A stretch of DNA of 54,426 nt, taken from positions 15,563 through 69,988 of the forward strand of contig NZ_LK995477.1 in the NCBI RefSeq assembly GCF_900002405.1, read 5' to 3'. The translations under genes and the position numbers were made by a program. The stretch is from Actinomyces succiniciruminis (lineage in GTDB: Bacteria > Actinomycetota > Actinomycetes > Actinomycetales > Actinomycetaceae). Of this stretch, positions 1-54,426 are shown in pieces. The notes beneath the pieces are model-generated. The model worked only from the letters and a program-made list of their open reading frames with translations, was not told where the DNA came from and did no database searches. Each line of letters opens with the position of its first letter. Position 1 is the stretch's first letter.

Positions 1-171
1 GGTGGGGGTGTAGGTGGTGTGGTTGGTGGCGTTTGAGCAGCCTGCGCCCAGGAGGGTGAGGCAGATGGCTAGCGCGGCGGCTCGGCGTGCGGGTGTCGGG
101 GCGTGCGGGTGTGCGGCGGCATCCGTCTGGTGGCGTGGGCTGGCGTGTGGCTTGTTGGGGTGTGTGGGCAT
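1..171 (-). CDS. lipoprotein, N-terminal part only (gene runs off the left edge)
   Basis: On the minus strand an ATG whose first base is 171 follows a GAGGAGG ribosome binding site and opens a frame that stays open to base 1 (57 codons, no stop inside the window). After an Arg/His/Pro-rich leader, residues 29-45 read as a lipoprotein signal peptide: two arginines, a hydrophobic stretch and a lipobox LGAGC with the lipidated Cys at residue 45. The mature part begins SNATNHTTY. The protein would be exported and anchored to the outer face of the membrane. Only the start is present, so the function is unknown. It could be a solute-binding protein or an anchored enzyme. The leader before the hydrophobic core is unusually long (about 30 residues), and a later start cannot be excluded. 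Confidence 0.6.
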   Translation of the reverse strand, partial: MPTHPNKPHASPRHQTDAAAHPHAPTPARRAAALAICLTLLGAGCSNATNHTTYTPT

Positions 172-353
172 GTTGGGGGTGGCCTCCTCGTTGAGGGCCC
201 GGGTGGGGGTGTCGGCGGTGTGCCGACGTTGCGCAACCGTACCGTGACCCTTGTTGTTGTTGCTACCTGGCCCGTGGTGCCTGTGGAAAACCCGGGGCGT
301 GCGGTCGGTGGAGCCCGCGGGCCGCCTGGCTGTGCCGGCCGGCTGGCCCTAGT

Positions 354-428
354 GACGTTTTACGACCTTGGGGTACATTCCACGACCACCCCGGGGTCGT
401 TAAACGCACCCCAGGGTCGAAAAACGCC
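354..428. repeat. imperfect inverted repeat element, about 75 bp
   Basis: The left arm at 354-387 pairs with the right arm at 395-428, with about 27 of 34 positions matching. Each arm contains CGACC, then TGGGGT, then ACGACC, so CGACC-type units occur four times. It lies in the intergenic gap between the left-edge lipoprotein gene and DUF3107. No T-tract follows, so it does not look like a simple terminator. It may be a dispersed palindromic repeat or a protein-binding site. Confidence 0.55.
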
Positions 429-457
429 GAGTGAAGACCCCGGGACATACCTCCCGC

Positions 458-492
458 CGGTCGGCGCAGGCGGCGCGCCCGACCGCCGACCG
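458..492. terminator. stem-loop, possible terminator
   Basis: A perfect 9-bp stem (CGGTCGGCG at 458-466 with CGCCGACCG at 484-492) encloses a 17-base loop. It lies downstream of DUF3107 on the minus strand. There is no T-tract, which is common for GC-rich actinobacterial hairpins. Confidence 0.35.
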
Positions 493-508
493 ACCCCGGT
501 ACACAAAG

Positions 509-540
509 GTCGGCGCCCGTCTCCATGGACGAGCGCCGAC
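509..540 (-). terminator. hairpin downstream of DUF3107, likely terminator
   Basis: GTCGGCGC (509-516) pairs perfectly with GCGCCGAC (533-540), and the stem continues after one mismatch as CGTC/GACG. It lies about 55 bases beyond the DUF3107 stop codon. Confidence 0.45.
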
Positions 541-595
541 ACAGAGGCTTGAATCGGGCGCTGAAGCCGACGCGGCGCCGCGCTTAAGGCGTGAG

Positions 596-811
596 TCAGA
601 TGCCGAAGCCGACGCGGCGGGGAGAGGCCTCGCCGATCTCGATGTAGGCGAGCGAACCCGCCGGGATGAACACCTTGCGACCCTTGTCATCGGTCAGGGT
701 GACCGCGGAGGTGGCGGCGTCAGCCACGGCCGCGAGGACCTCCTCTTGGGAGGCAGAGGTCTCCAGCTGGAGTTCGCGAGTCGAGTGCTTGATTCCGATG
801 GTGACCTGCAT
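596..811 (-). CDS. DUF3107 family protein
   Basis: A 71-residue protein starting MQVTIGIKHSTREL, matching the small actinobacterial DUF3107 family (Rv3208A/TB9.4-like). The ATG at 811 has a clear AAGGAG seven bases upstream. Longer frames upstream read as Arg/Pro-rich non-coding sequence. The predicted fold is a small alpha/beta domain (strand 2-8, acidic helix around 21-32, strands 36-50 and 55-60) ending RRVGFGI. The molecular function is not known. Members of this family sit near helicase genes in actinobacteria, and here the gene is divergent from adnA across a 294-base gap, as expected for that neighbourhood. Confidence 0.85.
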   Translation of the reverse strand: MQVTIGIKHSTRELQLETSASQEEVLAAVADAATSAVTLTDDKGRKVFIPAGSLAYIEIGEASPRRVGFGI

Positions 812-1093
812 GGGTACTCCTTGTGTCCAGGACTCGGGTCGCAAAACCTGTAAAGGCAACGGCCCGCGGTGGGGTGTCTGGCCCGATCCTATGGGCCTTG
901 CTGTCGCAAAGGCTTGCCCGGCCCACCACAATCCGGGCCGTTTCGCGCCGCGCGGACAGCAAGCCACCGTCGCGCGTCTAAGTCCGCGACCGGGACGGGG
1001 CTAAGGGACCGCCGCGACACGTCCAAGACCGTCGCGCGAAGACCGATACTCAGACGACGTTAAGGGCGTTCCATTCATGTCGGACCCCCGTGG

Positions 1094-1099
1094 TGAGAT
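1094..1099 (+). promoter_or_regulatory. weak -10-like hexamer of adnA, leaderless spacing
   Basis: TGAGAT ends six bases before the adnA ATG at 1106, and no Shine-Dalgarno sequence is visible. The second base departs from the TANNNT pattern, so this is the weakest member of the leaderless set. Confidence 0.25.
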
Positions 1100-1105
1100 G
1101 GGCAC

Positions 1106-4100
1106 ATGACCAGCCCCACCGGCGCCCCCCGCCTCCTACCCCCGCTCGCGCAGCCCCCGCTGCCCGAGCCGGACGCCTCCGCCGCCCGGGTGCTCGCCCG
1201 TGCAGCAGACGGCGCGAATCTCGTCGTCCTGGGCGCCCCGGGCACTGGCAAGACCACGACCGCCCTGCGCCTGCTGGTCGAGGCAGTGACCGACCGCCAC
1301 AAGGAGGCCCTCCTGCTGGCCCCCACGCGCGCCCGCGCCGACCGCCTGCGTGAGCGCGCTTCCCACCTGCTCAGCCTCGCCGGCGCCTCCTCCGGCACGG
1401 TCCGGGTACGCACACCCGTCGGCCTGGCCCTGACGATCCTGACGACCTCGTTCACCCAGCGTCCCGACCCGCTGCCCGCCCCGGTCCTGCTTGCCGGGGC
1501 GGAGGAGGACGCCGCGCTGGCCGGGCTGGTGCCGGGCGCCGGCTGGGGGGACCTGCCCGCCGAGGCCGTCGAGTCGCGTGCCTTCCGCACCGAGCTGCGC
1601 AACCTGCTGGCCCGTGCCGGTGAACTCGGCGTCACCGCCGAGCAACTCGCCGACCTCGGTGCCGAGCTCAACGTCCCCATCTGGCGGTACGCCGCCCCAC
1701 TGCTGCGCACCTGGGACGCGCAGGGCCGCCCCAGCGCCGCCAACCGCTCCACCGTCCGCAAGATGGACTCGGCCCGCTTGCAGGACCGCGCCCGCGAGGT
1801 CCTGGACACCTGGGACGCCGACGGCGTGCGTGTGCCGCGTCCGGTCCCGGACGTCGTCATCGTCGACGACTACCAGGACTGCACCGCCGCCACTGCCCGC
1901 CTCCTGGTAGCGCTCTCCGGGCCCGACTCCGATGGCCACCGCACCCAGATCGTCGCCCTGGGGGATCCAGACGCCGCCGTCGAGGTCTTCCGCGGCGGCA
2001 ACCCCAGCCTGCTCAATGCCGCCGAGGACCGCTCCGGGCTCGCCGCCGAGCGCCTCATGCTGCGTACGGTCCACCGCGGTACACCCGAGCTGGCCCGGGT
2101 CTGGGCTGCGCAGGCCGACCGCATCCCCATCACCGGCACCGCCACTCACCGACACCCCGAGTACGCGAACGGTACGGCTGCCGCCGGTGCATTCGCCGAC
2201 CGCTCCGCCGCTGCTCCCGCTGCCCCACAGGCGAACCGTGGGGGAGACGAAGATGACGAAGCGGGATGCGGAGGCGCACCGGATGAGGGGAGTGCGGTCG
2301 GCACCGAGCTTCATCCGGCTCCTCCCAGTGGCGTTGAGACCCTCATCGCCTCCGGCCCGCTCCAGCAGACCGCCCAGATCGCCCGCATCCTGCGCAGCGA
2401 GCACGTCCACCACAACACCGCCTGGGACCAGATGGCCGTGATCGTCCGCTCCGCGGGCACCGCCCGCGCGGTCAGCCGCGAACTACGTCATCACGGCGTA
2501 CCTCTGGCCTCCACCACCCCGGCCGTGCTGCTGCGCGCCGAGCCGGCCGCGGCCGCCATCATCAACGCCTGTCGTGCCGCACTGGCCGGAACCCTCGGAG
2601 ACGCCGACACCCCGCCCGAGTGGGCCACTGCTTTCGACCTGCTCACCAGCCCCCTGATCGGGCTGACCAACCTGGACCTGCGCCGGCTGCGTCGTCGCCT
2701 GTGCGCCGACCGCCCCGCCGAGGCCGGCCGGGATGAGAACCTGCTCGGCGTCCTGGCCACCCCCGCGGCCGCCACCGCACTGGTCCGCGAGCTTGCCGAC
2801 GAGCCCCTCGCCGAGCAGGCCATGCGGCTGGAACGCGCGGCGCGCGTCGTCGCCGCCCTGCGGGACGTGGTCGAGGCCGCCCGGGAAGAGGAACGCCTGA
2901 TCGACGCCGAGGCGCTCATGTGGGCGGCCTGGCAGGCCTCGGACTGTGCGGAGACGTGGCGCGCCATGGCGCTGGCGCCGCATGCCACGCGCGCCGCCGC
3001 GCTCACGGCCGAGGCGGCCGAACATGACCTGGACGTGGTTACCGTGCTGTTCAAACGCGCCGAGGTGTGGGCCGAGCGCCACCCCGGTGCTGCGGCAGGC
3101 GACTTCTTGAACGAGCTCGCGGCGGAGGTACTGCCCTCGGACACGGTGGCCCCGCAGGGCATCCGCCCGCCCGGCGTCGCCGTCCTGACCCCCGCCGCCG
3201 CGGCCGGAGCCCAGTGGGAGGTGGTCGTCGTCGCCGGGGTGGAGCGGGACGCGTGGCCCGACCTGCGGCTGCGCGACGGATTGACCCGCTCCGGCCTGCT
3301 GGTCGATGCCGTCACCGGCCGTCTCCCGCTTGCGGCCGACGGCAGACGGTCGGCCGACCAGGACCCGACCGAGGCTCGCAGCCAGGTCCGCGGCGACGAG
3401 CGGCGCATGTTCCTGTCCGCCATCTCCCGCTCCGGCCGCCGCCTGATCGTCACCGCGGCGCTGGACGGAGACTGCGCACCCTCCTCCTTCCTGCTCGAGG
3501 TCGCCGAGGCGACCGGGCAGACGCTCTTCAACGACGACGGCGAGCTCGAGCCCCGGCCGGATGTTGCCGACCTGACCCTGCCGGGCCTCGTGGGGGAACT
3601 GCGCGCCGCAGCTGTAGCCGGCCGCCTGGAGCGGGCCGACGCCGGTGCTCGCGCCCGCGGCCGGCAGGCCGAACAGCTGCTGGCCGCGCTCGCCCGCGAC
3701 GGCGTCAGCGCCGCCGACCCCGCCAACTGGGCCGGCCTGGGGCAGCCGACCTCCACCGCCCCCCTGGTCGGCGCGGGCCAAGAGATCCGCATCAGCCCCT
3801 CTGACGTGGACGCGATCAGCCAATGCCCGCTGAAATGGTTCCTCCAGCGCAACGGCGGCGGTACCGGCACCAGCGATGCCCAGAGGATCGGCATGCTCGT
3901 GCATGGCCTGGCCGAGCGCGCCGAACGGGAGGGACTGCGCGGAGAGGTGCTGCGCCAGGCCTTGGAGGACGCGCTGCCGGAGCTGGGCTACCCGGACACC
4001 TGGCTCGGCAACCTCGCGCGGCAGCGCGTACGCGACATGATCGACCGGCTCGACGCCTACCTTGGGTCGGTCACCGCCCCCGCCCTGGTGGAGCAGACGG

Positions 4101-4726
4101 TAGACGTCCACCTGGATCTGCCGGTGCCCGACGATGGCGAAGAGGTAGGCATCGCTGCTGGGGATGGCGAGCCCCAGGCGCGCGCCGACGGCGGGCGTGC
4201 AGTTGACGCTGAGGCCGGGGCCATTGGCGGTGGGCCCGTGGCCGCGGGCGAGCGGATACCGGTGCGCATACGCGGGCGCATCGACCGCCTGGAGTTCCTC
4301 GACGGCACCCCGCCCGACTCATCCGCGGACGGTGTGCTGCCCGCCGGGCAGGGGCAGCGCGTGCGCGTCATCGACTTCAAGACCGGCAGTGGCAAGCTAG
4401 ATGTGCCCAAGCGTAACGCGCAGCTTGCAACCTATCGCATGGCGCTGGCCGCCCTCGGCTACCAGGTTGATGGCACTGGGCTCGCCTTCCTCGGTGTGAA
4501 GCCACGCGGTACTGATCCCGGCCCGAAGATCCTGCCGAGCGGAATGGTGCTCGAGTCCAGCCCCAATCCGGACACCGGAGAGGAGTGGGACGTGGAGCTG
4601 CTCGCCCGCGCCGCACGGGACGTCTCGGGTGCCAGCCTTATCGCCCGCAGCGGGAACCACTGCCAATGGTGCTCCCTCAAGACCAGCTGCCCCGTCAACC
4701 CCGAAGGAAGGAGGACCGTGGCATGA
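1106..4726 (+). CDS. adnA: AdnA-like ATP-dependent helicase-nuclease subunit
   Basis: A 1206-residue UvrD/Rep-family protein, the first of a two-gene operon. In mycobacteria AdnA and AdnB form a heterodimeric motor-nuclease that resects DNA double-strand breaks. Visible here: Walker A GAPGTGKT at residues 43-50, a Walker B-type VDDYQD near 253, and a C-terminal RecB-like nuclease with RGRIDRLE (about 1055-1062), VIDFKTG (about 1088) and QLATY. Four cysteines (SQCP near 904, CQWC and the following C near 1186-1195) fit the iron-sulfur cluster of AddB/AdnA-type nucleases. A low-complexity acidic insertion at about 355-410 (bases 2160-2330) interrupts the helicase region. The DDYQ in place of the usual DE-Q suggests a less canonical motor than AdnB. 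The frame overlaps adnB by four bases. Confidence 0.9.
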   Translation: MTSPTGAPRLLPPLAQPPLPEPDASAARVLARAADGANLVVLGAPGTGKTTTALRLLVEAVTDRHKEALLLAPTRARADRLRERASHLLSLAGASSGTVRVRTPVGLALTILTTSFTQRPDPLPAPVLLAGAEEDAALAGLVPGAGWGDLPAEAVESRAFRTELRNLLARAGELGVTAEQLADLGAELNVPIWRYAAPLLRTWDAQGRPSAANRSTVRKMDSARLQDRAREVLDTWDADGVRVPRPVPDVVIVDDYQDCTAATARLLVALSGPDSDGHRTQIVALGDPDAAVEVFRGGNPSLLNAAEDRSGLAAERLMLRTVHRGTPELARVWAAQADRIPITGTATHRHPEYANGTAAAGAFADRSAAAPAAPQANRGGDEDDEAGCGGAPDEGSAVGTELHPAPPSGVETLIASGPLQQTAQIARILRSEHVHHNTAWDQMAVIVRSAGTARAVSRELRHHGVPLASTTPAVLLRAEPAAAAIINACRAALAGTLGDADTPPEWATAFDLLTSPLIGLTNLDLRRLRRRLCADRPAEAGRDENLLGVLATPAAATALVRELADEPLAEQAMRLERAARVVAALRDVVEAAREEERLIDAEALMWAAWQASDCAETWRAMALAPHATRAAALTAEAAEHDLDVVTVLFKRAEVWAERHPGAAAGDFLNELAAEVLPSDTVAPQGIRPPGVAVLTPAAAAGAQWEVVVVAGVERDAWPDLRLRDGLTRSGLLVDAVTGRLPLAADGRRSADQDPTEARSQVRGDERRMFLSAISRSGRRLIVTAALDGDCAPSSFLLEVAEATGQTLFNDDGELEPRPDVADLTLPGLVGELRAAAVAGRLERADAGARARGRQAEQLLAALARDGVSAADPANWAGLGQPTSTAPLVGAGQEIRISPSDVDAISQCPLKWFLQRNGGGTGTSDAQRIGMLVHGLAERAEREGLRGEVLRQALEDALPELGYPDTWLGNLARQRVRDMIDRLDAYLGSVTAPALVEQTVDVHLDLPVPDDGEEVGIAAGDGEPQARADGGRAVDAEAGAIGGGPVAAGERIPVRIRGRIDRLEFLDGTPPDSSADGVLPAGQGQRVRVIDFKTGSGKLDVPKRNAQLATYRMALAALGYQVDGTGLAFLGVKPRGTDPGPKILPSGMVLESSPNPDTGEEWDVELLARAARDVSGASLIARSGNHCQWCSLKTSCPVNPEGRRTVA

Positions 4727-7700
4727 GCGCTGCCGACCTCACCCCCGAAGTCCTCGCCGAGAAGCTCGACCTGCCCCGCCCCACCGCGGAGCAGTCGGAG
4801 ATCATCGGCTACGAGCTGCGGCCCCTGCTGGTGGTTGCCGGCGCCGGCAGCGGCAAGACCGCCACCATGAGCCAGCGCGTCGTCCACCTGGTCGCCACCG
4901 GTGCCGTTCGCACCGACCAGGTGCTAGGACTGACCTTCACCCGCAAGGCCACCGCCGAGTTGGCCGAGCGCGTCTCCGTCCGTCTTGCCCAGCTGGCCGA
5001 GAAAGGTGACATCACCGGCCTCGACGACGTACCGGAGCCGACCGTGGCCACCTACGACTCCTTCGCCGGCTCGCTCGTGCGCGAATACGGCCTGTACGTC
5101 GGCGCCGACCCGGACGCCACCCTGATCACCGAGGCGCGCAAGTGGCAGATCGTCACCGACATTCTCGAGCGGCGCACCGACCCGCTGCCCATCGACAAGC
5201 TCTCCACGGCTGTCAAGACCGTGCTTGACGCGGACAACGCCCTGTCCACGAATCTGCTCAGCATTGAGGACGCCCGCGAGCAGTTGACCGATCTATACGA
5301 GCTTTTCGATGGTCTGGCCAACGCAGGCGGTGTGGGCGGCTCCAGGCCGGGTAAAGATGTGATACGCAAAGCGCCGGAGCGTATGAAGAATTGGCTGGGA
5401 GTGCTGGAGGCGGTACAAGATTTCCGCGACTACAAGCGCCGGCACGGACTGGTCGACTTCGGCGACCGGCTAGCGCTGGCCTGCCGCATCGCCGAAGAGG
5501 TGCCCGACGCCGTGGCGGTCATGCGCGCGCAGTACCCGGCGGTGCTGCTGGACGAGTTCCAGGACACCTCCGTCGCCCAGGTGCGGCTGCTCTCCGCCCT
5601 ATTCGCGGGCCAGGGCGTCACCGCCGTCGGCGACCCGAACCAGGCCATCTACGGCTGGCGCGGTGCCAGCGCCGGCGCGCTGGACACCTTCCACGACCGC
5701 TTCAACCCCTCCGGCGTGCAGGCCGTCGCCGGTGGCGGGAACCCCGAAGTCGAGACGCCGGTGCTGCAGCTGTCCACCGCTTGGCGAAATGATTCGGCAA
5801 TCCTTGCCGCCGCTAACGTCGTCTCGGGTCCTCTGCGCAGCCACGAGTACCAGCCGGGTGACGCGGAAGTCAAGCACATCGATGTCTGTGAGTTGCAGGA
5901 GCGAACGGCCGAAGCGGGCCTCGGTGCGGGACGGGTAGTAGGTGCCTTCCTTGCCGATCCATTGCAGGAGGCCGAGACGGTTGCCGAATTCATGCGCGAG
6001 TCATGGAGTCCCAAGGCGCAACTTGCTGTTTTGGCGCCAACCCACAGTCAACTCGATGTAGTGGCGAGAGTTCTGCAGAATTGGGGAGTGCCCTACCAGG
6101 TGGTGGGATTAGGTGGTTTGTTGACCATTCCCGAGGTTGCAGACATGCGTGCTCTCTTGGCTGTGGCCGCCGACCCAGAACGTGGTGACTGGCTGATGCG
6201 ACTGCTCGTGGGTGCCGACATCGGCACTGCCGACCTGCGAGCATTGCAGCGCTTCGCACGTGAACTGGCTCGCCGTCGCGACCGGTCAGGCGGTGCAGGA
6301 ATGGGCGTTGAGCATGGCGTTGTGAAATCTGCTGAGAATAACGCCCAAGGGCCTGCTGCGGAGCGGGCAGAGGATGTCGCCCTCTCAGAGGCGATAGAGG
6401 AGCTCGCCCGCCTTGATGACGCCGGCGGCGCCCACAACAATCGGTTCTCCCGGCGTGCTCCGGTTCAGCCGTCTACAGCTGTGGCCGGTCTCAGTGAGTC
6501 TGGACGTCAGGCCGCGTTGCGGATTGCCCGGGCTCTGCGCCGGGTACGCGGCGCACTTGCATTGCCTCTGCCAGATTTGGTGGCGGTGGCCGAACAGGCC
6601 CTGGGAATGGATATCGAACTTGCCGCACGGGTGAGTGATCCGATGGGACGGCGTGCTCTGGATGCCTTCCGTAAAGTTGCCGAGCAGTACACCACCGATG
6701 CCGACGTCCCCACAGTATCGGGATTCCTGGAGTTGCTCAATCTACTTGAAGAGAAGGAAGACGGCTTGGATGTCCCTGAAGTCGAACCGAGCCCCGGTGC
6801 CATACAGCTCTTGACCATACATGCCGCTAAAGGGCTGGAATGGGATCGGGTCGCCGTCATAGGTATGTCTGAGAAGTCATTTCCCCACTATAAAATCGCC
6901 CCGTCTGCAGACGGTAGGCTGATAGACAAGTCCTGGATGGGATACCAGGATGAGTTTCCACACCCGCTGCGAGCGGACGCGGACCAGTTACCGCCATTCA
7001 AGCTCGGTGACCTCGCTGCCGGGCTCAGCGAAGGCGCAGCGCTTAGCAAGGATGACAAGCAGACGATCAGTGACCGTCTGGATGAATACCTCTTCGCTTT
7101 GGGGCGCAACACGATCGCCGAACAACGTCGCCTCGCTTACGTGGCTATCACGCGGGCACGCTATGAGGTGCTGTTGACCGGATCTCACCTGGCGAAGACC
7201 GCTAGTAAACCTAACCCCATGTCGCGTTTCATGGCCGAGCTACGGCGGCGCGAGCTGGTCGGTGAGTTCCCCCCTGGATTTACCGAGAGAGATCCTGAGG
7301 CAGTCAATCCGCTGACCAATCTTGTAGAGGAGGCCCCCTGGCCGGTTACGCACCCGGCCGCCCCTGGCTCGGAGCGGGCCGCGCGCATTGCCGTCGCCGA
7401 GGCCGTCGGCCGCGCCATGGCGGCCCCCACCGCAGCCTCCGCGGGCGAGGCCCTCCGCGGCGGGCATCCGGCGGGGGAGGGCGCCACCGACGGGCGCGTC
7501 GCCCGCTGGTGGGAGGACGCCCGGCTGCTGCTGGCCGAGCGCGACGCCGCCGCGGCCGAAACGCCCACGGTCCGCCAGCCCGCCCACCTGGCCGCCACCC
7601 GGCTGGCCGCGCTGCGCGATGACCGGGACGGCTTCGCACTCGACCTGCGCCGCCCCCTGCCGTCCCAGCCGCAATCCACCGGCCGTCTAGGCACCGTCTT

Positions 7701-8226
7701 CCACGACGCCATCGCCCAACGCCTGACCAGCCAGGGCCCGCTGTTCAGCCTGGAGGACGCCGGCGTCCCGGACACGCTCGCCGACTCCGACCGCAAGCGT
7801 GTAGAGCGCTGGCTCAAGGTCGCCGCCGAGCATCCGCTGCTAAACGGCTACGAGCTGGTGACCACTGAGGATTCCCTTGAACTCACCCTCGGCGACACCA
7901 CCCTGCGCTGCCGCATCGACGCCATCTTCCAGCGCCCCGGCAGCGAACATTTCCTGGTGGTCGACTGGAAGACCGGACACCAACGCGTGCCGGTGGACCA
8001 GCTCAGCGTGTACGTGCACGCCTGGGCCGCGAAGAAACAGATCCCCACCGACCAGATCCGCGCCGCCTACGTCTACGTCGCGGACGGCGGAGAAGTCGAC
8101 GAACTGGGCGAGGAGGCCTTCCTCTCGCTGGAGGAGATTCGGCGCAGCCTGGACCTGCAGGCTCAATGGGCGTCTGAGCCGTCCCCATCGGCTTCTGCAT
8201 CGGTACCGTCGTCGACGCCCTCGTAG
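4723..8226 (+). CDS. adnB: AdnB-like ATP-dependent helicase-nuclease subunit
   Basis: A 1167-residue UvrD-family helicase with a C-terminal RecB-type nuclease, partner of the upstream AdnA-like protein. The ATG at 4723 overlaps the adnA stop (ATGA) and follows GAAGGAAGGAGG, which favours it over the frame's upstream GTG/ATG codons. Motifs in order: Q-motif PTAEQ (20-24), Walker A GAGSGKTA (40-47), FTRKATAELAERV, LLDEFQDTS (about 275), GDPNQAIYGWRGA (about 303), TIHAAKGLEWD (about 696), YVAITRAR (about 805), then nuclease residues VFHDAI (about 990), RIDAI (about 1064) and VVDWKTG (about 1079). All motor motifs are canonical, so this is likely the main translocase. Codon use changes sharply between about 5780 and 7330. 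The 3' end overlaps the convergent phosphotransferase gene by 64 bases. Confidence 0.92.
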   Translation: MSAADLTPEVLAEKLDLPRPTAEQSEIIGYELRPLLVVAGAGSGKTATMSQRVVHLVATGAVRTDQVLGLTFTRKATAELAERVSVRLAQLAEKGDITGLDDVPEPTVATYDSFAGSLVREYGLYVGADPDATLITEARKWQIVTDILERRTDPLPIDKLSTAVKTVLDADNALSTNLLSIEDAREQLTDLYELFDGLANAGGVGGSRPGKDVIRKAPERMKNWLGVLEAVQDFRDYKRRHGLVDFGDRLALACRIAEEVPDAVAVMRAQYPAVLLDEFQDTSVAQVRLLSALFAGQGVTAVGDPNQAIYGWRGASAGALDTFHDRFNPSGVQAVAGGGNPEVETPVLQLSTAWRNDSAILAAANVVSGPLRSHEYQPGDAEVKHIDVCELQERTAEAGLGAGRVVGAFLADPLQEAETVAEFMRESWSPKAQLAVLAPTHSQLDVVARVLQNWGVPYQVVGLGGLLTIPEVADMRALLAVAADPERGDWLMRLLVGADIGTADLRALQRFARELARRRDRSGGAGMGVEHGVVKSAENNAQGPAAERAEDVALSEAIEELARLDDAGGAHNNRFSRRAPVQPSTAVAGLSESGRQAALRIARALRRVRGALALPLPDLVAVAEQALGMDIELAARVSDPMGRRALDAFRKVAEQYTTDADVPTVSGFLELLNLLEEKEDGLDVPEVEPSPGAIQLLTIHAAKGLEWDRVAVIGMSEKSFPHYKIAPSADGRLIDKSWMGYQDEFPHPLRADADQLPPFKLGDLAAGLSEGAALSKDDKQTISDRLDEYLFALGRNTIAEQRRLAYVAITRARYEVLLTGSHLAKTASKPNPMSRFMAELRRRELVGEFPPGFTERDPEAVNPLTNLVEEAPWPVTHPAAPGSERAARIAVAEAVGRAMAAPTAASAGEALRGGHPAGEGATDGRVARWWEDARLLLAERDAAAAETPTVRQPAHLAATRLAALRDDRDGFALDLRRPLPSQPQSTGRLGTVFHDAIAQRLTSQGPLFSLEDAGVPDTLADSDRKRVERWLKVAAEHPLLNGYELVTTEDSLELTLGDTTLRCRIDAIFQRPGSEHFLVVDWKTGHQRVPVDQLSVYVHAWAAKKQIPTDQIRAAYVYVADGGEVDELGEEAFLSLEEIRRSLDLQAQWASEPSPSASASVPSSTPS

Positions 8227-9365
8227 TCGGCGTCTTCGTCGGCGTCCTCCTCGACCAGCACCATCTTGACCTCGCTGGTGGTGGCCTCTGGCTCCGCCGG
8301 CTCCTTGACCCCGGCCACGGGCGCCAGGCGCGGGCCGATCTGCTCCACCAGCGGCTCATCCCCGACCTGGTCTGCCAGGTCCGTCAGCATCGCCACGGCG
8401 TCGTCAATGATCGATTCGCTGTGGGAACGTACCCCGTGCCTGAGCCACTCGGCCAGGCTCAGTTCACTGACCAGCTCCGCCCGGTCGCGCAGGTGCCGGT
8501 CCACGCCCTCGGTGCGCGCCAAGTCGTAGGCGGACTCGATCGAGTCCAGGCAGTCCACGGGCACGGAGGCGTACACCCACGCCATGTCCTCGGCCGGGTC
8601 GCCCACATGCACCTGGCCCAGCCCGCGCACGGCCACCACCGCGCCGCCCGCCGTCAGCACGTTCTCCGGCGCCAGGTCACCGTGCACCACCACCGGCCGG
8701 AAGCGCCACAGGGCCGTGTCCTCCAGCGCCACCTCCCACCGGGCCAGCAGCGACGGCGGCACCTTGCCGGTCCCGGCGGCGTCGTCGAGCAGGTTCAACC
8801 AACGGGTGCGCACGTCGTCGGCGTCGTAGACGGGCAGGCCCGCCTCGGAGACCACCGTGGTGGGCAGGTCGTGCAACTCGCCCAGCGCCTTGCCCAGCCC
8901 CGCGGACAATCCCGGCCCCGGGCGCAGCGAATCGACGTCAATGGGCCGCCCCTCCAGGTGGGAGCGCACCTGAATGTAACTGCCTTCCAGCCGCAGCGTA
9001 CCGGCGGGGCGGGGCACATCGAAGGACAGTCGACCGTCGTCGACGATCCTCCCGATGCGTCGCAGTACCTCGGCCTCCGCCTCCAGGGTCGCGCCGGTTG
9101 CGTCCGCGTGAGTCTCCAGCACCTCCCAGTGGCGGCCCCGGGTGTCGACGACGCCGACCACCCGCAGGTCGGCGGAGCGCTCCTGAGGCAGGGCCAGGCG
9201 CGCGGGGTCCAGCCCGGGCACGGCCACCGCGGCCAGGGCCGCCAGGGCCAGTGGCGAGCGCTCGCGGGCGGACTCCGCGTCGGGTGCAGACCCACCCGAC
9301 GCGGCGGCGCGAGGCGACTCGGAGGCGGAAGCGGGGGTGGACGGTCCGGCGGGCGGCTGTGACAT
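8163..9365 (-). CDS. APH-family phosphotransferase-like protein (kinase fold)
   Basis: A 400-residue protein of the aminoglycoside/macrolide phosphotransferase superfamily. The catalytic loop VVVHGDLAPENVL carries the expected H-x-D-x4-N residues, followed by VGDPAEDMAW. The metal-binding Asp normally found in a V-I-D-W/C-G context is absent: the aligned sequence reads AVRGLGQV, with Gly at the Asp position. The C-terminal 50 residues are very acidic and low-complexity, and the N-terminal 35 are Ser/Ala/Pro-rich. The ATG at 9365 is preceded by TACGGT ending six bases upstream, which suggests a leaderless transcript, though GGAG also lies just before the start. The role is unknown. It may be an antibiotic or small-molecule kinase, or a pseudokinase if the Asp loss is real. 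Confidence 0.75.
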   Translation of the reverse strand: MSQPPAGPSTPASASESPRAAASGGSAPDAESARERSPLALAALAAVAVPGLDPARLALPQERSADLRVVGVVDTRGRHWEVLETHADATGATLEAEAEVLRRIGRIVDDGRLSFDVPRPAGTLRLEGSYIQVRSHLEGRPIDVDSLRPGPGLSAGLGKALGELHDLPTTVVSEAGLPVYDADDVRTRWLNLLDDAAGTGKVPPSLLARWEVALEDTALWRFRPVVVHGDLAPENVLTAGGAVVAVRGLGQVHVGDPAEDMAWVYASVPVDCLDSIESAYDLARTEGVDRHLRDRAELVSELSLAEWLRHGVRSHSESIIDDAVAMLTDLADQVGDEPLVEQIGPRLAPVAGVKEPAEPEATTSEVKMVLVEEDADEDADYEGVDDGTDAEADGDGSDAH

Positions 9366-9371
9366 GACTCC

Positions 9372-9377
9372 ACCGTA
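9372..9377 (-). promoter_or_regulatory. -10 hexamer TACGGT, leaderless-type spacing
   Basis: On the minus strand TACGGT is followed by exactly six bases (GGAGTC) and the ATG of the phosphotransferase gene. The same hexamer and spacing precede bioY. Confidence 0.45.
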
Positions 9378-9528
9378 AGCGAGGAACCCGCCGGACGGGG
9401 TGGCGCCGCGCCCCGGCGGCCGCCCACCATTCAGGCGATTGCCAGACGGCCGTCACCATCGACGCCCCCGCGCCGGCGGCCGGAGTTTTCCACAGGCCGC
9501 CGAGACGGAGTGGCGTCGATGCGCAGTT

Positions 9529-9543
9529 GTGACCTATGGTCAC
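9529..9543. promoter_or_regulatory. palindrome upstream of the Tad operon, possible operator
   Basis: GTGACC-TAT-GGTCAC is a perfect inverted repeat with 6-bp arms and a 3-base centre, about 100 bases upstream of tadA. It also contains TATGGT (9535-9540), a possible -10. It resembles but does not match the CRP/GlxR pattern, since the spacing between the TGTGA and TCAC halves is seven rather than six. Confidence 0.35.
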
Positions 9544-9640
9544 GGCGTGGCACTGCTCAACGCCGAGTCAGCGCCACACAAGACACCCGCTGGCGAGCGC
9601 CCCGCCAGCGCCCAAGCAACCATCAACCGTTAGGCCCGCC

Positions 9641-10945
9641 ATGGACGCCGCAGCCCTGCTGCACTCCGAAATCCGCGAACTCGTCCGCCGCCGCGGCGTC
9701 GACCCGCTCACGGATGCCACCGGCCTGGAGGCCCTCGTCGCCGAGGCCAGCGCCGACTACCTCGCCCGCGCCGACGCCGGCCTGGTCCCACCCCTGCCCG
9801 ACCCCGACGACGCCGGTGCTCGCGCCGTCGACGCGCTGGCCGGCCTGGGCCCACTACAACGCTACCTGGACGACGACACGGTGGAGGAGATCTGGTGCAA
9901 CGCCCCCGGCCGCGTGTTCATCGCCCGCGCCGGCCGCCCCGAACTGACCACCACCCTGCTGGAGGATGAGGAGCTGCGCGTCCTGGTGGAGCGGATGCTG
10001 CGCGCCTCCGGGCGCCGTCTGGACTTGGCCAGCCCCTTCGTGGATGCCCAACTGCCAGGCGGCGAACGCCTACACGTGGTCATCCCACCCATCACCTCCC
10101 ACCACTGGGCGGTCAACATCCGCAAGCACACCTCTCGGGCCGCGCGCACCAGCGACCTGGTGCGGATGGGGTCACTGACCGCGCACGCCGCCGCCTTCCT
10201 GGACGCCTCCGTGCAGGCCGGCTTGAACATCCTCGTCTCCGGCGCCACCCAGGCCGGCAAGACCACCATGGTGCGGGCCCTGGCCGGCGCCATCCCCGCC
10301 GGGCAGCGGGTGATCACCTGCGAGGAGGTCTTCGAGCTGGCGCTGCGCAACCGGGACTGCGTGGCCATGCAGACCCGCGCCGCCAACCTGGAGGGGGCCG
10401 GCGAGATCAACCTGCGGCGCTTGGTCAAGGAGGCGCTGCGCATGCGTCCGGACCGGCTGCTGGTCGGCGAGGTGCGCGAGGCGGAGGCCCTGGACCTGCT
10501 GATCGCCATGAACTCCGGCATGCCGTCTATGTCGACATTGCATGCCAACTCCGCCCGGGAGGCGATCGTCAAGATCTGCACGCTGCCGCTGCTGGCGGGA
10601 GAGAATGTTTCCGCAGGGTTCGTCGTCCCCACGGTGGCCGGCGCCGTCGACCTGGTAGTCCACCTGGACCTGGGCGCCGACGGCCACCGCCAGGTGCGGG
10701 AGATCGCCGCCCTGTCCGGGCGGGTGGAGAACGGCACCATCGAGATGTCCGACGTCTTCCACCGCGACGCCGCCGGCCGACTGGTGCGTGGCCCGGGGCT
10801 GCCGCGCGCCGCCGAACGCTATACCCGCGCAGGCCACGACCTGGCCGCCCTGCTCACCGGTGACGCAGTGGAGTCCCATCCGGGCCTGCGCGCCGGGGCC
10901 GGCGGGCGTACCGGGACGGCGGGGGCCGCGGGGGAGTGGTCCTGA
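9641..10945 (+). CDS. tadA: TadA/CpaF-family secretion ATPase
   Basis: A 434-residue hexameric secretion ATPase of the type II/IV superfamily that powers assembly of Flp/Tad-type pili. The Walker A is GATQAGKTT (201-209), a variant of the usual GxTGSGKT with Gln-Ala in the middle. The Walker B-type region RPDRLLVGEVRE is at 269-280 and the His box STLHANS at 298-304. The N-terminal domain includes the typical PLQRYLDDDTVEEIWCN segment. The ATG at 9641 was chosen because the conserved N-terminal domain starts shortly after it and upstream codons read as Pro/Ala-rich non-coding. The Shine-Dalgarno is weak. The sequence fits the actinobacterial 'helicase/secretion neighbourhood' ATPase, in keeping with the helicase genes next door. 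It heads a seven-gene overlapping operon. Confidence 0.9.
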   Translation: MDAAALLHSEIRELVRRRGVDPLTDATGLEALVAEASADYLARADAGLVPPLPDPDDAGARAVDALAGLGPLQRYLDDDTVEEIWCNAPGRVFIARAGRPELTTTLLEDEELRVLVERMLRASGRRLDLASPFVDAQLPGGERLHVVIPPITSHHWAVNIRKHTSRAARTSDLVRMGSLTAHAAAFLDASVQAGLNILVSGATQAGKTTMVRALAGAIPAGQRVITCEEVFELALRNRDCVAMQTRAANLEGAGEINLRRLVKEALRMRPDRLLVGEVREAEALDLLIAMNSGMPSMSTLHANSAREAIVKICTLPLLAGENVSAGFVVPTVAGAVDLVVHLDLGADGHRQVREIAALSGRVENGTIEMSDVFHRDAAGRLVRGPGLPRAAERYTRAGHDLAALLTGDAVESHPGLRAGAGGRTGTAGAAGEWS

Positions 10946-11796
10946 TGGGCGCCGTAGCCGGGCTGCTGGGCGGCAGCGGCATCATCCTGATCTGGCTCGC
11001 CCTGACCAGCGAGCCGCCCCAGTGGCGTTCGGCCCGCCAACGGCACCTGGCGGACCTGCTCGTGCAGGCCGGCGTCGGCCGCACCAGTCCCGCCCTGTTC
11101 GTCACCGGCAGTCTCGGGCTCGGACTCGTGGTCGCACTGGTCTTCCTGGGAGTCTCCCGCGCCTGGCCGATTGCGGTGGCCTTCGGTGCGATCGCCGCCG
11201 GCGCACCGTTGCTGGTGGTCTCCTCCCGAGCCCGCACCCGCCGCACCAACCTGCGCGAGGTCTGGCCGGAGGCCGTCGACACGCTGGTGTCGGGCGTGCG
11301 CGCCGGCATGAGCCTGCCCGAGGCACTGGCCAACCTCGGTGAGCGCGGACCCGAACCGATCCGGGAGGAGCTGCGCGCCTTCGGCGTCGACTACGCCACC
11401 ACCGCCCGCTTCGACCAGTCCCTGGACCGGCTCAAGGCCCGCTTCGCCGACCCGGTGGCCGACCGCATCGTGGAGGCCCTGCGGCTGGCGCACGAGGTCG
11501 GCGGCAACGACCTGACCACCCTATTGCGTTCGCTGTCGCGGATGCTGCGGGAGGACCTGCGCACCCGCGGCGAGTTGGAGGCCCGCCAGTCCTGGACCGT
11601 CAACGGGGCGCGGGTGGCAGTGGCCGCGCCGTGGATCGTGCTGGCACTGCTGTCCACCCGCCCCCAGGCGGCCGCCGCCTACGCCACCGCCACCGGCGCC
11701 CTCATGCTCGCCGTCGGCGGGGTGGTGACCGTGATCGCCTACCGGCTCATGCTGCGGCTCGGGCGCCTGCCCGAGGAAGATCGGGTGCTGCGATGA
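10945..11796 (+). CDS. tadB: TadB-like type II secretion F-family membrane protein
   Basis: A 283-residue inner-membrane platform protein with a type II secretion F domain in its second half (SGVRAGMSLPEAL, then LTTLLRSLSRMLREDL). It has two hydrophobic segments near the N-terminus and two at the C-terminus. ATG 10945 overlaps the last base of the tadA stop (TGATG) and has GGGGGAG eight bases upstream. A GTG at 10936 is also in frame but lies on top of that ribosome site. It would form the membrane platform together with TadC. Confidence 0.88.
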   Translation: MGAVAGLLGGSGIILIWLALTSEPPQWRSARQRHLADLLVQAGVGRTSPALFVTGSLGLGLVVALVFLGVSRAWPIAVAFGAIAAGAPLLVVSSRARTRRTNLREVWPEAVDTLVSGVRAGMSLPEALANLGERGPEPIREELRAFGVDYATTARFDQSLDRLKARFADPVADRIVEALRLAHEVGGNDLTTLLRSLSRMLREDLRTRGELEARQSWTVNGARVAVAAPWIVLALLSTRPQAAAAYATATGALMLAVGGVVTVIAYRLMLRLGRLPEEDRVLR

Positions 11797-12722
11797 GTCC
11801 CGGCCTCGCCGGCGCCCTGGCCGGGCTGCTCGCCGCCTGCGGCATCCTCTCCGTCATCGAGGCCGTACGGCGCCACCGCCCCACCCTCGCCTCCCGCCTG
11901 GAGCCATACGTGCACCCCCGCTCGGCCACCTCGCGGCTACTGGCCGGCGCGCCGGCCGCGGACGGGCAGACCGTCAGCGCCGTGCTGCTGGGCACCGTCA
12001 CCCGCCTGGGCGGCCTGCTGGAGGCGATCGGCTCCTCGGCCGACTCGGTGCGTCGGCGCCTGGCCCGCTCCGGGACCGGCCTGACCTATGAGGAACTGCG
12101 CACCCAACAACTGCTGTGGGCGGTGGCCGGGCTCGCCGTCGCCGCCGGGAGCGGACTGGCGCTGTCGCTCCTCCGGCGGGTCAACGTGCCGCTGCTGATC
12201 GTGCTGGCGCTGCTGGCCGGCGTCGGCGGGGCGGCCGCCCGCGACTGGTGGCTCACCCGCACCGTGACCCGGCGCTGCGAGCGTATCGAGGCGCAACTGC
12301 CCGACGTCGTCGAACTGCTCGCGCTCGTGGTCGGGGCCGGGCAGGGGCCAATCGCGGCCATCGAGCGGGTCGCGCGCGTGGGGCACGGCGAACTCGTGGA
12401 GGAACTGGAAGTCACCCTCGCCGACGTTCGTTCGGGCACCGTGCTGTCCACCGCCCTGGCCCACCTGGAGCAGCGGGTCGGTTCCCTGCAGGTCACCCGC
12501 CTGTCGGAGGCGATCGCCGTCGCCCTGGAGCGCGGCACCCCGCTGGCCGACGTGCTGCGCGCCCAGGCCGCCGACGCCCGCGAGGCCTCCCGACGCGCCC
12601 TGATGGAGGAGGGCGGGCGCCGCGAGATCGCCCAGATGGTGCCCGTCGTCTTCCTGATCCTGCCCATCACCGTCGTCTTCGCCCTCTTCCCGGGCCTGTT
12701 TGTGCTGCGGATCGGCCTATGA
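11793..12722 (+). CDS. tadC: TadC-like type II secretion F-family membrane protein
   Basis: A 309-residue second platform protein with hydrophobic segments near residues 5-22, 108-150 and 285-308. The conserved F-domain runs QLPDVVELLALVVGAGQGP to the C-terminal hydrophobic end ITVVFALFPGLFVLRIGL. The ATG at 11793 overlaps the tadB stop by four bases (ATGA), so translation is probably coupled. Pilin and pseudopilin-like genes follow. Confidence 0.88.
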   Translation: MSPGLAGALAGLLAACGILSVIEAVRRHRPTLASRLEPYVHPRSATSRLLAGAPAADGQTVSAVLLGTVTRLGGLLEAIGSSADSVRRRLARSGTGLTYEELRTQQLLWAVAGLAVAAGSGLALSLLRRVNVPLLIVLALLAGVGGAAARDWWLTRTVTRRCERIEAQLPDVVELLALVVGAGQGPIAAIERVARVGHGELVEELEVTLADVRSGTVLSTALAHLEQRVGSLQVTRLSEAIAVALERGTPLADVLRAQAADAREASRRALMEEGGRREIAQMVPVVFLILPITVVFALFPGLFVLRIGL

Positions 12723-12832
12723 ACTGACTCCCCGCGCCGGTCGCGCCGCGCGCCCGCGGATTCCGGGCCGCCCGAAACCTCCCCACCGCCAAACCCTCAT
12801 CCACCACCCCCTCCACGGAAACGGAGAATCCC

Positions 12833-13030
12833 ATGCAAACTCTCAAGCGCCTCAGTATTCGCCTGCAAACCCGGCTCCACCACTTGGACGACGAGCGCGG
12901 TGACGTCCCCGGCTGGGTGCTGGTCACCCTCATGACCGCGGGGCTGGTCGTCGCCCTGTGGGCGGTGGCCGGCCCGGCCCTGATCCAGGTGTTCAACGAC
13001 GCCATCGCCAAGGTCTCCGGTGCCATCTGA
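12833..13030 (+). CDS. small Flp-type pilin candidate
   Basis: A 65-residue protein with a basic leader, then ERGDVPGWVL and one hydrophobic helix (about residues 27-47), then an amphipathic tail ending VFNDAIAKVSGAI. This leader plus N-terminal helix is the layout of Flp prepilins, with cleavage most likely after the Gly of ERG. It has a good ribosome site (CGGAGA, spacing five) and lies 110 bases after tadC, a longer gap than elsewhere in the operon, so it may be expressed at a different level. It is the best candidate for the major fibre subunit. The residue at the usual Glu+5 position is not Glu, so processing by a standard prepilin peptidase is uncertain. Confidence 0.65.
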   Translation: MQTLKRLSIRLQTRLHHLDDERGDVPGWVLVTLMTAGLVVALWAVAGPALIQVFNDAIAKVSGAI

Positions 13031-13115
13031 ACGGCCGGGCCGGTGCGCCCGCGGGCACGTCGGGCGCGGTGAGGCGTACGGGCCCGGCGGCCGGCACCGG
13101 CCGGATACCCGCCGC

Positions 13116-13517
13116 ATGGCCATCGAGCGCGGCTCGGCCGTAGTCGACTTCGTACTCGTCGGCGTGCTCGTCGTCGCCGTGTCGGTGGCGCTGCTCCAGC
13201 TCGCCCTCGGCCTGCACGTGCGCAACCTGCTCACCGATGCCGCCGGAGAGGGCGCCCGCCGCGCCGCGCTGGTCGGCGGCACCACCGCCGAGGCGGATGC
13301 GCGTGTGCGCGCCCTGGCCGACGCGGCACTCGCCGACGGCTACGTCGACGCCGTGAACGTCACCCGCACCCGGGTCGACGGCGTGGCGGTGGTACGCGTG
13401 GACGTGACCGCCCCACTGCCGGTGCTGGGCCTGCTCGGCCCCGGCGGGACGCTGCACGTCACTGGGCACGCCGTCGACGAGGCCGTCCTCGTGGGCGTGG
13501 ACGGAGACGAACCATGA
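13116..13517 (+). CDS. TadE-like pseudopilin
   Basis: A 133-residue protein beginning MAIERGSAVVDFVLVGVLVV, the TadE-type signal: ERG followed by a hydrophobic helix with an acidic residue near +5. It then has a periplasm-type domain of short strands. TadE-like proteins are minor pilins or pseudopilins of Tad systems. An alternative GTG start at 13020 would overlap the previous gene by eleven bases and give a long Arg-rich leader (165 residues). Neither start has a strong ribosome site. The 3' end overlaps the next gene by four bases. Confidence 0.75.
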   Translation: MAIERGSAVVDFVLVGVLVVAVSVALLQLALGLHVRNLLTDAAGEGARRAALVGGTTAEADARVRALADAALADGYVDAVNVTRTRVDGVAVVRVDVTAPLPVLGLLGPGGTLHVTGHAVDEAVLVGVDGDEP

Positions 13518-14035
13518 ACCGGCGCGCGCAAAGCCGACCGCACACGCCGGTCGAGCCGTCGGGGAGGCGTTGGTCTGGTCGCCGGGCCCCCGGCCCGCGC
13601 CTCCGCCGGGCCGGACGGCGCGGCGAGCCGGAGGCCGGCAACGCCGCGGTGGAGTTCATCGGGTGGACGGTGGTGCTGGTGGTGCCCGTGGTGTACCTGC
13701 TCGTCGCCCTCGCCCAAGTGCAGGCCGCCTCCTTCGCCGTGGCCTCCGCCGCCGACGCCGCCAGCCGCATCCTGGAGGTCGAGCCGGGGGAGGCCGCCAT
13801 CGCCCACGCCCGCACCGCGGTCGGTCTGGCGCTGTCGGATCAGGGCGTTGACACCGACCCCGCCACCGCCCTGAGCGTGGGCTGCGCGGACGCCGCCTGC
13901 ACCGGGGCGGTGGTGCGCGTACAGGCGGGCGTGGACCTGCCGGTGCTCGCGTCGGCCGGGGTGGGGCGGGACGTCGTCGTCGTGGATGCCGAGCGCGCCG
14001 TCACCCTTGCCGTCAGCAAGGGAGGCGCACCATGA
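13514..14035 (+). CDS. TadE-like pseudopilin, second copy
   Basis: A 173-residue protein with an unusually long Arg-rich leader (about residues 1-40), then EPEAGNAAVEFIGWTVVLVVPVV. The Gly-Asn-Ala-Ala-Val-Glu run is the TadE processing site with Glu at +5. The ATG at 13514 overlaps the previous stop (ATGA). A pair of Cys (CADAAC near residue 118-123) may form a disulfide in the exported domain. It is probably a minor pilus component working with the gene before it. Confidence 0.78.
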   Translation: MNRRAQSRPHTPVEPSGRRWSGRRAPGPRLRRAGRRGEPEAGNAAVEFIGWTVVLVVPVVYLLVALAQVQAASFAVASAADAASRILEVEPGEAAIAHARTAVGLALSDQGVDTDPATALSVGCADAACTGAVVRVQAGVDLPVLASAGVGRDVVVVDAERAVTLAVSKGGAP

Positions 14036-14520
14036 TCGCGCGGAAGCGCTGCCGGGCCGCCGCCGCCCGGGTGCGCCGGACGGCCGCCGCGGAGGACGGG
14101 CAGACCCTGCTGCTGGGCGTCGGGCTGGTCGCCGTCGTCGCCGCATTGATTCTGGCGCTCGCCTCCGCCAGCGCCGTCTACCTGGACCTGAAGACCCTCA
14201 CCTCGCTGGCGGACTCGGCCGCGGTCGCCGCCGCGGATGCGATCGACGACGCCTCCTACTTCGCCGGAGACTCCACCACGGCCGGCCCCGGCACGCTGTC
14301 GGCTGCGGGCGTGCGGGCCGCGGCCGCCGCCGACCTGGCCGGACAACCGGTCGAGCTGACCGGGGTGCAGATCACCGAGGCCGCCAGTCCCGACGGCACC
14401 ACCGCCGTCGTCACCCTGACCGCGCATTCCCAGCCGCCCTTCCTGCCCTGGGGCGTAATCCCCGCAGCGGGCTTCACCATCACCGCGACCGGCACCGCCC
14501 GGGCCACCACCAACATGTGA
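14032..14520 (+). CDS. TadG-like / 'helicase-secretion neighbourhood' TadE-like protein
   Basis: A 162-residue last gene of the Tad operon. An N-terminal basic leader and EDGQTLLLGVGLVAVVAALILALASA form a membrane helix. The following LDLKTLTSLADSAAVAAADAI is the conserved TadG-type segment. The ATG at 14032 overlaps the previous stop by four bases. The position and sequence style fit the small TadE-like protein known from this neighbourhood in actinobacteria. The operon ends here. No prepilin peptidase (TadV) or CpaE/TadZ-like gene is present in the window, so these must be elsewhere if the system works. Confidence 0.75.
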   Translation: MIARKRCRAAAARVRRTAAAEDGQTLLLGVGLVAVVAALILALASASAVYLDLKTLTSLADSAAVAAADAIDDASYFAGDSTTAGPGTLSAAGVRAAAAADLAGQPVELTGVQITEAASPDGTTAVVTLTAHSQPPFLPWGVIPAAGFTITATGTARATTNM

Positions 14521-14532
14521 AGGCGCGGGGCC

Positions 14533-14658
14533 GAATGTCCGGATTCGGCATAAACGGGTCCGAAGCGGCCAAGAGCCGTTTCCGGATCGTTGGAATCAAG
14601 CCGTTTTATCGGCGGTCAGAGAGTGCGCGCCCGACGTTCCTGCCGGATTTGGACATTC
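14533..14658. repeat. intergenic inverted-repeat element, about 126 bp
   Basis: The outer arms 14533-14550 and 14641-14658 match at 15 of 18 positions (GAATGTCC at the outer ends, CGGCA at the inner ends). Inside are shorter pairs such as AAACGG/CCGTTT. It fills the gap between the Tad operon and the M18 peptidase gene. It could be a palindromic repeat element or the Tad operon's transcription end. Confidence 0.45.
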
Positions 14659-14685
14659 TTCAGCGGTGGCCTCGCCCGCCGGGCC

Positions 14686-14691
14686 CATACT
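14686..14691 (+). promoter_or_regulatory. -10 hexamer CATACT, leaderless-type spacing
   Basis: CATACT is followed by six bases (GGGCCC) and the ATG of the M18 aminopeptidase. There is no Shine-Dalgarno sequence. Confidence 0.45.
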
Positions 14692-14697
14692 GGGCCC

Positions 14698-16110
14698 ATG
14701 ACAGACCCCGAAACCGCGCCCGCGCTGCGCGACGACGACGCCTACGCCGACTCCATCATCGACTTCGTCACCGCCTCACCCACCTCCTATCACGCAACCG
14801 CGGAGGTCGCCCGCCGCCTGGACGCCGTGGGCCTGACCGCCGTGGACGAGCGCGAGCCCTGGGGAACCGACCTGCCCCGCCGCGGTTACACCCGCCGCGA
14901 CGGCGCCATCATCGCCTGGCTGCTGCCCGAGCGCCTGGACGCGGCCGCCGGATTGCGGATCGTCGGCGCCCACACGGACTCACCCGGCCTGCGGCTCAAG
15001 CCTCACGCCGCCATGGTGCGCGACGGCGTGCAGGTGCTGAACGTCGAGGTCTACGGCGGGCCGCTGCTGAACTCCTTCCTGGACCGCGAACTCGGCCTCG
15101 CCGGCCGCCTGACCACCTTCGACGGCACCACCCACCTGGTGCGCACCGGCCCCATCGCCCGCGTCGCCCAGGTCGCCCCGCACCTGGACCGCAGCGTGAA
15201 CGAGTCCCTGCACCTGGACAAGCAGGCCCATCTGTTGCCGCTGTGGACCCTGACGAGCGGCAAAACGAGCGATGCGGCGGTGGCCGCCGACACGGCCCCG
15301 GCGGGCGCCGCAACCGACGCGGCCGGAGCCGGGAATGACGCCGCGTCCGCCCTGCCCGGCCCCGACGCGCCCGAGCATTACCTGTGCGAGCTGGCCGGCA
15401 TCGACCCCGCCGACCTGGCCTTCTGCGACATCCTCACCTACCCCACCGAGGCGCCGGCCCGCTTCGGCCGCAATGGCGAGTTCCTCGCCTCCTCCCGCCT
15501 GGACAACCTCTCCTCCGTGCACGCCGCCCTGGTGGCGCTGGAGGCACTGGCGCACGAGGGTGCAGACGCCGGGATCGCCGGCCCGATCGTCTTCATCGCC
15601 AATGACCATGAGGAGGTCGGCAGCGGCACCCGCACCGGTGCCGCCGGCCCGTTCCTGCAGACCGTGCTGTCCCGCCTCGCCGGGGCCATGGGGGTCACGG
15701 GCGACGCCTACGCGGCGCTGCTGGCCCGCTCGGTGTGCGTCTCCGCCGACGCCGGCCACGCCGCCCACCCGAACTATCCACAGTTGCACGATCCCGCCGT
15801 GCGCCCCGTCCTCGGCGGCGGGCCGCTGCTGAAGATCAACGCCCAGCAGCGCTACGCCACGGACGCCACCGCCGTAGCCGCATGGGCGCGCGCCTGCCGC
15901 GCCGCGCACGTCCCCAGCCAGGACTTCGTGTCCAACAACGCCGTGCCCTGCGGCACCACGATCGGCCCGCTCACCGCCACTCGCCTGGGCATCCCCACCG
16001 TCGACGTCGGCCAGGGGCTGCTGTCCATGCACTCCCAGCGGGAGATGTGCGCGGTTTCCGACGGCGTCCGCCTCGCCCGGGCCATGCACGCCTACTGGCA
16101 GGGCGCCTGA
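14698..16110 (+). CDS. apeB: M18 family aminopeptidase
   Basis: A 470-residue metallo-aminopeptidase (aspartyl-aminopeptidase family M18) that removes N-terminal residues from peptides in the cytoplasm. Metal and catalytic motifs: GAHTDSPGL (His and Asp ligands, about residue 90), ANDHEEVGSG (catalytic Glu-Glu, about 302), SADAGHAAHPNY (about 350) and the C-terminal MHSQREM His ligand (about 443). An Ala/Asp/Gly-rich segment at about 187-218, between SGKTSDAAV and the EHYLCEL block, is extra to the family core. The ATG at 14698 is chosen since the upstream frame is non-coding in style and a -10-like box sits just before it. It converges on the old yellow enzyme gene. Confidence 0.92.
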   Translation: MTDPETAPALRDDDAYADSIIDFVTASPTSYHATAEVARRLDAVGLTAVDEREPWGTDLPRRGYTRRDGAIIAWLLPERLDAAAGLRIVGAHTDSPGLRLKPHAAMVRDGVQVLNVEVYGGPLLNSFLDRELGLAGRLTTFDGTTHLVRTGPIARVAQVAPHLDRSVNESLHLDKQAHLLPLWTLTSGKTSDAAVAADTAPAGAATDAAGAGNDAASALPGPDAPEHYLCELAGIDPADLAFCDILTYPTEAPARFGRNGEFLASSRLDNLSSVHAALVALEALAHEGADAGIAGPIVFIANDHEEVGSGTRTGAAGPFLQTVLSRLAGAMGVTGDAYAALLARSVCVSADAGHAAHPNYPQLHDPAVRPVLGGGPLLKINAQQRYATDATAVAAWARACRAAHVPSQDFVSNNAVPCGTTIGPLTATRLGIPTVDVGQGLLSMHSQREMCAVSDGVRLARAMHAYWQGA

Positions 16111-16118
16111 ACCCCAGA

Positions 16119-16134
16119 GGGCGGTGCGCCGCCC
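16119..16134. terminator. short hairpin after the M18 peptidase gene
   Basis: GGGCGG and CCGCCC form a perfect 6-bp stem around TGCG, nine bases after the stop codon. It may act together with the larger hairpin at 16183-16221. Confidence 0.35.
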
Positions 16135-16182
16135 GGCCCCGCCCGCTTAGCCGCGCCGACCACCGGCCGCGCCACAAGACGA

Positions 16183-16221
16183 CGGTGCCGGGCAGCCGCT
16201 CAACGCAGCCGCCCGGCACCG
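16183..16221. terminator. bidirectional terminator hairpin
   Basis: A perfect 11-bp stem: CGGTGCCGGGC (16183-16193) with GCCCGGCACCG (16211-16221) and a 17-base loop. It lies between the convergent M18 peptidase and old yellow enzyme genes, so it can serve both. Confidence 0.6.
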
Positions 16222-16247
16222 CCTGCCTTCAAGCGCGCACCGGCGGC

Positions 16248-17363
16248 TCAGCGCCAGGCGCCGCGCCAGTACTGGATCGGCAGATACGCGGCCTGCCAGT
16301 CGTTCACGCCCAGCTCGTGAGCCCAGCGCACCGGCAGGTACGGGTCGCGCAGGGCCGCCCGCCCGGCGGCGACGGCATCGGCCAGGCCGGCCACCAGGAT
16401 CTGCTCCGCCTGCATGCCGGAGTCGATGATGCCGACGGCGACCACCTGCGGTTGCCCTCCGCCCGGCGTCGTCATGCCGTCCACGGCCTGCTTGACCCGG
16501 GCGGCGAAGGGCACCTGGTAGCCGGGGCCCGCCGGCACCTGGGCGGGCGCGTTCCCGCCGGTGGACACGTGCAGCACGTCCACGCCGGCCGCCACCAGCT
16601 GCCGCGCCAACTCGGCGGTGTCATCCCCGGTGATCCCGCCCTCGGTCCAGTCGGTGGCAGACAGGCGGATGTCGAGGACCTTGTCCTCCCCGATGGCCGC
16701 GCGCACCGCCCGAACCACCTCCAGGGCGAAGCGGCGCCGCCCCTCGGCGGAGCCGCCGTAGGCGTCGGTGCGGGTGTTGGACAGCGGCGAGAGGAACTGG
16801 TGGATCAGGTAGCCGTGGGCGCCGTGCAGTTCCACCACGTCGTAGCCGGCGGCTACGGCGCGGCGGGCGGCGTCGGCGAAGGCCTGCACGGTGTCGGCGA
16901 TCTCCGCGGTGGTCAGCGCGCGCGGCACCGCGTGGCCGGGGTAGGCCACCGCACTCGGCGCCACCAGATCCCAGTCGGGCAGGGTGCCGGAGCGGGCCCC
17001 CTCGACGTCGGGCCGCCACGGGGGCGTGCCCGCCTTACGGCCGCCGTGGCCCAGCTGCACGCCCGCCAGTGCGCCGCCGGCGTGGATCGCCTCGACGATG
17101 CGGCGGTGGCCGTCCACCTGGGCGTCGTCCCACAGGCCGAGGTCGTAGGGGGACAGGCGTCCCGCGGGAGTGACGCCGGTGGCCTCGACGATCACGGTGC
17201 CGAAGCCGCCCTGGGCGCGCGAGCCGTAGTGCACCACGTGCCAGTCGGTGGCGATGCCGTCCTGGTTCTCGACCGAGTACATGCACATGGGTGGGAGCCA
17301 GAGGCGGTTGCGGGCCGTGAGCCCGCGCAGAGAAAGGGGCTGAAGGAGCTGTGGATTCGCCAT
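16248..17363 (-). CDS. NADH:flavin oxidoreductase, old yellow enzyme (YqjM-like)
   Basis: A 371-residue TIM-barrel ene-reductase binding FMN, which reduces activated C=C bonds of enones and similar electrophiles using NAD(P)H. PPMCMYS (residues 24-30) carries the Cys typical of the YqjM subclass. VQLGHGGRK, the substrate-binding ELHGAHGYLIHQFLSPLSN and the FMN-phosphate region AGRAALRDP are all present. The full length matches the family. The ATG at 17363 has no Shine-Dalgarno but is preceded by TAGCGT with a six-base gap, suggesting leaderless transcription. It is a single gene, convergent with the M18 peptidase and divergent from the patatin gene. Confidence 0.92.
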   Translation of the reverse strand: MANPQLLQPLSLRGLTARNRLWLPPMCMYSVENQDGIATDWHVVHYGSRAQGGFGTVIVEATGVTPAGRLSPYDLGLWDDAQVDGHRRIVEAIHAGGALAGVQLGHGGRKAGTPPWRPDVEGARSGTLPDWDLVAPSAVAYPGHAVPRALTTAEIADTVQAFADAARRAVAAGYDVVELHGAHGYLIHQFLSPLSNTRTDAYGGSAEGRRRFALEVVRAVRAAIGEDKVLDIRLSATDWTEGGITGDDTAELARQLVAAGVDVLHVSTGGNAPAQVPAGPGYQVPFAARVKQAVDGMTTPGGGQPQVVAVGIIDSGMQAEQILVAGLADAVAAGRAALRDPYLPVRWAHELGVNDWQAAYLPIQYWRGAWR

Positions 17364-17369
17364 GGCGTC

Positions 17370-17375
17370 ACGCTA
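17370..17375 (-). promoter_or_regulatory. -10 hexamer TAGCGT, leaderless-type spacing
   Basis: TAGCGT, six bases (GACGCC), then the ATG of the old yellow enzyme. The identical hexamer and spacing precede the Nudix gene. Confidence 0.5.
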
Positions 17376-17456
17376 CGCGCGCCGACCGTCGACGGCCAGG
17401 GGTGCGGTCGGGATCACTGCCGCCCACCCACGCGGGCTCGATAGCCTTGGCACATC

Positions 17457-18404
17457 ATGACCACTTCCGCCCTCGCCCCCTCCCGCCCCGTCCCGTACGG
17501 CGACCCCGCGCACACGCCCGCCCCGATCACCCGGCGCGTCGACGACGTCGCCCTCGTATTCGAAGGCGGTGGCATGCGCGGCACCTACACCGCGGCGCTG
17601 GTGCAGGTGCTGCTGGAGGAGGGGCTGTTCTTCCCCTGGGTGGGCGGCATCTCCGCCGGCACGACCAACACCGTCAACATGGTCTCCCGCGACCTGTGGC
17701 GCACCCGTGAGGCCTTCGTCGGGCTGACCACCGACCCCGACGCGGGCGGGTGGGGCAGCTTCGCCCGCGGCCAGGGCTACTTCAACTCCGAGCACATCTA
17801 CCAGCACACCTCCCTGCCGGACGAGCTGTTCCCCTTCGACTGGGACACCTTCAAGTCCTCCGCGGCCACCGTGCGCCTGGGCGCCTTCCGCTGCGACACC
17901 GGCGAGGAGGTCTACTGGGGCCTGGAGGACATGGACGTCATGGAGGACCTGCTGGTGCGCTGCCAGGCCTCCTCATCCATGCCGGTGCTCATGCCCACCG
18001 TCCACATCGACGGCGTGCCCTACCTCGACGGGGCGCTCGGCCCCACCGGCGGTTTCCCCACCGACGCCGCCGCGGCCGACGGCTACGAGCGCATGCTCGT
18101 GGTCTCCACCCGGCCGGCCGGCTACCGCAAGCCCGCCGAGAAGCGCGCCGCCGCCTACCGGCGCATGTTCCGCAGGCAGCCGGAGGTTGCCGAGGCCATC
18201 ATCAACCGGCCCGACGGCTACAACCGCACCATTGAGGAGCTGGAGCAGGGGCGCCGCGAGGGGCGCGTCTACCTGTTCCAGCCCGACCGCATGGCGATCG
18301 AGAACGGTGAGCTGCGCTACGACCGCGTGGTGAGCGCCTACGAGGCCGGCCTGGCGCAGGCCCGCCGGGAGCTGCCCGACATCCTTGAATTCCTCGGGTT
18401 CTGA
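17457..18404 (+). CDS. patatin-like phospholipase (YjjU-like)
   Basis: A 315-residue patatin-family acyl hydrolase that would cleave phospholipid or other acyl esters with a Ser-Asp dyad. EGGGMRG (36-42) forms the oxyanion hole, GISAG (64-68) holds the nucleophile Ser66, and LDGAL near residue 190 carries the catalytic Asp. There is no signal peptide or membrane segment, so it is probably cytoplasmic. TAGCCT lies nine bases before the ATG at 17457 and no ribosome site is visible, so the leader is very short or absent. It is transcribed divergently from the old yellow enzyme gene. Confidence 0.88.
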   Translation: MTTSALAPSRPVPYGDPAHTPAPITRRVDDVALVFEGGGMRGTYTAALVQVLLEEGLFFPWVGGISAGTTNTVNMVSRDLWRTREAFVGLTTDPDAGGWGSFARGQGYFNSEHIYQHTSLPDELFPFDWDTFKSSAATVRLGAFRCDTGEEVYWGLEDMDVMEDLLVRCQASSSMPVLMPTVHIDGVPYLDGALGPTGGFPTDAAAADGYERMLVVSTRPAGYRKPAEKRAAAYRRMFRRQPEVAEAIINRPDGYNRTIEELEQGRREGRVYLFQPDRMAIENGELRYDRVVSAYEAGLAQARRELPDILEFLGF

Positions 18405-18428
18405 GCCCGACGGCGACCGCCGCCGGGC
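18405..18428 (+). terminator. hairpin after the patatin gene
   Basis: GCCCG and CGGGC, then CGGC and GCCG, pair around a GACC loop with one mismatch, starting immediately after the stop codon. Confidence 0.45.
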
Positions 18429-18552
18429 GGTGGACGACGACGCTGTGACAATGTCAACGTCTGGTTTCGTTGGCGTCACGAATGAGGTCATGCTGTTCTT
18501 GGGGCTCGTACCGCCCAAACCCGGGCGGGCCACGGCCTGAATGGAGACATCT

Positions 18553-19119
18553 ATGACCAATAAGCCCAAGATCGGGATCGTGCTCGGCTCGGTGCGGGAG
18601 GTTCGCCTCGGCGAGCAGATCGCCCAGTGGGTGCTTGAGCACGCGCGCGCCCGCGGCGACGCCGACTACACCATCATCGACGTCAAGTCCTTCGACCTGC
18701 CCCTGTTCACCTCGCAGGTTCCGCCAATGATGGCGAACAAGCAGTATGACGACCCGCGGGTGCAGGCCTGGTCAGACGCCATCGACTCCCAGGACGGCTT
18801 CGTGTTCGTCACCTCCGAGTACGACCACGGCATCCCCGGCGCCTTCAAGAACGCCACCGATCACCTGTTCTCCGAGTTCCAGAACAAGACCGTCGGCTTC
18901 GTCGGCTACTCCGGCGACGGCGCCATCCGGGCGGTCGAGCAGTGGCGCACGGTCCTGGGCAGTTGGAGCATGCACGTGGTCTACCCGCCGGTGCAGCTGA
19001 TCCTCGTCACGGACACTACGGCGGACATGGCCACCTTCACCCCCGTGGACCGGCGCGACGTCCAGTTGGCCGAGACCCTCGACGCCGTCGTCGCCTCCAT
19101 CGCCGCCCGTCAGGGCTGA
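18553..19119 (+). CDS. NADPH-dependent FMN reductase (flavodoxin-fold)
   Basis: A 188-residue flavodoxin-like reductase that would reduce FMN, quinones or azo compounds with NAD(P)H. The phosphate-binding loop GSVREVRLGEQI is at the N-terminus and the family motif SEYDHGIPGAFKNATDHL near residue 80. The ATG at 18553 is chosen over an in-frame ATG at 18541 because GGAGA lies seven bases before the former and inside the latter's first codons. The last ten bases overlap the end of the convergent Nudix gene. It is a single gene with its own promoter region. Confidence 0.9.
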   Translation: MTNKPKIGIVLGSVREVRLGEQIAQWVLEHARARGDADYTIIDVKSFDLPLFTSQVPPMMANKQYDDPRVQAWSDAIDSQDGFVFVTSEYDHGIPGAFKNATDHLFSEFQNKTVGFVGYSGDGAIRAVEQWRTVLGSWSMHVVYPPVQLILVTDTTADMATFTPVDRRDVQLAETLDAVVASIAARQG

Positions 19120-19754
19120 GACGCGCCGGGCCTGCCCGCGAAGCCGAAGGTGGTGATCGCGGGCACGGGCCGGCCGCCGTCGAGCGCCGCGGCCAGCAGC
19201 CGCAGGACCTTCAGTTCGTGCGGCGGGACCGGCTCGGGCAGTGCGTCCAGCGCAAACCACCTCAGGGCGCCGGACTTGTCCGGCTCCTGGATGTTGGGTG
19301 TGCCGCGCCAGCGAGTCAGGGTGAAGAAGAAGTCCGCCCGCTGCTCGAGGGCCGGCCCGCCGACGGCGTTGCTGCGGTGCATGGCGGTGAGCGGCATCAG
19401 GTCGCCGGGGGCGACGTCCAAGCCCAGCTCCTCGGCGCCTTCCCGCACGGCCGCCGCGGTCACCGACTCGCCGGGCTCGACGTGCCCCGCGATCCCGGCG
19501 GCCCAGTGCCCGTCCATGAAGCCGGTGTTGCGGCGCAGCTGCAGCAGTACCTCGGTAGCGGCGGCGCCGTGAGGCCAGCCGGCAGGGGAGCGGGGCGCGC
19601 GGTCGACGCCGACGGGATGGCCGGCGCCGAGTGCCTCCGTGGCCATGGCTGTGGAGGCGTCCTTTCGGGGACGCAGCAACAGCACGTAGGCGGCGGGCAC
19701 GAGCGCGAAGGGCGCGGCGTCGTCGGGGCCGGCAGGGCGGGGGAGAGCGGGCAT
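19110..19754 (-). CDS. Nudix hydrolase
   Basis: A 214-residue protein with a canonical Nudix box starting GHVEPGES, continuing to REGAEELGL (G-x5-E-x7-R-E-x2-E-E-x-G-L), in the middle of the chain. It hydrolyses a nucleoside diphosphate linked to another moiety, and the substrate cannot be told from sequence. The ATG at 19754 is preceded by TAGCGT and six bases with no ribosome site, as in the old yellow enzyme gene. The C-terminal extension after the domain (LPEPVPPHELKVLRLL) is ordinary. Ten bases of its 3' end overlap the FMN reductase gene. Confidence 0.88.
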   Translation of the reverse strand: MPALPRPAGPDDAAPFALVPAAYVLLLRPRKDASTAMATEALGAGHPVGVDRAPRSPAGWPHGAAATEVLLQLRRNTGFMDGHWAAGIAGHVEPGESVTAAAVREGAEELGLDVAPGDLMPLTAMHRSNAVGGPALEQRADFFFTLTRWRGTPNIQEPDKSGALRWFALDALPEPVPPHELKVLRLLAAALDGGRPVPAITTFGFAGRPGASQP

Positions 19755-19760
19755 GCCAGC

Positions 19761-19766
19761 ACGCTA
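19761..19766 (-). promoter_or_regulatory. -10 hexamer TAGCGT, leaderless-type spacing
   Basis: TAGCGT, six bases (GCTGGC), then the ATG of the Nudix gene. Confidence 0.5.
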
Positions 19767-19934
19767 GCGCAGCGCTGCGGCCTCGTGGCATTCACGCCGG
19801 AGCCCTACGGGGTACACAGGCGGCACATAACTGGGATCACCAGACTGGTCGGCGACCAGCAAGCCGATGCCGCGGCGGCGGTGGAACATGCGCACCGTCG
19901 TCGGGCGCCGGCAGCACACCTGAAGGAGATCCCC

Positions 19935-21263
19935 ATGCGTCTCAGCCGTACCACCGAATACACCGCCGACCTCGACGACGACCGCTTCTGCATGCGGCGC
20001 CGCTCCGTGCTGCTGGGCGGACTCGGCCTGGCCACGGTCGGCGTGCTGACGGCCTGCGGCCCCTCCAACGACTCCGCCTCCACCGCCACAGCCACCACCG
20101 AGGCGGCCGCCGACGCGGACACCACCGCCACCTCCGCCGACGTGGAGGCCGCCGTCGGCCCGGAGTACCACGAGGCATCCGAGTCGAACACCGCCCTGTC
20201 GGGCGGTTCCTGGACCGGCTCGATCGGCGACAAGGAGATCACCCTGAGCGGCGCCTACCTCGTCGACGGCATCGCGGCCACCATCGACGGCGGCACCTTC
20301 GAATCCGCCAGCGGCGACGAGACCGTCTTCCTGGTCGTCAACGGCGGCAGCCTCACCGTCACCAACGCCCGCGTCAACAAGTCGGGCGACGCCTCCACCG
20401 ACGGCGAGCACGGCGTGGACGACTCCTACAGCTTCTACGGGCTCAACTCCGCGATCGTGGTCGTCGGTGAGGGCAGCAGCGCCAGCATCGACCAGACCAC
20501 GCTGACCACCGACGCCTCCGGCGCCAACGCCGTCGTCGCCACCGACGGCGCCACGGCCGAGGTCACCGCCTCCGCCATCGCCACCACCGGCGAGTCCTCC
20601 CGCGGCCTGCACGCCACCTACGCCGGGGCGATCACCGGCGCCAACCTGACCATCACCACCGAGGGCGCCCACTGCGCCGCCGTCGCCACCGACCGCGGCT
20701 CCGGCACCGTGACGGTGGACGGCACGAACACCTTCACCACCGCCGGCGACGGCTCGCCCTGCATCTACTCCACCGGTGAGATCACCGTCTCCGGCCTGAC
20801 CGGCACCTCCGGTCAGGGGCAGGCGATCGTGGTCGAGGGCAAGAACCACGCCACCGTCTCCGATTCGACGTTCACCACCGACTCGGAGACCGCCGGCGTC
20901 ATGCTGTACCAGTCCATGTCCGGGGACGCCGCCGACTCCGACGCCGCCACCGAGACCTCCACCCTCGCCCTGACGAATGTGTCGTTGACCTGCAGCCGGG
21001 ACGTGCCCATCCTCTACGTCACCAACACCACCGCCGAGGCCACGCTCACCGGCTGCACACTGGAGACCACCGGCGGCCTGGCCACCGCCGACGAGGACCG
21101 CTGGGGCAATTCCGGCTCTAACGGCGGCACCCTGACCCTCACCCTGGACGCAACCAGCTTCGATGGCGCCATCACCGCCGGGAGCACCTCCGCCATCACC
21201 GTCAACACCACCAACGGCGGCACCGCCACCGGCACCACGTCCGGCGACGTCACCGTCTCCTGA
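19935..21263 (+). CDS. Tat-type lipoprotein with predicted right-handed beta-helix
   Basis: A 442-residue exported protein. MRRRSVLLGGLGL followed by LTAC (Cys41) is a twin-arginine signal with a lipobox, preceded by a 19-residue N-terminal tail. The ribosome site AAGGAGAT before 19935 supports the longer start over Met20. The mature part is an Ala/Thr/Glu-rich linker (44-80) and then repeating short strands with Thr/Ser/Asp/Gly/Asn, such as ITLSGAYLVDGI, LTVTNARV and ITVSGLTGTS, the pattern of a parallel beta-helix. Such proteins can be adhesins, polysaccharide-binding proteins or lyases, and no catalytic site is evident. It stands alone between convergent and co-directional single genes. 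Confidence 0.78.
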   Translation: MRLSRTTEYTADLDDDRFCMRRRSVLLGGLGLATVGVLTACGPSNDSASTATATTEAAADADTTATSADVEAAVGPEYHEASESNTALSGGSWTGSIGDKEITLSGAYLVDGIAATIDGGTFESASGDETVFLVVNGGSLTVTNARVNKSGDASTDGEHGVDDSYSFYGLNSAIVVVGEGSSASIDQTTLTTDASGANAVVATDGATAEVTASAIATTGESSRGLHATYAGAITGANLTITTEGAHCAAVATDRGSGTVTVDGTNTFTTAGDGSPCIYSTGEITVSGLTGTSGQGQAIVVEGKNHATVSDSTFTTDSETAGVMLYQSMSGDAADSDAATETSTLALTNVSLTCSRDVPILYVTNTTAEATLTGCTLETTGGLATADEDRWGNSGSNGGTLTLTLDATSFDGAITAGSTSAITVNTTNGGTATGTTSGDVTVS

Positions 21264-21293
21264 CGCCGCGGTTCGCAGGGCCCCTTGCGGCGT
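21263..21293 (+). terminator. hairpin after the beta-helix lipoprotein gene
   Basis: ACGCCGC (21263-21269) pairs with GCGGCGT (21287-21293), with an inner GGGCCC. It begins at the stop codon. Confidence 0.4.
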
Positions 21294-21316
21294 GTGTGGC
21301 GCGCTTGAGGCCGGCA

Positions 21317-21444
21317 CTTGTCATGGAATGCACCTCTTTCTGCGTCTGCTTCCTGAGGGGTCTCCGCGCTCACCGCAGAATCATGCGACTCGATGCGGCG
21401 CGCCAGGGGCGGTTGCGGTTGAAAGTGGTGCATTCCGTGACAGG
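21317..21444. repeat. intergenic inverted-repeat element, about 128 bp
   Basis: The outer arms 21317-21340 and 21421-21444 match at 21 of 24 positions, sharing the core GGAATGCACC. A smaller pair TTCTGCG/CGCAGAA lies inside the left half. The layout resembles the 126-bp element at 14533-14658, although the sequences differ. Confidence 0.55.
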
Positions 21445-21632
21445 CGTACCTCGTCTAGCGGCCGCGGTGTGCCGCGGGTACCGGCGTGGGCGTGTAAGCG
21501 GCGGTTGCACGGGCGAGTGGGGAAGGCCTTTGACGTGTGGGCTAGCCATTAATAGGGAATTGGAGGAATCCCACAAGTTGCGCTCGCGGATCCGAGCGGC
21601 AAACGGCGGTGCGTTGCGGGCCCTCGCGCCTC

Positions 21633-21638
21633 TACGGT
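21633..21638 (+). promoter_or_regulatory. -10 hexamer TACGGT, leaderless-type spacing
   Basis: TACGGT, six bases (GGTGGC), then the ATG of bioY. Confidence 0.5.
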
Positions 21639-21644
21639 GGTGGC

Positions 21645-22238
21645 ATGAGCACAAACATGCGCCCTGCCGTCCGCTCCAGCACCGCTCCCGCCGCGGTGCC
21701 CCTGGCCCGCCGCGTCGCCCGCGAGGCGGCGCTCATCATCGGTGGCGCCGCCGCCATCGCCCTGATCGGTCAGATCGCCCTGCCACTGCCCTTCACCCCG
21801 GTGCCGGTCACCCTCGGCACACTGGCCGCCCTCGGCGTGGGCGGCGTGCTCGGCTCCCGGCGCGGCCTGGCGGCCGTGGCCCTGTTCGCCGCGGCGGCCG
21901 CCCTCGGAGCCCCGGTGCTCGCGGGCTGGAGCGGCGGTATCACCGCCTCCTTCGGGTACGTGCTTGGCTACGGGCTCGCCGCGCTGCTCGCCGGCCGCGC
22001 CGGAACGGTCGCCGTGGGCCGCGGTACGCCGGCGGTCCTGCGGGCGGCGGCGGTGCGCGTGGGACTCATGCTCGCGGCCTCCGCGCTGGTGTATGTGCCC
22101 GGCCTGCTGTGGCTCAAGGCCGCAACCGGCGCGCCGTGGAGCGCGGTGTTCGTCATGGGGTTGGCGCCGTTCGTGGTGGGTGACCTGCTGAAGTCCTTCG
22201 CGGCCGCCTTCGTGGTCCGCCCGGAGGCGCTGCGCTGA
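21645..22238 (+). CDS. bioY: BioY biotin transporter, ECF substrate-binding component
   Basis: A 197-residue membrane protein with about six hydrophobic segments. QIALPLPFTPVPVTLGTL near residue 45-62 is the BioY signature. The protein captures biotin and either works alone or with a shared ECF energising module. No ecfA or ecfT gene is in the window, so it is solitary here. ATG 21645 is supported by the -10-like TACGGT six bases upstream. An upstream in-frame start would read through non-coding-style sequence. Confidence 0.9.
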   Translation: MSTNMRPAVRSSTAPAAVPLARRVAREAALIIGGAAAIALIGQIALPLPFTPVPVTLGTLAALGVGGVLGSRRGLAAVALFAAAAALGAPVLAGWSGGITASFGYVLGYGLAALLAGRAGTVAVGRGTPAVLRAAAVRVGLMLAASALVYVPGLLWLKAATGAPWSAVFVMGLAPFVVGDLLKSFAAAFVVRPEALR

Positions 22239-22304
22239 CTCGCCCCACTCCAGGATCCTGAGACCGGCCGTTCGCATTACGGTTGGCAGCGATAGGACTG
22301 AATC

Positions 22305-23306
22305 ATGACCTCCCCAGCGCAAACCCCCAGTTCCTCCCAACCCGCCGACCCGACGCCGGCTCCCCGCCGCAACGACGAGGACCGCTCGGCCTACATCGCC
22401 GTCACGGTCTTCCCCTTGCTGATCCTGCTGGCCTTCGCCGCCGCGATGCTCGCCCCCGAGGCGCTCAGCCCGCTGTCCGCCGGCACCAACTACGCCCTGG
22501 GCATCATCATGTTCGGCATGGGCCTGACCCTGACGGTCCCCGACTTCGCCCTGGTGGTGCGCCGCCCCCTGCCGGTGCTGGTGGGGGTGGCCGCCCAGTT
22601 CGTGGTCATGCCCCTCATCGCCTGGACCCTGACCCGCATCTTCCAACTGGACCCGGCCCTGGCCGCCGGCGTCATCCTGGTCGGCTGTGCCCCCGGCGGC
22701 ACCTCCTCCAACGTCATCTCCTACCTCTCCCGCGGTGATGTGGCGCTGTCGGTGACCATGACCTCGATCTCCACGCTGCTGGCCCCGCTGCTCACACCCC
22801 TGCTCACCCAGTGGCTTGCCGGCCAGTACATGCCCGTCGACGCCGGCTCCATGGCCATGTCGATCGTGAAGATCGTGCTGGTGCCCGTCATCGGCGGCCT
22901 GCTGATTCGTGCCTTCCTGGGCCGCTTCGTGGAGCCGCTGCTGCCCGCGATGCCCTGGATCTCCGTGCTCGGCATCTGCTACGTGGTGATCGCCGTGGTC
23001 TCCGGCTCCGCCGACAAGATCGCCTCCGCCGGAGCGCTGGTGCTGCTGGTGGTCGCCCTGCACAACTGCCTGGGCTACCTGCTCGGCTACGTGATCGGCC
23101 GGGTGACCAGCCACGACGAGAAGGCCTCGCGCACCACCGCCATTGAGGTCGGCATGCAGAACTCCGGCCTGGCCGCCGGTCTCGCCGCCCAGTACTTCAC
23201 TGCGGAGGCCGCCCTGCCCGGCGCGGTCTTCTCCATCTGGCACAACCTCTCCGGCGCCGTGGTGGCGGCCCTGTTCCGCCGCCGGGACGCCCGCGCCGCC
23301 AACTGA
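22305..23306 (+). CDS. bile acid:sodium symporter family protein (PanS-like)
   Basis: A 333-residue polytopic membrane protein of the BASS family, about ten hydrophobic helices after a hydrophilic Pro/Ser-rich N-terminus. The crossover motifs VGCAPGGTSSNVISYLSRGD (about 125-145) and EVGMQNSGLAAGLA (about 280) are typical of the PanS branch, which transports pantoate, pantothenate or other organic anions with sodium. AGGA lies seven bases before the ATG. It is followed by a strong hairpin and is a single gene 66 bases after bioY, so the two may be cotranscribed as vitamin-related transporters. The substrate is an inference. Confidence 0.88.
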   Translation: MTSPAQTPSSSQPADPTPAPRRNDEDRSAYIAVTVFPLLILLAFAAAMLAPEALSPLSAGTNYALGIIMFGMGLTLTVPDFALVVRRPLPVLVGVAAQFVVMPLIAWTLTRIFQLDPALAAGVILVGCAPGGTSSNVISYLSRGDVALSVTMTSISTLLAPLLTPLLTQWLAGQYMPVDAGSMAMSIVKIVLVPVIGGLLIRAFLGRFVEPLLPAMPWISVLGICYVVIAVVSGSADKIASAGALVLLVVALHNCLGYLLGYVIGRVTSHDEKASRTTAIEVGMQNSGLAAGLAAQYFTAEAALPGAVFSIWHNLSGAVVAALFRRRDARAAN

Positions 23307-23720
23307 GACCTCGCCCGACGACGGCGTGTGCCCGCCCACTGCCGCGGGCGCACGCCGTGGCCTCGCGCGGAGGCGATGGTTCACGGCTGGGCGCTCGCGG
23401 ATTCCCCGGAGCGGGCGGCGGGTTCGCCTGCGAGTAGTCCGGTTCCGGGGCCTGCCGCCGGACCAGCGGCAGGAATGTGGCAGAGGTTACTCGCACGGCC
23501 GGTAGTGGCCGGTTCTGCGCCGTCCATCGTTGGACATAACCCCCGGCCTTGACGTCCTGGGTGTCAGGGGCGTTTCGAAATGCGGGTATCGTGAGACGGT
23601 CCGTTCGGTCCCAAGGTCGCCCGCGGGTGGCTGCGTCTGGGCGGCACTGTCCGTAGCCGCACCGGAATCGGCTCCCACGCGGGGCCCGGCCCTCCGGCGG
23701 CCCGCCAAAGAGAAGACCGC
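23307..23720. other. 414-base gap before the ABC importer operon
   Basis: It contains the hairpin at 23321-23358. TTGACG at 23549 and TATCGT at 23587 are hexamer-like but are spaced 32 bases apart and do not make a standard promoter. No gene is supported. Confidence 0.5.
23321..23358 (+). terminator. strong hairpin after the PanS-like gene
   Basis: A 15-bp stem, ACGGCGTGTGCCCGC (23321-23335) with GCGGGCGCACGCCGT (23344-23358), has one mismatch position and an 8-base loop. There is no T-tract. Confidence 0.65.
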
Positions 23721-24680
23721 ATGTTTCCGTACCTAATGCGCAGGCTCGCTAACTACGCGATCCTGTTGTTCATAGCGACGTCGCTGGCGTACTTGCTGGC
23801 ATCAGCGTCCTTGGACCCCGCCAACAACTGGAACCGCGAGGATACGACGCTGAACTGGGATGCGATCAACGCCGCTCTCGTCCAGTACAACATCAGTTCA
23901 GACCTACCGGTATGGAGCCGCTACGTCACCTGGCTCCGCGAGGTAGTCACCTCCTGGAATTGGGGTATGACGCCGAAGGGCGAGTCGGTCAACGCGTTGC
24001 TGGGAACGAAGATTGCGGTCTCGGTTCGGCTGGTGTTCCTGGGAGCCGTGATCGGTATGGTCGGCGGTGTGGCTCTGGGCGCCTGGACGGCGACTCGTCA
24101 GTACAAGCTCTCCGATCGGACGGTGTCGCTGCTGGCCATGATCCTGATCTCGACGCCGGCGATGGTGTTGGCGATCCTCCTGCAGGTGCTCGCCGTCCAC
24201 ATCAACCGGACCACCGGCTACCAGATTTTTGAGTTCACCGGCGAGGGTGAGGGCTTCCTGGGACGGGCGCAGCACCTGCTGCTACCGACGCTTTCCATGT
24301 CCTTGGGCTCGATCGCCTCCTACTCCCGCTACCAGCGCAACCTCATGCTCGACACCCTCGGTGCGGACTACGTGCGCACCGCGCGCGCCAAGGGGCTGCG
24401 CAAGCACCAGGCAGCCACCCGTCACGCCCTGCGCACCGCTCTGATTCCCATGGCCACCTACTTCGCATTCGCCATGGCCGGCCTGTTCACCGGTGCGGTC
24501 ATCACCGAGCGCGTCTACGGCTGGCACGGCATGGGCGAATACTCCATCAGCTCGATCTCGAGCTACGACATCAACGGCATCACGGCCGTAGTCGCGTTTT
24601 CCGGCCTGTGCACGTTGACCGGCGCGTTGCTGTCCGATGTCTTCGTCGCGATCGTTGACCCACGGGTGAGAGTGAGCTGA
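23721..24680 (+). CDS. peptide-type ABC transporter permease (OppB/DppB family)
   Basis: A 319-residue membrane permease of a dipeptide/oligopeptide/nickel-type importer, starting MFPYLMRRLANYAILLFIAT with the first helix. The cytoplasmic coupling loop DYVRTARAKGLRKHQATR (about residues 214-232) contacts the ATPase. First gene of a four- or five-gene operon (permease, permease, fused ATPase, binding protein, PH-domain protein). Third-position GC is slightly lower than in neighbours. The extracytoplasmic loop after helix 1 is long (DPANNWNREDTTLNW). The transported ligand is unknown. Confidence 0.88.
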   Translation: MFPYLMRRLANYAILLFIATSLAYLLASASLDPANNWNREDTTLNWDAINAALVQYNISSDLPVWSRYVTWLREVVTSWNWGMTPKGESVNALLGTKIAVSVRLVFLGAVIGMVGGVALGAWTATRQYKLSDRTVSLLAMILISTPAMVLAILLQVLAVHINRTTGYQIFEFTGEGEGFLGRAQHLLLPTLSMSLGSIASYSRYQRNLMLDTLGADYVRTARAKGLRKHQAATRHALRTALIPMATYFAFAMAGLFTGAVITERVYGWHGMGEYSISSISSYDINGITAVVAFSGLCTLTGALLSDVFVAIVDPRVRVS

Positions 24681-24685
24681 CCGAC

Positions 24686-25717
24686 ATGCATGACTCGACT
24701 CGCAATCCAGCCGATGCCGTCCACCACGGCATGGACTCCATCGCCAAGCCGGCCGACGGCGGTGGGCAGTCCGCCATGGACCAGCCGGGCCAGGCGCCGG
24801 TAACCGTCGCAGACGGCGGCAACCTTCTTGACAACAACCCCAAGGAATCCAAGCGACTTACCCGCGGGCGCATCATTCTGCGCCGCTTCCTGCGCAACAA
24901 GACCGCCGTATTCGGAGCTGTTGGCATCCTGGCCCTCGCACTGATGGCGATCTTCGGCAACCATGTTGGCCAGTGGTCCTTCACCGACGTCGACTCGAAG
25001 GCCTTCCTGCAGCCGCCCAGTGCCGATCACTGGTTCGGCACCACCCAGGGCGGGCGCGACGTCTTTGCCATGGTGGTGGAGGGCACGCGCAAGTCGCTGA
25101 TGATCGGGGTGTTCGTGGCGCTGCTGCAGACCACAATCGCTGCGATCATTGGTTCCTCCGCCGCCTATTTCGGCGGCTGGTGGGAGAAGGTCGCCCTGTG
25201 GGCCACCGACCTGCTGCTGGTGGTGCCGTCATTCCTCATCATCGCGATCCTGTCCCAGAAGGCAGGGGCTGCCAAGGGATCGATTGCCCTTTTGATCGTG
25301 CTGCTGGCCGGATTCGGCTGGATGCTCACGGCACGCGTGGTGCGCTCGCTGACCCTCAGCGTCAAGAACCTCGACTACGTCAATGCGGCACGATTCATGA
25401 ACGTACCCAGCCCCGTCATCATCGTCCGCCACATCATCCCCAACATCGCCTCGCTGCTGATCGTCGACGCCACGCTCAACGTCGCCTATGCGGTTCTCAG
25501 CGAGACGACGCTGTCCTACTTCGGTTTCGGTGTGCAAGCGCCGAACACGTCCCTGGGCACACTGATCGCGGAGGGGCAGCGCTCCGCAACCACCTACCCG
25601 TGGATCTTCCTGGCACCCGCCGCGGTGCTGGTGTTCATGCTCGTGTGCGTCAACTTCATGGGCGATGGGCTGCGTGACGCCATCGACCCCTCGTCCAAGT
25701 CCGGAGGCAAGGCATGA
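24686..25717 (+). CDS. peptide-type ABC transporter permease (OppC/DppC family)
   Basis: A 343-residue second permease. A hydrophilic N-terminal region of about 60 residues precedes the first membrane helix ([18 protein letters not shown]). The coupling loop is [21 protein letters not shown] near residue 235. It starts five bases after the upstream permease and ends overlapping the ATPase gene by four bases (ATGA), so it is cotranslated. An ATG at 24690 is out of frame. It pairs with the OppB-like protein to form the channel. Confidence 0.88.
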
Positions 25718-27876
25718 TAGCGACACGACGCGAAAGGGCTACGGCCGCTAAGTCGCAGCAGCTACCCGATCGGGAGGCGGATGCCCCGCTGCTGGAAATC
25801 GCGGGTCTGCACGTCTCCTTCCCCTCCGAGGATGGCCGGGTCCACGCGGTACGCGGCATCGACCTGACGGTTAGGCGCGGGGAAGTACTTGCCCTCGTCG
25901 GCGAGTCGGGCTCCGGCAAGTCGGTGACCTCAACGGCTGTCATGGGACTGCTTGACGAGACCGCGGATATCTCCGGGTCCGTGCGTCTGTACGGCACCGA
26001 GCTGCTCGGGCGCAGCGACGAGTACATGTCCAAGATCAGGGGCACCCAGGTCTCCATGGTGTTCCAGGACCCCCTGTCCGCCCTCACGCCCGTGTATACG
26101 GTGGGGGACCAGATCGTCGAGGCGCTGAAGGTCCACAACCCGGACATGCCCGACGCCGATGCCAACAAGCGGGCGGTCGAACTACTAGATCTGGTGGGTA
26201 TCCCCAACCCGGAGGTGCGGTTCAAGGCCTATCCGAACGAGTTTTCCGGAGGCATGCGGCAGCGCGCCGTTATCGCCATCGCGATCGCCAACAACCCGGA
26301 CCTGATCATCGCCGACGAGCCCACCACAGCGCTGGACGTGACCATTCAGGCGCAGATCCTTGATGTGCTGCGCACGGCGCAGAAGGAGACCGGCGCCGGC
26401 GTCATCATGATTACCCACGACCTGGGAGTCGTGGCCGGCATGGCCGACCGCGTCGCCGTCATGTATGCGGGGCGGGTCGTCGAAACCGGCGGTGTCGACG
26501 ACATCTTCTACCACTCGCGTATGCCCTACACGATTGGGCTGCTCGGGTCGCTGCCCCGCCTCGACGCCAAGAAGGATTCCGCCCTGGCCACCCTTGAGGG
26601 CAACCCGCCCTCGCTGCTGGAGGCGCCCACCGGCTGCCCATTCGCGCCCCGGTGCCCCATGGCGGTCGCGGAGTGTCTAGACGGCGAACCCGATCTGGTC
26701 GCCGTCCGCGACGACGCCGTGCTGTCCGCCTCCACCGCCGCTGAGCAGCAGAGGTCCGCCTGCCGTCGCTTCCCGGAGATCGAGAAGAACAATCTCGACT
26801 ACACGGACATCTTCCCGGTCCCCTCCTTGAAGACCGCCGATGTCATGAATCTGCCCCACCCGCAGCGACCCGAGGTGCTGCGGGTAGACGGCCTGGTGAA
26901 GGAATTCCCCCTGATGAAGGGTGCCGTGTTCAAGCGGCGCGTCGGCACCGTGCACGCGGTGGACGGCATATCCTTCGACGTGCGCGAGGGCGAGACTCTG
27001 GCAATCGTTGGCGAGTCGGGCTGCGGCAAGACCACCACGCTCATGGAGGTGCTTAATCTGCAGGCGCCGCAGGACGGCAAAATCGTCGTCTTGGGCAGGG
27101 ATACTGCGGCGATCCGCCGCGCGGAACGCAAGCAGATTCGCCGCGACCTGCAGGTCGTCTTCCAGGACCCCATGGCGTCACTGGATCCGCGTCTGCCCAT
27201 TTACGACATCATCGCAGAGCCGCTACGGGCCAATGGCTGGGGCAAGCAGCAGGTCGGTCCGCGCGTCGAGGAGCTCATGAAACTGGTGGGGCTCGAACCG
27301 AGCCACGCCAACCGCTACCCCCGCAACTTCTCCGGTGGGCAGCGCCAGCGCATCGGCATTGCCCGGGCGCTCGCGCTCGAGCCGAAGCTGCTCGTGCTGG
27401 ACGAGCCGGTCTCCGCTCTGGACGTGTCCATTCAGGCCGGGGTCATCAATCTGCTCGACGAGTTGCGCGCGACCCTGGGACTCAGCTACCTATTCGTTGC
27501 CCACGACCTGTCCGTGGTGCGACACATTGCGGATCGCGTGGCCGTCATGTACCTGGGCAAGATCGTCGAGATCGGCGACGTCGATGCGGTGTTCTCAGCC
27601 CCCGCACACCCGTATACGCAGGCACTGCTCTCGGCCATTCCAATTCCGGATCCGGCCAAGGAGCGCACGCGCAGCCGCATCATCCTGGAGGGCGATCTGC
27701 CGTCCCCGGCCAGCCCGCCCTCGGGCTGCCGCTTCCGCACTCGCTGCCCCAAGTTCGCGGGTGAATTGAATGACGAGCAGAGGAAGGCCTGCCTGGAGCG
27801 CATGCCGGACTTCACCCGCGAGGGTGAGGACCACGAAGTCGCCTGCTACTACCCCGAGCGCACCGCTGTGTTCTGA
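25714..27876 (+). CDS. fused double ABC ATPase (OppD-OppF type)
   Basis: A 720-residue protein carrying two complete nucleotide-binding domains in one chain. Domain 1: Walker A GESGSGKS (about 63), signature FSGGMRQR (about 177), Walker [12 protein letters not shown] (about 204). Domain 2: Walker A GESGCGKT (about 433), signature FSGGQRQR (about 539), Walker [12 protein letters not shown] (about 558). Each is followed by the oligopeptide-transporter C-terminal Cys motif (GCPFAPRCP and GCRFRTRCP). All catalytic residues look intact. It energises the two permeases immediately upstream. Fusion of the two ATPases is known in this family. Confidence 0.93.
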
Positions 27877-28075
27877 CGTCGTCAGCGAGTACCAAGCCCG
27901 AAGCAAGGCATTCGTGACCAACAAGTGCGAAACTGCATGTCATGCGGCGTCGCAAGCAGGATGCGACTGCTGCAGGTGAACGTATGATGTACACCATGCC
28001 CACGGCTTGACTGCGGCGGCTACTTAGCGTCGCCGTGTCCAACCATCCGGATCCATCTCGAATCGGAGCTTTCAT

Positions 28076-29773
28076 ATGAACATCAACCGTCGTCTGTTCC
28101 TGGCCGGTTCGGCCTCTGCGGCCGCAATGGCCGCTCTGGCCGCATGCGCCAGGAACACTGACTCGACCTCGACCTCATCCGCCGGAACGGGTGATGAGGC
28201 CGACTTCGACGCGGCCGTGAACCGCAAGGACCGCGCCGACCTGCAGCAGGGCGGCGAGCTCAACTTCGCCATACAGAATGCTGTTTCCAACTGGAATTCG
28301 GCCCACGTCAACGGCAACACCGGCGACGTACGACTGATCATGAACTTCGTCGCGCCCTACTTCATCGACTGGGGTGACGACGGCGCTCCGACCCCCAACC
28401 CGAACTTCCTGACCACCTACGAGGCCGAAGAGGTCGACGGCAAGACCGTAGCCACCATTGAGCTGAACGAGAAGGCCGTCTGGGGCAACGGGCGCCCGAT
28501 GGACTCCGAGGACATCGAGGCCTCCCTGTCCCATGGCGACGACCCGGAGTATCAGTGGGCCTCCACCGACGGCCTGACGGACATCGAATCCGTGGAGATC
28601 GTCGACGAGCGCACCGCCAAGATCACATTCAAGACCGTCTTCCCGGACTGGACCAACGCGCTCGCAGGCGTGAGCCCGAAGGAACTGATGGCGGACGCCA
28701 AGACCTTCAACGAGTCGATGGCGGGCGCGGGTGCGTTCAACAACGACTACTTCGCCGGTCCCTTCAAGGTCGACTCCTACAACGAGTCCCAGCAGCTGGT
28801 CACGCTGGTGCCCAACGACCTGTGGTGGGGCGAGGCCCCGCTGCTGGACAAGGTCACCTTCCGCGCCCTGGACGCCTCCGCCGAGGCGACCTCCTTTGCG
28901 AACAAGGCCATCGACGTCATCGACTACATCATCTCCGCCGACGTCTACAACCAGGCCGCCGGGCGCGAGGACGCCGAGATCCGGAGCAACTCCGGTCTGC
29001 AGTGGCGCCACTTCACCATCAACGCTGCCTCCGGTCCGCTGTCGGACAAGACCGTGCGCCAGGCCCTGATGCGTGCCTGCGACCGTGAAGCCATCGCCTC
29101 CTCCGACCTGGCAGGGCTGCCGATCGAGATGGACAAGGTCATGCTCGGCAACCGCTTCTTCATGCCCTCCCAGGAGGGCTACCAGGACAACTCCGGCGAC
29201 TGGTCCTACGACCCGGAAGCTGCCAAGCAGCTTCTGGAGGACGCCGGCTGGGTCGAGGGCGATGACGGCATCCGCGAGAAGGATGGGCAGCGGCTGTCCT
29301 TCAGCTACACCGTGCCGACCGGCACTCCGACCACGGAGAATGAGGGCAACCTCCTGCAGAGCCAGCTGAAGGAGGTGGGCATGGAGATGAAGCTCACCAC
29401 CGTGGAGTCGGATAAGTACTTCCCCGATTACATCATTCCTAAGAACTACGAGATCACTGCCTTCACCTGGGTCAAGACCCAGTACCCGCTTGCCAACATC
29501 GGCCAGATCTACGGCACCGGCTCGGAGTCGAATTTCACCTCTCAGTCCATTCCCGAGATCGACGACTACATCGCGAAGATCGCCTCGACGATGGACGAGG
29601 ACGAGCGCGCCCGCATGGCCAACGAGTGCGACGCCATCATTTGGGAGAACGTCATGAACGTGCCCATTTACCAGCGCATGCAGTTCACCGCCGTTCCGAA
29701 GAACCTCGCGAACTTCGGGGCCATGGGGCTGGCCTCCTACCGTCCCGAGAACATCGGCTACGTAGCCGAGTAA
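28076..29773 (+). CDS. ABC importer solute-binding lipoprotein (SBP family 5)
   Basis: A 565-residue extracellular binding protein for peptides or similar ligands. INRRLFLAGSAS to LAAC is a twin-arginine-like signal with the lipidated Cys at residue 24. The family 5 block NNDYFAGPFKVDSYNESQQL lies near residue 220. GGAG lies about a dozen bases before the ATG. It sits 199 bases after the ATPase gene, so it may also have its own promoter for higher expression, as binding proteins are usually in excess. The gene order with the binding protein after the ATPases is less common than binding protein first. Confidence 0.9.
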   Translation: MNINRRLFLAGSASAAAMAALAACARNTDSTSTSSAGTGDEADFDAAVNRKDRADLQQGGELNFAIQNAVSNWNSAHVNGNTGDVRLIMNFVAPYFIDWGDDGAPTPNPNFLTTYEAEEVDGKTVATIELNEKAVWGNGRPMDSEDIEASLSHGDDPEYQWASTDGLTDIESVEIVDERTAKITFKTVFPDWTNALAGVSPKELMADAKTFNESMAGAGAFNNDYFAGPFKVDSYNESQQLVTLVPNDLWWGEAPLLDKVTFRALDASAEATSFANKAIDVIDYIISADVYNQAAGREDAEIRSNSGLQWRHFTINAASGPLSDKTVRQALMRACDREAIASSDLAGLPIEMDKVMLGNRFFMPSQEGYQDNSGDWSYDPEAAKQLLEDAGWVEGDDGIREKDGQRLSFSYTVPTGTPTTENEGNLLQSQLKEVGMEMKLTTVESDKYFPDYIIPKNYEITAFTWVKTQYPLANIGQIYGTGSESNFTSQSIPEIDDYIAKIASTMDEDERARMANECDAIIWENVMNVPIYQRMQFTAVPKNLANFGAMGLASYRPENIGYVAE

Positions 29774-29788
29774 GGGAGTCACGGGGCT

Positions 29789-30430
29789 TTGCCCACGGTC
29801 GTAATCCGTTCACTTCCGGGTCGTGTCGGCACTCTGCTAACGGGTGCCGGCACGGCCTGGGCCGTTATTACGGTCTGGCTGGCCGACGGCACCCGCAACG
29901 GGCTGCAGGCCCTGGGCTGCGGCCTGTTCCTGATGCTTGCGGTTTGGTGCTTGTGGTGGGCGCCGCAGCTTACCGTCGCGGACGCCGGCATCACCGTGCG
30001 CAACGCGTGGCGCACCCATCTTTTCGGCTGGGATGAGATGGATTCCTGCCGCACCCGCTGGGGACTGGAGATCATCACCGGATCCGGCCATACGGTTAAG
30101 GCCTCCGCCGCGCAGCGTGCAGGTGGGTTGTCCACATCCTTCCGCAGACGCCAGGAGTTGCGGGAGCAAGAGCTACTCGGTACACGCCGCACGGAGCATG
30201 ACGCCCGTGTGCGCCGCGAAGTCCCAGAGGAATACCTGGGAGAGAGCGACTCCGTTTTTCGCGCACACCTGGACGCCGACGCTGCGGGTGAACTCCTCCT
30301 CGCCTATAAGGAACGCCGCGAGGCGACCTCCGCCCGGCCGGACGCGGGCGGGATCAGCTCGCGATGGAATCCGCTGCCCGTATGCGTCGCAATCGCGGCT
30401 GCCGCGGCATTGCTGGCGGGGGTTCTCTGA
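29789..30430 (+). CDS. membrane protein with bacterial PH domain (bPH6-like)
   Basis: A 213-residue protein with two N-terminal hydrophobic helices (about 14-31 and 37-58) and one at the C-terminus. Between them [27 protein letters not shown] matches the bPH6/YdbT-like pleckstrin-type domain found in small actinobacterial membrane proteins. The start is a TTG at 29789 with AGGGAG at about a dozen bases upstream, and no better in-frame start is seen nearby. It follows the binding-protein gene by 15 bases and is probably in the same transcript. The function is unknown. Confidence 0.7.
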
Positions 30431-30566
30431 CCCCACACCCCGCGGCGCGGGTGAGCGGCCGCACAGGCGGCATGTCGCGCCTGTCATGGCCCGCCGCCGC
30501 GCGCGGCGGTACCCTTGCTGAGTTTGTGCGCCCGCGGGCGCTTGCCTAGGGGAGGAATCAGCCCAT

Positions 30567-32489
<1,923 letters not shown>

Positions 32490-32528
32490 GGCGCCGGACT
32501 GTCGCCGCCCCGACCCGGGAGTGCGCCC

Positions 32529-34322
32529 ATGAACCAGGTCCCGCTCGACGACGTCGCCTCCTCCGCCGTCGGCTCGCCCGCCGCTGCCCCTGAAGCCTCT
32601 GCGGCCTCCGCCGCCCGCGCCGGTCACGCAGTGCTGCGCCCGCTGCTGGCCGCGCTCGGCGCCACCCTGCTCATCGCCTGGCTGGGGCTCGCCTGGGCGA
32701 CCACCCGCACCCTGGCGCCCGGCTCCGCCGTCTCCGGCGTAGACGTCTCCGGCATGACCCGTGCCGAGGCGGTCGCCGCCGTGGAAGCCGGCATCGGCGC
32801 CCAGCTCGAGCAGCCGGCCACCCTGATCGTCGACGACGCCTCCGACACCCTCGTTCCCGCGCGCTCCGGCGTGAGCGTGGACGCCGCCGCCAGCATCGAC
32901 CGCCTGACCGGCCCCACCCTCAACCCCGTAACCCTGGTGCGGCGGCTGTCCGGCACCCGCGTCGACGCAGTCGTAGCCGTGGACGCCGACGCGCTCACCC
33001 GCGCCCTCAACACCCGCCTGGACACGCTCGCCACCGGCACCGCGGACGCCGTCGTCACCCTGGACGGCACCACCCCGGTGCTCACCCCCGGCTCGGTCGG
33101 CACCGGGCTGGATGTGGCGGCGAGCGTGAGCGCCCTGACCGACGCCTGGCCACTGGGTGCGGACAGCATCGCCCTGGCCTCCGGCACCGCCAACCCGGCC
33201 ATCACCGACGCCGACGCCAAGGACTTCATCGACACCGTCCTGAGCCCCCTGTTGAACGCCGACATCACCGTCACCGCCGCAGATACCGGCGCCGCGGCCG
33301 CCACCGGCGAGGCCGTGCTGACGCCCGCGATGCTCGCCGCGATGACCACCATCGACTCCAGCGACGGCACCCTGACCGCCGTCCTGGACGCCGATGCGCT
33401 GCACGACGCCGTCGTCGCCGCCCTGGGGGAGGGCATCGAGACCCCGGCCACCGACGCCACCTGGACCATCGACGGCGATCCCGCCACAGCCGCGGACGCC
33501 GCCCCCGTCTACCACGCCGCCACCACCGGCACGGGCATCGACGCGGGCGACCTGGCCGACGCCGTCCTGGCCGCCGGCACCGAGGTCGGCGGGGCACGCA
33601 CCGCCACCGCTACCGTCGCCGTCCTACAGCCGGAGGTCGCCACACCGGAGGAGGAGTGGGGTATAGCCGAGATCGTCGGCGAGTTCTCCACCCCCTACTT
33701 CTCCCAGTACGGGCGCGACCAGAACCTCCAGCGCGGCACCGAGATGATCAACGGCACCCTCGTCGCCCCGGGGGAGACCTTCTCCACCACCGACGCCCTC
33801 GGCCCGGTCGATCTGGAACACGGCTACACCTACGCCGGCGTGGTCACCGACGGGCAGCACACCGACGCCATGGGCGGCGGCCTGTCCCAGGTGGGCACCA
33901 CCGTGTTCAACGCCGGCTTCGAGGCCGGCATGGACGACGTGGAGCACTGGCCCCACACCTACTGGTTCACCCGCTACCCGGCCGGCCGGGAGGCCACCAT
34001 CTGGACCGGCGTCAAGGACGTCAAATGGCGCAACTCGACGCCTTACACGGTGCTGGTGCAGGCCTGGGCCGGCGACGGGGAGGTGCACGTACGGCTGTGG
34101 TCCACCCCCTACTACGAGGTCACCATTACCGAGGGGGAGCACACGAACTACCGGCCCTACGCCACCGTGCACGGCTCCGGGCCGGGCTGTGAGCCCTATG
34201 GCGGCGGCACCCAGGGATTCGACGTCACCGTTACCCGCACCCGCAGCCACGACGGCGAGCGCCTGCCCGACGACGTCCTCACCACCGCTTACGACTCCGA
34301 CAACCCCGTGGTGTGCAGCTGA
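32529..34322 (+). CDS. VanW family protein with YoaR-type peptidoglycan-binding domains
   Basis: A 597-residue protein. After a 35-residue Ala-rich cytoplasmic end there is one membrane helix (about 38-56). The extracellular part contains Ala/Thr-rich YoaR-like domains (VSGVDVSGMTRAEAV near 66) and a C-terminal VanW domain: LQRGTEMINGTLVAPGETFS, GGGLSQVGTTVFNAGFEAG, then PAGREATIWTGVKDVKWRN. The family block usually reads GGGICQ, and here Cys is Ser. The VanW family is linked to the cell envelope, and its biochemical role is not established. GGGAG lies seven bases before the ATG. The gene is 39 bases downstream of typA. Confidence 0.88.
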   Translation: MNQVPLDDVASSAVGSPAAAPEASAASAARAGHAVLRPLLAALGATLLIAWLGLAWATTRTLAPGSAVSGVDVSGMTRAEAVAAVEAGIGAQLEQPATLIVDDASDTLVPARSGVSVDAAASIDRLTGPTLNPVTLVRRLSGTRVDAVVAVDADALTRALNTRLDTLATGTADAVVTLDGTTPVLTPGSVGTGLDVAASVSALTDAWPLGADSIALASGTANPAITDADAKDFIDTVLSPLLNADITVTAADTGAAAATGEAVLTPAMLAAMTTIDSSDGTLTAVLDADALHDAVVAALGEGIETPATDATWTIDGDPATAADAAPVYHAATTGTGIDAGDLADAVLAAGTEVGGARTATATVAVLQPEVATPEEEWGIAEIVGEFSTPYFSQYGRDQNLQRGTEMINGTLVAPGETFSTTDALGPVDLEHGYTYAGVVTDGQHTDAMGGGLSQVGTTVFNAGFEAGMDDVEHWPHTYWFTRYPAGREATIWTGVKDVKWRNSTPYTVLVQAWAGDGEVHVRLWSTPYYEVTITEGEHTNYRPYATVHGSGPGCEPYGGGTQGFDVTVTRTRSHDGERLPDDVLTTAYDSDNPVVCS

Positions 34323-34476
34323 GCCAGGCGGCGTCGGGCTGTGCGGGGCCGGGGAAAGGCGCGTCGGGGGCCGGTGGTCCGCGGTCAGCGGGCGCAATTC
34401 GCACTTGGTGCGTGACGCAAAGAGGGGCGCCCGGCGGGCTGGAATCGGCGTATTTGCTTGACATCTTGCGCGGCTA

Positions 34477-34506
34477 TTGGGTCCGGCCTCGCGGCGGGGA
34501 GATACT
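34477..34506 (+). promoter_or_regulatory. possible ferredoxin promoter
   Basis: TTGGGT (34477-34482) and GATACT (34501-34506) are 18 bases apart in the 250-base gap before the ferredoxin gene. A perfect TTGACA at 34458-34463 lies just upstream but lacks a partner -10 at standard distance. Confidence 0.3.
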
Positions 34507-34572
34507 TGGGGGCGCAGATGCACCCGGCCGCGGCCCCGCGCGGTACGCCCGGATACAGAGAGGAAGCAGTCA

Positions 34573-34923
34573 ATGACCTACGTGATCGCTCAGCCCTGCG
34601 TGGACGTCAAGGATCGTGCGTGCGTGGACGAGTGTCCGGTCGACTGCATCTATGAGGGCGAACGCAGCCTGTACATCAACGCCGACGAGTGCGTCGACTG
34701 CGGCGCCTGCGAGCCGGTGTGCCCCACCGAGGCGATCTTCTACGAGGATGACGTGCCCGACGAGTGGGAGGACTACACCCGGGCGAACATTGACTTCTTC
34801 TCCCTCAAGGGCCTGGGCTCTCCGGGCGGCGCGCAGAACGTCGGCCCGCAGGACTACGACGATCCCATGATCGCCGCCCTGGAGCCCCAGAATGAGGACT
34901 GGAAGGCCGCCAACGGCTACTGA
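34573..34923 (+). CDS. fdxA: 7Fe ferredoxin (FdxA/FdxC type)
   Basis: A 116-residue electron carrier with two iron-sulfur sites. Cysteines at 9, 17, 21 and 25 and then [12 protein letters not shown] (40-50) give the [3Fe-4S][4Fe-4S] pattern of actinobacterial 7Fe ferredoxins (FdxC of M. tuberculosis). The remainder, [19 protein letters not shown], is the acidic family C-terminus. AGAGAGGAAG precedes the ATG. In actinobacteria this gene normally lies directly upstream of dapC. Here a lipoprotein gene stands between them. Confidence 0.93.
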
Positions 34924-34952
34924 GCCTGCCACCCCTACAAGGAGAGCAACGA

Positions 34953-35525
34953 ATGAAGAACACCCTCCGCAAGCTCATCGCCCTGCCCCTGGTAGCCGTC
35001 GCCGCGCTGGGGCTGACTGCCTGTTCCGACGCAGCCGAGACCGCGTCCAACAACATCTCGAAAGCCTCTGACAACTTCGAGATCAACCGCCGCATCGTGT
35101 TCTTCAACGGCATCACCGACAAGTACCTCCTCGAGATCGAGGGGTACTGCTCCATCACCGCCGACAGCGAGGACAGCCAGCTGGAGGTCATCTGCCTGGT
35201 CGGCAAGGACGAGGACGGTGGCTACCTGTTCAAGAAGCACTTCCTGGGCCTGAGCGACAACGTCACCTACTTCGTCGAGCAGACCGACGCGTCGGTCGTG
35301 GACCCGTATCACTACCGAGTCGTATACCGTCCCGAGACGATCGTTCCCGACATCGACTTCCAGACCTCGGGGTCGAACAGCACCGCTTCCGGTGACGCCG
35401 CTGCCGACACCGGGTCGGTGACCGAGGGCGGGGAGGAGTCCGCGTCCAACCCGACCGGCGGCGCAACCCAGGACCCGGCCCTGGATCGCGACGGCGACGT
35501 CACCGCCCCCGATGACGAGGACTGA
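34953..35525 (+). CDS. lipoprotein resembling actinophage beta-sandwich lipoproteins
   Basis: A 190-residue exported protein: basic start, hydrophobic core, lipobox LTAC with Cys24, and a perfect ribosome site (AAGGAGA, seven bases before ATG). Residues 43-135 (INRRIVFFNGIT, LEIEGYCSI, LEVICLVG, KKHFLGLSDNVTYFVEQ, YHYRVVYRPETIVPDI) match my memory of a small lipoprotein family common in actinobacteriophages and prophages, where it may act at the cell surface. I cannot run the search here. Residues 138-190 form an extra acidic Ser/Gly/Asp-rich tail. It lies 29 bases after the ferredoxin gene, inside the normally adjacent ferredoxin-dapC pair, and looks like an acquired gene retained on the ferredoxin transcript. 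Confidence 0.7.
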   Translation: MKNTLRKLIALPLVAVAALGLTACSDAAETASNNISKASDNFEINRRIVFFNGITDKYLLEIEGYCSITADSEDSQLEVICLVGKDEDGGYLFKKHFLGLSDNVTYFVEQTDASVVDPYHYRVVYRPETIVPDIDFQTSGSNSTASGDAAADTGSVTEGGEESASNPTGGATQDPALDRDGDVTAPDDED

Positions 35526-35638
35526 CCCAGTATTGGGACTCCCCGAATCCATAGAGGGCGCGCTGGAGCAAGGTATCGGAAGATGAGACGCCTTACGCCG
35601 CGGTTTGCCGGAGCGCTGCCGCGGAGGCGAGAACGCGA

Positions 35639-35644
35639 CACAAT
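35639..35644 (+). promoter_or_regulatory. -10 hexamer CACAAT, leaderless-type spacing
   Basis: CACAAT, six bases (GGCGGC), then the GTG start of dapC. Confidence 0.45.
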
Positions 35645-35650
35645 GGCGGC

Positions 35651-36877
35651 GTGAACGCCTCCACGCCCGCCGGCCCCGGCTCCGCCGCTCCGGCTGCCCT
35701 GCCCCGCCCGCTCGCGCTGCCCGACTTCCCCTGGCACTCCCTGCGCCCCTACCGGCAGCGGGCCGCCCAACACCCGGGCGGCGTCGTCGACCTGTCCATC
35801 GGCACGCCCGTGGACCCCAGCCCGGCGATCGCCCGCGAGGCCCTCGCCGCCGCCGCCAACGCCCCCGGCTACCCGCCCGCCGACGGCACACCGCAGGTGC
35901 GCGCCGCCATCATCGACTGGATGCGGCGCCGTCGCGGCGTCACGGGCCTGACCGACGCCGCCGTGATCCCCACCATCGGCTCCAAGGAGTCCGTGGCCCA
36001 GCTGCCGCTCCAGCTCGGCGCCCGCCCCGGTGACCTCATCGCCCATCCACGCGCCGCCTACCCCACCTACGACGTCGGTGCCCGCCTGGCCGGCGCTACC
36101 CCCGTCCCGGTCGACACCGCCGCCGACCCCGACTCCTGGGATCTGCCCGACGGCCGCCTCGTTGCCATCTGGCTCAACAGTCCCGGCAACCCCGACGGGC
36201 ACGTCCTCTCCGTCGACCAGCTCGCCCGCATCGTCGCCTGGGCGCGGGCGCGCGGCGTCGTCGTCCTGTCCGACGAGTGCTACGCCGAACTCGCCTGGGA
36301 ACAGCCCTGGGCCACCGACGGCGTCCCCAGCCTGCTCGACGCCCGCGTGACCGGCACCGGCCCCGACGGCGCCCCCGACCTCACCGGCCTGCTCGCCCTG
36401 TACTCCCTGTCCAAGCAGTCCAACCTCGCCGGCTACCGGGCCGCCTTCCTCGCCGGCGACCCGACGCTGGTGGCCGCCGTCACCGAGGTGCGCCGCCACA
36501 CCGGCATGCTGCCGCCGGCGCCCGTGCAGGCCGCCCTGGCCGCCACCCTCGCCGACGACGCGCACGTGGTGGCGCAACAGGCCGTCTACCGGGCCCGGCG
36601 TGAGGCGCTGCTGGAGGCGACGGCCGCCGTCGGCCTGGTCAACGACCCCGACTCGGTCGCCGGCCTATACCTGTGGCTGAGCGGGTCGGCGTCCATGAGC
36701 GCCTGGGATCTGGTGGGCGCCTTCGCCGAACTGGGGATCGTCGTCGCCCCCGGGGACTTCTACGGCGCGGCCGGCGCCGGGCATGTGCGTATGTCCCTGA
36801 CCGACACCGACGAGCGGGTGGCCGCCGCGGTGCGGCGCCTGCACGCCCCCGACGCGGCCGCCCTGTTCGCCGGCTGA
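35651..36877 (+). CDS. dapC: succinyldiaminopimelate transaminase
   Basis: A 408-residue PLP-dependent class I aminotransferase. In lysine and peptidoglycan precursor synthesis DapC makes N-succinyl-LL-diaminopimelate from the keto acid and glutamate. The PLP-binding Lys lies in YSLSKQSNLAGYR (about residue 257). LNSPGNPDG (about 175) and the C-terminal HVRMSLTD, whose Arg binds the substrate carboxylate, are also present. Assignment to DapC, not another aminotransferase, rests on the neighbouring ferredoxin and the ALPDFPWHSLRPYR start. The GTG at 35651 has a -10-like hexamer six bases before it and no ribosome site. Confidence 0.88.
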   Translation: MNASTPAGPGSAAPAALPRPLALPDFPWHSLRPYRQRAAQHPGGVVDLSIGTPVDPSPAIAREALAAAANAPGYPPADGTPQVRAAIIDWMRRRRGVTGLTDAAVIPTIGSKESVAQLPLQLGARPGDLIAHPRAAYPTYDVGARLAGATPVPVDTAADPDSWDLPDGRLVAIWLNSPGNPDGHVLSVDQLARIVAWARARGVVVLSDECYAELAWEQPWATDGVPSLLDARVTGTGPDGAPDLTGLLALYSLSKQSNLAGYRAAFLAGDPTLVAAVTEVRRHTGMLPPAPVQAALAATLADDAHVVAQQAVYRARREALLEATAAVGLVNDPDSVAGLYLWLSGSASMSAWDLVGAFAELGIVVAPGDFYGAAGAGHVRMSLTDTDERVAAAVRRLHAPDAAALFAG

Positions 36878-36912
36878 GGCGGCCGGCGCCCCCGTCCGGA
36901 TGGCGGGTGCCG

Positions 36913-36955
36913 CGCCGTCGTCCCGCGCACCTTCGGACCCGGCGCGACGACGGCG
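36913..36955 (+). terminator. hairpin between dapC and citrate synthase
   Basis: CGCCGTCGTC (36913-36922) and GACGACGGCG (36946-36955) form a perfect 10-bp stem with a 23-base loop that can itself pair. Confidence 0.55.
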
Positions 36956-37033
36956 GTCGCCTGCCGGTATGGTTCCGGGCAGACAGGTCCGGGGCCGCTC
37001 CCGCGGCCCGCCGTCGCCAACAAGGAGACACTC

Positions 37034-38422
<1,389 letters not shown>

Positions 38423-38498
38423 GGGGCCCGCGTTTTGGACCTACGCGACTTCGCACAGACGGGGCCGCCTGCGCCCATGAGGGCCACGCAGCCAAGGT

Positions 38499-39467
38499 CT
38501 AGTCCGCGTCCGTGACCCGCCAGCGGCCCGCCCGGGCGCTACCCTCGCGCCGCAGGCGGCCCGAGGCGCGCAGGTCGGCGACGACACGTTCGGCGGTCCG
38601 GCGGGAGCAGCCGAGGAGGTCGGCCAGGTCGGCGACGGTCGCCGTCGGGCTCCCCGAAAAGAGGCTCAGCGCCTGCTCCTCGCGGCTGTCCGCGACAGTT
38701 TGCGCAGAGGGCTTCGCATACGGCATCAGCGCCTGGCGGATCACGGTGAGTATAAAGGCGACAAAGTCCTCGCAGGTGCCCACGGCGTTCGAATGGGCGA
38801 GCGTCGCGTAATACTCCCGCTGCCGGTCGCGGATCACCGTCTCAATCGGCAGCCACCTCAGGACTGGGCGCCAACGGGCCAGCAGCAATGTGTGCCACAA
38901 CCGCCCGGTCCGGCCATTGCCATCGGTGAAGGGATGAATGAACTCGAACTCGTAGTGGAAGACACAGGAAACGAGCAGCGGGTGGAGGTCGGTGTGCCGC
39001 ATCCAGTCGAACAGCTCGGCCATGACCTCGGGCACGTAGGCGGCGGGCGTGCCCGCATGGATGAGCCGATCGCCGTCGAAGACACCGGCATTTGCATTGC
39101 GCAGCCGACCGGCGTCTTCAATGATCCCGTCCATCATCACGCCATGGGCCCGCAGGAGATCGGTGATCGAGTATGGATCCAACTGGTCCATGATTTCGTA
39201 GGCGCGGTGGGCATTCTCGACCTCACGAATCTCCCGGGATGGCCCGAGCACGCGTTTGCCGTCGATGATCGCCGTGACGGCGTCTTCTGAGAGGACATTG
39301 CCCTCGATCATCAGCGAGGAGTGGATCGTGCGAATGCGCAGCTCGCGGTGCAGCTGCGGGCTCGTGCTCAGTGGGGAAGCGGGGCCGAGCGTCCCAACGA
39401 GTTCCGCGATCTCCATGCATAAGTTGTCGATTGCGGGCGTGCGGGTGAAGGGGGGCGTATAAGCCAT
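38499..39467 (-). CDS. Fic family protein, class II autoinhibited, with C-terminal HTH
   Basis: A 322-residue protein that would transfer AMP (or another nucleotide moiety) to a protein hydroxyl. The Fic active site HPFTDGNGRTGR (178-189) is intact. The inhibitory helix motif S-x3-E-G (SLMIEG, 51-56) lies N-terminal to it, which defines class II and keeps the enzyme low in activity until relieved. The N-terminus (MAYTPPFTR) and the C-terminal winged-helix segment (TVADLADLLGCSRRTAERVV, about 276-295) fit Fic proteins that bind DNA. RBS AGGAAG. The promoter has a strong palindrome, so autoregulation is likely. No separate antitoxin gene is adjacent. Confidence 0.92.
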   Translation of the reverse strand: MAYTPPFTRTPAIDNLCMEIAELVGTLGPASPLSTSPQLHRELRIRTIHSSLMIEGNVLSEDAVTAIIDGKRVLGPSREIREVENAHRAYEIMDQLDPYSITDLLRAHGVMMDGIIEDAGRLRNANAGVFDGDRLIHAGTPAAYVPEVMAELFDWMRHTDLHPLLVSCVFHYEFEFIHPFTDGNGRTGRLWHTLLLARWRPVLRWLPIETVIRDRQREYYATLAHSNAVGTCEDFVAFILTVIRQALMPYAKPSAQTVADSREEQALSLFSGSPTATVADLADLLGCSRRTAERVVADLRASGRLRREGSARAGRWRVTDAD

Positions 39468-39495
39468 CTGCTTCCTGTCGGTCCGACGGCGTCCG

Positions 39496-39523
39496 ATCGT
39501 ATGAGACGCCGATCACCGCCAAA
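39496..39523 (-). promoter_or_regulatory. probable fic promoter
   Basis: On the minus strand TTTGGC (39518-39523) and TACGAT (39496-39501) are 16 bases apart, about 30 bases upstream of the fic ATG. Confidence 0.45.
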
Positions 39524-39525
39524 GT

Positions 39526-39544
39526 TTACCGTCACTGGCGGTAA
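39526..39544. promoter_or_regulatory. 19-bp palindrome next to the fic promoter, likely operator
   Basis: TTACCGTCA-C-TGGCGGTAA has 9-bp arms with one mismatch. It sits immediately upstream of the fic -35 box. A further ACCGCCA half-site is at 39515-39521, overlapping the -35. The Fic protein's own helix-turn-helix is the obvious candidate binder. Confidence 0.5.
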
Positions 39545-39700
39545 TGATGGCGTTGAAAGGCTGACGGTAGGTGCCGATAACCCTAGGAGCCCGCGGGCGT
39601 TGCGTCGTCTCGGAGCGTGCAAGGGCTGGTTGTGTGAGTGGTTGGATGTCTGCGTGCGGTTGGGTGTCTTGGGTGTTGGCGTGCGCGGCCGCCGACCCGC

Positions 39701-39860
39701 CCGTTGGACCCCTGTTCCCCCGGTTGGACCCTTGTTCCCCCGGTTGGACCCTTGTTCCCCCGTTGGACCCTTGTTCCCCCGTTGGACCGCCGTAGCCGCC
39801 GGTTACAGCGGTCCAACGGGGCGTGGGCGGTCCAACGGGGTGTGGGCGGTCCAACTGGGC
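39701..39860. repeat. tandem 20-bp repeats followed by inverted copies
   Basis: Four to five head-to-tail units of about 20 bp (core CGTTGGACCCTTGTTCCCC) run from 39701 to 39780. Then GTTGGACCGC (39781-39790) and GCGGTCCAAC (39808-39817) form a perfect 10-bp stem. Two more inverted copies of GCGGTCCAAC with a 19-bp period follow to about 39860. It has no spacers of CRISPR type. Confidence 0.75.
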
Positions 39861-40002
39861 GTGTTCTTGAAGGTGATTCCGCGTCAGAAGCGCCTTCTTC
39901 GGCACCTCCTCTCGGAACAATCCATGTCCTTGGCCGAGAAGGAGGTCGGAGCCGTGTCCAAGCTGAGGGGACCGACATGCCAAAGTCCGCAAGGGCAAGG
40001 GA

Positions 40003-40098
40003 ATGGCCCGGCAGGTGAGCGAAGTGTTCGAGTCTCTCGCTCATCTGATCCGGGCCATTGGTGTCCTTGTGTATGCCCTCGGCAGGTGGTTCAACTGA
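40003..40098 (+). CDS. possible 31-residue hydrophobic peptide
   Basis: ATG 40003 opens a 31-codon frame with a GGG-type purine run just upstream. The peptide (MARQVSEVFESLAHLIRA, continuing to a hydrophobic end GRWFN) has one predicted membrane or amphipathic helix and two aromatic residues at its end, a composition unlike the Arg/Pro-rich shadow frames around it. It could be a small membrane peptide. It could equally be chance. Confidence 0.2.
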   Translation: MARQVSEVFESLAHLIRAIGVLVYALGRWFN

Positions 40099-40252
40099 GC
40101 CGTCTGCATCGGGGAGCCAACCGGTTGCCGCCCGGTGGCGCCTCGCCATTACGCCGCCTGGCTTCCCCTACGGGCAAGCGTTCGGGCGGGGCCGACGTCG
40201 GCGCATACGCTGCCGCGTGGTTCGTGGACCCGGCGGGCGTGCATGGTCGGGG

Positions 40253-40921
40253 TCAGGCCTCCATGGGCTCCACGAAGGTGCGGAAGTCGCCGTCGTGCTG
40301 TGCGTGCAGTTCCCAGATGCGGCCGGCCAGGGCCTCCGGCTCGTGGGAGGGCTCGCCGCCGCCGATGCCGCGCGGAATGATCAGCTGGGCGACGTGAATC
40401 CCCTCGGGGGCAAGCGCGTCGTGGAGGAGCTGCCCGTAGGCGCTCTCCCCGGCGAAGGCGACCGAGGTGCCCGTGACGTTCTGTCCCGGGCGGACGGCGG
40501 AGCCTCCGTTGATCAGCAGGATCGTGCCGCGGCCGAGCTCACGCATGCCCGGCAATACCTGGCGCACCGCGTTTACGGGGCCGTAGACGGACATCTCGAT
40601 GGGGCCGACCAGGTCCTCGGCGCTCGTCTCCAGCACGGGCTTCATGAACTCGCGGGCCGGCACGGGACTCCACTGGAGCACCTCGATGGGGCCGAGCTCA
40701 CCGGCGGCGTCGGCCAGGGCCCGGGCCAGCGCCTCGCCGTCGCGGCCGTCGGCGACGTAGCCGCGAGCGTTGATGCCGTCGGCACTCAGGGCGGCAACCC
40801 GCTCGTCCAGGTGCTGGCGGCTGCGGGAGATCAGGGCGACGTCGAAGCCCTCCCGCCCGAAGCGGCGGGCGACGGCGCGGCCCAGTCCCGGGCCGCCGCC
40901 GATGATGGCGATGGTGGTCAT
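40253..40921 (-). CDS. short-chain dehydrogenase/reductase-like protein
   Basis: A 222-residue Rossmann-fold protein starting MTTIAIIGGGPGLGRAVARRF, where GGGPGLG stands for the usual TGxxxGIG nucleotide-binding loop. ATG 40921 has GGAGGAAA seven bases upstream, and longer frames are non-coding in style. In the active-site region SAYGQLLHDAL the Tyr is present but the Lys of the Y-x3-K pair is replaced by Leu, so catalysis may be altered. Last gene of the minus-strand set around 40-45 kb, separated from corA by 216 bases. Substrate unknown. Confidence 0.82.
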   Translation of the reverse strand: MTTIAIIGGGPGLGRAVARRFGREGFDVALISRSRQHLDERVAALSADGINARGYVADGRDGEALARALADAAGELGPIEVLQWSPVPAREFMKPVLETSAEDLVGPIEMSVYGPVNAVRQVLPGMRELGRGTILLINGGSAVRPGQNVTGTSVAFAGESAYGQLLHDALAPEGIHVAQLIIPRGIGGGEPSHEPEALAGRIWELHAQHDGDFRTFVEPMEA

Positions 40922-41137
40922 GGTGATTTCCTCCGGTTTCCGGCTTTGCTTGATGTTGATTCGGCCTTCTGTCCTGGTGGCTTTGCACCGAGACCGGCGA
41001 GAGTGGCGTGCCCGGACTGGCACGGGTAACGCGTCGCGGCCGTCGGCGCCGCACTGCGCCGCCTCCGGCAGGCTATGCCGGTCTTTCCGATTTCGGGAGT
41101 CCCTGCCAGTGCCTCCCGGAAGCGCCGTTTACGGCTG

Positions 41138-42055
41138 TCACAGCCACTTGCGGTGCTTGAAGAAGGCGATACAGCCGATGACCACCAGAACGCTCAGGAC
41201 CGCGACGGCCGGATAGCTCCACGGCCACGCGAGCTCGGGCATGTGCTCGAAGTTCATCCCGTACCAGCCGACGATGAGCGTCAGCGGCGCGAAAATCGCG
41301 GTGACGATCGTGAGCGCCGCCATAATGTGGTTTTGCCGCACGTCCAGGTGCATCTTGTACAGGTCACGCATCTGGAGGGCCTGGTCGCGCAGGGAGGACG
41401 CCTGATCGCGCAGCTTGTCGAGTCGGCCGTAGACCGTGCGGAAGTACCGCAGGTCCTCCTCGCGGAAGAAGCCGTTCTCGTTCTCCTCTAGGACCTGGGT
41501 CAGGTCCATGAGGTCGTTGTAGTGGGTGTCGAGGTCGCGTAGTTCGGAGCGCATATCGTTGATGCGCTCCGAGGCGCCCGCGGCCGTGTCTGCCAGAATC
41601 GCGTCCTCCATGCGGTCGAGTTCGCGCTCGTAGCCGCGCAGGAGGGCCGCGTCGTCCTTGATGATCTGCATGAGGAAGTCGGCCAGGAAACGCTCCAGCC
41701 CCGGTCGACGCCAGCGACGTGCGGCGGCGATGGCCGCCACGAGTCCCGCGGCCGTCTCCTGGGCGTCGATGAGGACCACGCCCTTCTCGTCCAGCGCGAA
41801 GGCGAAGCGCTTTTCCGGAGCATCGGGCGACGTGCGATCCGGGATGAAGATCGTGCCGGTGATCGCGTCGTAGTTGACCTCGGCCTGAGTGCCCAGGGCG
41901 ACGTCGGGGTCGGGGTCGATGTCGATGCCCAGCTCGAAGGTGCTGCGGCGCTGGGTCCACTGATCGGGAGTCAGCACGGCGACGAACTGTCTGTCCGTGT
42001 TGCGCAGATCCTCCGGGGCGCACGGAGTCAGTGACTCGTCGATCAGGTAGTGCAC
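41138..42055 (-). CDS. corA: CorA-like magnesium/divalent cation channel
   Basis: A 305-residue CorA-family protein with an N-terminal soluble alpha/beta domain, a long helix (about 150-245) and two C-terminal membrane helices. The selectivity motif GMNF is in VGWYGMNFEHMPELAWPW, and the basic end reads FFKHRKWL. The start is a GTG at 42055 with GAGGAG five bases upstream, giving MHYLIDESL. It lies 34 bases after the aldo-keto reductase gene and shares its direction, so it is probably part of the TetR-linked operon, an unusual partner for a reductase. Confidence 0.9.
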   Translation of the reverse strand: MHYLIDESLTPCAPEDLRNTDRQFVAVLTPDQWTQRRSTFELGIDIDPDPDVALGTQAEVNYDAITGTIFIPDRTSPDAPEKRFAFALDEKGVVLIDAQETAAGLVAAIAAARRWRRPGLERFLADFLMQIIKDDAALLRGYERELDRMEDAILADTAAGASERINDMRSELRDLDTHYNDLMDLTQVLEENENGFFREEDLRYFRTVYGRLDKLRDQASSLRDQALQMRDLYKMHLDVRQNHIMAALTIVTAIFAPLTLIVGWYGMNFEHMPELAWPWSYPAVAVLSVLVVIGCIAFFKHRKWL

Positions 42056-42089
42056 GGATTCTCCTCGGTGTAGTAGGGCGCCGTCGGCC

Positions 42090-43097
42090 TCAGCGAGAGC
42101 CGCGTAGAAAACTGCGCCCCTCGGACTCGTCGAAGCCGCGGTGCCCGTGAACCTCGACGGCGTCCAGCGCCGCCTCCAGCCGGTCCAGCTCCGCGCCTGT
42201 GAGCGAGACATCCGCGGCGCCGAGGTTCTCCAGGATCCGCTCCTTGCGCTTCGAACCCGGAATCGGCACCACATGCGGCCACTTCGCGAGCATCCACGCC
42301 AGGCTGATCTGGGCGCTGGTGGCGCCCTTCTCTGCGGCGAAGCGTGCCAGCAGGTCCACGATCGGCCGGTTGGCGGCCAGGTTCTCGGGCCGCAGCTGCG
42401 GCACCAGGTTGCGCACGTCGTCGTGCTCCTCGAACTGTGTGGCCGTGGTGACCTTCCCGGACAGCAGCCCGGAGGCGATGGGGGAGAAGGGGACGACGCC
42501 GATACCCTGCTCGGCGCAGTACGGCAGAACCTCCGCCTCAATGCCGCGCTCAACCATGGAGTAGATGTTCTGCACGGCGGTCACGGGTGTCACATCGTGG
42601 GCGGCGCGGATGACCGGCACATCCACCTGGGACAGGCCCCAGCCGCGAATCAGCCCCTCCTGGATGAGACGGCCCATGCCGTCGGCCACCTCCTCAACCG
42701 GCACCTCGGGGTTGACACGGTGCAGGTAGTACAGGTCGACGCAGTCGGTACCCAGGCGCGCCAGGGAGGCCACCAGGTGGTGGCGCAGCGTGTCCACCAC
42801 GCCGTCGGCCCGCACTTCCTCGGTCGGCAGATGCAGCTTGGTGGCCAGGACGACGTCGTCCCGGAAGGGGGCGACCGCCTTGCCGACGATGCGCTCATTG
42901 TGGCCCCGGTTGGCCGGATCGAGGTTCGGTCCGTAGGCCTCGGCGGTGTCGAAGAAGGTGCAGCCGGCGTCATGAGCGGCGCGGATCGCCGCGACCGACT
43001 CCGCCTCCGGCGGGATGTGCCCGTAGCCGTGGGACAGGCCCATGCAACCCATGCCGATCTCGGATACCTCCAGAGTTCCCAGGTGCCGCGTACGCAT
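42090..43097 (-). CDS. aldo-keto reductase
   Basis: A 335-residue TIM-barrel NADPH-dependent reductase of the larger AKR type (AKR13-like), acting on aldehydes or ketones. The catalytic tetrad is visible: Asp50 and Tyr55 in FDTAEAYG, Lys87 in LATKLH, His126 in YYLHRVNP. The C-terminal cofactor segment VVPIPGSKRKERILENL is present. The ATG at 43097 follows GGAGGGG. It is third in the run divergent from the TetR regulator. Confidence 0.9.
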   Translation of the reverse strand: MRTRHLGTLEVSEIGMGCMGLSHGYGHIPPEAESVAAIRAAHDAGCTFFDTAEAYGPNLDPANRGHNERIVGKAVAPFRDDVVLATKLHLPTEEVRADGVVDTLRHHLVASLARLGTDCVDLYYLHRVNPEVPVEEVADGMGRLIQEGLIRGWGLSQVDVPVIRAAHDVTPVTAVQNIYSMVERGIEAEVLPYCAEQGIGVVPFSPIASGLLSGKVTTATQFEEHDDVRNLVPQLRPENLAANRPIVDLLARFAAEKGATSAQISLAWMLAKWPHVVPIPGSKRKERILENLGAADVSLTGAELDRLEAALDAVEVHGHRGFDESEGRSFLRGSR

Positions 43098-43178
43098 TCT
43101 CGTCCCCTCCGTTTTCAAGACGCCGCTGCTCGACGGCGGCCGTCGGCACAACCCTATAGGTGGCGCGCCCTACGTGGG

Positions 43179-44120
43179 CTACTGGAACAACCAGCCCATG
43201 ACCTCGGCGTCGTGCGGGAAGAGCTCGAGCCCGCCGCCGTGCTCGCCGTAGAAGTCCGTGTGGCCCTCGAAGTACTCGTCCGGCTTCACGTCCAGCACGA
43301 CCAGCTCGTCGATCCCCTCCTGACTCAGGCCCGCGGCCAGGTACTTCTCCCGCAGCTGGGCGTAGGTGCGGCTCACCGGTGCGGAGCCGTAGTAGTCGTC
43401 ATTGGCCCCGGTGGACATGCGCATGGGCACGCGCGAGGCCGCCAGGGCATCCAGGTCGCCGTCCCACTGGGAGCATAGATGCAGGGCCCGCCGGTACAGG
43501 GCGGGCTCCAGACCCATCACGAGTGAGATCGTCTCGCCGCCGCCGGAGTAGCCGGACAGGTACACGCGTGAGGCGTCGATGTTGTAGGCGGACATCAGCC
43601 AGCGGGTCAGGGCGATGCATTGGCGGGCGGAGGTCTCACCCCAGTCCTCCAACTGCGGGGAGGCGATGATCATGTCCGGCACGTAGTCGTTGGCGACGAA
43701 GGCGAAGTCCTCGCCCAGGTGAGCGCCCACGCCCTGGAACCACAGGCCCCCCCCCCAGCCGGGGCAGGCGACGTACAGGGCGAAAGGTGTGTCGCCGTCG
43801 TAGGAGTCCGGGACGTGCAGGCTGAAGTGGATATCGCTTGCAGGGGAGCCCTGCAGCAAGTCGTCGACGACGAAGCCGCGATCGACCATGGTTCCCTCCA
43901 CCAGGGTCCCCAGGGCTCCGTCGGTCGGGATGGGAGTCGATCCGCCGTGTTGCGGCGTCGACATACTCGGTGGCTCCTCTCCTGCGCTGGATTCATCGGA
44001 GGGCTCGGCCGATACGGTGCTGCTCCTGCTTCTGCCCGCGCAGTCCGCGAGCGAAAGCAGGAGCAGCGGTGAGATCACCCCGACGGCGGAGCGCAGCAGC
44101 ATCCGTCGCTTCAGCGGCAT
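43179..44120 (-). CDS. exported alpha/beta hydrolase with a 10-G coding tract
   Basis: A 313-residue hydrolase. A KRRMLL start and long hydrophobic segment end in LADC (Cys27), a lipoprotein-like site with an unusual Asp before the Cys. A Ser/Pro/Glu-rich linker (30-65) leads to the catalytic domain with LSGYSGGGE (nucleophile Ser192), as in prolyl-oligopeptidase-like esterases and peptidases. Residues 120-126 (PGWGGGL) are encoded by a run of ten G on the coding strand (43747-43756 as C). One base gained or lost there would truncate the protein before its catalytic Ser. It lies 36 bases after the cytoplasmic hydrolase gene, in the TetR-linked run. Confidence 0.82.
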   Translation of the reverse strand: MPLKRRMLLRSAVGVISPLLLLSLADCAGRSRSSTVSAEPSDESSAGEEPPSMSTPQHGGSTPIPTDGALGTLVEGTMVDRGFVVDDLLQGSPASDIHFSLHVPDSYDGDTPFALYVACPGWGGGLWFQGVGAHLGEDFAFVANDYVPDMIIASPQLEDWGETSARQCIALTRWLMSAYNIDASRVYLSGYSGGGETISLVMGLEPALYRRALHLCSQWDGDLDALAASRVPMRMSTGANDDYYGSAPVSRTYAQLREKYLAAGLSQEGIDELVVLDVKPDEYFEGHTDFYGEHGGGLELFPHDAEVMGWLFQ

Positions 44121-44156
44121 GGCGCCGTCTCCGCCTGATGGCTCACCTCGAGACCG

Positions 44157-45029
44157 TCACAGGTTCTCGGCGAAGAAGGGCTCGATGAAGCCGAAGGCCT
44201 TGGAGACGTAGGGGGCCAGGTCGTACATGTCGAAGTGGCCGGCCTCGCCGATGACGTGCATCTGCTTGTTCTCGCCCGGCACCGCCTCGAAGACCTCGGT
44301 GGAGGCCTGGCGGCTCCAGGCGTTCTCGCCGGTGACGACCAGGTAGGGCTTGGTCATGTCCTTCATGATCTCGGGCACGTTGTAGGAGACCAGCTCGAGT
44401 TGGCTCCAGGCGACGACGTCGTTGCTCCAGCGCGGGTGCGTGCCGCGGGCGGTGTAGTAGTAGGCGGCGCCCTCATCGAAGGCGCGCGGCATGAAGTTCA
44501 GGTGCTCCAGTTCGCCCTCGCCGCTCTCGTAGGCGGCCTTCGCGGCCCGTACCTCGTCCTCGGGCTTGAAGAAGCCGGCCATGGCGGAGGTGGAGATGTC
44601 GGAGATGGCGGGGACGATGGCGGTGATCGCCTTCAGTCGCGGCTCCTTGACCCCGGCCACCGACATGTAGGAGCCAGAGCCGCAGATGCCCAGGCCGCCG
44701 ATGCGGTCGTCGTCGACGAAGGGCAGGGACTGGAGGAAGTCGACTGCGCCCTCGATATCGGTCTCCTTGACGTCGGGCAGTTCCTGCTGGCGCGGGGTGC
44801 CCTCGCTCTCGCCGAAGTAGGCGCCGTCGAAGACGAGGGTGACGTAGCCGAGCTCGGTCAGCCGTTCGGCGTACACGCTCTGCGCCTGCTCCTTGACGGA
44901 GAGCATCGGGCCGGTGACGACGATGGCGGGGTAGTTCCGGCTCAGGTCGAAGTCGGTGGGCAGGCGGAGCAGGCCCGCCAGGCGCAGGTTCAGGTCCTTG
45001 TTGGTGAAGACGACCTTCTGGGTGTCCAA
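44157..45029 (-). CDS. cytoplasmic alpha/beta hydrolase (YcjY-like)
   Basis: A 290-residue hydrolase starting with TTG at 45029, seven bases after GGAG. GPMLSVKEQAQSVYAERL near residue 40 and the nucleophile region GGLGICGSGSY (111-121) match the YcjY/DltE-like group. The elbow reads GICGSG instead of a standard G-x-S-x-G, so Cys116 or Ser118 may be the nucleophile. The His is in EAGHFDMYD near 268. First gene of the run controlled by the divergent TetR promoter region. Substrate unknown. Confidence 0.85.
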   Translation of the reverse strand: MDTQKVVFTNKDLNLRLAGLLRLPTDFDLSRNYPAIVVTGPMLSVKEQAQSVYAERLTELGYVTLVFDGAYFGESEGTPRQQELPDVKETDIEGAVDFLQSLPFVDDDRIGGLGICGSGSYMSVAGVKEPRLKAITAIVPAISDISTSAMAGFFKPEDEVRAAKAAYESGEGELEHLNFMPRAFDEGAAYYYTARGTHPRWSNDVVAWSQLELVSYNVPEIMKDMTKPYLVVTGENAWSRQASTEVFEAVPGENKQMHVIGEAGHFDMYDLAPYVSKAFGFIEPFFAENL

Positions 45030-45062
45030 AGTTGTCTCCGTTTCGAGTAGCGGAACATAGTC

Positions 45063-45085
45063 ACAAGTGACGGTTCGTCACTTGT
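45063..45085. promoter_or_regulatory. TetR operator candidate 1
   Basis: A perfect palindrome with 10-bp arms ACAAGTGACG and CGTCACTTGT around GTT. It lies in the hydrolase 5' leader, just downstream of its predicted transcription start. Confidence 0.7.
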
Positions 45086-45094
45086 CGTAGAAGA

Positions 45095-45123
45095 AAGCTA
45101 CGTGACGGACCGTCACTTGTCAA
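45095..45123 (-). promoter_or_regulatory. promoter of the hydrolase operon
   Basis: On the minus strand: consensus TTGACA (45118-45123), 17-base spacer, TAGCTT (45095-45100). The spacer is filled by operator candidate 2, so a bound repressor would block RNA polymerase directly. Confidence 0.7.
45102..45116. promoter_or_regulatory. TetR operator candidate 2
   Basis: GTGACGG-A-CCGTCAC is a perfect palindrome sharing the GTGACG/CGTCAC half-sites of candidate 1. It lies within the -35/-10 spacer of the hydrolase promoter and directly beside the -35 of the tetR promoter. Confidence 0.7.
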
Positions 45124-45146
45124 TGCGGGACAAGCCCGGATAGTGT
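45117..45146 (+). promoter_or_regulatory. promoter of the tetR gene
   Basis: TTGTCA (45117-45122), 18-base spacer, TAGTGT (45141-45146). Its -35 overlaps the opposite-strand TTGACA by five bases, so the two divergent promoters compete for the same DNA. Confidence 0.55.
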
Positions 45147-45203
45147 GATGGCAGCAACGGATGACCCGGGGCTGTGAACGGGCAAGGAGCAGCGAGGAGG
45201 GGT

Positions 45204-45872
45204 ATGGCCGACTATCAGCGTGCCTACAGCGCCGAGCACAAGGCCGAGCGTCTGGAGGAGATCAAGGCCGCCACCGACCGCCTCTTCGCCGCTCAGGGGT
45301 TTCATGGCGTCACGCTCGCCTCCATTGCCAAGGAGCTCGGGTGGTCCCGCGGAAATCTCTACCGCTACGCGCACACCAAGGAAGAGATCTTCCTGGACCT
45401 GTACCGGGACCGCAGTGCCGCTTATGTTCGAGCGATCGCCCGTGCCTTTCCGGCGCCCGCCGTGACGGCCGAGCCACTGCCCGTTGCCGAGTTCGCGCGC
45501 CGGTGGGCCGAGGTGACGGATCGACACCACGACTACCTGCGCTACCAAACGCTGCTCACCTCCGTCATCGAGACGAACGTGCCCCTGGACGTGCTGACCG
45601 CCTTCAAGCGTGATCTCGAGACGGACGTCCAAGGCGCAATCGCCGTCGTCCAGCGGCAGGTACCCGGCCTGGGCGTGGAAGCCGCATCGACGGCGTATCG
45701 GGCGCTCGTCTATCACGCCGCCGCCCTGCATGGTCACCTGCACGGGGCCCCGACCCAGATGCAGGCGATGCAGGCCGCCGGCATGCCTCTGCCCGAGGGC
45801 GGATTCTGCGGCGAACTCGCGGACTTCGTCGAGATCTATCTGACCGGTCTCACCCGGTCGCTGCCGCGGTAG
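45204..45872 (+). CDS. TetR family transcriptional regulator
   Basis: A 222-residue regulator with an N-terminal helix-turn-helix (TLASIAKELGWSRGNLYRYA, about 37-56) and a ligand-binding C-terminal domain that includes a His-rich stretch (YHAAALHGHLHG near 173). ATG 45204 follows GCGAGGAGGGG. It diverges from the alpha/beta hydrolase operon, and two palindromes with identical half-sites lie between them, so it very probably represses both that operon and itself. The inducer is unknown. Convergent with the flavodoxin-like gene across a terminator hairpin. Confidence 0.92.
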   Translation: MADYQRAYSAEHKAERLEEIKAATDRLFAAQGFHGVTLASIAKELGWSRGNLYRYAHTKEEIFLDLYRDRSAAYVRAIARAFPAPAVTAEPLPVAEFARRWAEVTDRHHDYLRYQTLLTSVIETNVPLDVLTAFKRDLETDVQGAIAVVQRQVPGLGVEAASTAYRALVYHAAALHGHLHGAPTQMQAMQAAGMPLPEGGFCGELADFVEIYLTGLTRSLPR

Positions 45873-45888
45873 GCGCTCGCCGTGGTTG

Positions 45889-45924
45889 CAGGCCGCCCGC
45901 CAGTGGGGCATAACGGGCGGCCTG
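45889..45924. terminator. bidirectional terminator hairpin
   Basis: CAGGCCGCCCG (45889-45899) pairs perfectly with CGGGCGGCCTG (45914-45924) around a 14-base loop. It lies between the convergent tetR and flavodoxin-like genes and can end both transcripts. Confidence 0.7.
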
Positions 45925-45988
45925 CCGGGCGCTCAGTACAGGGCCGCCCCGGAAGAGTCGGCATACTCCCTGCTTTGCGTTCGGCTAC

Positions 45989-46450
45989 TCATACTGCCGC
46001 CTCTATGGCTTTGCGCAGGGCCGGCAGGTCGCCCGCGCCGAAGGCGGTCCCAATCAGGTCTAGGCCGTAAAGGCCCGCGAAGCGGGTGATCGTGTACGTC
46101 GTCGCACCCATCCCGGGCTCCGCGCGAGGCTGGTCACCCTGGGTGAAGAAGGCGAGCCTCCGGCCAGCCAGCTCGACCGACGGTGCTCCATACATGCGCT
46201 CAAGGAGGGTGCGGGGCAGGGCACCGAGCGAGTGCCAGTACACGGGCGTGCCGAGCACGATGACGTCCGCATCCAGGAGCCGTGCCAGCACCTGCTCGAA
46301 CTGGTCGCCGACCGCGCGCTCGGAGTACAGGGGCTCGATGCGGTAGTCGACCAGGTCGAGAGTCTCGTAGTCGAGACCGGCGAGCAGGTCGGCCGCCATC
46401 TGGGCGGTGCGCCCGTCGCGGTGCGGGCTGCCGTTGACGAAGAGGATCAT
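45989..46450 (-). CDS. flavodoxin-like NAD(P)H-dependent oxidoreductase
   Basis: A 153-residue protein starting MILFVNGSPHRDGRTAQMA, the FMN phosphate loop of small NADPH-dependent flavin reductases. TPVYWHSLGALPRTLLERMYG near residue 68-88 is the second flavin contact. It would reduce quinones or other electrophiles. GAGGAA lies about 12 bases before ATG 46450, and longer frames upstream are non-coding in style. Last gene of the nine-gene LysR-linked run, 37 bases after the NAD(P)-binding protein gene. Confidence 0.85.
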   Translation of the reverse strand: MILFVNGSPHRDGRTAQMAADLLAGLDYETLDLVDYRIEPLYSERAVGDQFEQVLARLLDADVIVLGTPVYWHSLGALPRTLLERMYGAPSVELAGRRLAFFTQGDQPRAEPGMGATTYTITRFAGLYGLDLIGTAFGAGDLPALRKAIEAAV

Positions 46451-46487
46451 GGGAGTCTCGTTCCTCGGAGTTGGTTGGATCGTGCGG

Positions 46488-47231
46488 TCAGGCGTCGAGG
46501 CGGTCGATGTCGGCCTGCACGCGGGCGGGCTCATCGGCGAGCGGCACGAGGTCCTGGTCGAGCGCGCCGCGGCCCGCCTCGGTGTCCGGCTGAGTCGCGG
46601 CGAACAGCGCCTCGAAGTCGGTGACCGGTGCGCCCGGCCGGGAGAAGACCTCCACGGTGCGGTGCTCTCCGGAGGGGTTCAGGGCGCCCTCGATAAGCAC
46701 CTGGGCGATGTGGTGGCGGTCCACGCCGGGCTGCCCCTCCACGAGGTCGCCCTGGCGCAGGTCGATCTGGGTGTCGTCAGGTCCCTGGTAGTCGAACCAG
46801 CCGGGCCGGACGATCGTGTACGGGTGCCCGGAGGCGCGCACCAGCCGCTCGGCGCGGCGCTTCCAGTCCCAGGACTCGCCGGACGGGTGGGAGATGTACA
46901 TGGAGGTCATCAGGCTGATGTAGACCTCCGGCCGATCGGTCAGGGCCTCCAACAGTGCGGGGATGACGGCGTAATAGTTGTGCTCCAGGTCGGCATCCCC
47001 GCCGTGGGTGAGGATGACGACGTCGACGCCGTCCAGGACCGCGGCCAGTGAGGCGGCATCGGTGGGGGAGGCCTCGACGATATCGGCCCCGGCGGGCAGG
47101 GAGCGGGCGGCCCGGGCGGCGTTGCGGGACTGGGCCCGGACGCTCAGCCCCCGGGCCAGGGCCTCCGCGACGACGACGCGGCCCACCTGGCCGGTGGCGC
47201 CGATGACGAGGACGGTGCGGGTGTCGGACAT
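46488..47231 (-). CDS. NAD(P)-binding atypical short-chain reductase (NmrA-like)
   Basis: A 247-residue Rossmann-fold protein with VIGATGQVGRVVVAEAL (about 9-25), the G-x2-G-x2-G loop of atypical SDRs that bind NAD(P). SRNAAR provides a basic patch for NADP. PYTIVRPGWFDY near 140 is typical of the NmrA/YwnB-like group. There is no Y-x3-K catalytic pair in the usual place, so it may be a redox sensor or a reductase of non-classical type. AAGGAA precedes the ATG. Penultimate gene of the LysR-linked run. Confidence 0.85.
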   Translation of the reverse strand: MSDTRTVLVIGATGQVGRVVVAEALARGLSVRAQSRNAARAARSLPAGADIVEASPTDAASLAAVLDGVDVVILTHGGDADLEHNYYAVIPALLEALTDRPEVYISLMTSMYISHPSGESWDWKRRAERLVRASGHPYTIVRPGWFDYQGPDDTQIDLRQGDLVEGQPGVDRHHIAQVLIEGALNPSGEHRTVEVFSRPGAPVTDFEALFAATQPDTEAGRGALDQDLVPLADEPARVQADIDRLDA

Positions 47232-47324
47232 GGCAGTGTTCCTTCTGCAGAGTTCTGTGGAAATGTGTGGTTCGTGGTTGTTCGGTGATGTCGGAGGCGG
47301 CCGCGCTTATAGCGCTGAGGGCGG

Positions 47325-48350
47325 TCAGGCGTCCGCGAAGGCCCGCTGCATGAAGTCGTCGTACTCCTCGATCCAGCCGCCCTCGGCGCCGAAGCCGTGG
47401 GGCCAGCCGTCGAGCACGCGGGCGTGGACCGTGGCTCCCCGGGCGGCCATGACCTCCACCTGCGCCTCGAACTGGTCGTAGAACGGGTCGCGGGTGCCAT
47501 AGCAGTAGTAGGTCGGCACCACGCCGGTCAGGCGGTCCGGGGCGAGCTCGGCCACCGACAATCGCCCGTAGAAGGAGTAGATCATCGCCGTCGCGGTGGC
47601 GTCGGCGCTCACGGAGTCGAGTGCGTCCGGCCTGTAGTCGGCGTCGAGTTCGGCGGGGGAGGTGCTTCCCGACCAGTTCAGGATCGTCTCCCCGCACAGG
47701 ATGCCGCCGGCGGAGTAGCCGCCCAGGGCGATGTGCTGCGGGCTGGGCAGGCCGTAGTCGTCGGCGTGGGCGCGCACGAAGCGGATGGCGCGGGCCAGGT
47801 CCACCCCGGCCTCGGCCTGCGTGTACGGCCGCACCCGGTAGTCGACCACGAAGCAGTGATACCCGCGTGCGGAAAGCTCCGCGGCGGTCGGGTAGCAGTC
47901 GGAGTTGTCCCCGCGCAGGGCGAAGGCGCCGCCGGCGCACAGCAGCACGGCGCCCCTGACCGTGTCCCCGGCCGCGGGCACGCTCGTCACCGTGGGGCGG
48001 AAACTGGCCGGGTCGTAACCCGAACCGCTGGGGGCGGTGGTGGCGGGCGCGCCCGCCTCCTCCCACAGGAACAGGCACTGGCTGCGGGCCGGGTCGACCG
48101 TCGCCGTCGCCACGGTTCCCTCGACGGTGGCGGGGTCGGGACTGACATGATCGAAGTCGACGCCGCTGAAGGTGGGGGAGGAGTCCAGCTTGACGTAGTC
48201 GCGTACCGCGGCGAGGTCGGCGGAGGGGCCGACGGTGCCGCCGCCGTCCCGGTTGCCCGTGCAGGCGCTTAGGGCGCCGGCGGCGGCCAGCAGGCCGGCT
48301 CCGCGGCCGAAGGTGCGTCGGGTCATGGCGTGCATCATTCCTTTCCTCAT
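47325..48350 (-). CDS. Tat-exported lipoprotein alpha/beta hydrolase
   Basis: A 341-residue hydrolase of the esterase/lipase (HSL-like) type. TRRTFGRGAGLLAAAG and LSAC (Cys30) give a twin-arginine lipoprotein signal. The catalytic domain has the Gly-rich oxyanion segment LCAGGAFAL and GGYSAGG with the nucleophile Ser, then a C-terminal GWPHGFG with the His. AGGAG eight bases before ATG 48350 (MRKGMMHAM) favours this start, and two further in-frame Met codons follow within 9 codons. It is 45 bases after a paralogous lipoprotein hydrolase gene. Confidence 0.87.
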   Translation of the reverse strand: MRKGMMHAMTRRTFGRGAGLLAAAGALSACTGNRDGGGTVGPSADLAAVRDYVKLDSSPTFSGVDFDHVSPDPATVEGTVATATVDPARSQCLFLWEEAGAPATTAPSGSGYDPASFRPTVTSVPAAGDTVRGAVLLCAGGAFALRGDNSDCYPTAAELSARGYHCFVVDYRVRPYTQAEAGVDLARAIRFVRAHADDYGLPSPQHIALGGYSAGGILCGETILNWSGSTSPAELDADYRPDALDSVSADATATAMIYSFYGRLSVAELAPDRLTGVVPTYYCYGTRDPFYDQFEAQVEVMAARGATVHARVLDGWPHGFGAEGGWIEEYDDFMQRAFADA

Positions 48351-48395
48351 GTCTTCGTCTCCTGTTGACTCGGGCCACCTCACCCGGGGTGAGGC

Positions 48396-49454
48396 TCAGC
48401 CCCGTCCGGCGGCGGACGCGTCGATTTGCGCCTGCCAGAAGGCGGCGGCGTCCTCGATCCAGCCCTCGGCGACGGTCCCGATGCCGAGCCCGAAGCCGTG
48501 CGGCAGGCCGTCGTAGGCGTGGAACTCGGTGGGGGTGCCCGCGGCCGCGATGGCGTCCGTGCGGGCCTGCATGGTCCGCCAGGACGCGATGCCGTCCGCC
48601 GTGCCCACGCAGGCGAAGGTCGCCGGCTCCGCGCCCGAAAGGTCCGAGTGCCCCGTGTACTGCATGACGACGGCGCCGGGGCCGGGCACGTCGTCGCCCC
48701 CGAATCGGGCGGGGCCGTAGGACCCCAGATAGGCGGCCAGGCGCGCACCCGCAGAGCCGCCCCAAAGCGAGTAGCCCTCCGGGTTCACACCGAGCTCATC
48801 GGCGTGGGCATGGATGAAGGAGATGGCCCGGGCCAGGTCCTCGCAGCCGGTCTGGGCGTTCGGCCGGTACTGCAACGTGAAGGCCGTGTAGCCGTGGCGG
48901 GACAGCCACAGGGCGTGCGGCATGGAGTCGTGGATGGAGGCCACGTAGGCGAAGCCCCCACCGGCGTTGCAGACGGCCACGCGCGGCCGGGTGCCCTCCG
49001 CCGCTCCCCGGGCGGGGAAGACGAACAGGCCGGTGTCCTCAAGGCTGGGGTCGCTCGCCCGCTCGGCCTCGGTGTAGATGCTGTAGAAGACCGTCTCCCC
49101 ACCCGCCCGGCGCTCCAGTAGGTCGCCTATGACGTCGACCGTGGTGGCGGTGTCTACATGGGAGTACCAGGTGAGCAGGTCGGGCACGTCTGCCAGCGTG
49201 TCGCCCGGCTGGGGCGTGTTGAAGGTGATGGGGAACAGGAAGCGCCCGTAGTCCTCCAACAGCGGGTTGTCGATGACATCCGTGATGAGCGTGCTGCTGT
49301 TCACGGCCCAGTCACCTCCTGCGCCTGCCGTGTCCGTCGCGCTGGCCGCCGCCGTCCGCGCGGCCGATGGCGTCGTACGCGAGCAGCCCGTGGTGGCCGC
49401 CAGTGCGGCCACCACGGTTGCGGCGGTGCGGCAGAGCCTCCGGCGCGTCAGCAT
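48396..49454 (-). CDS. lipoprotein alpha/beta hydrolase, paralogue
   Basis: A 352-residue exported hydrolase. MLTRRRLCRTAATVVAALAA ends at the lipobox TTGC (Cys24), followed by a Ser/Ala/Thr-rich linker. The catalytic domain has CNAGGGFAYV (oxyanion hole), SLWGGSAGARLA (nucleophile Ser) and GLPHGFGLGIG with the His. The arrangement matches the neighbouring lipoprotein hydrolase, so the pair arose by duplication or was recruited together. The ribosome site is weak. It starts 27 bases after the upstream hydrolase gene, and coupling is possible. Confidence 0.85.
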   Translation of the reverse strand: MLTRRRLCRTAATVVAALAATTGCSRTTPSAARTAAASATDTAGAGGDWAVNSSTLITDVIDNPLLEDYGRFLFPITFNTPQPGDTLADVPDLLTWYSHVDTATTVDVIGDLLERRAGGETVFYSIYTEAERASDPSLEDTGLFVFPARGAAEGTRPRVAVCNAGGGFAYVASIHDSMPHALWLSRHGYTAFTLQYRPNAQTGCEDLARAISFIHAHADELGVNPEGYSLWGGSAGARLAAYLGSYGPARFGGDDVPGPGAVVMQYTGHSDLSGAEPATFACVGTADGIASWRTMQARTDAIAAAGTPTEFHAYDGLPHGFGLGIGTVAEGWIEDAAAFWQAQIDASAAGRG

Positions 49455-49481
49455 CAGCGGATCCCGGCCGGACGAGGGCGG

Positions 49482-50489
49482 TCAGGCCAGCCCCTTCGAG
49501 TCGAGCCAGGCGTGGATATGCGCGGCGATCTCATCGGAGTTGCGGTCCTGGAACATGAAGTGATCGTTGCCGCGGATGCCCTCTTCCGGCAGCACAACGA
49601 CCTCGCAGTCGCCGCCATGGGCGTTCACGACCCGCTCGAACTCGCGGGCGATCGCCAGGACGCCGCGCCAGAACTGGTTGGCGGGCACCTCCTCGTCCAC
49701 GCCCTCGGCGGGAATGTAGTCCCCGTAGTAGACGCGGATCGGGAACCGTGTCAGCGCCTCGAACTGCTCCGCCGGGACCGGGATGCCGGCCGCCGCCACC
49801 GGATACTCGGTGGTGATCGGCTCCGGGCACTCGTCCTCCGGGAACAGGAAGCTGCCGGGCTCGATGGCCACGACGGACTCGATGTTCGGGCTCGCGGCGG
49901 CGATGAACCAGCCGGGGATACCGCCCTGCGAGTGGGTGACAAAGGTGGCCGGACCGGACTTCTCCAGCACGGCGACCAGGGCATCCGTGATGACCGGGAT
50001 GTCGAACTCGCCGGTGTCGGGTGTCATCTGGCGGAAGAACTGGTCCATGGACTCGTCGTCGGTGGGCAGCTGGATGCCCTCGGCGAACTCGGGCCAGCGC
50101 CCCATGCGGAACTGGGTGAACCAGTTCTGGTCGTCCGGGGTGGCCGTGATCTCCACCGGCACGGAGGACTGGCCGGCCTGCCCGCGGCGCGGCTGGTCGA
50201 CCAGGTAGATGCCGTAGCCACGGCGCAGGAAGAAGTCTGCCCAGCCCTCGCGGCCGTCCGGGGTGGACTGCCAACCTGAGAAGGACTGGCCGAATCCGTG
50301 CAGGAAGACCAGTTTGTGGCCGTTGGCGTCCTCGGGCAGTTGGTAGAAGACGTGCGCGTGGTCCGAGTGGCGGGTCTGCCCGGCCTCGGCCAGCTGGCCG
50401 GTGACCGCGTCGAAGGTGCCGGGGGCGGTCTGGACGGTTCCGCCCGCCTGGAAGGCGCCCTGGCGGGCGATGACGATGGGGTTGCTCAT
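49482..50489 (-). CDS. cytoplasmic alpha/beta hydrolase
   Basis: A 335-residue soluble alpha/beta hydrolase without signal peptide. KLVFLHGFGQSFSGWQ (oxyanion hole, about 59-74), FVTHSQGGIPGW (nucleophile Ser, about 183-194) and IRGNDHFMFQDRNS (His, about 305) place it with esterases of the large extracellular/cytoplasmic group annotated simply as alpha/beta hydrolase. There is no obvious Shine-Dalgarno before ATG 50489. Fifth gene of the LysR-linked run. Substrate unknown. Confidence 0.85.
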   Translation of the reverse strand: MSNPIVIARQGAFQAGGTVQTAPGTFDAVTGQLAEAGQTRHSDHAHVFYQLPEDANGHKLVFLHGFGQSFSGWQSTPDGREGWADFFLRRGYGIYLVDQPRRGQAGQSSVPVEITATPDDQNWFTQFRMGRWPEFAEGIQLPTDDESMDQFFRQMTPDTGEFDIPVITDALVAVLEKSGPATFVTHSQGGIPGWFIAAASPNIESVVAIEPGSFLFPEDECPEPITTEYPVAAAGIPVPAEQFEALTRFPIRVYYGDYIPAEGVDEEVPANQFWRGVLAIAREFERVVNAHGGDCEVVVLPEEGIRGNDHFMFQDRNSDEIAAHIHAWLDSKGLA

Positions 50490-50576
50490 TGGTGAGGATG
50501 TGCCTGTCTGGTCGGTGGTGGATGAACCGGGGCCGCCTGGCCGGCAGCCCCGTGGCCTGTGCCGGGCTCGCGGGGC

Positions 50577-50906
50577 TCAGGCCTCGTCGTCGCCCCAGAT
50601 CTCGTCGATCATGGGGAAGGTGCTCCAGGCCTTGGGCCAGCCGCAGTAGAAGGCCAACTGGGTGACGATCTCCACGGCCTCCTCCTTGGTGATGCCGTGG
50701 GCCTTGCCGAGCGCGAGGTGGCTCTTCAACTGGGGGTACAGTCCCGCGGAGAAGAGCGCGGCGATGGTGATCATGGAGCGGTCGCGGGCGCTGAGCTGCT
50801 CCTCGCGCGCCCAGACCTCCCCGAAGAGCACGTCGTCGTTGAGAGCGGCGAACTGCGGGGCCAGGTCGCCCAGGCGGTCGCGGCCGGCGGTCTGCTTCTC
50901 AGCCAT
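50577..50906 (-). CDS. carboxymuconolactone decarboxylase-like protein
   Basis: A 109-residue all-helical protein of the CMD/AhpD superfamily. DRSMITIAALFSAGLYPQLKSHLALG and LAFYCGWPKAWS are family blocks. It lacks the C-x2-C of AhpD peroxidases, with only a single Cys at the YCGWP position, so a thiol-peroxidase role is not supported. The start at 50906 has AGGAGGAA upstream. It follows a cupin gene, an arrangement seen widely in bacteria. The partners may act on a lactone-like or organic substrate, but no reaction is established. Confidence 0.88.
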   Translation of the reverse strand: MAEKQTAGRDRLGDLAPQFAALNDDVLFGEVWAREEQLSARDRSMITIAALFSAGLYPQLKSHLALGKAHGITKEEAVEIVTQLAFYCGWPKAWSTFPMIDEIWGDDEA

Positions 50907-50953
50907 GGTGGGTGGTTCCTCCTGCGAGTAGTGAAGTGGGTTTAATGGGTATT

Positions 50954-51373
50954 TCAGGCCAATGCCCGGTAATCGGCGTCGGAGACGGGCTCGCACCACT
51001 CAGTGACGGTGCCCTCGCCGGGGACCTCCAGGGCGATGTGCTGGAAGGCCGTGTCGGCGGCGGCGCCGTGCCAGTGCTTGAGACCGGCGGGGATGTTGAC
51101 GACGTCGCCGGGCTTCAGCTCACGGGCCGGCTCGCCCCACGCCTGGTACCAGCCGCGGCCGGCGGTGGCGATGAGGATCTGACCCCCGCCGGAGGTGGCC
51201 TGGTGGATGTGCCAGTCGTTGCGGCAGCCGGCCTCGAAGGAGACGGTGAAGGCCGGGACCTGTTCGAGGGTGAGTACGCCCAGGTAGCTCTTGCCGCTGA
51301 AGTGCGCCGCGAAGCGGGTGTTCTCCTCGCCGAAGGGCAGATAGGACTGTTTCAGTTCGTCAATGGTGGTCAT
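50954..51373 (-). CDS. cupin domain protein
   Basis: A 139-residue single-domain beta-barrel. Likely metal ligands are His55 and His57 (WHIHQ), Gln65 (GGGQILI) and His100/His102 (KHWHG). This matches the cupin type normally paired with CMD-like genes, as here (47 bases apart). No reaction is known for the family. The ribosome site is weak (AAAGAA). Third gene of the LysR-linked run. Confidence 0.88.
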   Translation of the reverse strand: MTTIDELKQSYLPFGEENTRFAAHFSGKSYLGVLTLEQVPAFTVSFEAGCRNDWHIHQATSGGGQILIATAGRGWYQAWGEPARELKPGDVVNIPAGLKHWHGAAADTAFQHIALEVPGEGTVTEWCEPVSDADYRALA

Positions 51374-51469
51374 GGGTTCTTTGGATGTAATGAAGGATCG
51401 GTGTGGAAAGGAAGCGGAATGGCCCGGGCCGGGCGGTCCCTGGCCGCCAGAACGGGACCGGGGAGGGGC

Positions 51470-52357
51470 TCAGTACAGCGAGCCGCCGCCGATCTGCTGC
51501 TTGACCATGTCGCGCAGCAGCCAGCCCACGACCTTCGGGTCGTAGTGGTCGAAGATGCGCGGCAGCGTGCCGTCGTCCAGGGCGGAGAAGGTCGCCAGGT
51601 CCTCCTCGGTCAGTTCGAAGTCGAAGACGTCGAAGTTCTCCTCCATGCGGTTGCGGTGCGTGGACTTCGGGATGACCACGACGTCCTTCTGGATCAGCGC
51701 CCGCAGGATCACCTGCCCGGGCTTCTTGCCGTACTTGGCGCCGATCTCGGCGAGGACCGGGTTGGCGAAGATGTTGTTCTGCCCCTCGGCGAAGGGCGCC
51801 CACGCCTCGTGCACCACGCCGAGTTCGGCCATGACCGCGTGCGCGGCGTCCTGCTGGCGGAAGGGGTGCGTCTCGATCTGGTTGACCGCCGGCGTGATCT
51901 CGGCCAGCGCGGCCACATCCACCAGGCGCTCGGGGTAGAAGTTGGACACGCCGATGGCGCGCAGCTTGCCAGCCTTGTAGGCGTCCTCCATGGCCCGGTA
52001 GGCGCCCGGGTAGTCGCCCATCGCCTGGTGCAGCAGCATCAGGTCAATGTGGTCGGTGCCGAGCTTTTCCAGCGACTCGTCGATGGAGGCGGTGGCGCGC
52101 TCGTAGTTCATGTTGGACACCCAGATCTTGGAGGTGATGAACACCTCGTCGCGCGGCAGGCCGCTCTTCGCGACGGCCGCGCCGACGCCCTCCTCGTTGC
52201 CGTAGGCCTGGGCGGTGTCGATGAGCCGGTAGCCGACCTCGAGGGCCTCGCTCACGCAGCGCTCGGTCTCATCGGGCGGGGTCTGGAAGACGCCGTAGCC
52301 GAGCACGGGCATCTCGACGCCGTTGTTGAGGGTCTTGGTGGGGACGGTGGTGGTCAT
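51470..52357 (-). CDS. aldo-keto reductase (2,5-diketogluconate reductase type)
   Basis: A 295-residue TIM-barrel reductase with Asp47, Tyr52 (IDTAQAYG), Lys77 (ITSKIW) and His110 (MLLHQ) as tetrad, and VVIPKSTHRNRMEENFDVF as the NADPH-binding segment. It would reduce aldehydes, alpha-keto compounds or methylglyoxal-type electrophiles. AGGAGAG lies before the ATG. Second gene of the LysR-linked run, next to a related but clearly different paralogue. Confidence 0.92.
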   Translation of the reverse strand: MTTTVPTKTLNNGVEMPVLGYGVFQTPPDETERCVSEALEVGYRLIDTAQAYGNEEGVGAAVAKSGLPRDEVFITSKIWVSNMNYERATASIDESLEKLGTDHIDLMLLHQAMGDYPGAYRAMEDAYKAGKLRAIGVSNFYPERLVDVAALAEITPAVNQIETHPFRQQDAAHAVMAELGVVHEAWAPFAEGQNNIFANPVLAEIGAKYGKKPGQVILRALIQKDVVVIPKSTHRNRMEENFDVFDFELTEEDLATFSALDDGTLPRIFDHYDPKVVGWLLRDMVKQQIGGGSLY

Positions 52358-52447
52358 GGGTTTCTCTCCTGATGCGGGTCTTGAGTGGTTGGGGGGCCGA
52401 TCTCGGCGGTTGGCCGACGCCGTGACGACCGGCCAGGCTCGGACGGG

Positions 52448-53326
52448 TCAGGCCTGCTGGGAGTAGTCCATGACCGTCGTCGTGAAGGCGGGCGGCTCGT
52501 CCGGGATCACGTAGTAGGGGGCCTGCGGGATCTCGTTGATCGCAGCGATCTCCGCCTCCGTCAACTTCACGTCGAGGGCGGCGAGGTTATCGGCCATGTG
52601 GGCGGGGTTGAGGGTCTTGGGGAAGGTGATGTTCTTCTCCGCCAGGTGCCAGGCCAGGATCACCTGGGCGGCAGTGGCGCCCGTGCGTTGTGCGGCCGCG
52701 GTGATCGCGGGCTCTTCCAACAGGGTCTTGTCACCGTGGCCGAGCGGGTACCAGGCCTCCACCAGGACCTCGGCCCCGGCGGCCCGGTCCATCTGCGCCT
52801 TCAGCTCGTGCTGGTTCCAGCGCGGGTGGGCCTCCACCTGGTTGACGACCGGCTTGATGCCGGCGACGTCCAGGATCTCCTGGAACTTGGCGATGGGGAA
52901 GTTGGACAGGCCGATGGAGCGCACCTTGCCCGCGGCCACGGCCTCCTCCATGGCCTTCCAACCGGAGGTGTACTCGCCGTAGGGCTGGTGGAACAGCAGC
53001 AGATCAACGTAGTCCAGAGCCAGGCGCTCCAGGGTGGCGTCGATGTCCTTGACGGCCTGCGCGTAGGGGTAGGACTGCGGGAACAACTTGGTGGTGATGA
53101 ACAGGTCCTCACGCTTCACGGTGCCTGCGGCGATCGCATCGCGCACCACCTCGCCGACGGCGACCTCGTTGAAGTAGGCGTTAGCCGTGTCGATGTGCCG
53201 GTAGCCCAGCTCGAGGGCCTGCGGCAGGTGCTCGCGCACCTGGTCGGAGGTCATCTGGAAGACGCCGTAGCCCAGCGCCGGGATGTCGATGCCGTTGTTC
53301 ATGGTGAAGGACGGGATGGTGGTCAT
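52448..53326 (-). CDS. aldo-keto reductase, paralogue
   Basis: A 292-residue protein with tetrad residues Asp46, Tyr51 (IDTANAYF), Lys80 (ITTKLFP) and His113 (LLFHQP). The cofactor segment ITFPKTLNPAHMADN departs from the usual IPKS-x3-R, so cofactor preference may differ from the neighbouring paralogue. First gene of the nine-gene run, with AGGAG eight bases before the ATG, divergent from the LysR regulator. Confidence 0.92.
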   Translation of the reverse strand: MTTIPSFTMNNGIDIPALGYGVFQMTSDQVREHLPQALELGYRHIDTANAYFNEVAVGEVVRDAIAAGTVKREDLFITTKLFPQSYPYAQAVKDIDATLERLALDYVDLLLFHQPYGEYTSGWKAMEEAVAAGKVRSIGLSNFPIAKFQEILDVAGIKPVVNQVEAHPRWNQHELKAQMDRAAGAEVLVEAWYPLGHGDKTLLEEPAITAAAQRTGATAAQVILAWHLAEKNITFPKTLNPAHMADNLAALDVKLTEAEIAAINEIPQAPYYVIPDEPPAFTTTVMDYSQQA

Positions 53327-53466
53327 TGATGCGCTCCTGGGACTTGCTTCGGGACCAGCTCAATGCCGTCCCGCTGTGCATAAGTCTTCGCCCCAGGGGC
53401 GCGGATGTAAAATGCCAATATCGGAACTCTTGATGCGCTACGTGCATAAGCAGAGGGAGGGGACTG
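53327..53466. promoter_or_regulatory. LysR / reductase-operon divergent control region
   Basis: 140 bases. TAAAAT (53407-53412, plus strand) is a good -10 for lysR about 55 bases before its GTG, with a poor -35. GTGCATAAG occurs twice in direct orientation (53376-53384 and 53442-53450), 66 bases apart, and could mark regulator half-sites. A classical T-N11-A palindrome was not identified with confidence. Confidence 0.4.
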
Positions 53467-54315
53467 GTGGATTTCGAGCAGCTGCGCCAGCTGGAGGCGA
53501 TCGCGCGGGAGGGCACCCTCAGCGCCGCCGCGCGCACCCTGCACCTGTCCCAGCCGGCCCTCAGCCGCTCGCTGCAGCGTCTGGAGGCAGAGCTCGGCCA
53601 GTCGCTCTTCGACCGCCCGGGGCGCCGCCTGGTGCTCAACGAGGCGGGCCGTGTGGCTCTGGAGCATGCCGGGCGGATCCTGCGCGAGGAGCAGGCCATG
53701 CGCACCGCCCTCGACGACGTCGCCCGCCGCACCCGGGCGCTGCGCGTGGGTGCGGTCGCACCCGCGCCGCTGTGGCGGCTGACCTCGCTGATCATCGAAC
53801 GCTTCCCCGGCCTGGTGCTCACCTCGCAGAGTCTCGGCAGGGAGGAGGTCGAGGAGGGCGTTGTGAGCGGCGAGCTGGACCTGGGCATCTCGCTGCGTCC
53901 CCATCCGCTGCCGAGCGTGCGCTCGGCCCGGCTCATGGTGGAGAACCTCGCCGTCGCCCTGCCCGCTGAGCACGCGCTCGCGAACCGCGAGCAGGTGACG
54001 GCCGCGGAGCTGGACGGCGAGACCTTCCTGCTCCTGGCAGACATCGGCTTCTGGCGCGAGCGCTGTGACCGCTACCTGCCCCACTCCCAGTTCGTGGTGC
54101 AGGAGGACCGCGGCGTTTTCGAACAACTGGTCAAGAGTTCTCCGCTGCCCCACTTCGTCTCCGACGCGCCTGCCCTGTCGGCGCTCGCTTCGGACCGCGT
54201 CGTCGTGCCGATTCGGGACGCCATGGCCCATGCCACCTTCTTCCTGCTGCTGCGGCCCGGTGGGCGCAGCGAGGCCACGGATGTCTTCGACTGGGTGCGC
54301 AGCCGGGTTGGCTGA
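53467..54315 (+). CDS. LysR family transcriptional regulator
   Basis: A 282-residue regulator with the N-terminal LysR helix-turn-helix (TLSAAARTLHLSQPALSRSL, about 17-36) and a periplasmic-binding-protein-like effector domain. GTG 53467 follows AGGGAGGGG and gives the standard MDFEQLRQLEAI start. It diverges from the aldo-keto reductase, cupin and hydrolase run, the classic arrangement for LysR control of its target operon, so it is likely that operon's activator. The effector is unknown. Confidence 0.93.
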   Translation: MDFEQLRQLEAIAREGTLSAAARTLHLSQPALSRSLQRLEAELGQSLFDRPGRRLVLNEAGRVALEHAGRILREEQAMRTALDDVARRTRALRVGAVAPAPLWRLTSLIIERFPGLVLTSQSLGREEVEEGVVSGELDLGISLRPHPLPSVRSARLMVENLAVALPAEHALANREQVTAAELDGETFLLLADIGFWRERCDRYLPHSQFVVQEDRGVFEQLVKSSPLPHFVSDAPALSALASDRVVVPIRDAMAHATFFLLLRPGGRSEATDVFDWVRSRVG

Positions 54316-54426
54316 GTCGCTTCCCACCGCTCCCACCGTCGAGATCGGTTGCAGTTACGGGCTCTTCCGTTTTGGGGGGGTGTGGCGGGTTGAGGGATGG
54401 TGTGCGTCTAGATTGTCTGTTGCGTG
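54316..54426. other. right-edge non-coding sequence
   Basis: After the lysR stop codon there is a 7-G run (54374-54380) and G/T-rich sequence. No gene start or terminator hairpin is recognised before the edge. Confidence 0.4.

Follow-up and report, generated by a model that had tools for sequence, protein, structure and literature searches.

The window analysed here is the whole 54,426-nt stretch of DNA, and all coordinates are positions within it. It holds nine co-directional minus-strand genes that diverge from a plus-strand gene for a LysR-type regulator (53467..54315; HTH_1 and LysR_substrate domains), and the open reading frames, their families (Pfam and others) and the intergenic gaps of 27-96 bases were all as an earlier note on this DNA had described them. 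Read outwards from the regulator, the operon comprises two DkgA-type aldo-keto reductases (AKRs), AKR2 (52448..53326; Pfam Aldo_ket_red) and AKR1 (51470..52357; best solved relative 1vp5), a metal-site cupin of a mandelonitrile-lyase-like family (50954..51373; structural relatives 2f4p, 4bif, 4uxa and 8oz8), a CMD-family protein (50577..50906; PF02627, 4g9q), a soluble alpha/beta hydrolase, solHyd (49482..50489), two predicted exported hydrolases with twin-arginine signals, namely the BD-FAE-type lipHydB (48396..49454; imperfect lipobox, signal peptide by inspection) and the Abhydrolase_3 lipoprotein lipHydA (47325..48350; LSAC lipobox, start and signal by inspection), an atypical short-chain reductase of the NmrA/NAD_binding_10 type (46488..47231) and an FMN_red flavodoxin-fold reductase (45989..46450). 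By inspection, the CMD, lipHydA and FMN reductase genes were assigned a later ATG start with a better Shine-Dalgarno match, and with these starts the gaps still span 27-96 bases.

The strong terminator proposed for the end of the operon stood only in part. A GC-rich hairpin is present where the FMN-reductase and TetR genes converge, formed by a perfect 12-base inverted repeat (45888..45925; arms 45888-45899 and 45914-45925), but it lacks a T run, a terminator scan found no intrinsic terminator at the operon end, and the region folds no better than shuffled sequences (z -1.0), leaving it a possible bidirectional terminator. The gene content of interest runs on past the end given in the earlier note, into a further block (42090-45872) that draws on the same recurring pool of genes. 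This block consists of a plus-strand TetR regulator (45174..45872; TetR_C_34), convergent with the operon, and three minus-strand genes diverging from it: hydC, a YcjY/PA2218-like alpha/beta hydrolase (44157..45029) with Cys at the nucleophile position, as in 24 of 24 matches; lipHydD, an S9/esterase-like hydrolase predicted to be exported (43179..44120; signal by inspection); and a third AKR, AKR3 (42090..43151). In ZJ308, the copy of hydC is 92% identical and the homologue of lipHydD 51% identical, while AKR3 is 43-46% identical to two AKRs of a Klebsiella plasmid version. Base composition revealed no foreign island (GC 69.4% in the operon vs 69.9% in the window before 42000).

The window proteins have intact key residues, and most relatives conserve them. 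The DkgA-type AKRs carry the Asp/Tyr/Lys/His tetrad (kept in 41/41 matches for AKR2) and score 239 and 204 bits against NF008598 (DkgA; cutoff 425), and as judged by sequence they are relatives of DkgA and not the DkgA equivalog. The cupin possesses its His/His/Gln/His metal site, which is retained in 53-55 of 55 matches, and at 111.5 bits falls below the cutoff of 140 for (R)-mandelonitrile lyase (NF049940). The CMD protein has a single Cys and thus no CxxC, so that the motif of AhpD/RclX-type CMD peroxidases is absent, and no Cys occurred at the probed positions in 20 matches. As a candidate PcaC 4-carboxymuconolactone decarboxylase this protein was rejected, scoring 56.1 bits against the TIGR02425 cutoff of 155.7. 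The scheme suggested in the earlier note, with esters cleaved outside the cell and the products decarboxylated inside, stays conjectural. For solHyd, homology and a Ser-Glu-His triad, present in 63-64 of 66 matches, place the protein in the superfamily of SulE and the Alcaligenes esterase 1qlw, and the 370-residue chains that it matches are presumably SulE; solHyd is closer to the uncharacterised 4q34. SulE de-esterifies sulfonylurea herbicides (PMC10356948, excerpt).

Within the genus, a LysR orthologue was found in 17 of 49 genomes, and in all 17 (15/15 other loci fetched, the window and ZJ308) it adjoins a divergent AKR1/AKR2 homologue in the form of one or two DkgA-type AKR genes; a stop interrupts 3 of these 17 matches to LysR as read, and there are several broken copies. 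The LysR-AKR gap of the window contains a predicted LysR operator, ATGC-N7-GCAT (53433..53447), that includes a T-N11-A dyad and is the sole exact match in the window. Derived from three loci and then checked in 15 further ones, this motif was exact in 12 of the 15, and in 15 of 18 LysR upstream regions overall. Across these 18 loci, which are related and include two nearly identical to the window, 15 of the 17 copies in 336,821 bases lie no more than 160 bases upstream of a LysR start, against 0.026 expected. The dyad is centred near -65 of a transcription start predicted by eye, so placed that the locus has both the divergent target and the T-N11-A dyad of a predicted LysR-regulated divergent operon. 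The predicted operon promoter (53383..53411, minus strand; -35 TTTACA at 53411-53406, 17-base spacer, -10 AAGACT at 53388-53383) was likewise assigned by eye; hexamers similar to it were seen by inspection in the footprint, and a sigma-70 scan did not report it.

Downstream of this constant head, the tail is variable. As an exact set the nine genes did not recur, since the fullest other loci, in ZJ308 and in another Actinomyces genome, G226, hold only 6 of the nine (for G226, 5 in one unit or 6 if a second, damaged unit is counted), and the majority of the 17 genomes with LysR hold far fewer. At the 15 other Actinomyces LysR loci, tail genes were patchy (CMD at 7, full AKR3 at 3, lipHydB at 3, lipHydA at 3, NmrA at 2, the cupin at 1 and solHyd at none) and often broken. 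solHyd itself occurs in just 2 of 49 genus genomes; a tree of its homologues (57 rows) groups the window with ZJ308 (support 100/99), with deeper branching uncertain, and is no proof of transfer. Cupin homologues, found in 47 of 200 family genomes, had an AKR match in only 3 and a CMD match in only 2 of 20 fetched neighbourhoods, so the cupin alone is a generic marker, and around a second cupin of the same genome none of the other query genes lies within about 9 kb. Such patchiness, together with the rarity of solHyd, is what one would see if unrelated accessory genes without a common function had been parked downstream of an ordinary LysR-AKR operon, an explanation that we regard as highly improbable because the same tail families reassemble together in other phyla.

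A synteny comparison anchored mostly on solHyd and LysR revealed this reassembly. Genes for cupin, CMD, SulE-like hydrolase and a LysR regulator occur together on two gut Clostridia contigs and, with AKRs in addition, in Companilactobacillus and on enterobacterial conjugative plasmids, in shuffled gene order. Because the genes do co-occur in relatives, the dispersal without co-occurrence that the earlier note had named as evidence against it is not what we observed. In 25 genomes, whose loci were picked post hoc from 53 SulE-like loci, 23 of 91 AKR1-type copies lie in SulE-like hydrolase loci against 0.55 expected (copies inside loci by tblastn at 95 bits, genome totals at E 1e-30). Versions without an AKR exist as well, with none in loci L015 or L016 nor in their genomes at E 1e-30. 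Resemblance at the protein level can be low: enteric CMDs align weakly with that of the window (29-32% identity), and the plasmid LysR, at 38.9 bits in locus L095 and without a match at E 1e-5 in L094, is no close orthologue of the window LysR.

The earlier note had left catabolism and electrophile defence side by side, and of the two we favour electrophile defence because of neighbour genes in other genomes, an argument drawn from different organisms, whose LysR regulators belong to other subfamilies. In Clostridia an iron-dependent dehydrogenase adjoins a DkgA-type AKR (251 bits, cutoff 645, against NF011717, which we take to be the YqhD model), and homologues of this dehydrogenase occur in 21 of 53 loci; in Rhizobium, pool members adjoin paoA/paoC, and on enterobacterial plasmids a nitroreductase and an MFS pump lie near them. 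In one E. coli genome, too, an AKR adjoins rclC. A scavenging or catabolic module, in which esters of plant, dietary or host origin would be split by exported esterases and the freed acids or alcohols channelled into metabolism by cytosolic enzymes, would suit the three hydrolases with signals and two without, the gut or plant origin of many relatives (record titles, hosts) and the presence, a few kb away on the Klebsiella plasmid, of genes for an aldoxime dehydratase and a carbon-nitrogen hydrolase. We nevertheless consider it unlikely, as transporter, CoA ligase, ring-cleavage and beta-oxidation families are absent among the scanned proteins of 42090-54315, the AKR and not an esterase is the constant partner of LysR, and the CMD and cupin score under the curated PcaC and mandelonitrile lyase cutoffs.

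In E. coli O25:H4 strain 18044, an AKR gene adjoins rclC of rclABC, with AKR-AKR-LysR 7 kb distant, and the core query matches 2174 of 5426 E. coli genomes, among the matches listed mostly over AKR-AKR-LysR. These observations could speak for a dedicated response to hypochlorite or hypothiocyanite, in which secondary products would be repaired by the reductases for carbonyls and quinones, and the CMD-family RclX is part of the P. aeruginosa HOCl/HOSCN response (PMC7950407, excerpt). We judge this quite improbable, since RclX carries the CxxC (by the same excerpt) whereas the window CMD has one Cys, no Rcl family was found in Pfam among 18 window proteins scanned, and the rcl context comes from one E. 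coli genome at a site that may be an insertion hot spot.

Among the closest known systems is glyoxal/furfural detoxification in E. coli by yqhC-yqhD-dkgA and by dkgB (yafB), the latter a neighbour of the LysR-type yafC. The yqhC-yqhD-dkgA system likewise has a divergent regulator driving carbonyl reductases that include a DkgA-type AKR, YqhD reducing glyoxals and YqhC controlling yqhD and the AKR gene yqhE (PMC5297802, excerpt), and the Clostridial relatives match its pairing of a YqhD-like dehydrogenase with such an AKR. It differs in that the window regulator is LysR and not AraC, the window also encodes esterases, a cupin, a CMD protein and reductases of the NmrA and FMN types, and no iron-dependent dehydrogenase was found among the scanned proteins of the window block. 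The COE genes linked to ECF41 sigma factors (CMD, oxidoreductase, epimerase/NmrA and, in four cases, cupins) resemble the tail, but according to the excerpt of PMC3426412 they are mostly singly linked to the ECF41 gene and their CMDs have CxxC, whereas the 18 window proteins scanned include no sigma-factor family and the window CMD no such motif. The alt cluster for allicin tolerance in Pantoea ananatis is also a plasmid-borne set, with alkene reductase, SDR, CMD and TetR, but it has DsbA-family and sulfur-related genes, and its seven genes named in the excerpt of PMC8417944 do not include an AKR pair, cupin or SulE-like hydrolase. We found the gene combination undescribed in an open-access, exact-word search in which 'aldo/keto' with its slash was unsearchable, so that this absence is weak; excerpts on the P. 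aeruginosa arqI-gloA2 operon (PMC12274486), HOCl (a review, PMC7464077), Klebsiella in maize (PMC9785288) and P. aeruginosa (a review, PMC8466533) contained no such cluster.

Taking gene content and context together, we think that the locus is probably, though by no means certainly, a LysR-activated module with fixed head and variable tail that would detoxify reactive carbonyl or electrophilic compounds, some of which, as we read the hydrolases, may arrive as esters or lactones. LysR bound at ATGC-N7-GCAT would sense such a compound or a metabolite of it and activate the promoter at 53383-53411, and the first two products, the DkgA-type AKRs, would carry out NADPH-dependent reduction of an aldehyde or ketone. 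Against this reading stands the substrate promiscuity of the AKR, SDR and hydrolase families. The tail genes would broaden the range of the module: the esterases, three of them bearing signal peptides besides the SulE-like enzyme and that with a Cys nucleophile, would open esters or lactones outside the cell and in the cytosol, and the NmrA-type and FMN reductases, metal cupin and CMD would process quinone, enone or lactone products. The inducer, the substrates, the order of steps and the roles of cupin and CMD are what we infer in this scheme. More tentatively, and with greater doubt than assent, we put forward a mobile cross-phylum island against masked electrophiles, in which esterases or lactonases would unmask an ester- or lactone-protected toxin, AKR, quinone reductase, cupin and CMD would disarm its carbonyl, and the tail would be swapped between hosts behind a fixed LysR-AKR head. 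If the proposed role in detoxification is right, one gene pool would constitute a chemical-defence kit that can be passed among bacteria associated with hosts and plants, also on conjugative plasmids of Enterobacterales, a testable function would emerge for cupins, CMDs and SulE-like proteins whose annotation at present stops at the family, and the regulator with its predicted operator would allow direct screening for inducers.

Checking ORFs and families, we found the nine co-directional minus-strand genes (45989-53326) and the divergent LysR regulator (53467-54315) that the earlier note had described, and its intergenic gaps of 27-96 bases hold, also with alternative starts for CMD, lipHydA and FMN reductase (ATGs with a better Shine-Dalgarno upstream, chosen by inspection). 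The operon products are two DkgA-type aldo-keto reductases (AKR1, AKR2), a metal-site cupin, a carboxymuconolactone-decarboxylase-like (CMD) family protein, a soluble hydrolase (solHyd), two exported hydrolases (lipHydB, lipHydA), an NmrA-type reductase and an FMN_red flavoprotein. The 'strong terminator' said to close the operon was right only in part: a perfect 12-base inverted repeat does stand at the 3' end, between convergent genes, but it lacks a T run. Directly past the border drawn in that note comes a second block (42090-45872), with a plus-strand TetR gene (45174-45872) followed on the minus strand by a YcjY/PA2218-like hydrolase (hydC), an exported S9/esterase-like hydrolase (lipHydD) and a third reductase (AKR3). 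Farther out, 38499-39467 encodes a Fic/DOC-family protein with winged-helix matches at its C-terminus.

The closest named relative of the window in our data, Actinomyces sp. ZJ308, carries LysR divergent from a run of AKR1, solHyd, lipHydB, lipHydA, NmrA, Flavodoxin_4, lipHydD, FMN reductase and hydC (92% identical to window hydC), from which AKR2, cupin and CMD are absent. Because homologues of both window blocks form a single run there, the two blocks share one gene pool. Across 49 genus genomes, a LysR orthologue was found in 17 (E <= 1e-60; a stop inside the match in 3), hydC in 3 (E <= 1e-60; one partial) and solHyd in 2. All 15 other LysR loci, fetched on the operon side out to about 13-16 kb, have a divergent adjacent AKR1 or AKR2 homologue, as do the window and ZJ308 (AKR1 and AKR2 each occur in 13 of the 15); the AKR is what stays with the regulator. 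The tail is more variable at a threshold of at least 45% identity: CMD in 7 of the 15 (76-92% identical), full AKR3 in 3 (85-98%), lipHydB in 3 plus a fragment in one, lipHydA in 3 (one split, one partial), NmrA in 2, cupin in 1 and solHyd in none, with remnants of hydC (one partial, one fragment), FMN reductase (one in pieces) and TetR (one fragment). The fullest are G226, with AKR1, CMD, lipHydB, lipHydA, NmrA and an AKR as a single unit and AKR2 in a second, damaged one, and G235, with AKR2, AKR1, lipHydB, partial lipHydA, NmrA, an AKR, partial hydC and partial TetR. In G199, where LysR is 99% identical, the tail is shortened: AKR2 and AKR1 are followed by fragments of lipHydB and hydC and by AKR3. 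In P. massiliense the module is decaying: the hydrolase gene (L052:10001-10939) is chimeric, combining solHyd residues 3-128 with lipHydA residues 154-340, and an additional AKR copy (L052:11103-11991) is split over two frames. In another Actinomyces (L080:9284-9719), the cupin C-terminal part abuts the LysR C-terminal part with the intervening genes gone, a deletion scar.

Aligning the LysR-AKR gaps of the window, ZJ308 and P. massiliense revealed a dyad, ATGC-N7-GCAT, a predicted LysR operator with a single exact window copy, at 53433; with one mismatch allowed, the window shows no excess (13 vs 18 expected). The exact dyad recurs in the LysR gap of 12 of 15 further loci, and across 18 loci 15 of 17 copies lie no farther than 160 bases upstream of a LysR start, where base composition predicts 0.026, although these loci are related, two being near copies of the window, so the occurrences are not independent. 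The other two copies sit beside a second, partial LysR and elsewhere in L052. In G226, two LysR-AKR units, one damaged, lie about 9 kb apart (L140:515-2512 and 9873-16179), with a dyad in each. Upstream of more distant LysR genes, the exact dyad is absent in L014, L015, L020, L035 and L044 and present once in L016. On the operon strand, inspection of the gap alignment picked out TTTACA-like and AAGACT-like hexamers 17 bases apart, which a sigma-70 scan of the window did not report; measured from the start that they predict, the dyad would be centred near -65, where LysR-type recognition sites usually lie.

A solHyd search of genome contigs gave 53 loci, mostly in gut-type Clostridia, with further loci in Tessaracoccus, Lactobacillaceae and MAGs of Campylobacteraceae, Sutterella and Spirochaetaceae. 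Counting matches of at least 50 bits inside the fetched stretches (many ending at contig ends), with each ORF assigned to its best-scoring query, the 53 loci hold AKR (36), one flavodoxin query (32), Fe-dehydrogenase (21), lipHydD (17), lipHydB (11), cupin (10), LysR (9), hydC (8), CMD (5), FMN reductase (5), lipHydA (3) and NmrA (2); in Tessaracoccus, an NmrA homologue alone stands beside solHyd. Loci L015 and L016 (55-57% GC) encode CMD 87-89% and cupin 67-70% identical to the window proteins, and L016 a hydC 80% identical, values that are striking across phyla, although both loci are MAG contigs. In whole genomes of 25 hand-picked solHyd loci, 23 of 91 AKR1-type copies fall inside the loci vs 0.55 expected, and 6 of 26 CMD copies (two weak, <25 bits) vs 0.15; AKR1-type copies are missing from 7 of the 25 loci and CMD copies from 19, and the genomes of two of the seven, L015 and L016, have no AKR1-type copy at E 1e-30.

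Searching plasmids with solHyd (tblastn) returned 88 records, the best 54% identical. Klebsiella pK66-45-1, one Pantoea and one E. coli plasmid, all typed conjugative, share the order hydrolase, AKR, two-component pair, cupin, CMD, flavodoxin, solHyd, AKR, AKR, LysR, with an MFS pump and a nitroreductase next to it. Direct matches of the Klebsiella and Pantoea sets to the window are cupin 40-46%, solHyd 54%, AKR1 51% and AKR3 43-46%, with CMD weak and LysR weak or absent. Among 5426 E. coli genomes, the core query matched in 2174 and at least 80% of it in 4; of 25 matches taken across the ranking, 20 extend over AKR-AKR-LysR (47% of the query), 4 over less and 1 over the whole query. In the one such genome inspected, O25:H4 strain 18044, an AKR adjoins rclC and the AKR-AKR-LysR trio lies 7 kb away. 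In the enterobacterial version, the stretch that separates solHyd from the AKR pair carries strain-specific inserts and is perhaps an insertion hot spot; the inserts at L102:11604-14494 and L107:10212-11294 (SIR2 plus ATP-binding protein, SMEK-domain gene) resemble defence genes. Other versions occur in Rhizobium (with paoA/paoC), Achromobacter, Parabacteroides, Selenomonas and Pusillibacter, the last two with no solHyd found, and in Enterobacter a cupin match accompanies CMD and alcohol dehydrogenase, without AKR.

Active-site residues are largely kept, counted over tblastn hits in the fetched loci, many of them related, with a hit not covering a position scored as a miss: the solHyd triad (Ser 64/66, Glu 63/66, His 64/66), the AKR tetrad (AKR1 42-43/43, AKR2 41/41), cupin His/His/Gln/His (53-55/55), hydC Cys (24/24) and His (21/24), lipHydA Ser (8/9) and His (9/9), lipHydB Ser (10/14) and His (11/14), lipHydD Ser (17/19) and CMD His (20/20). 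Window CMD has one Cys in all and therefore no CxxC. SolHyd matches 4q34 (276 bits), a set of 370-residue hydrolases that we take to be SulE (143-149 bits) and 1qlw (116 bits). The best solved relative of the cupin is 2f4p (TM1010) and that of AKR1 is 1vp5, presumably TM1009, product of the Thermotoga gene neighbouring TM1010.

Over different genomes, the recurring neighbours are carbonyl, quinone or nitro reductases, aldehyde oxidoreductase, efflux and esterases. From this context and the families, we infer a common thread: reactive carbonyls or electrophiles are disposed of, and some of these compounds may enter in ester or lactone form. The operon may instead serve catabolism of a specific ester, but none of the scanned proteins of 42090-54315 resembles a transporter or a route into central metabolism, which argues against it. 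Detoxification by LysR-AKR and YqhC-YqhD-DkgA systems is already known in kind, and CMD, oxidoreductase or epimerase genes have been described with ECF41 (PMC3426412). In the literature searched, we found no account of such genes combined with SulE-like and Cys hydrolases, or of the spread of that combination.
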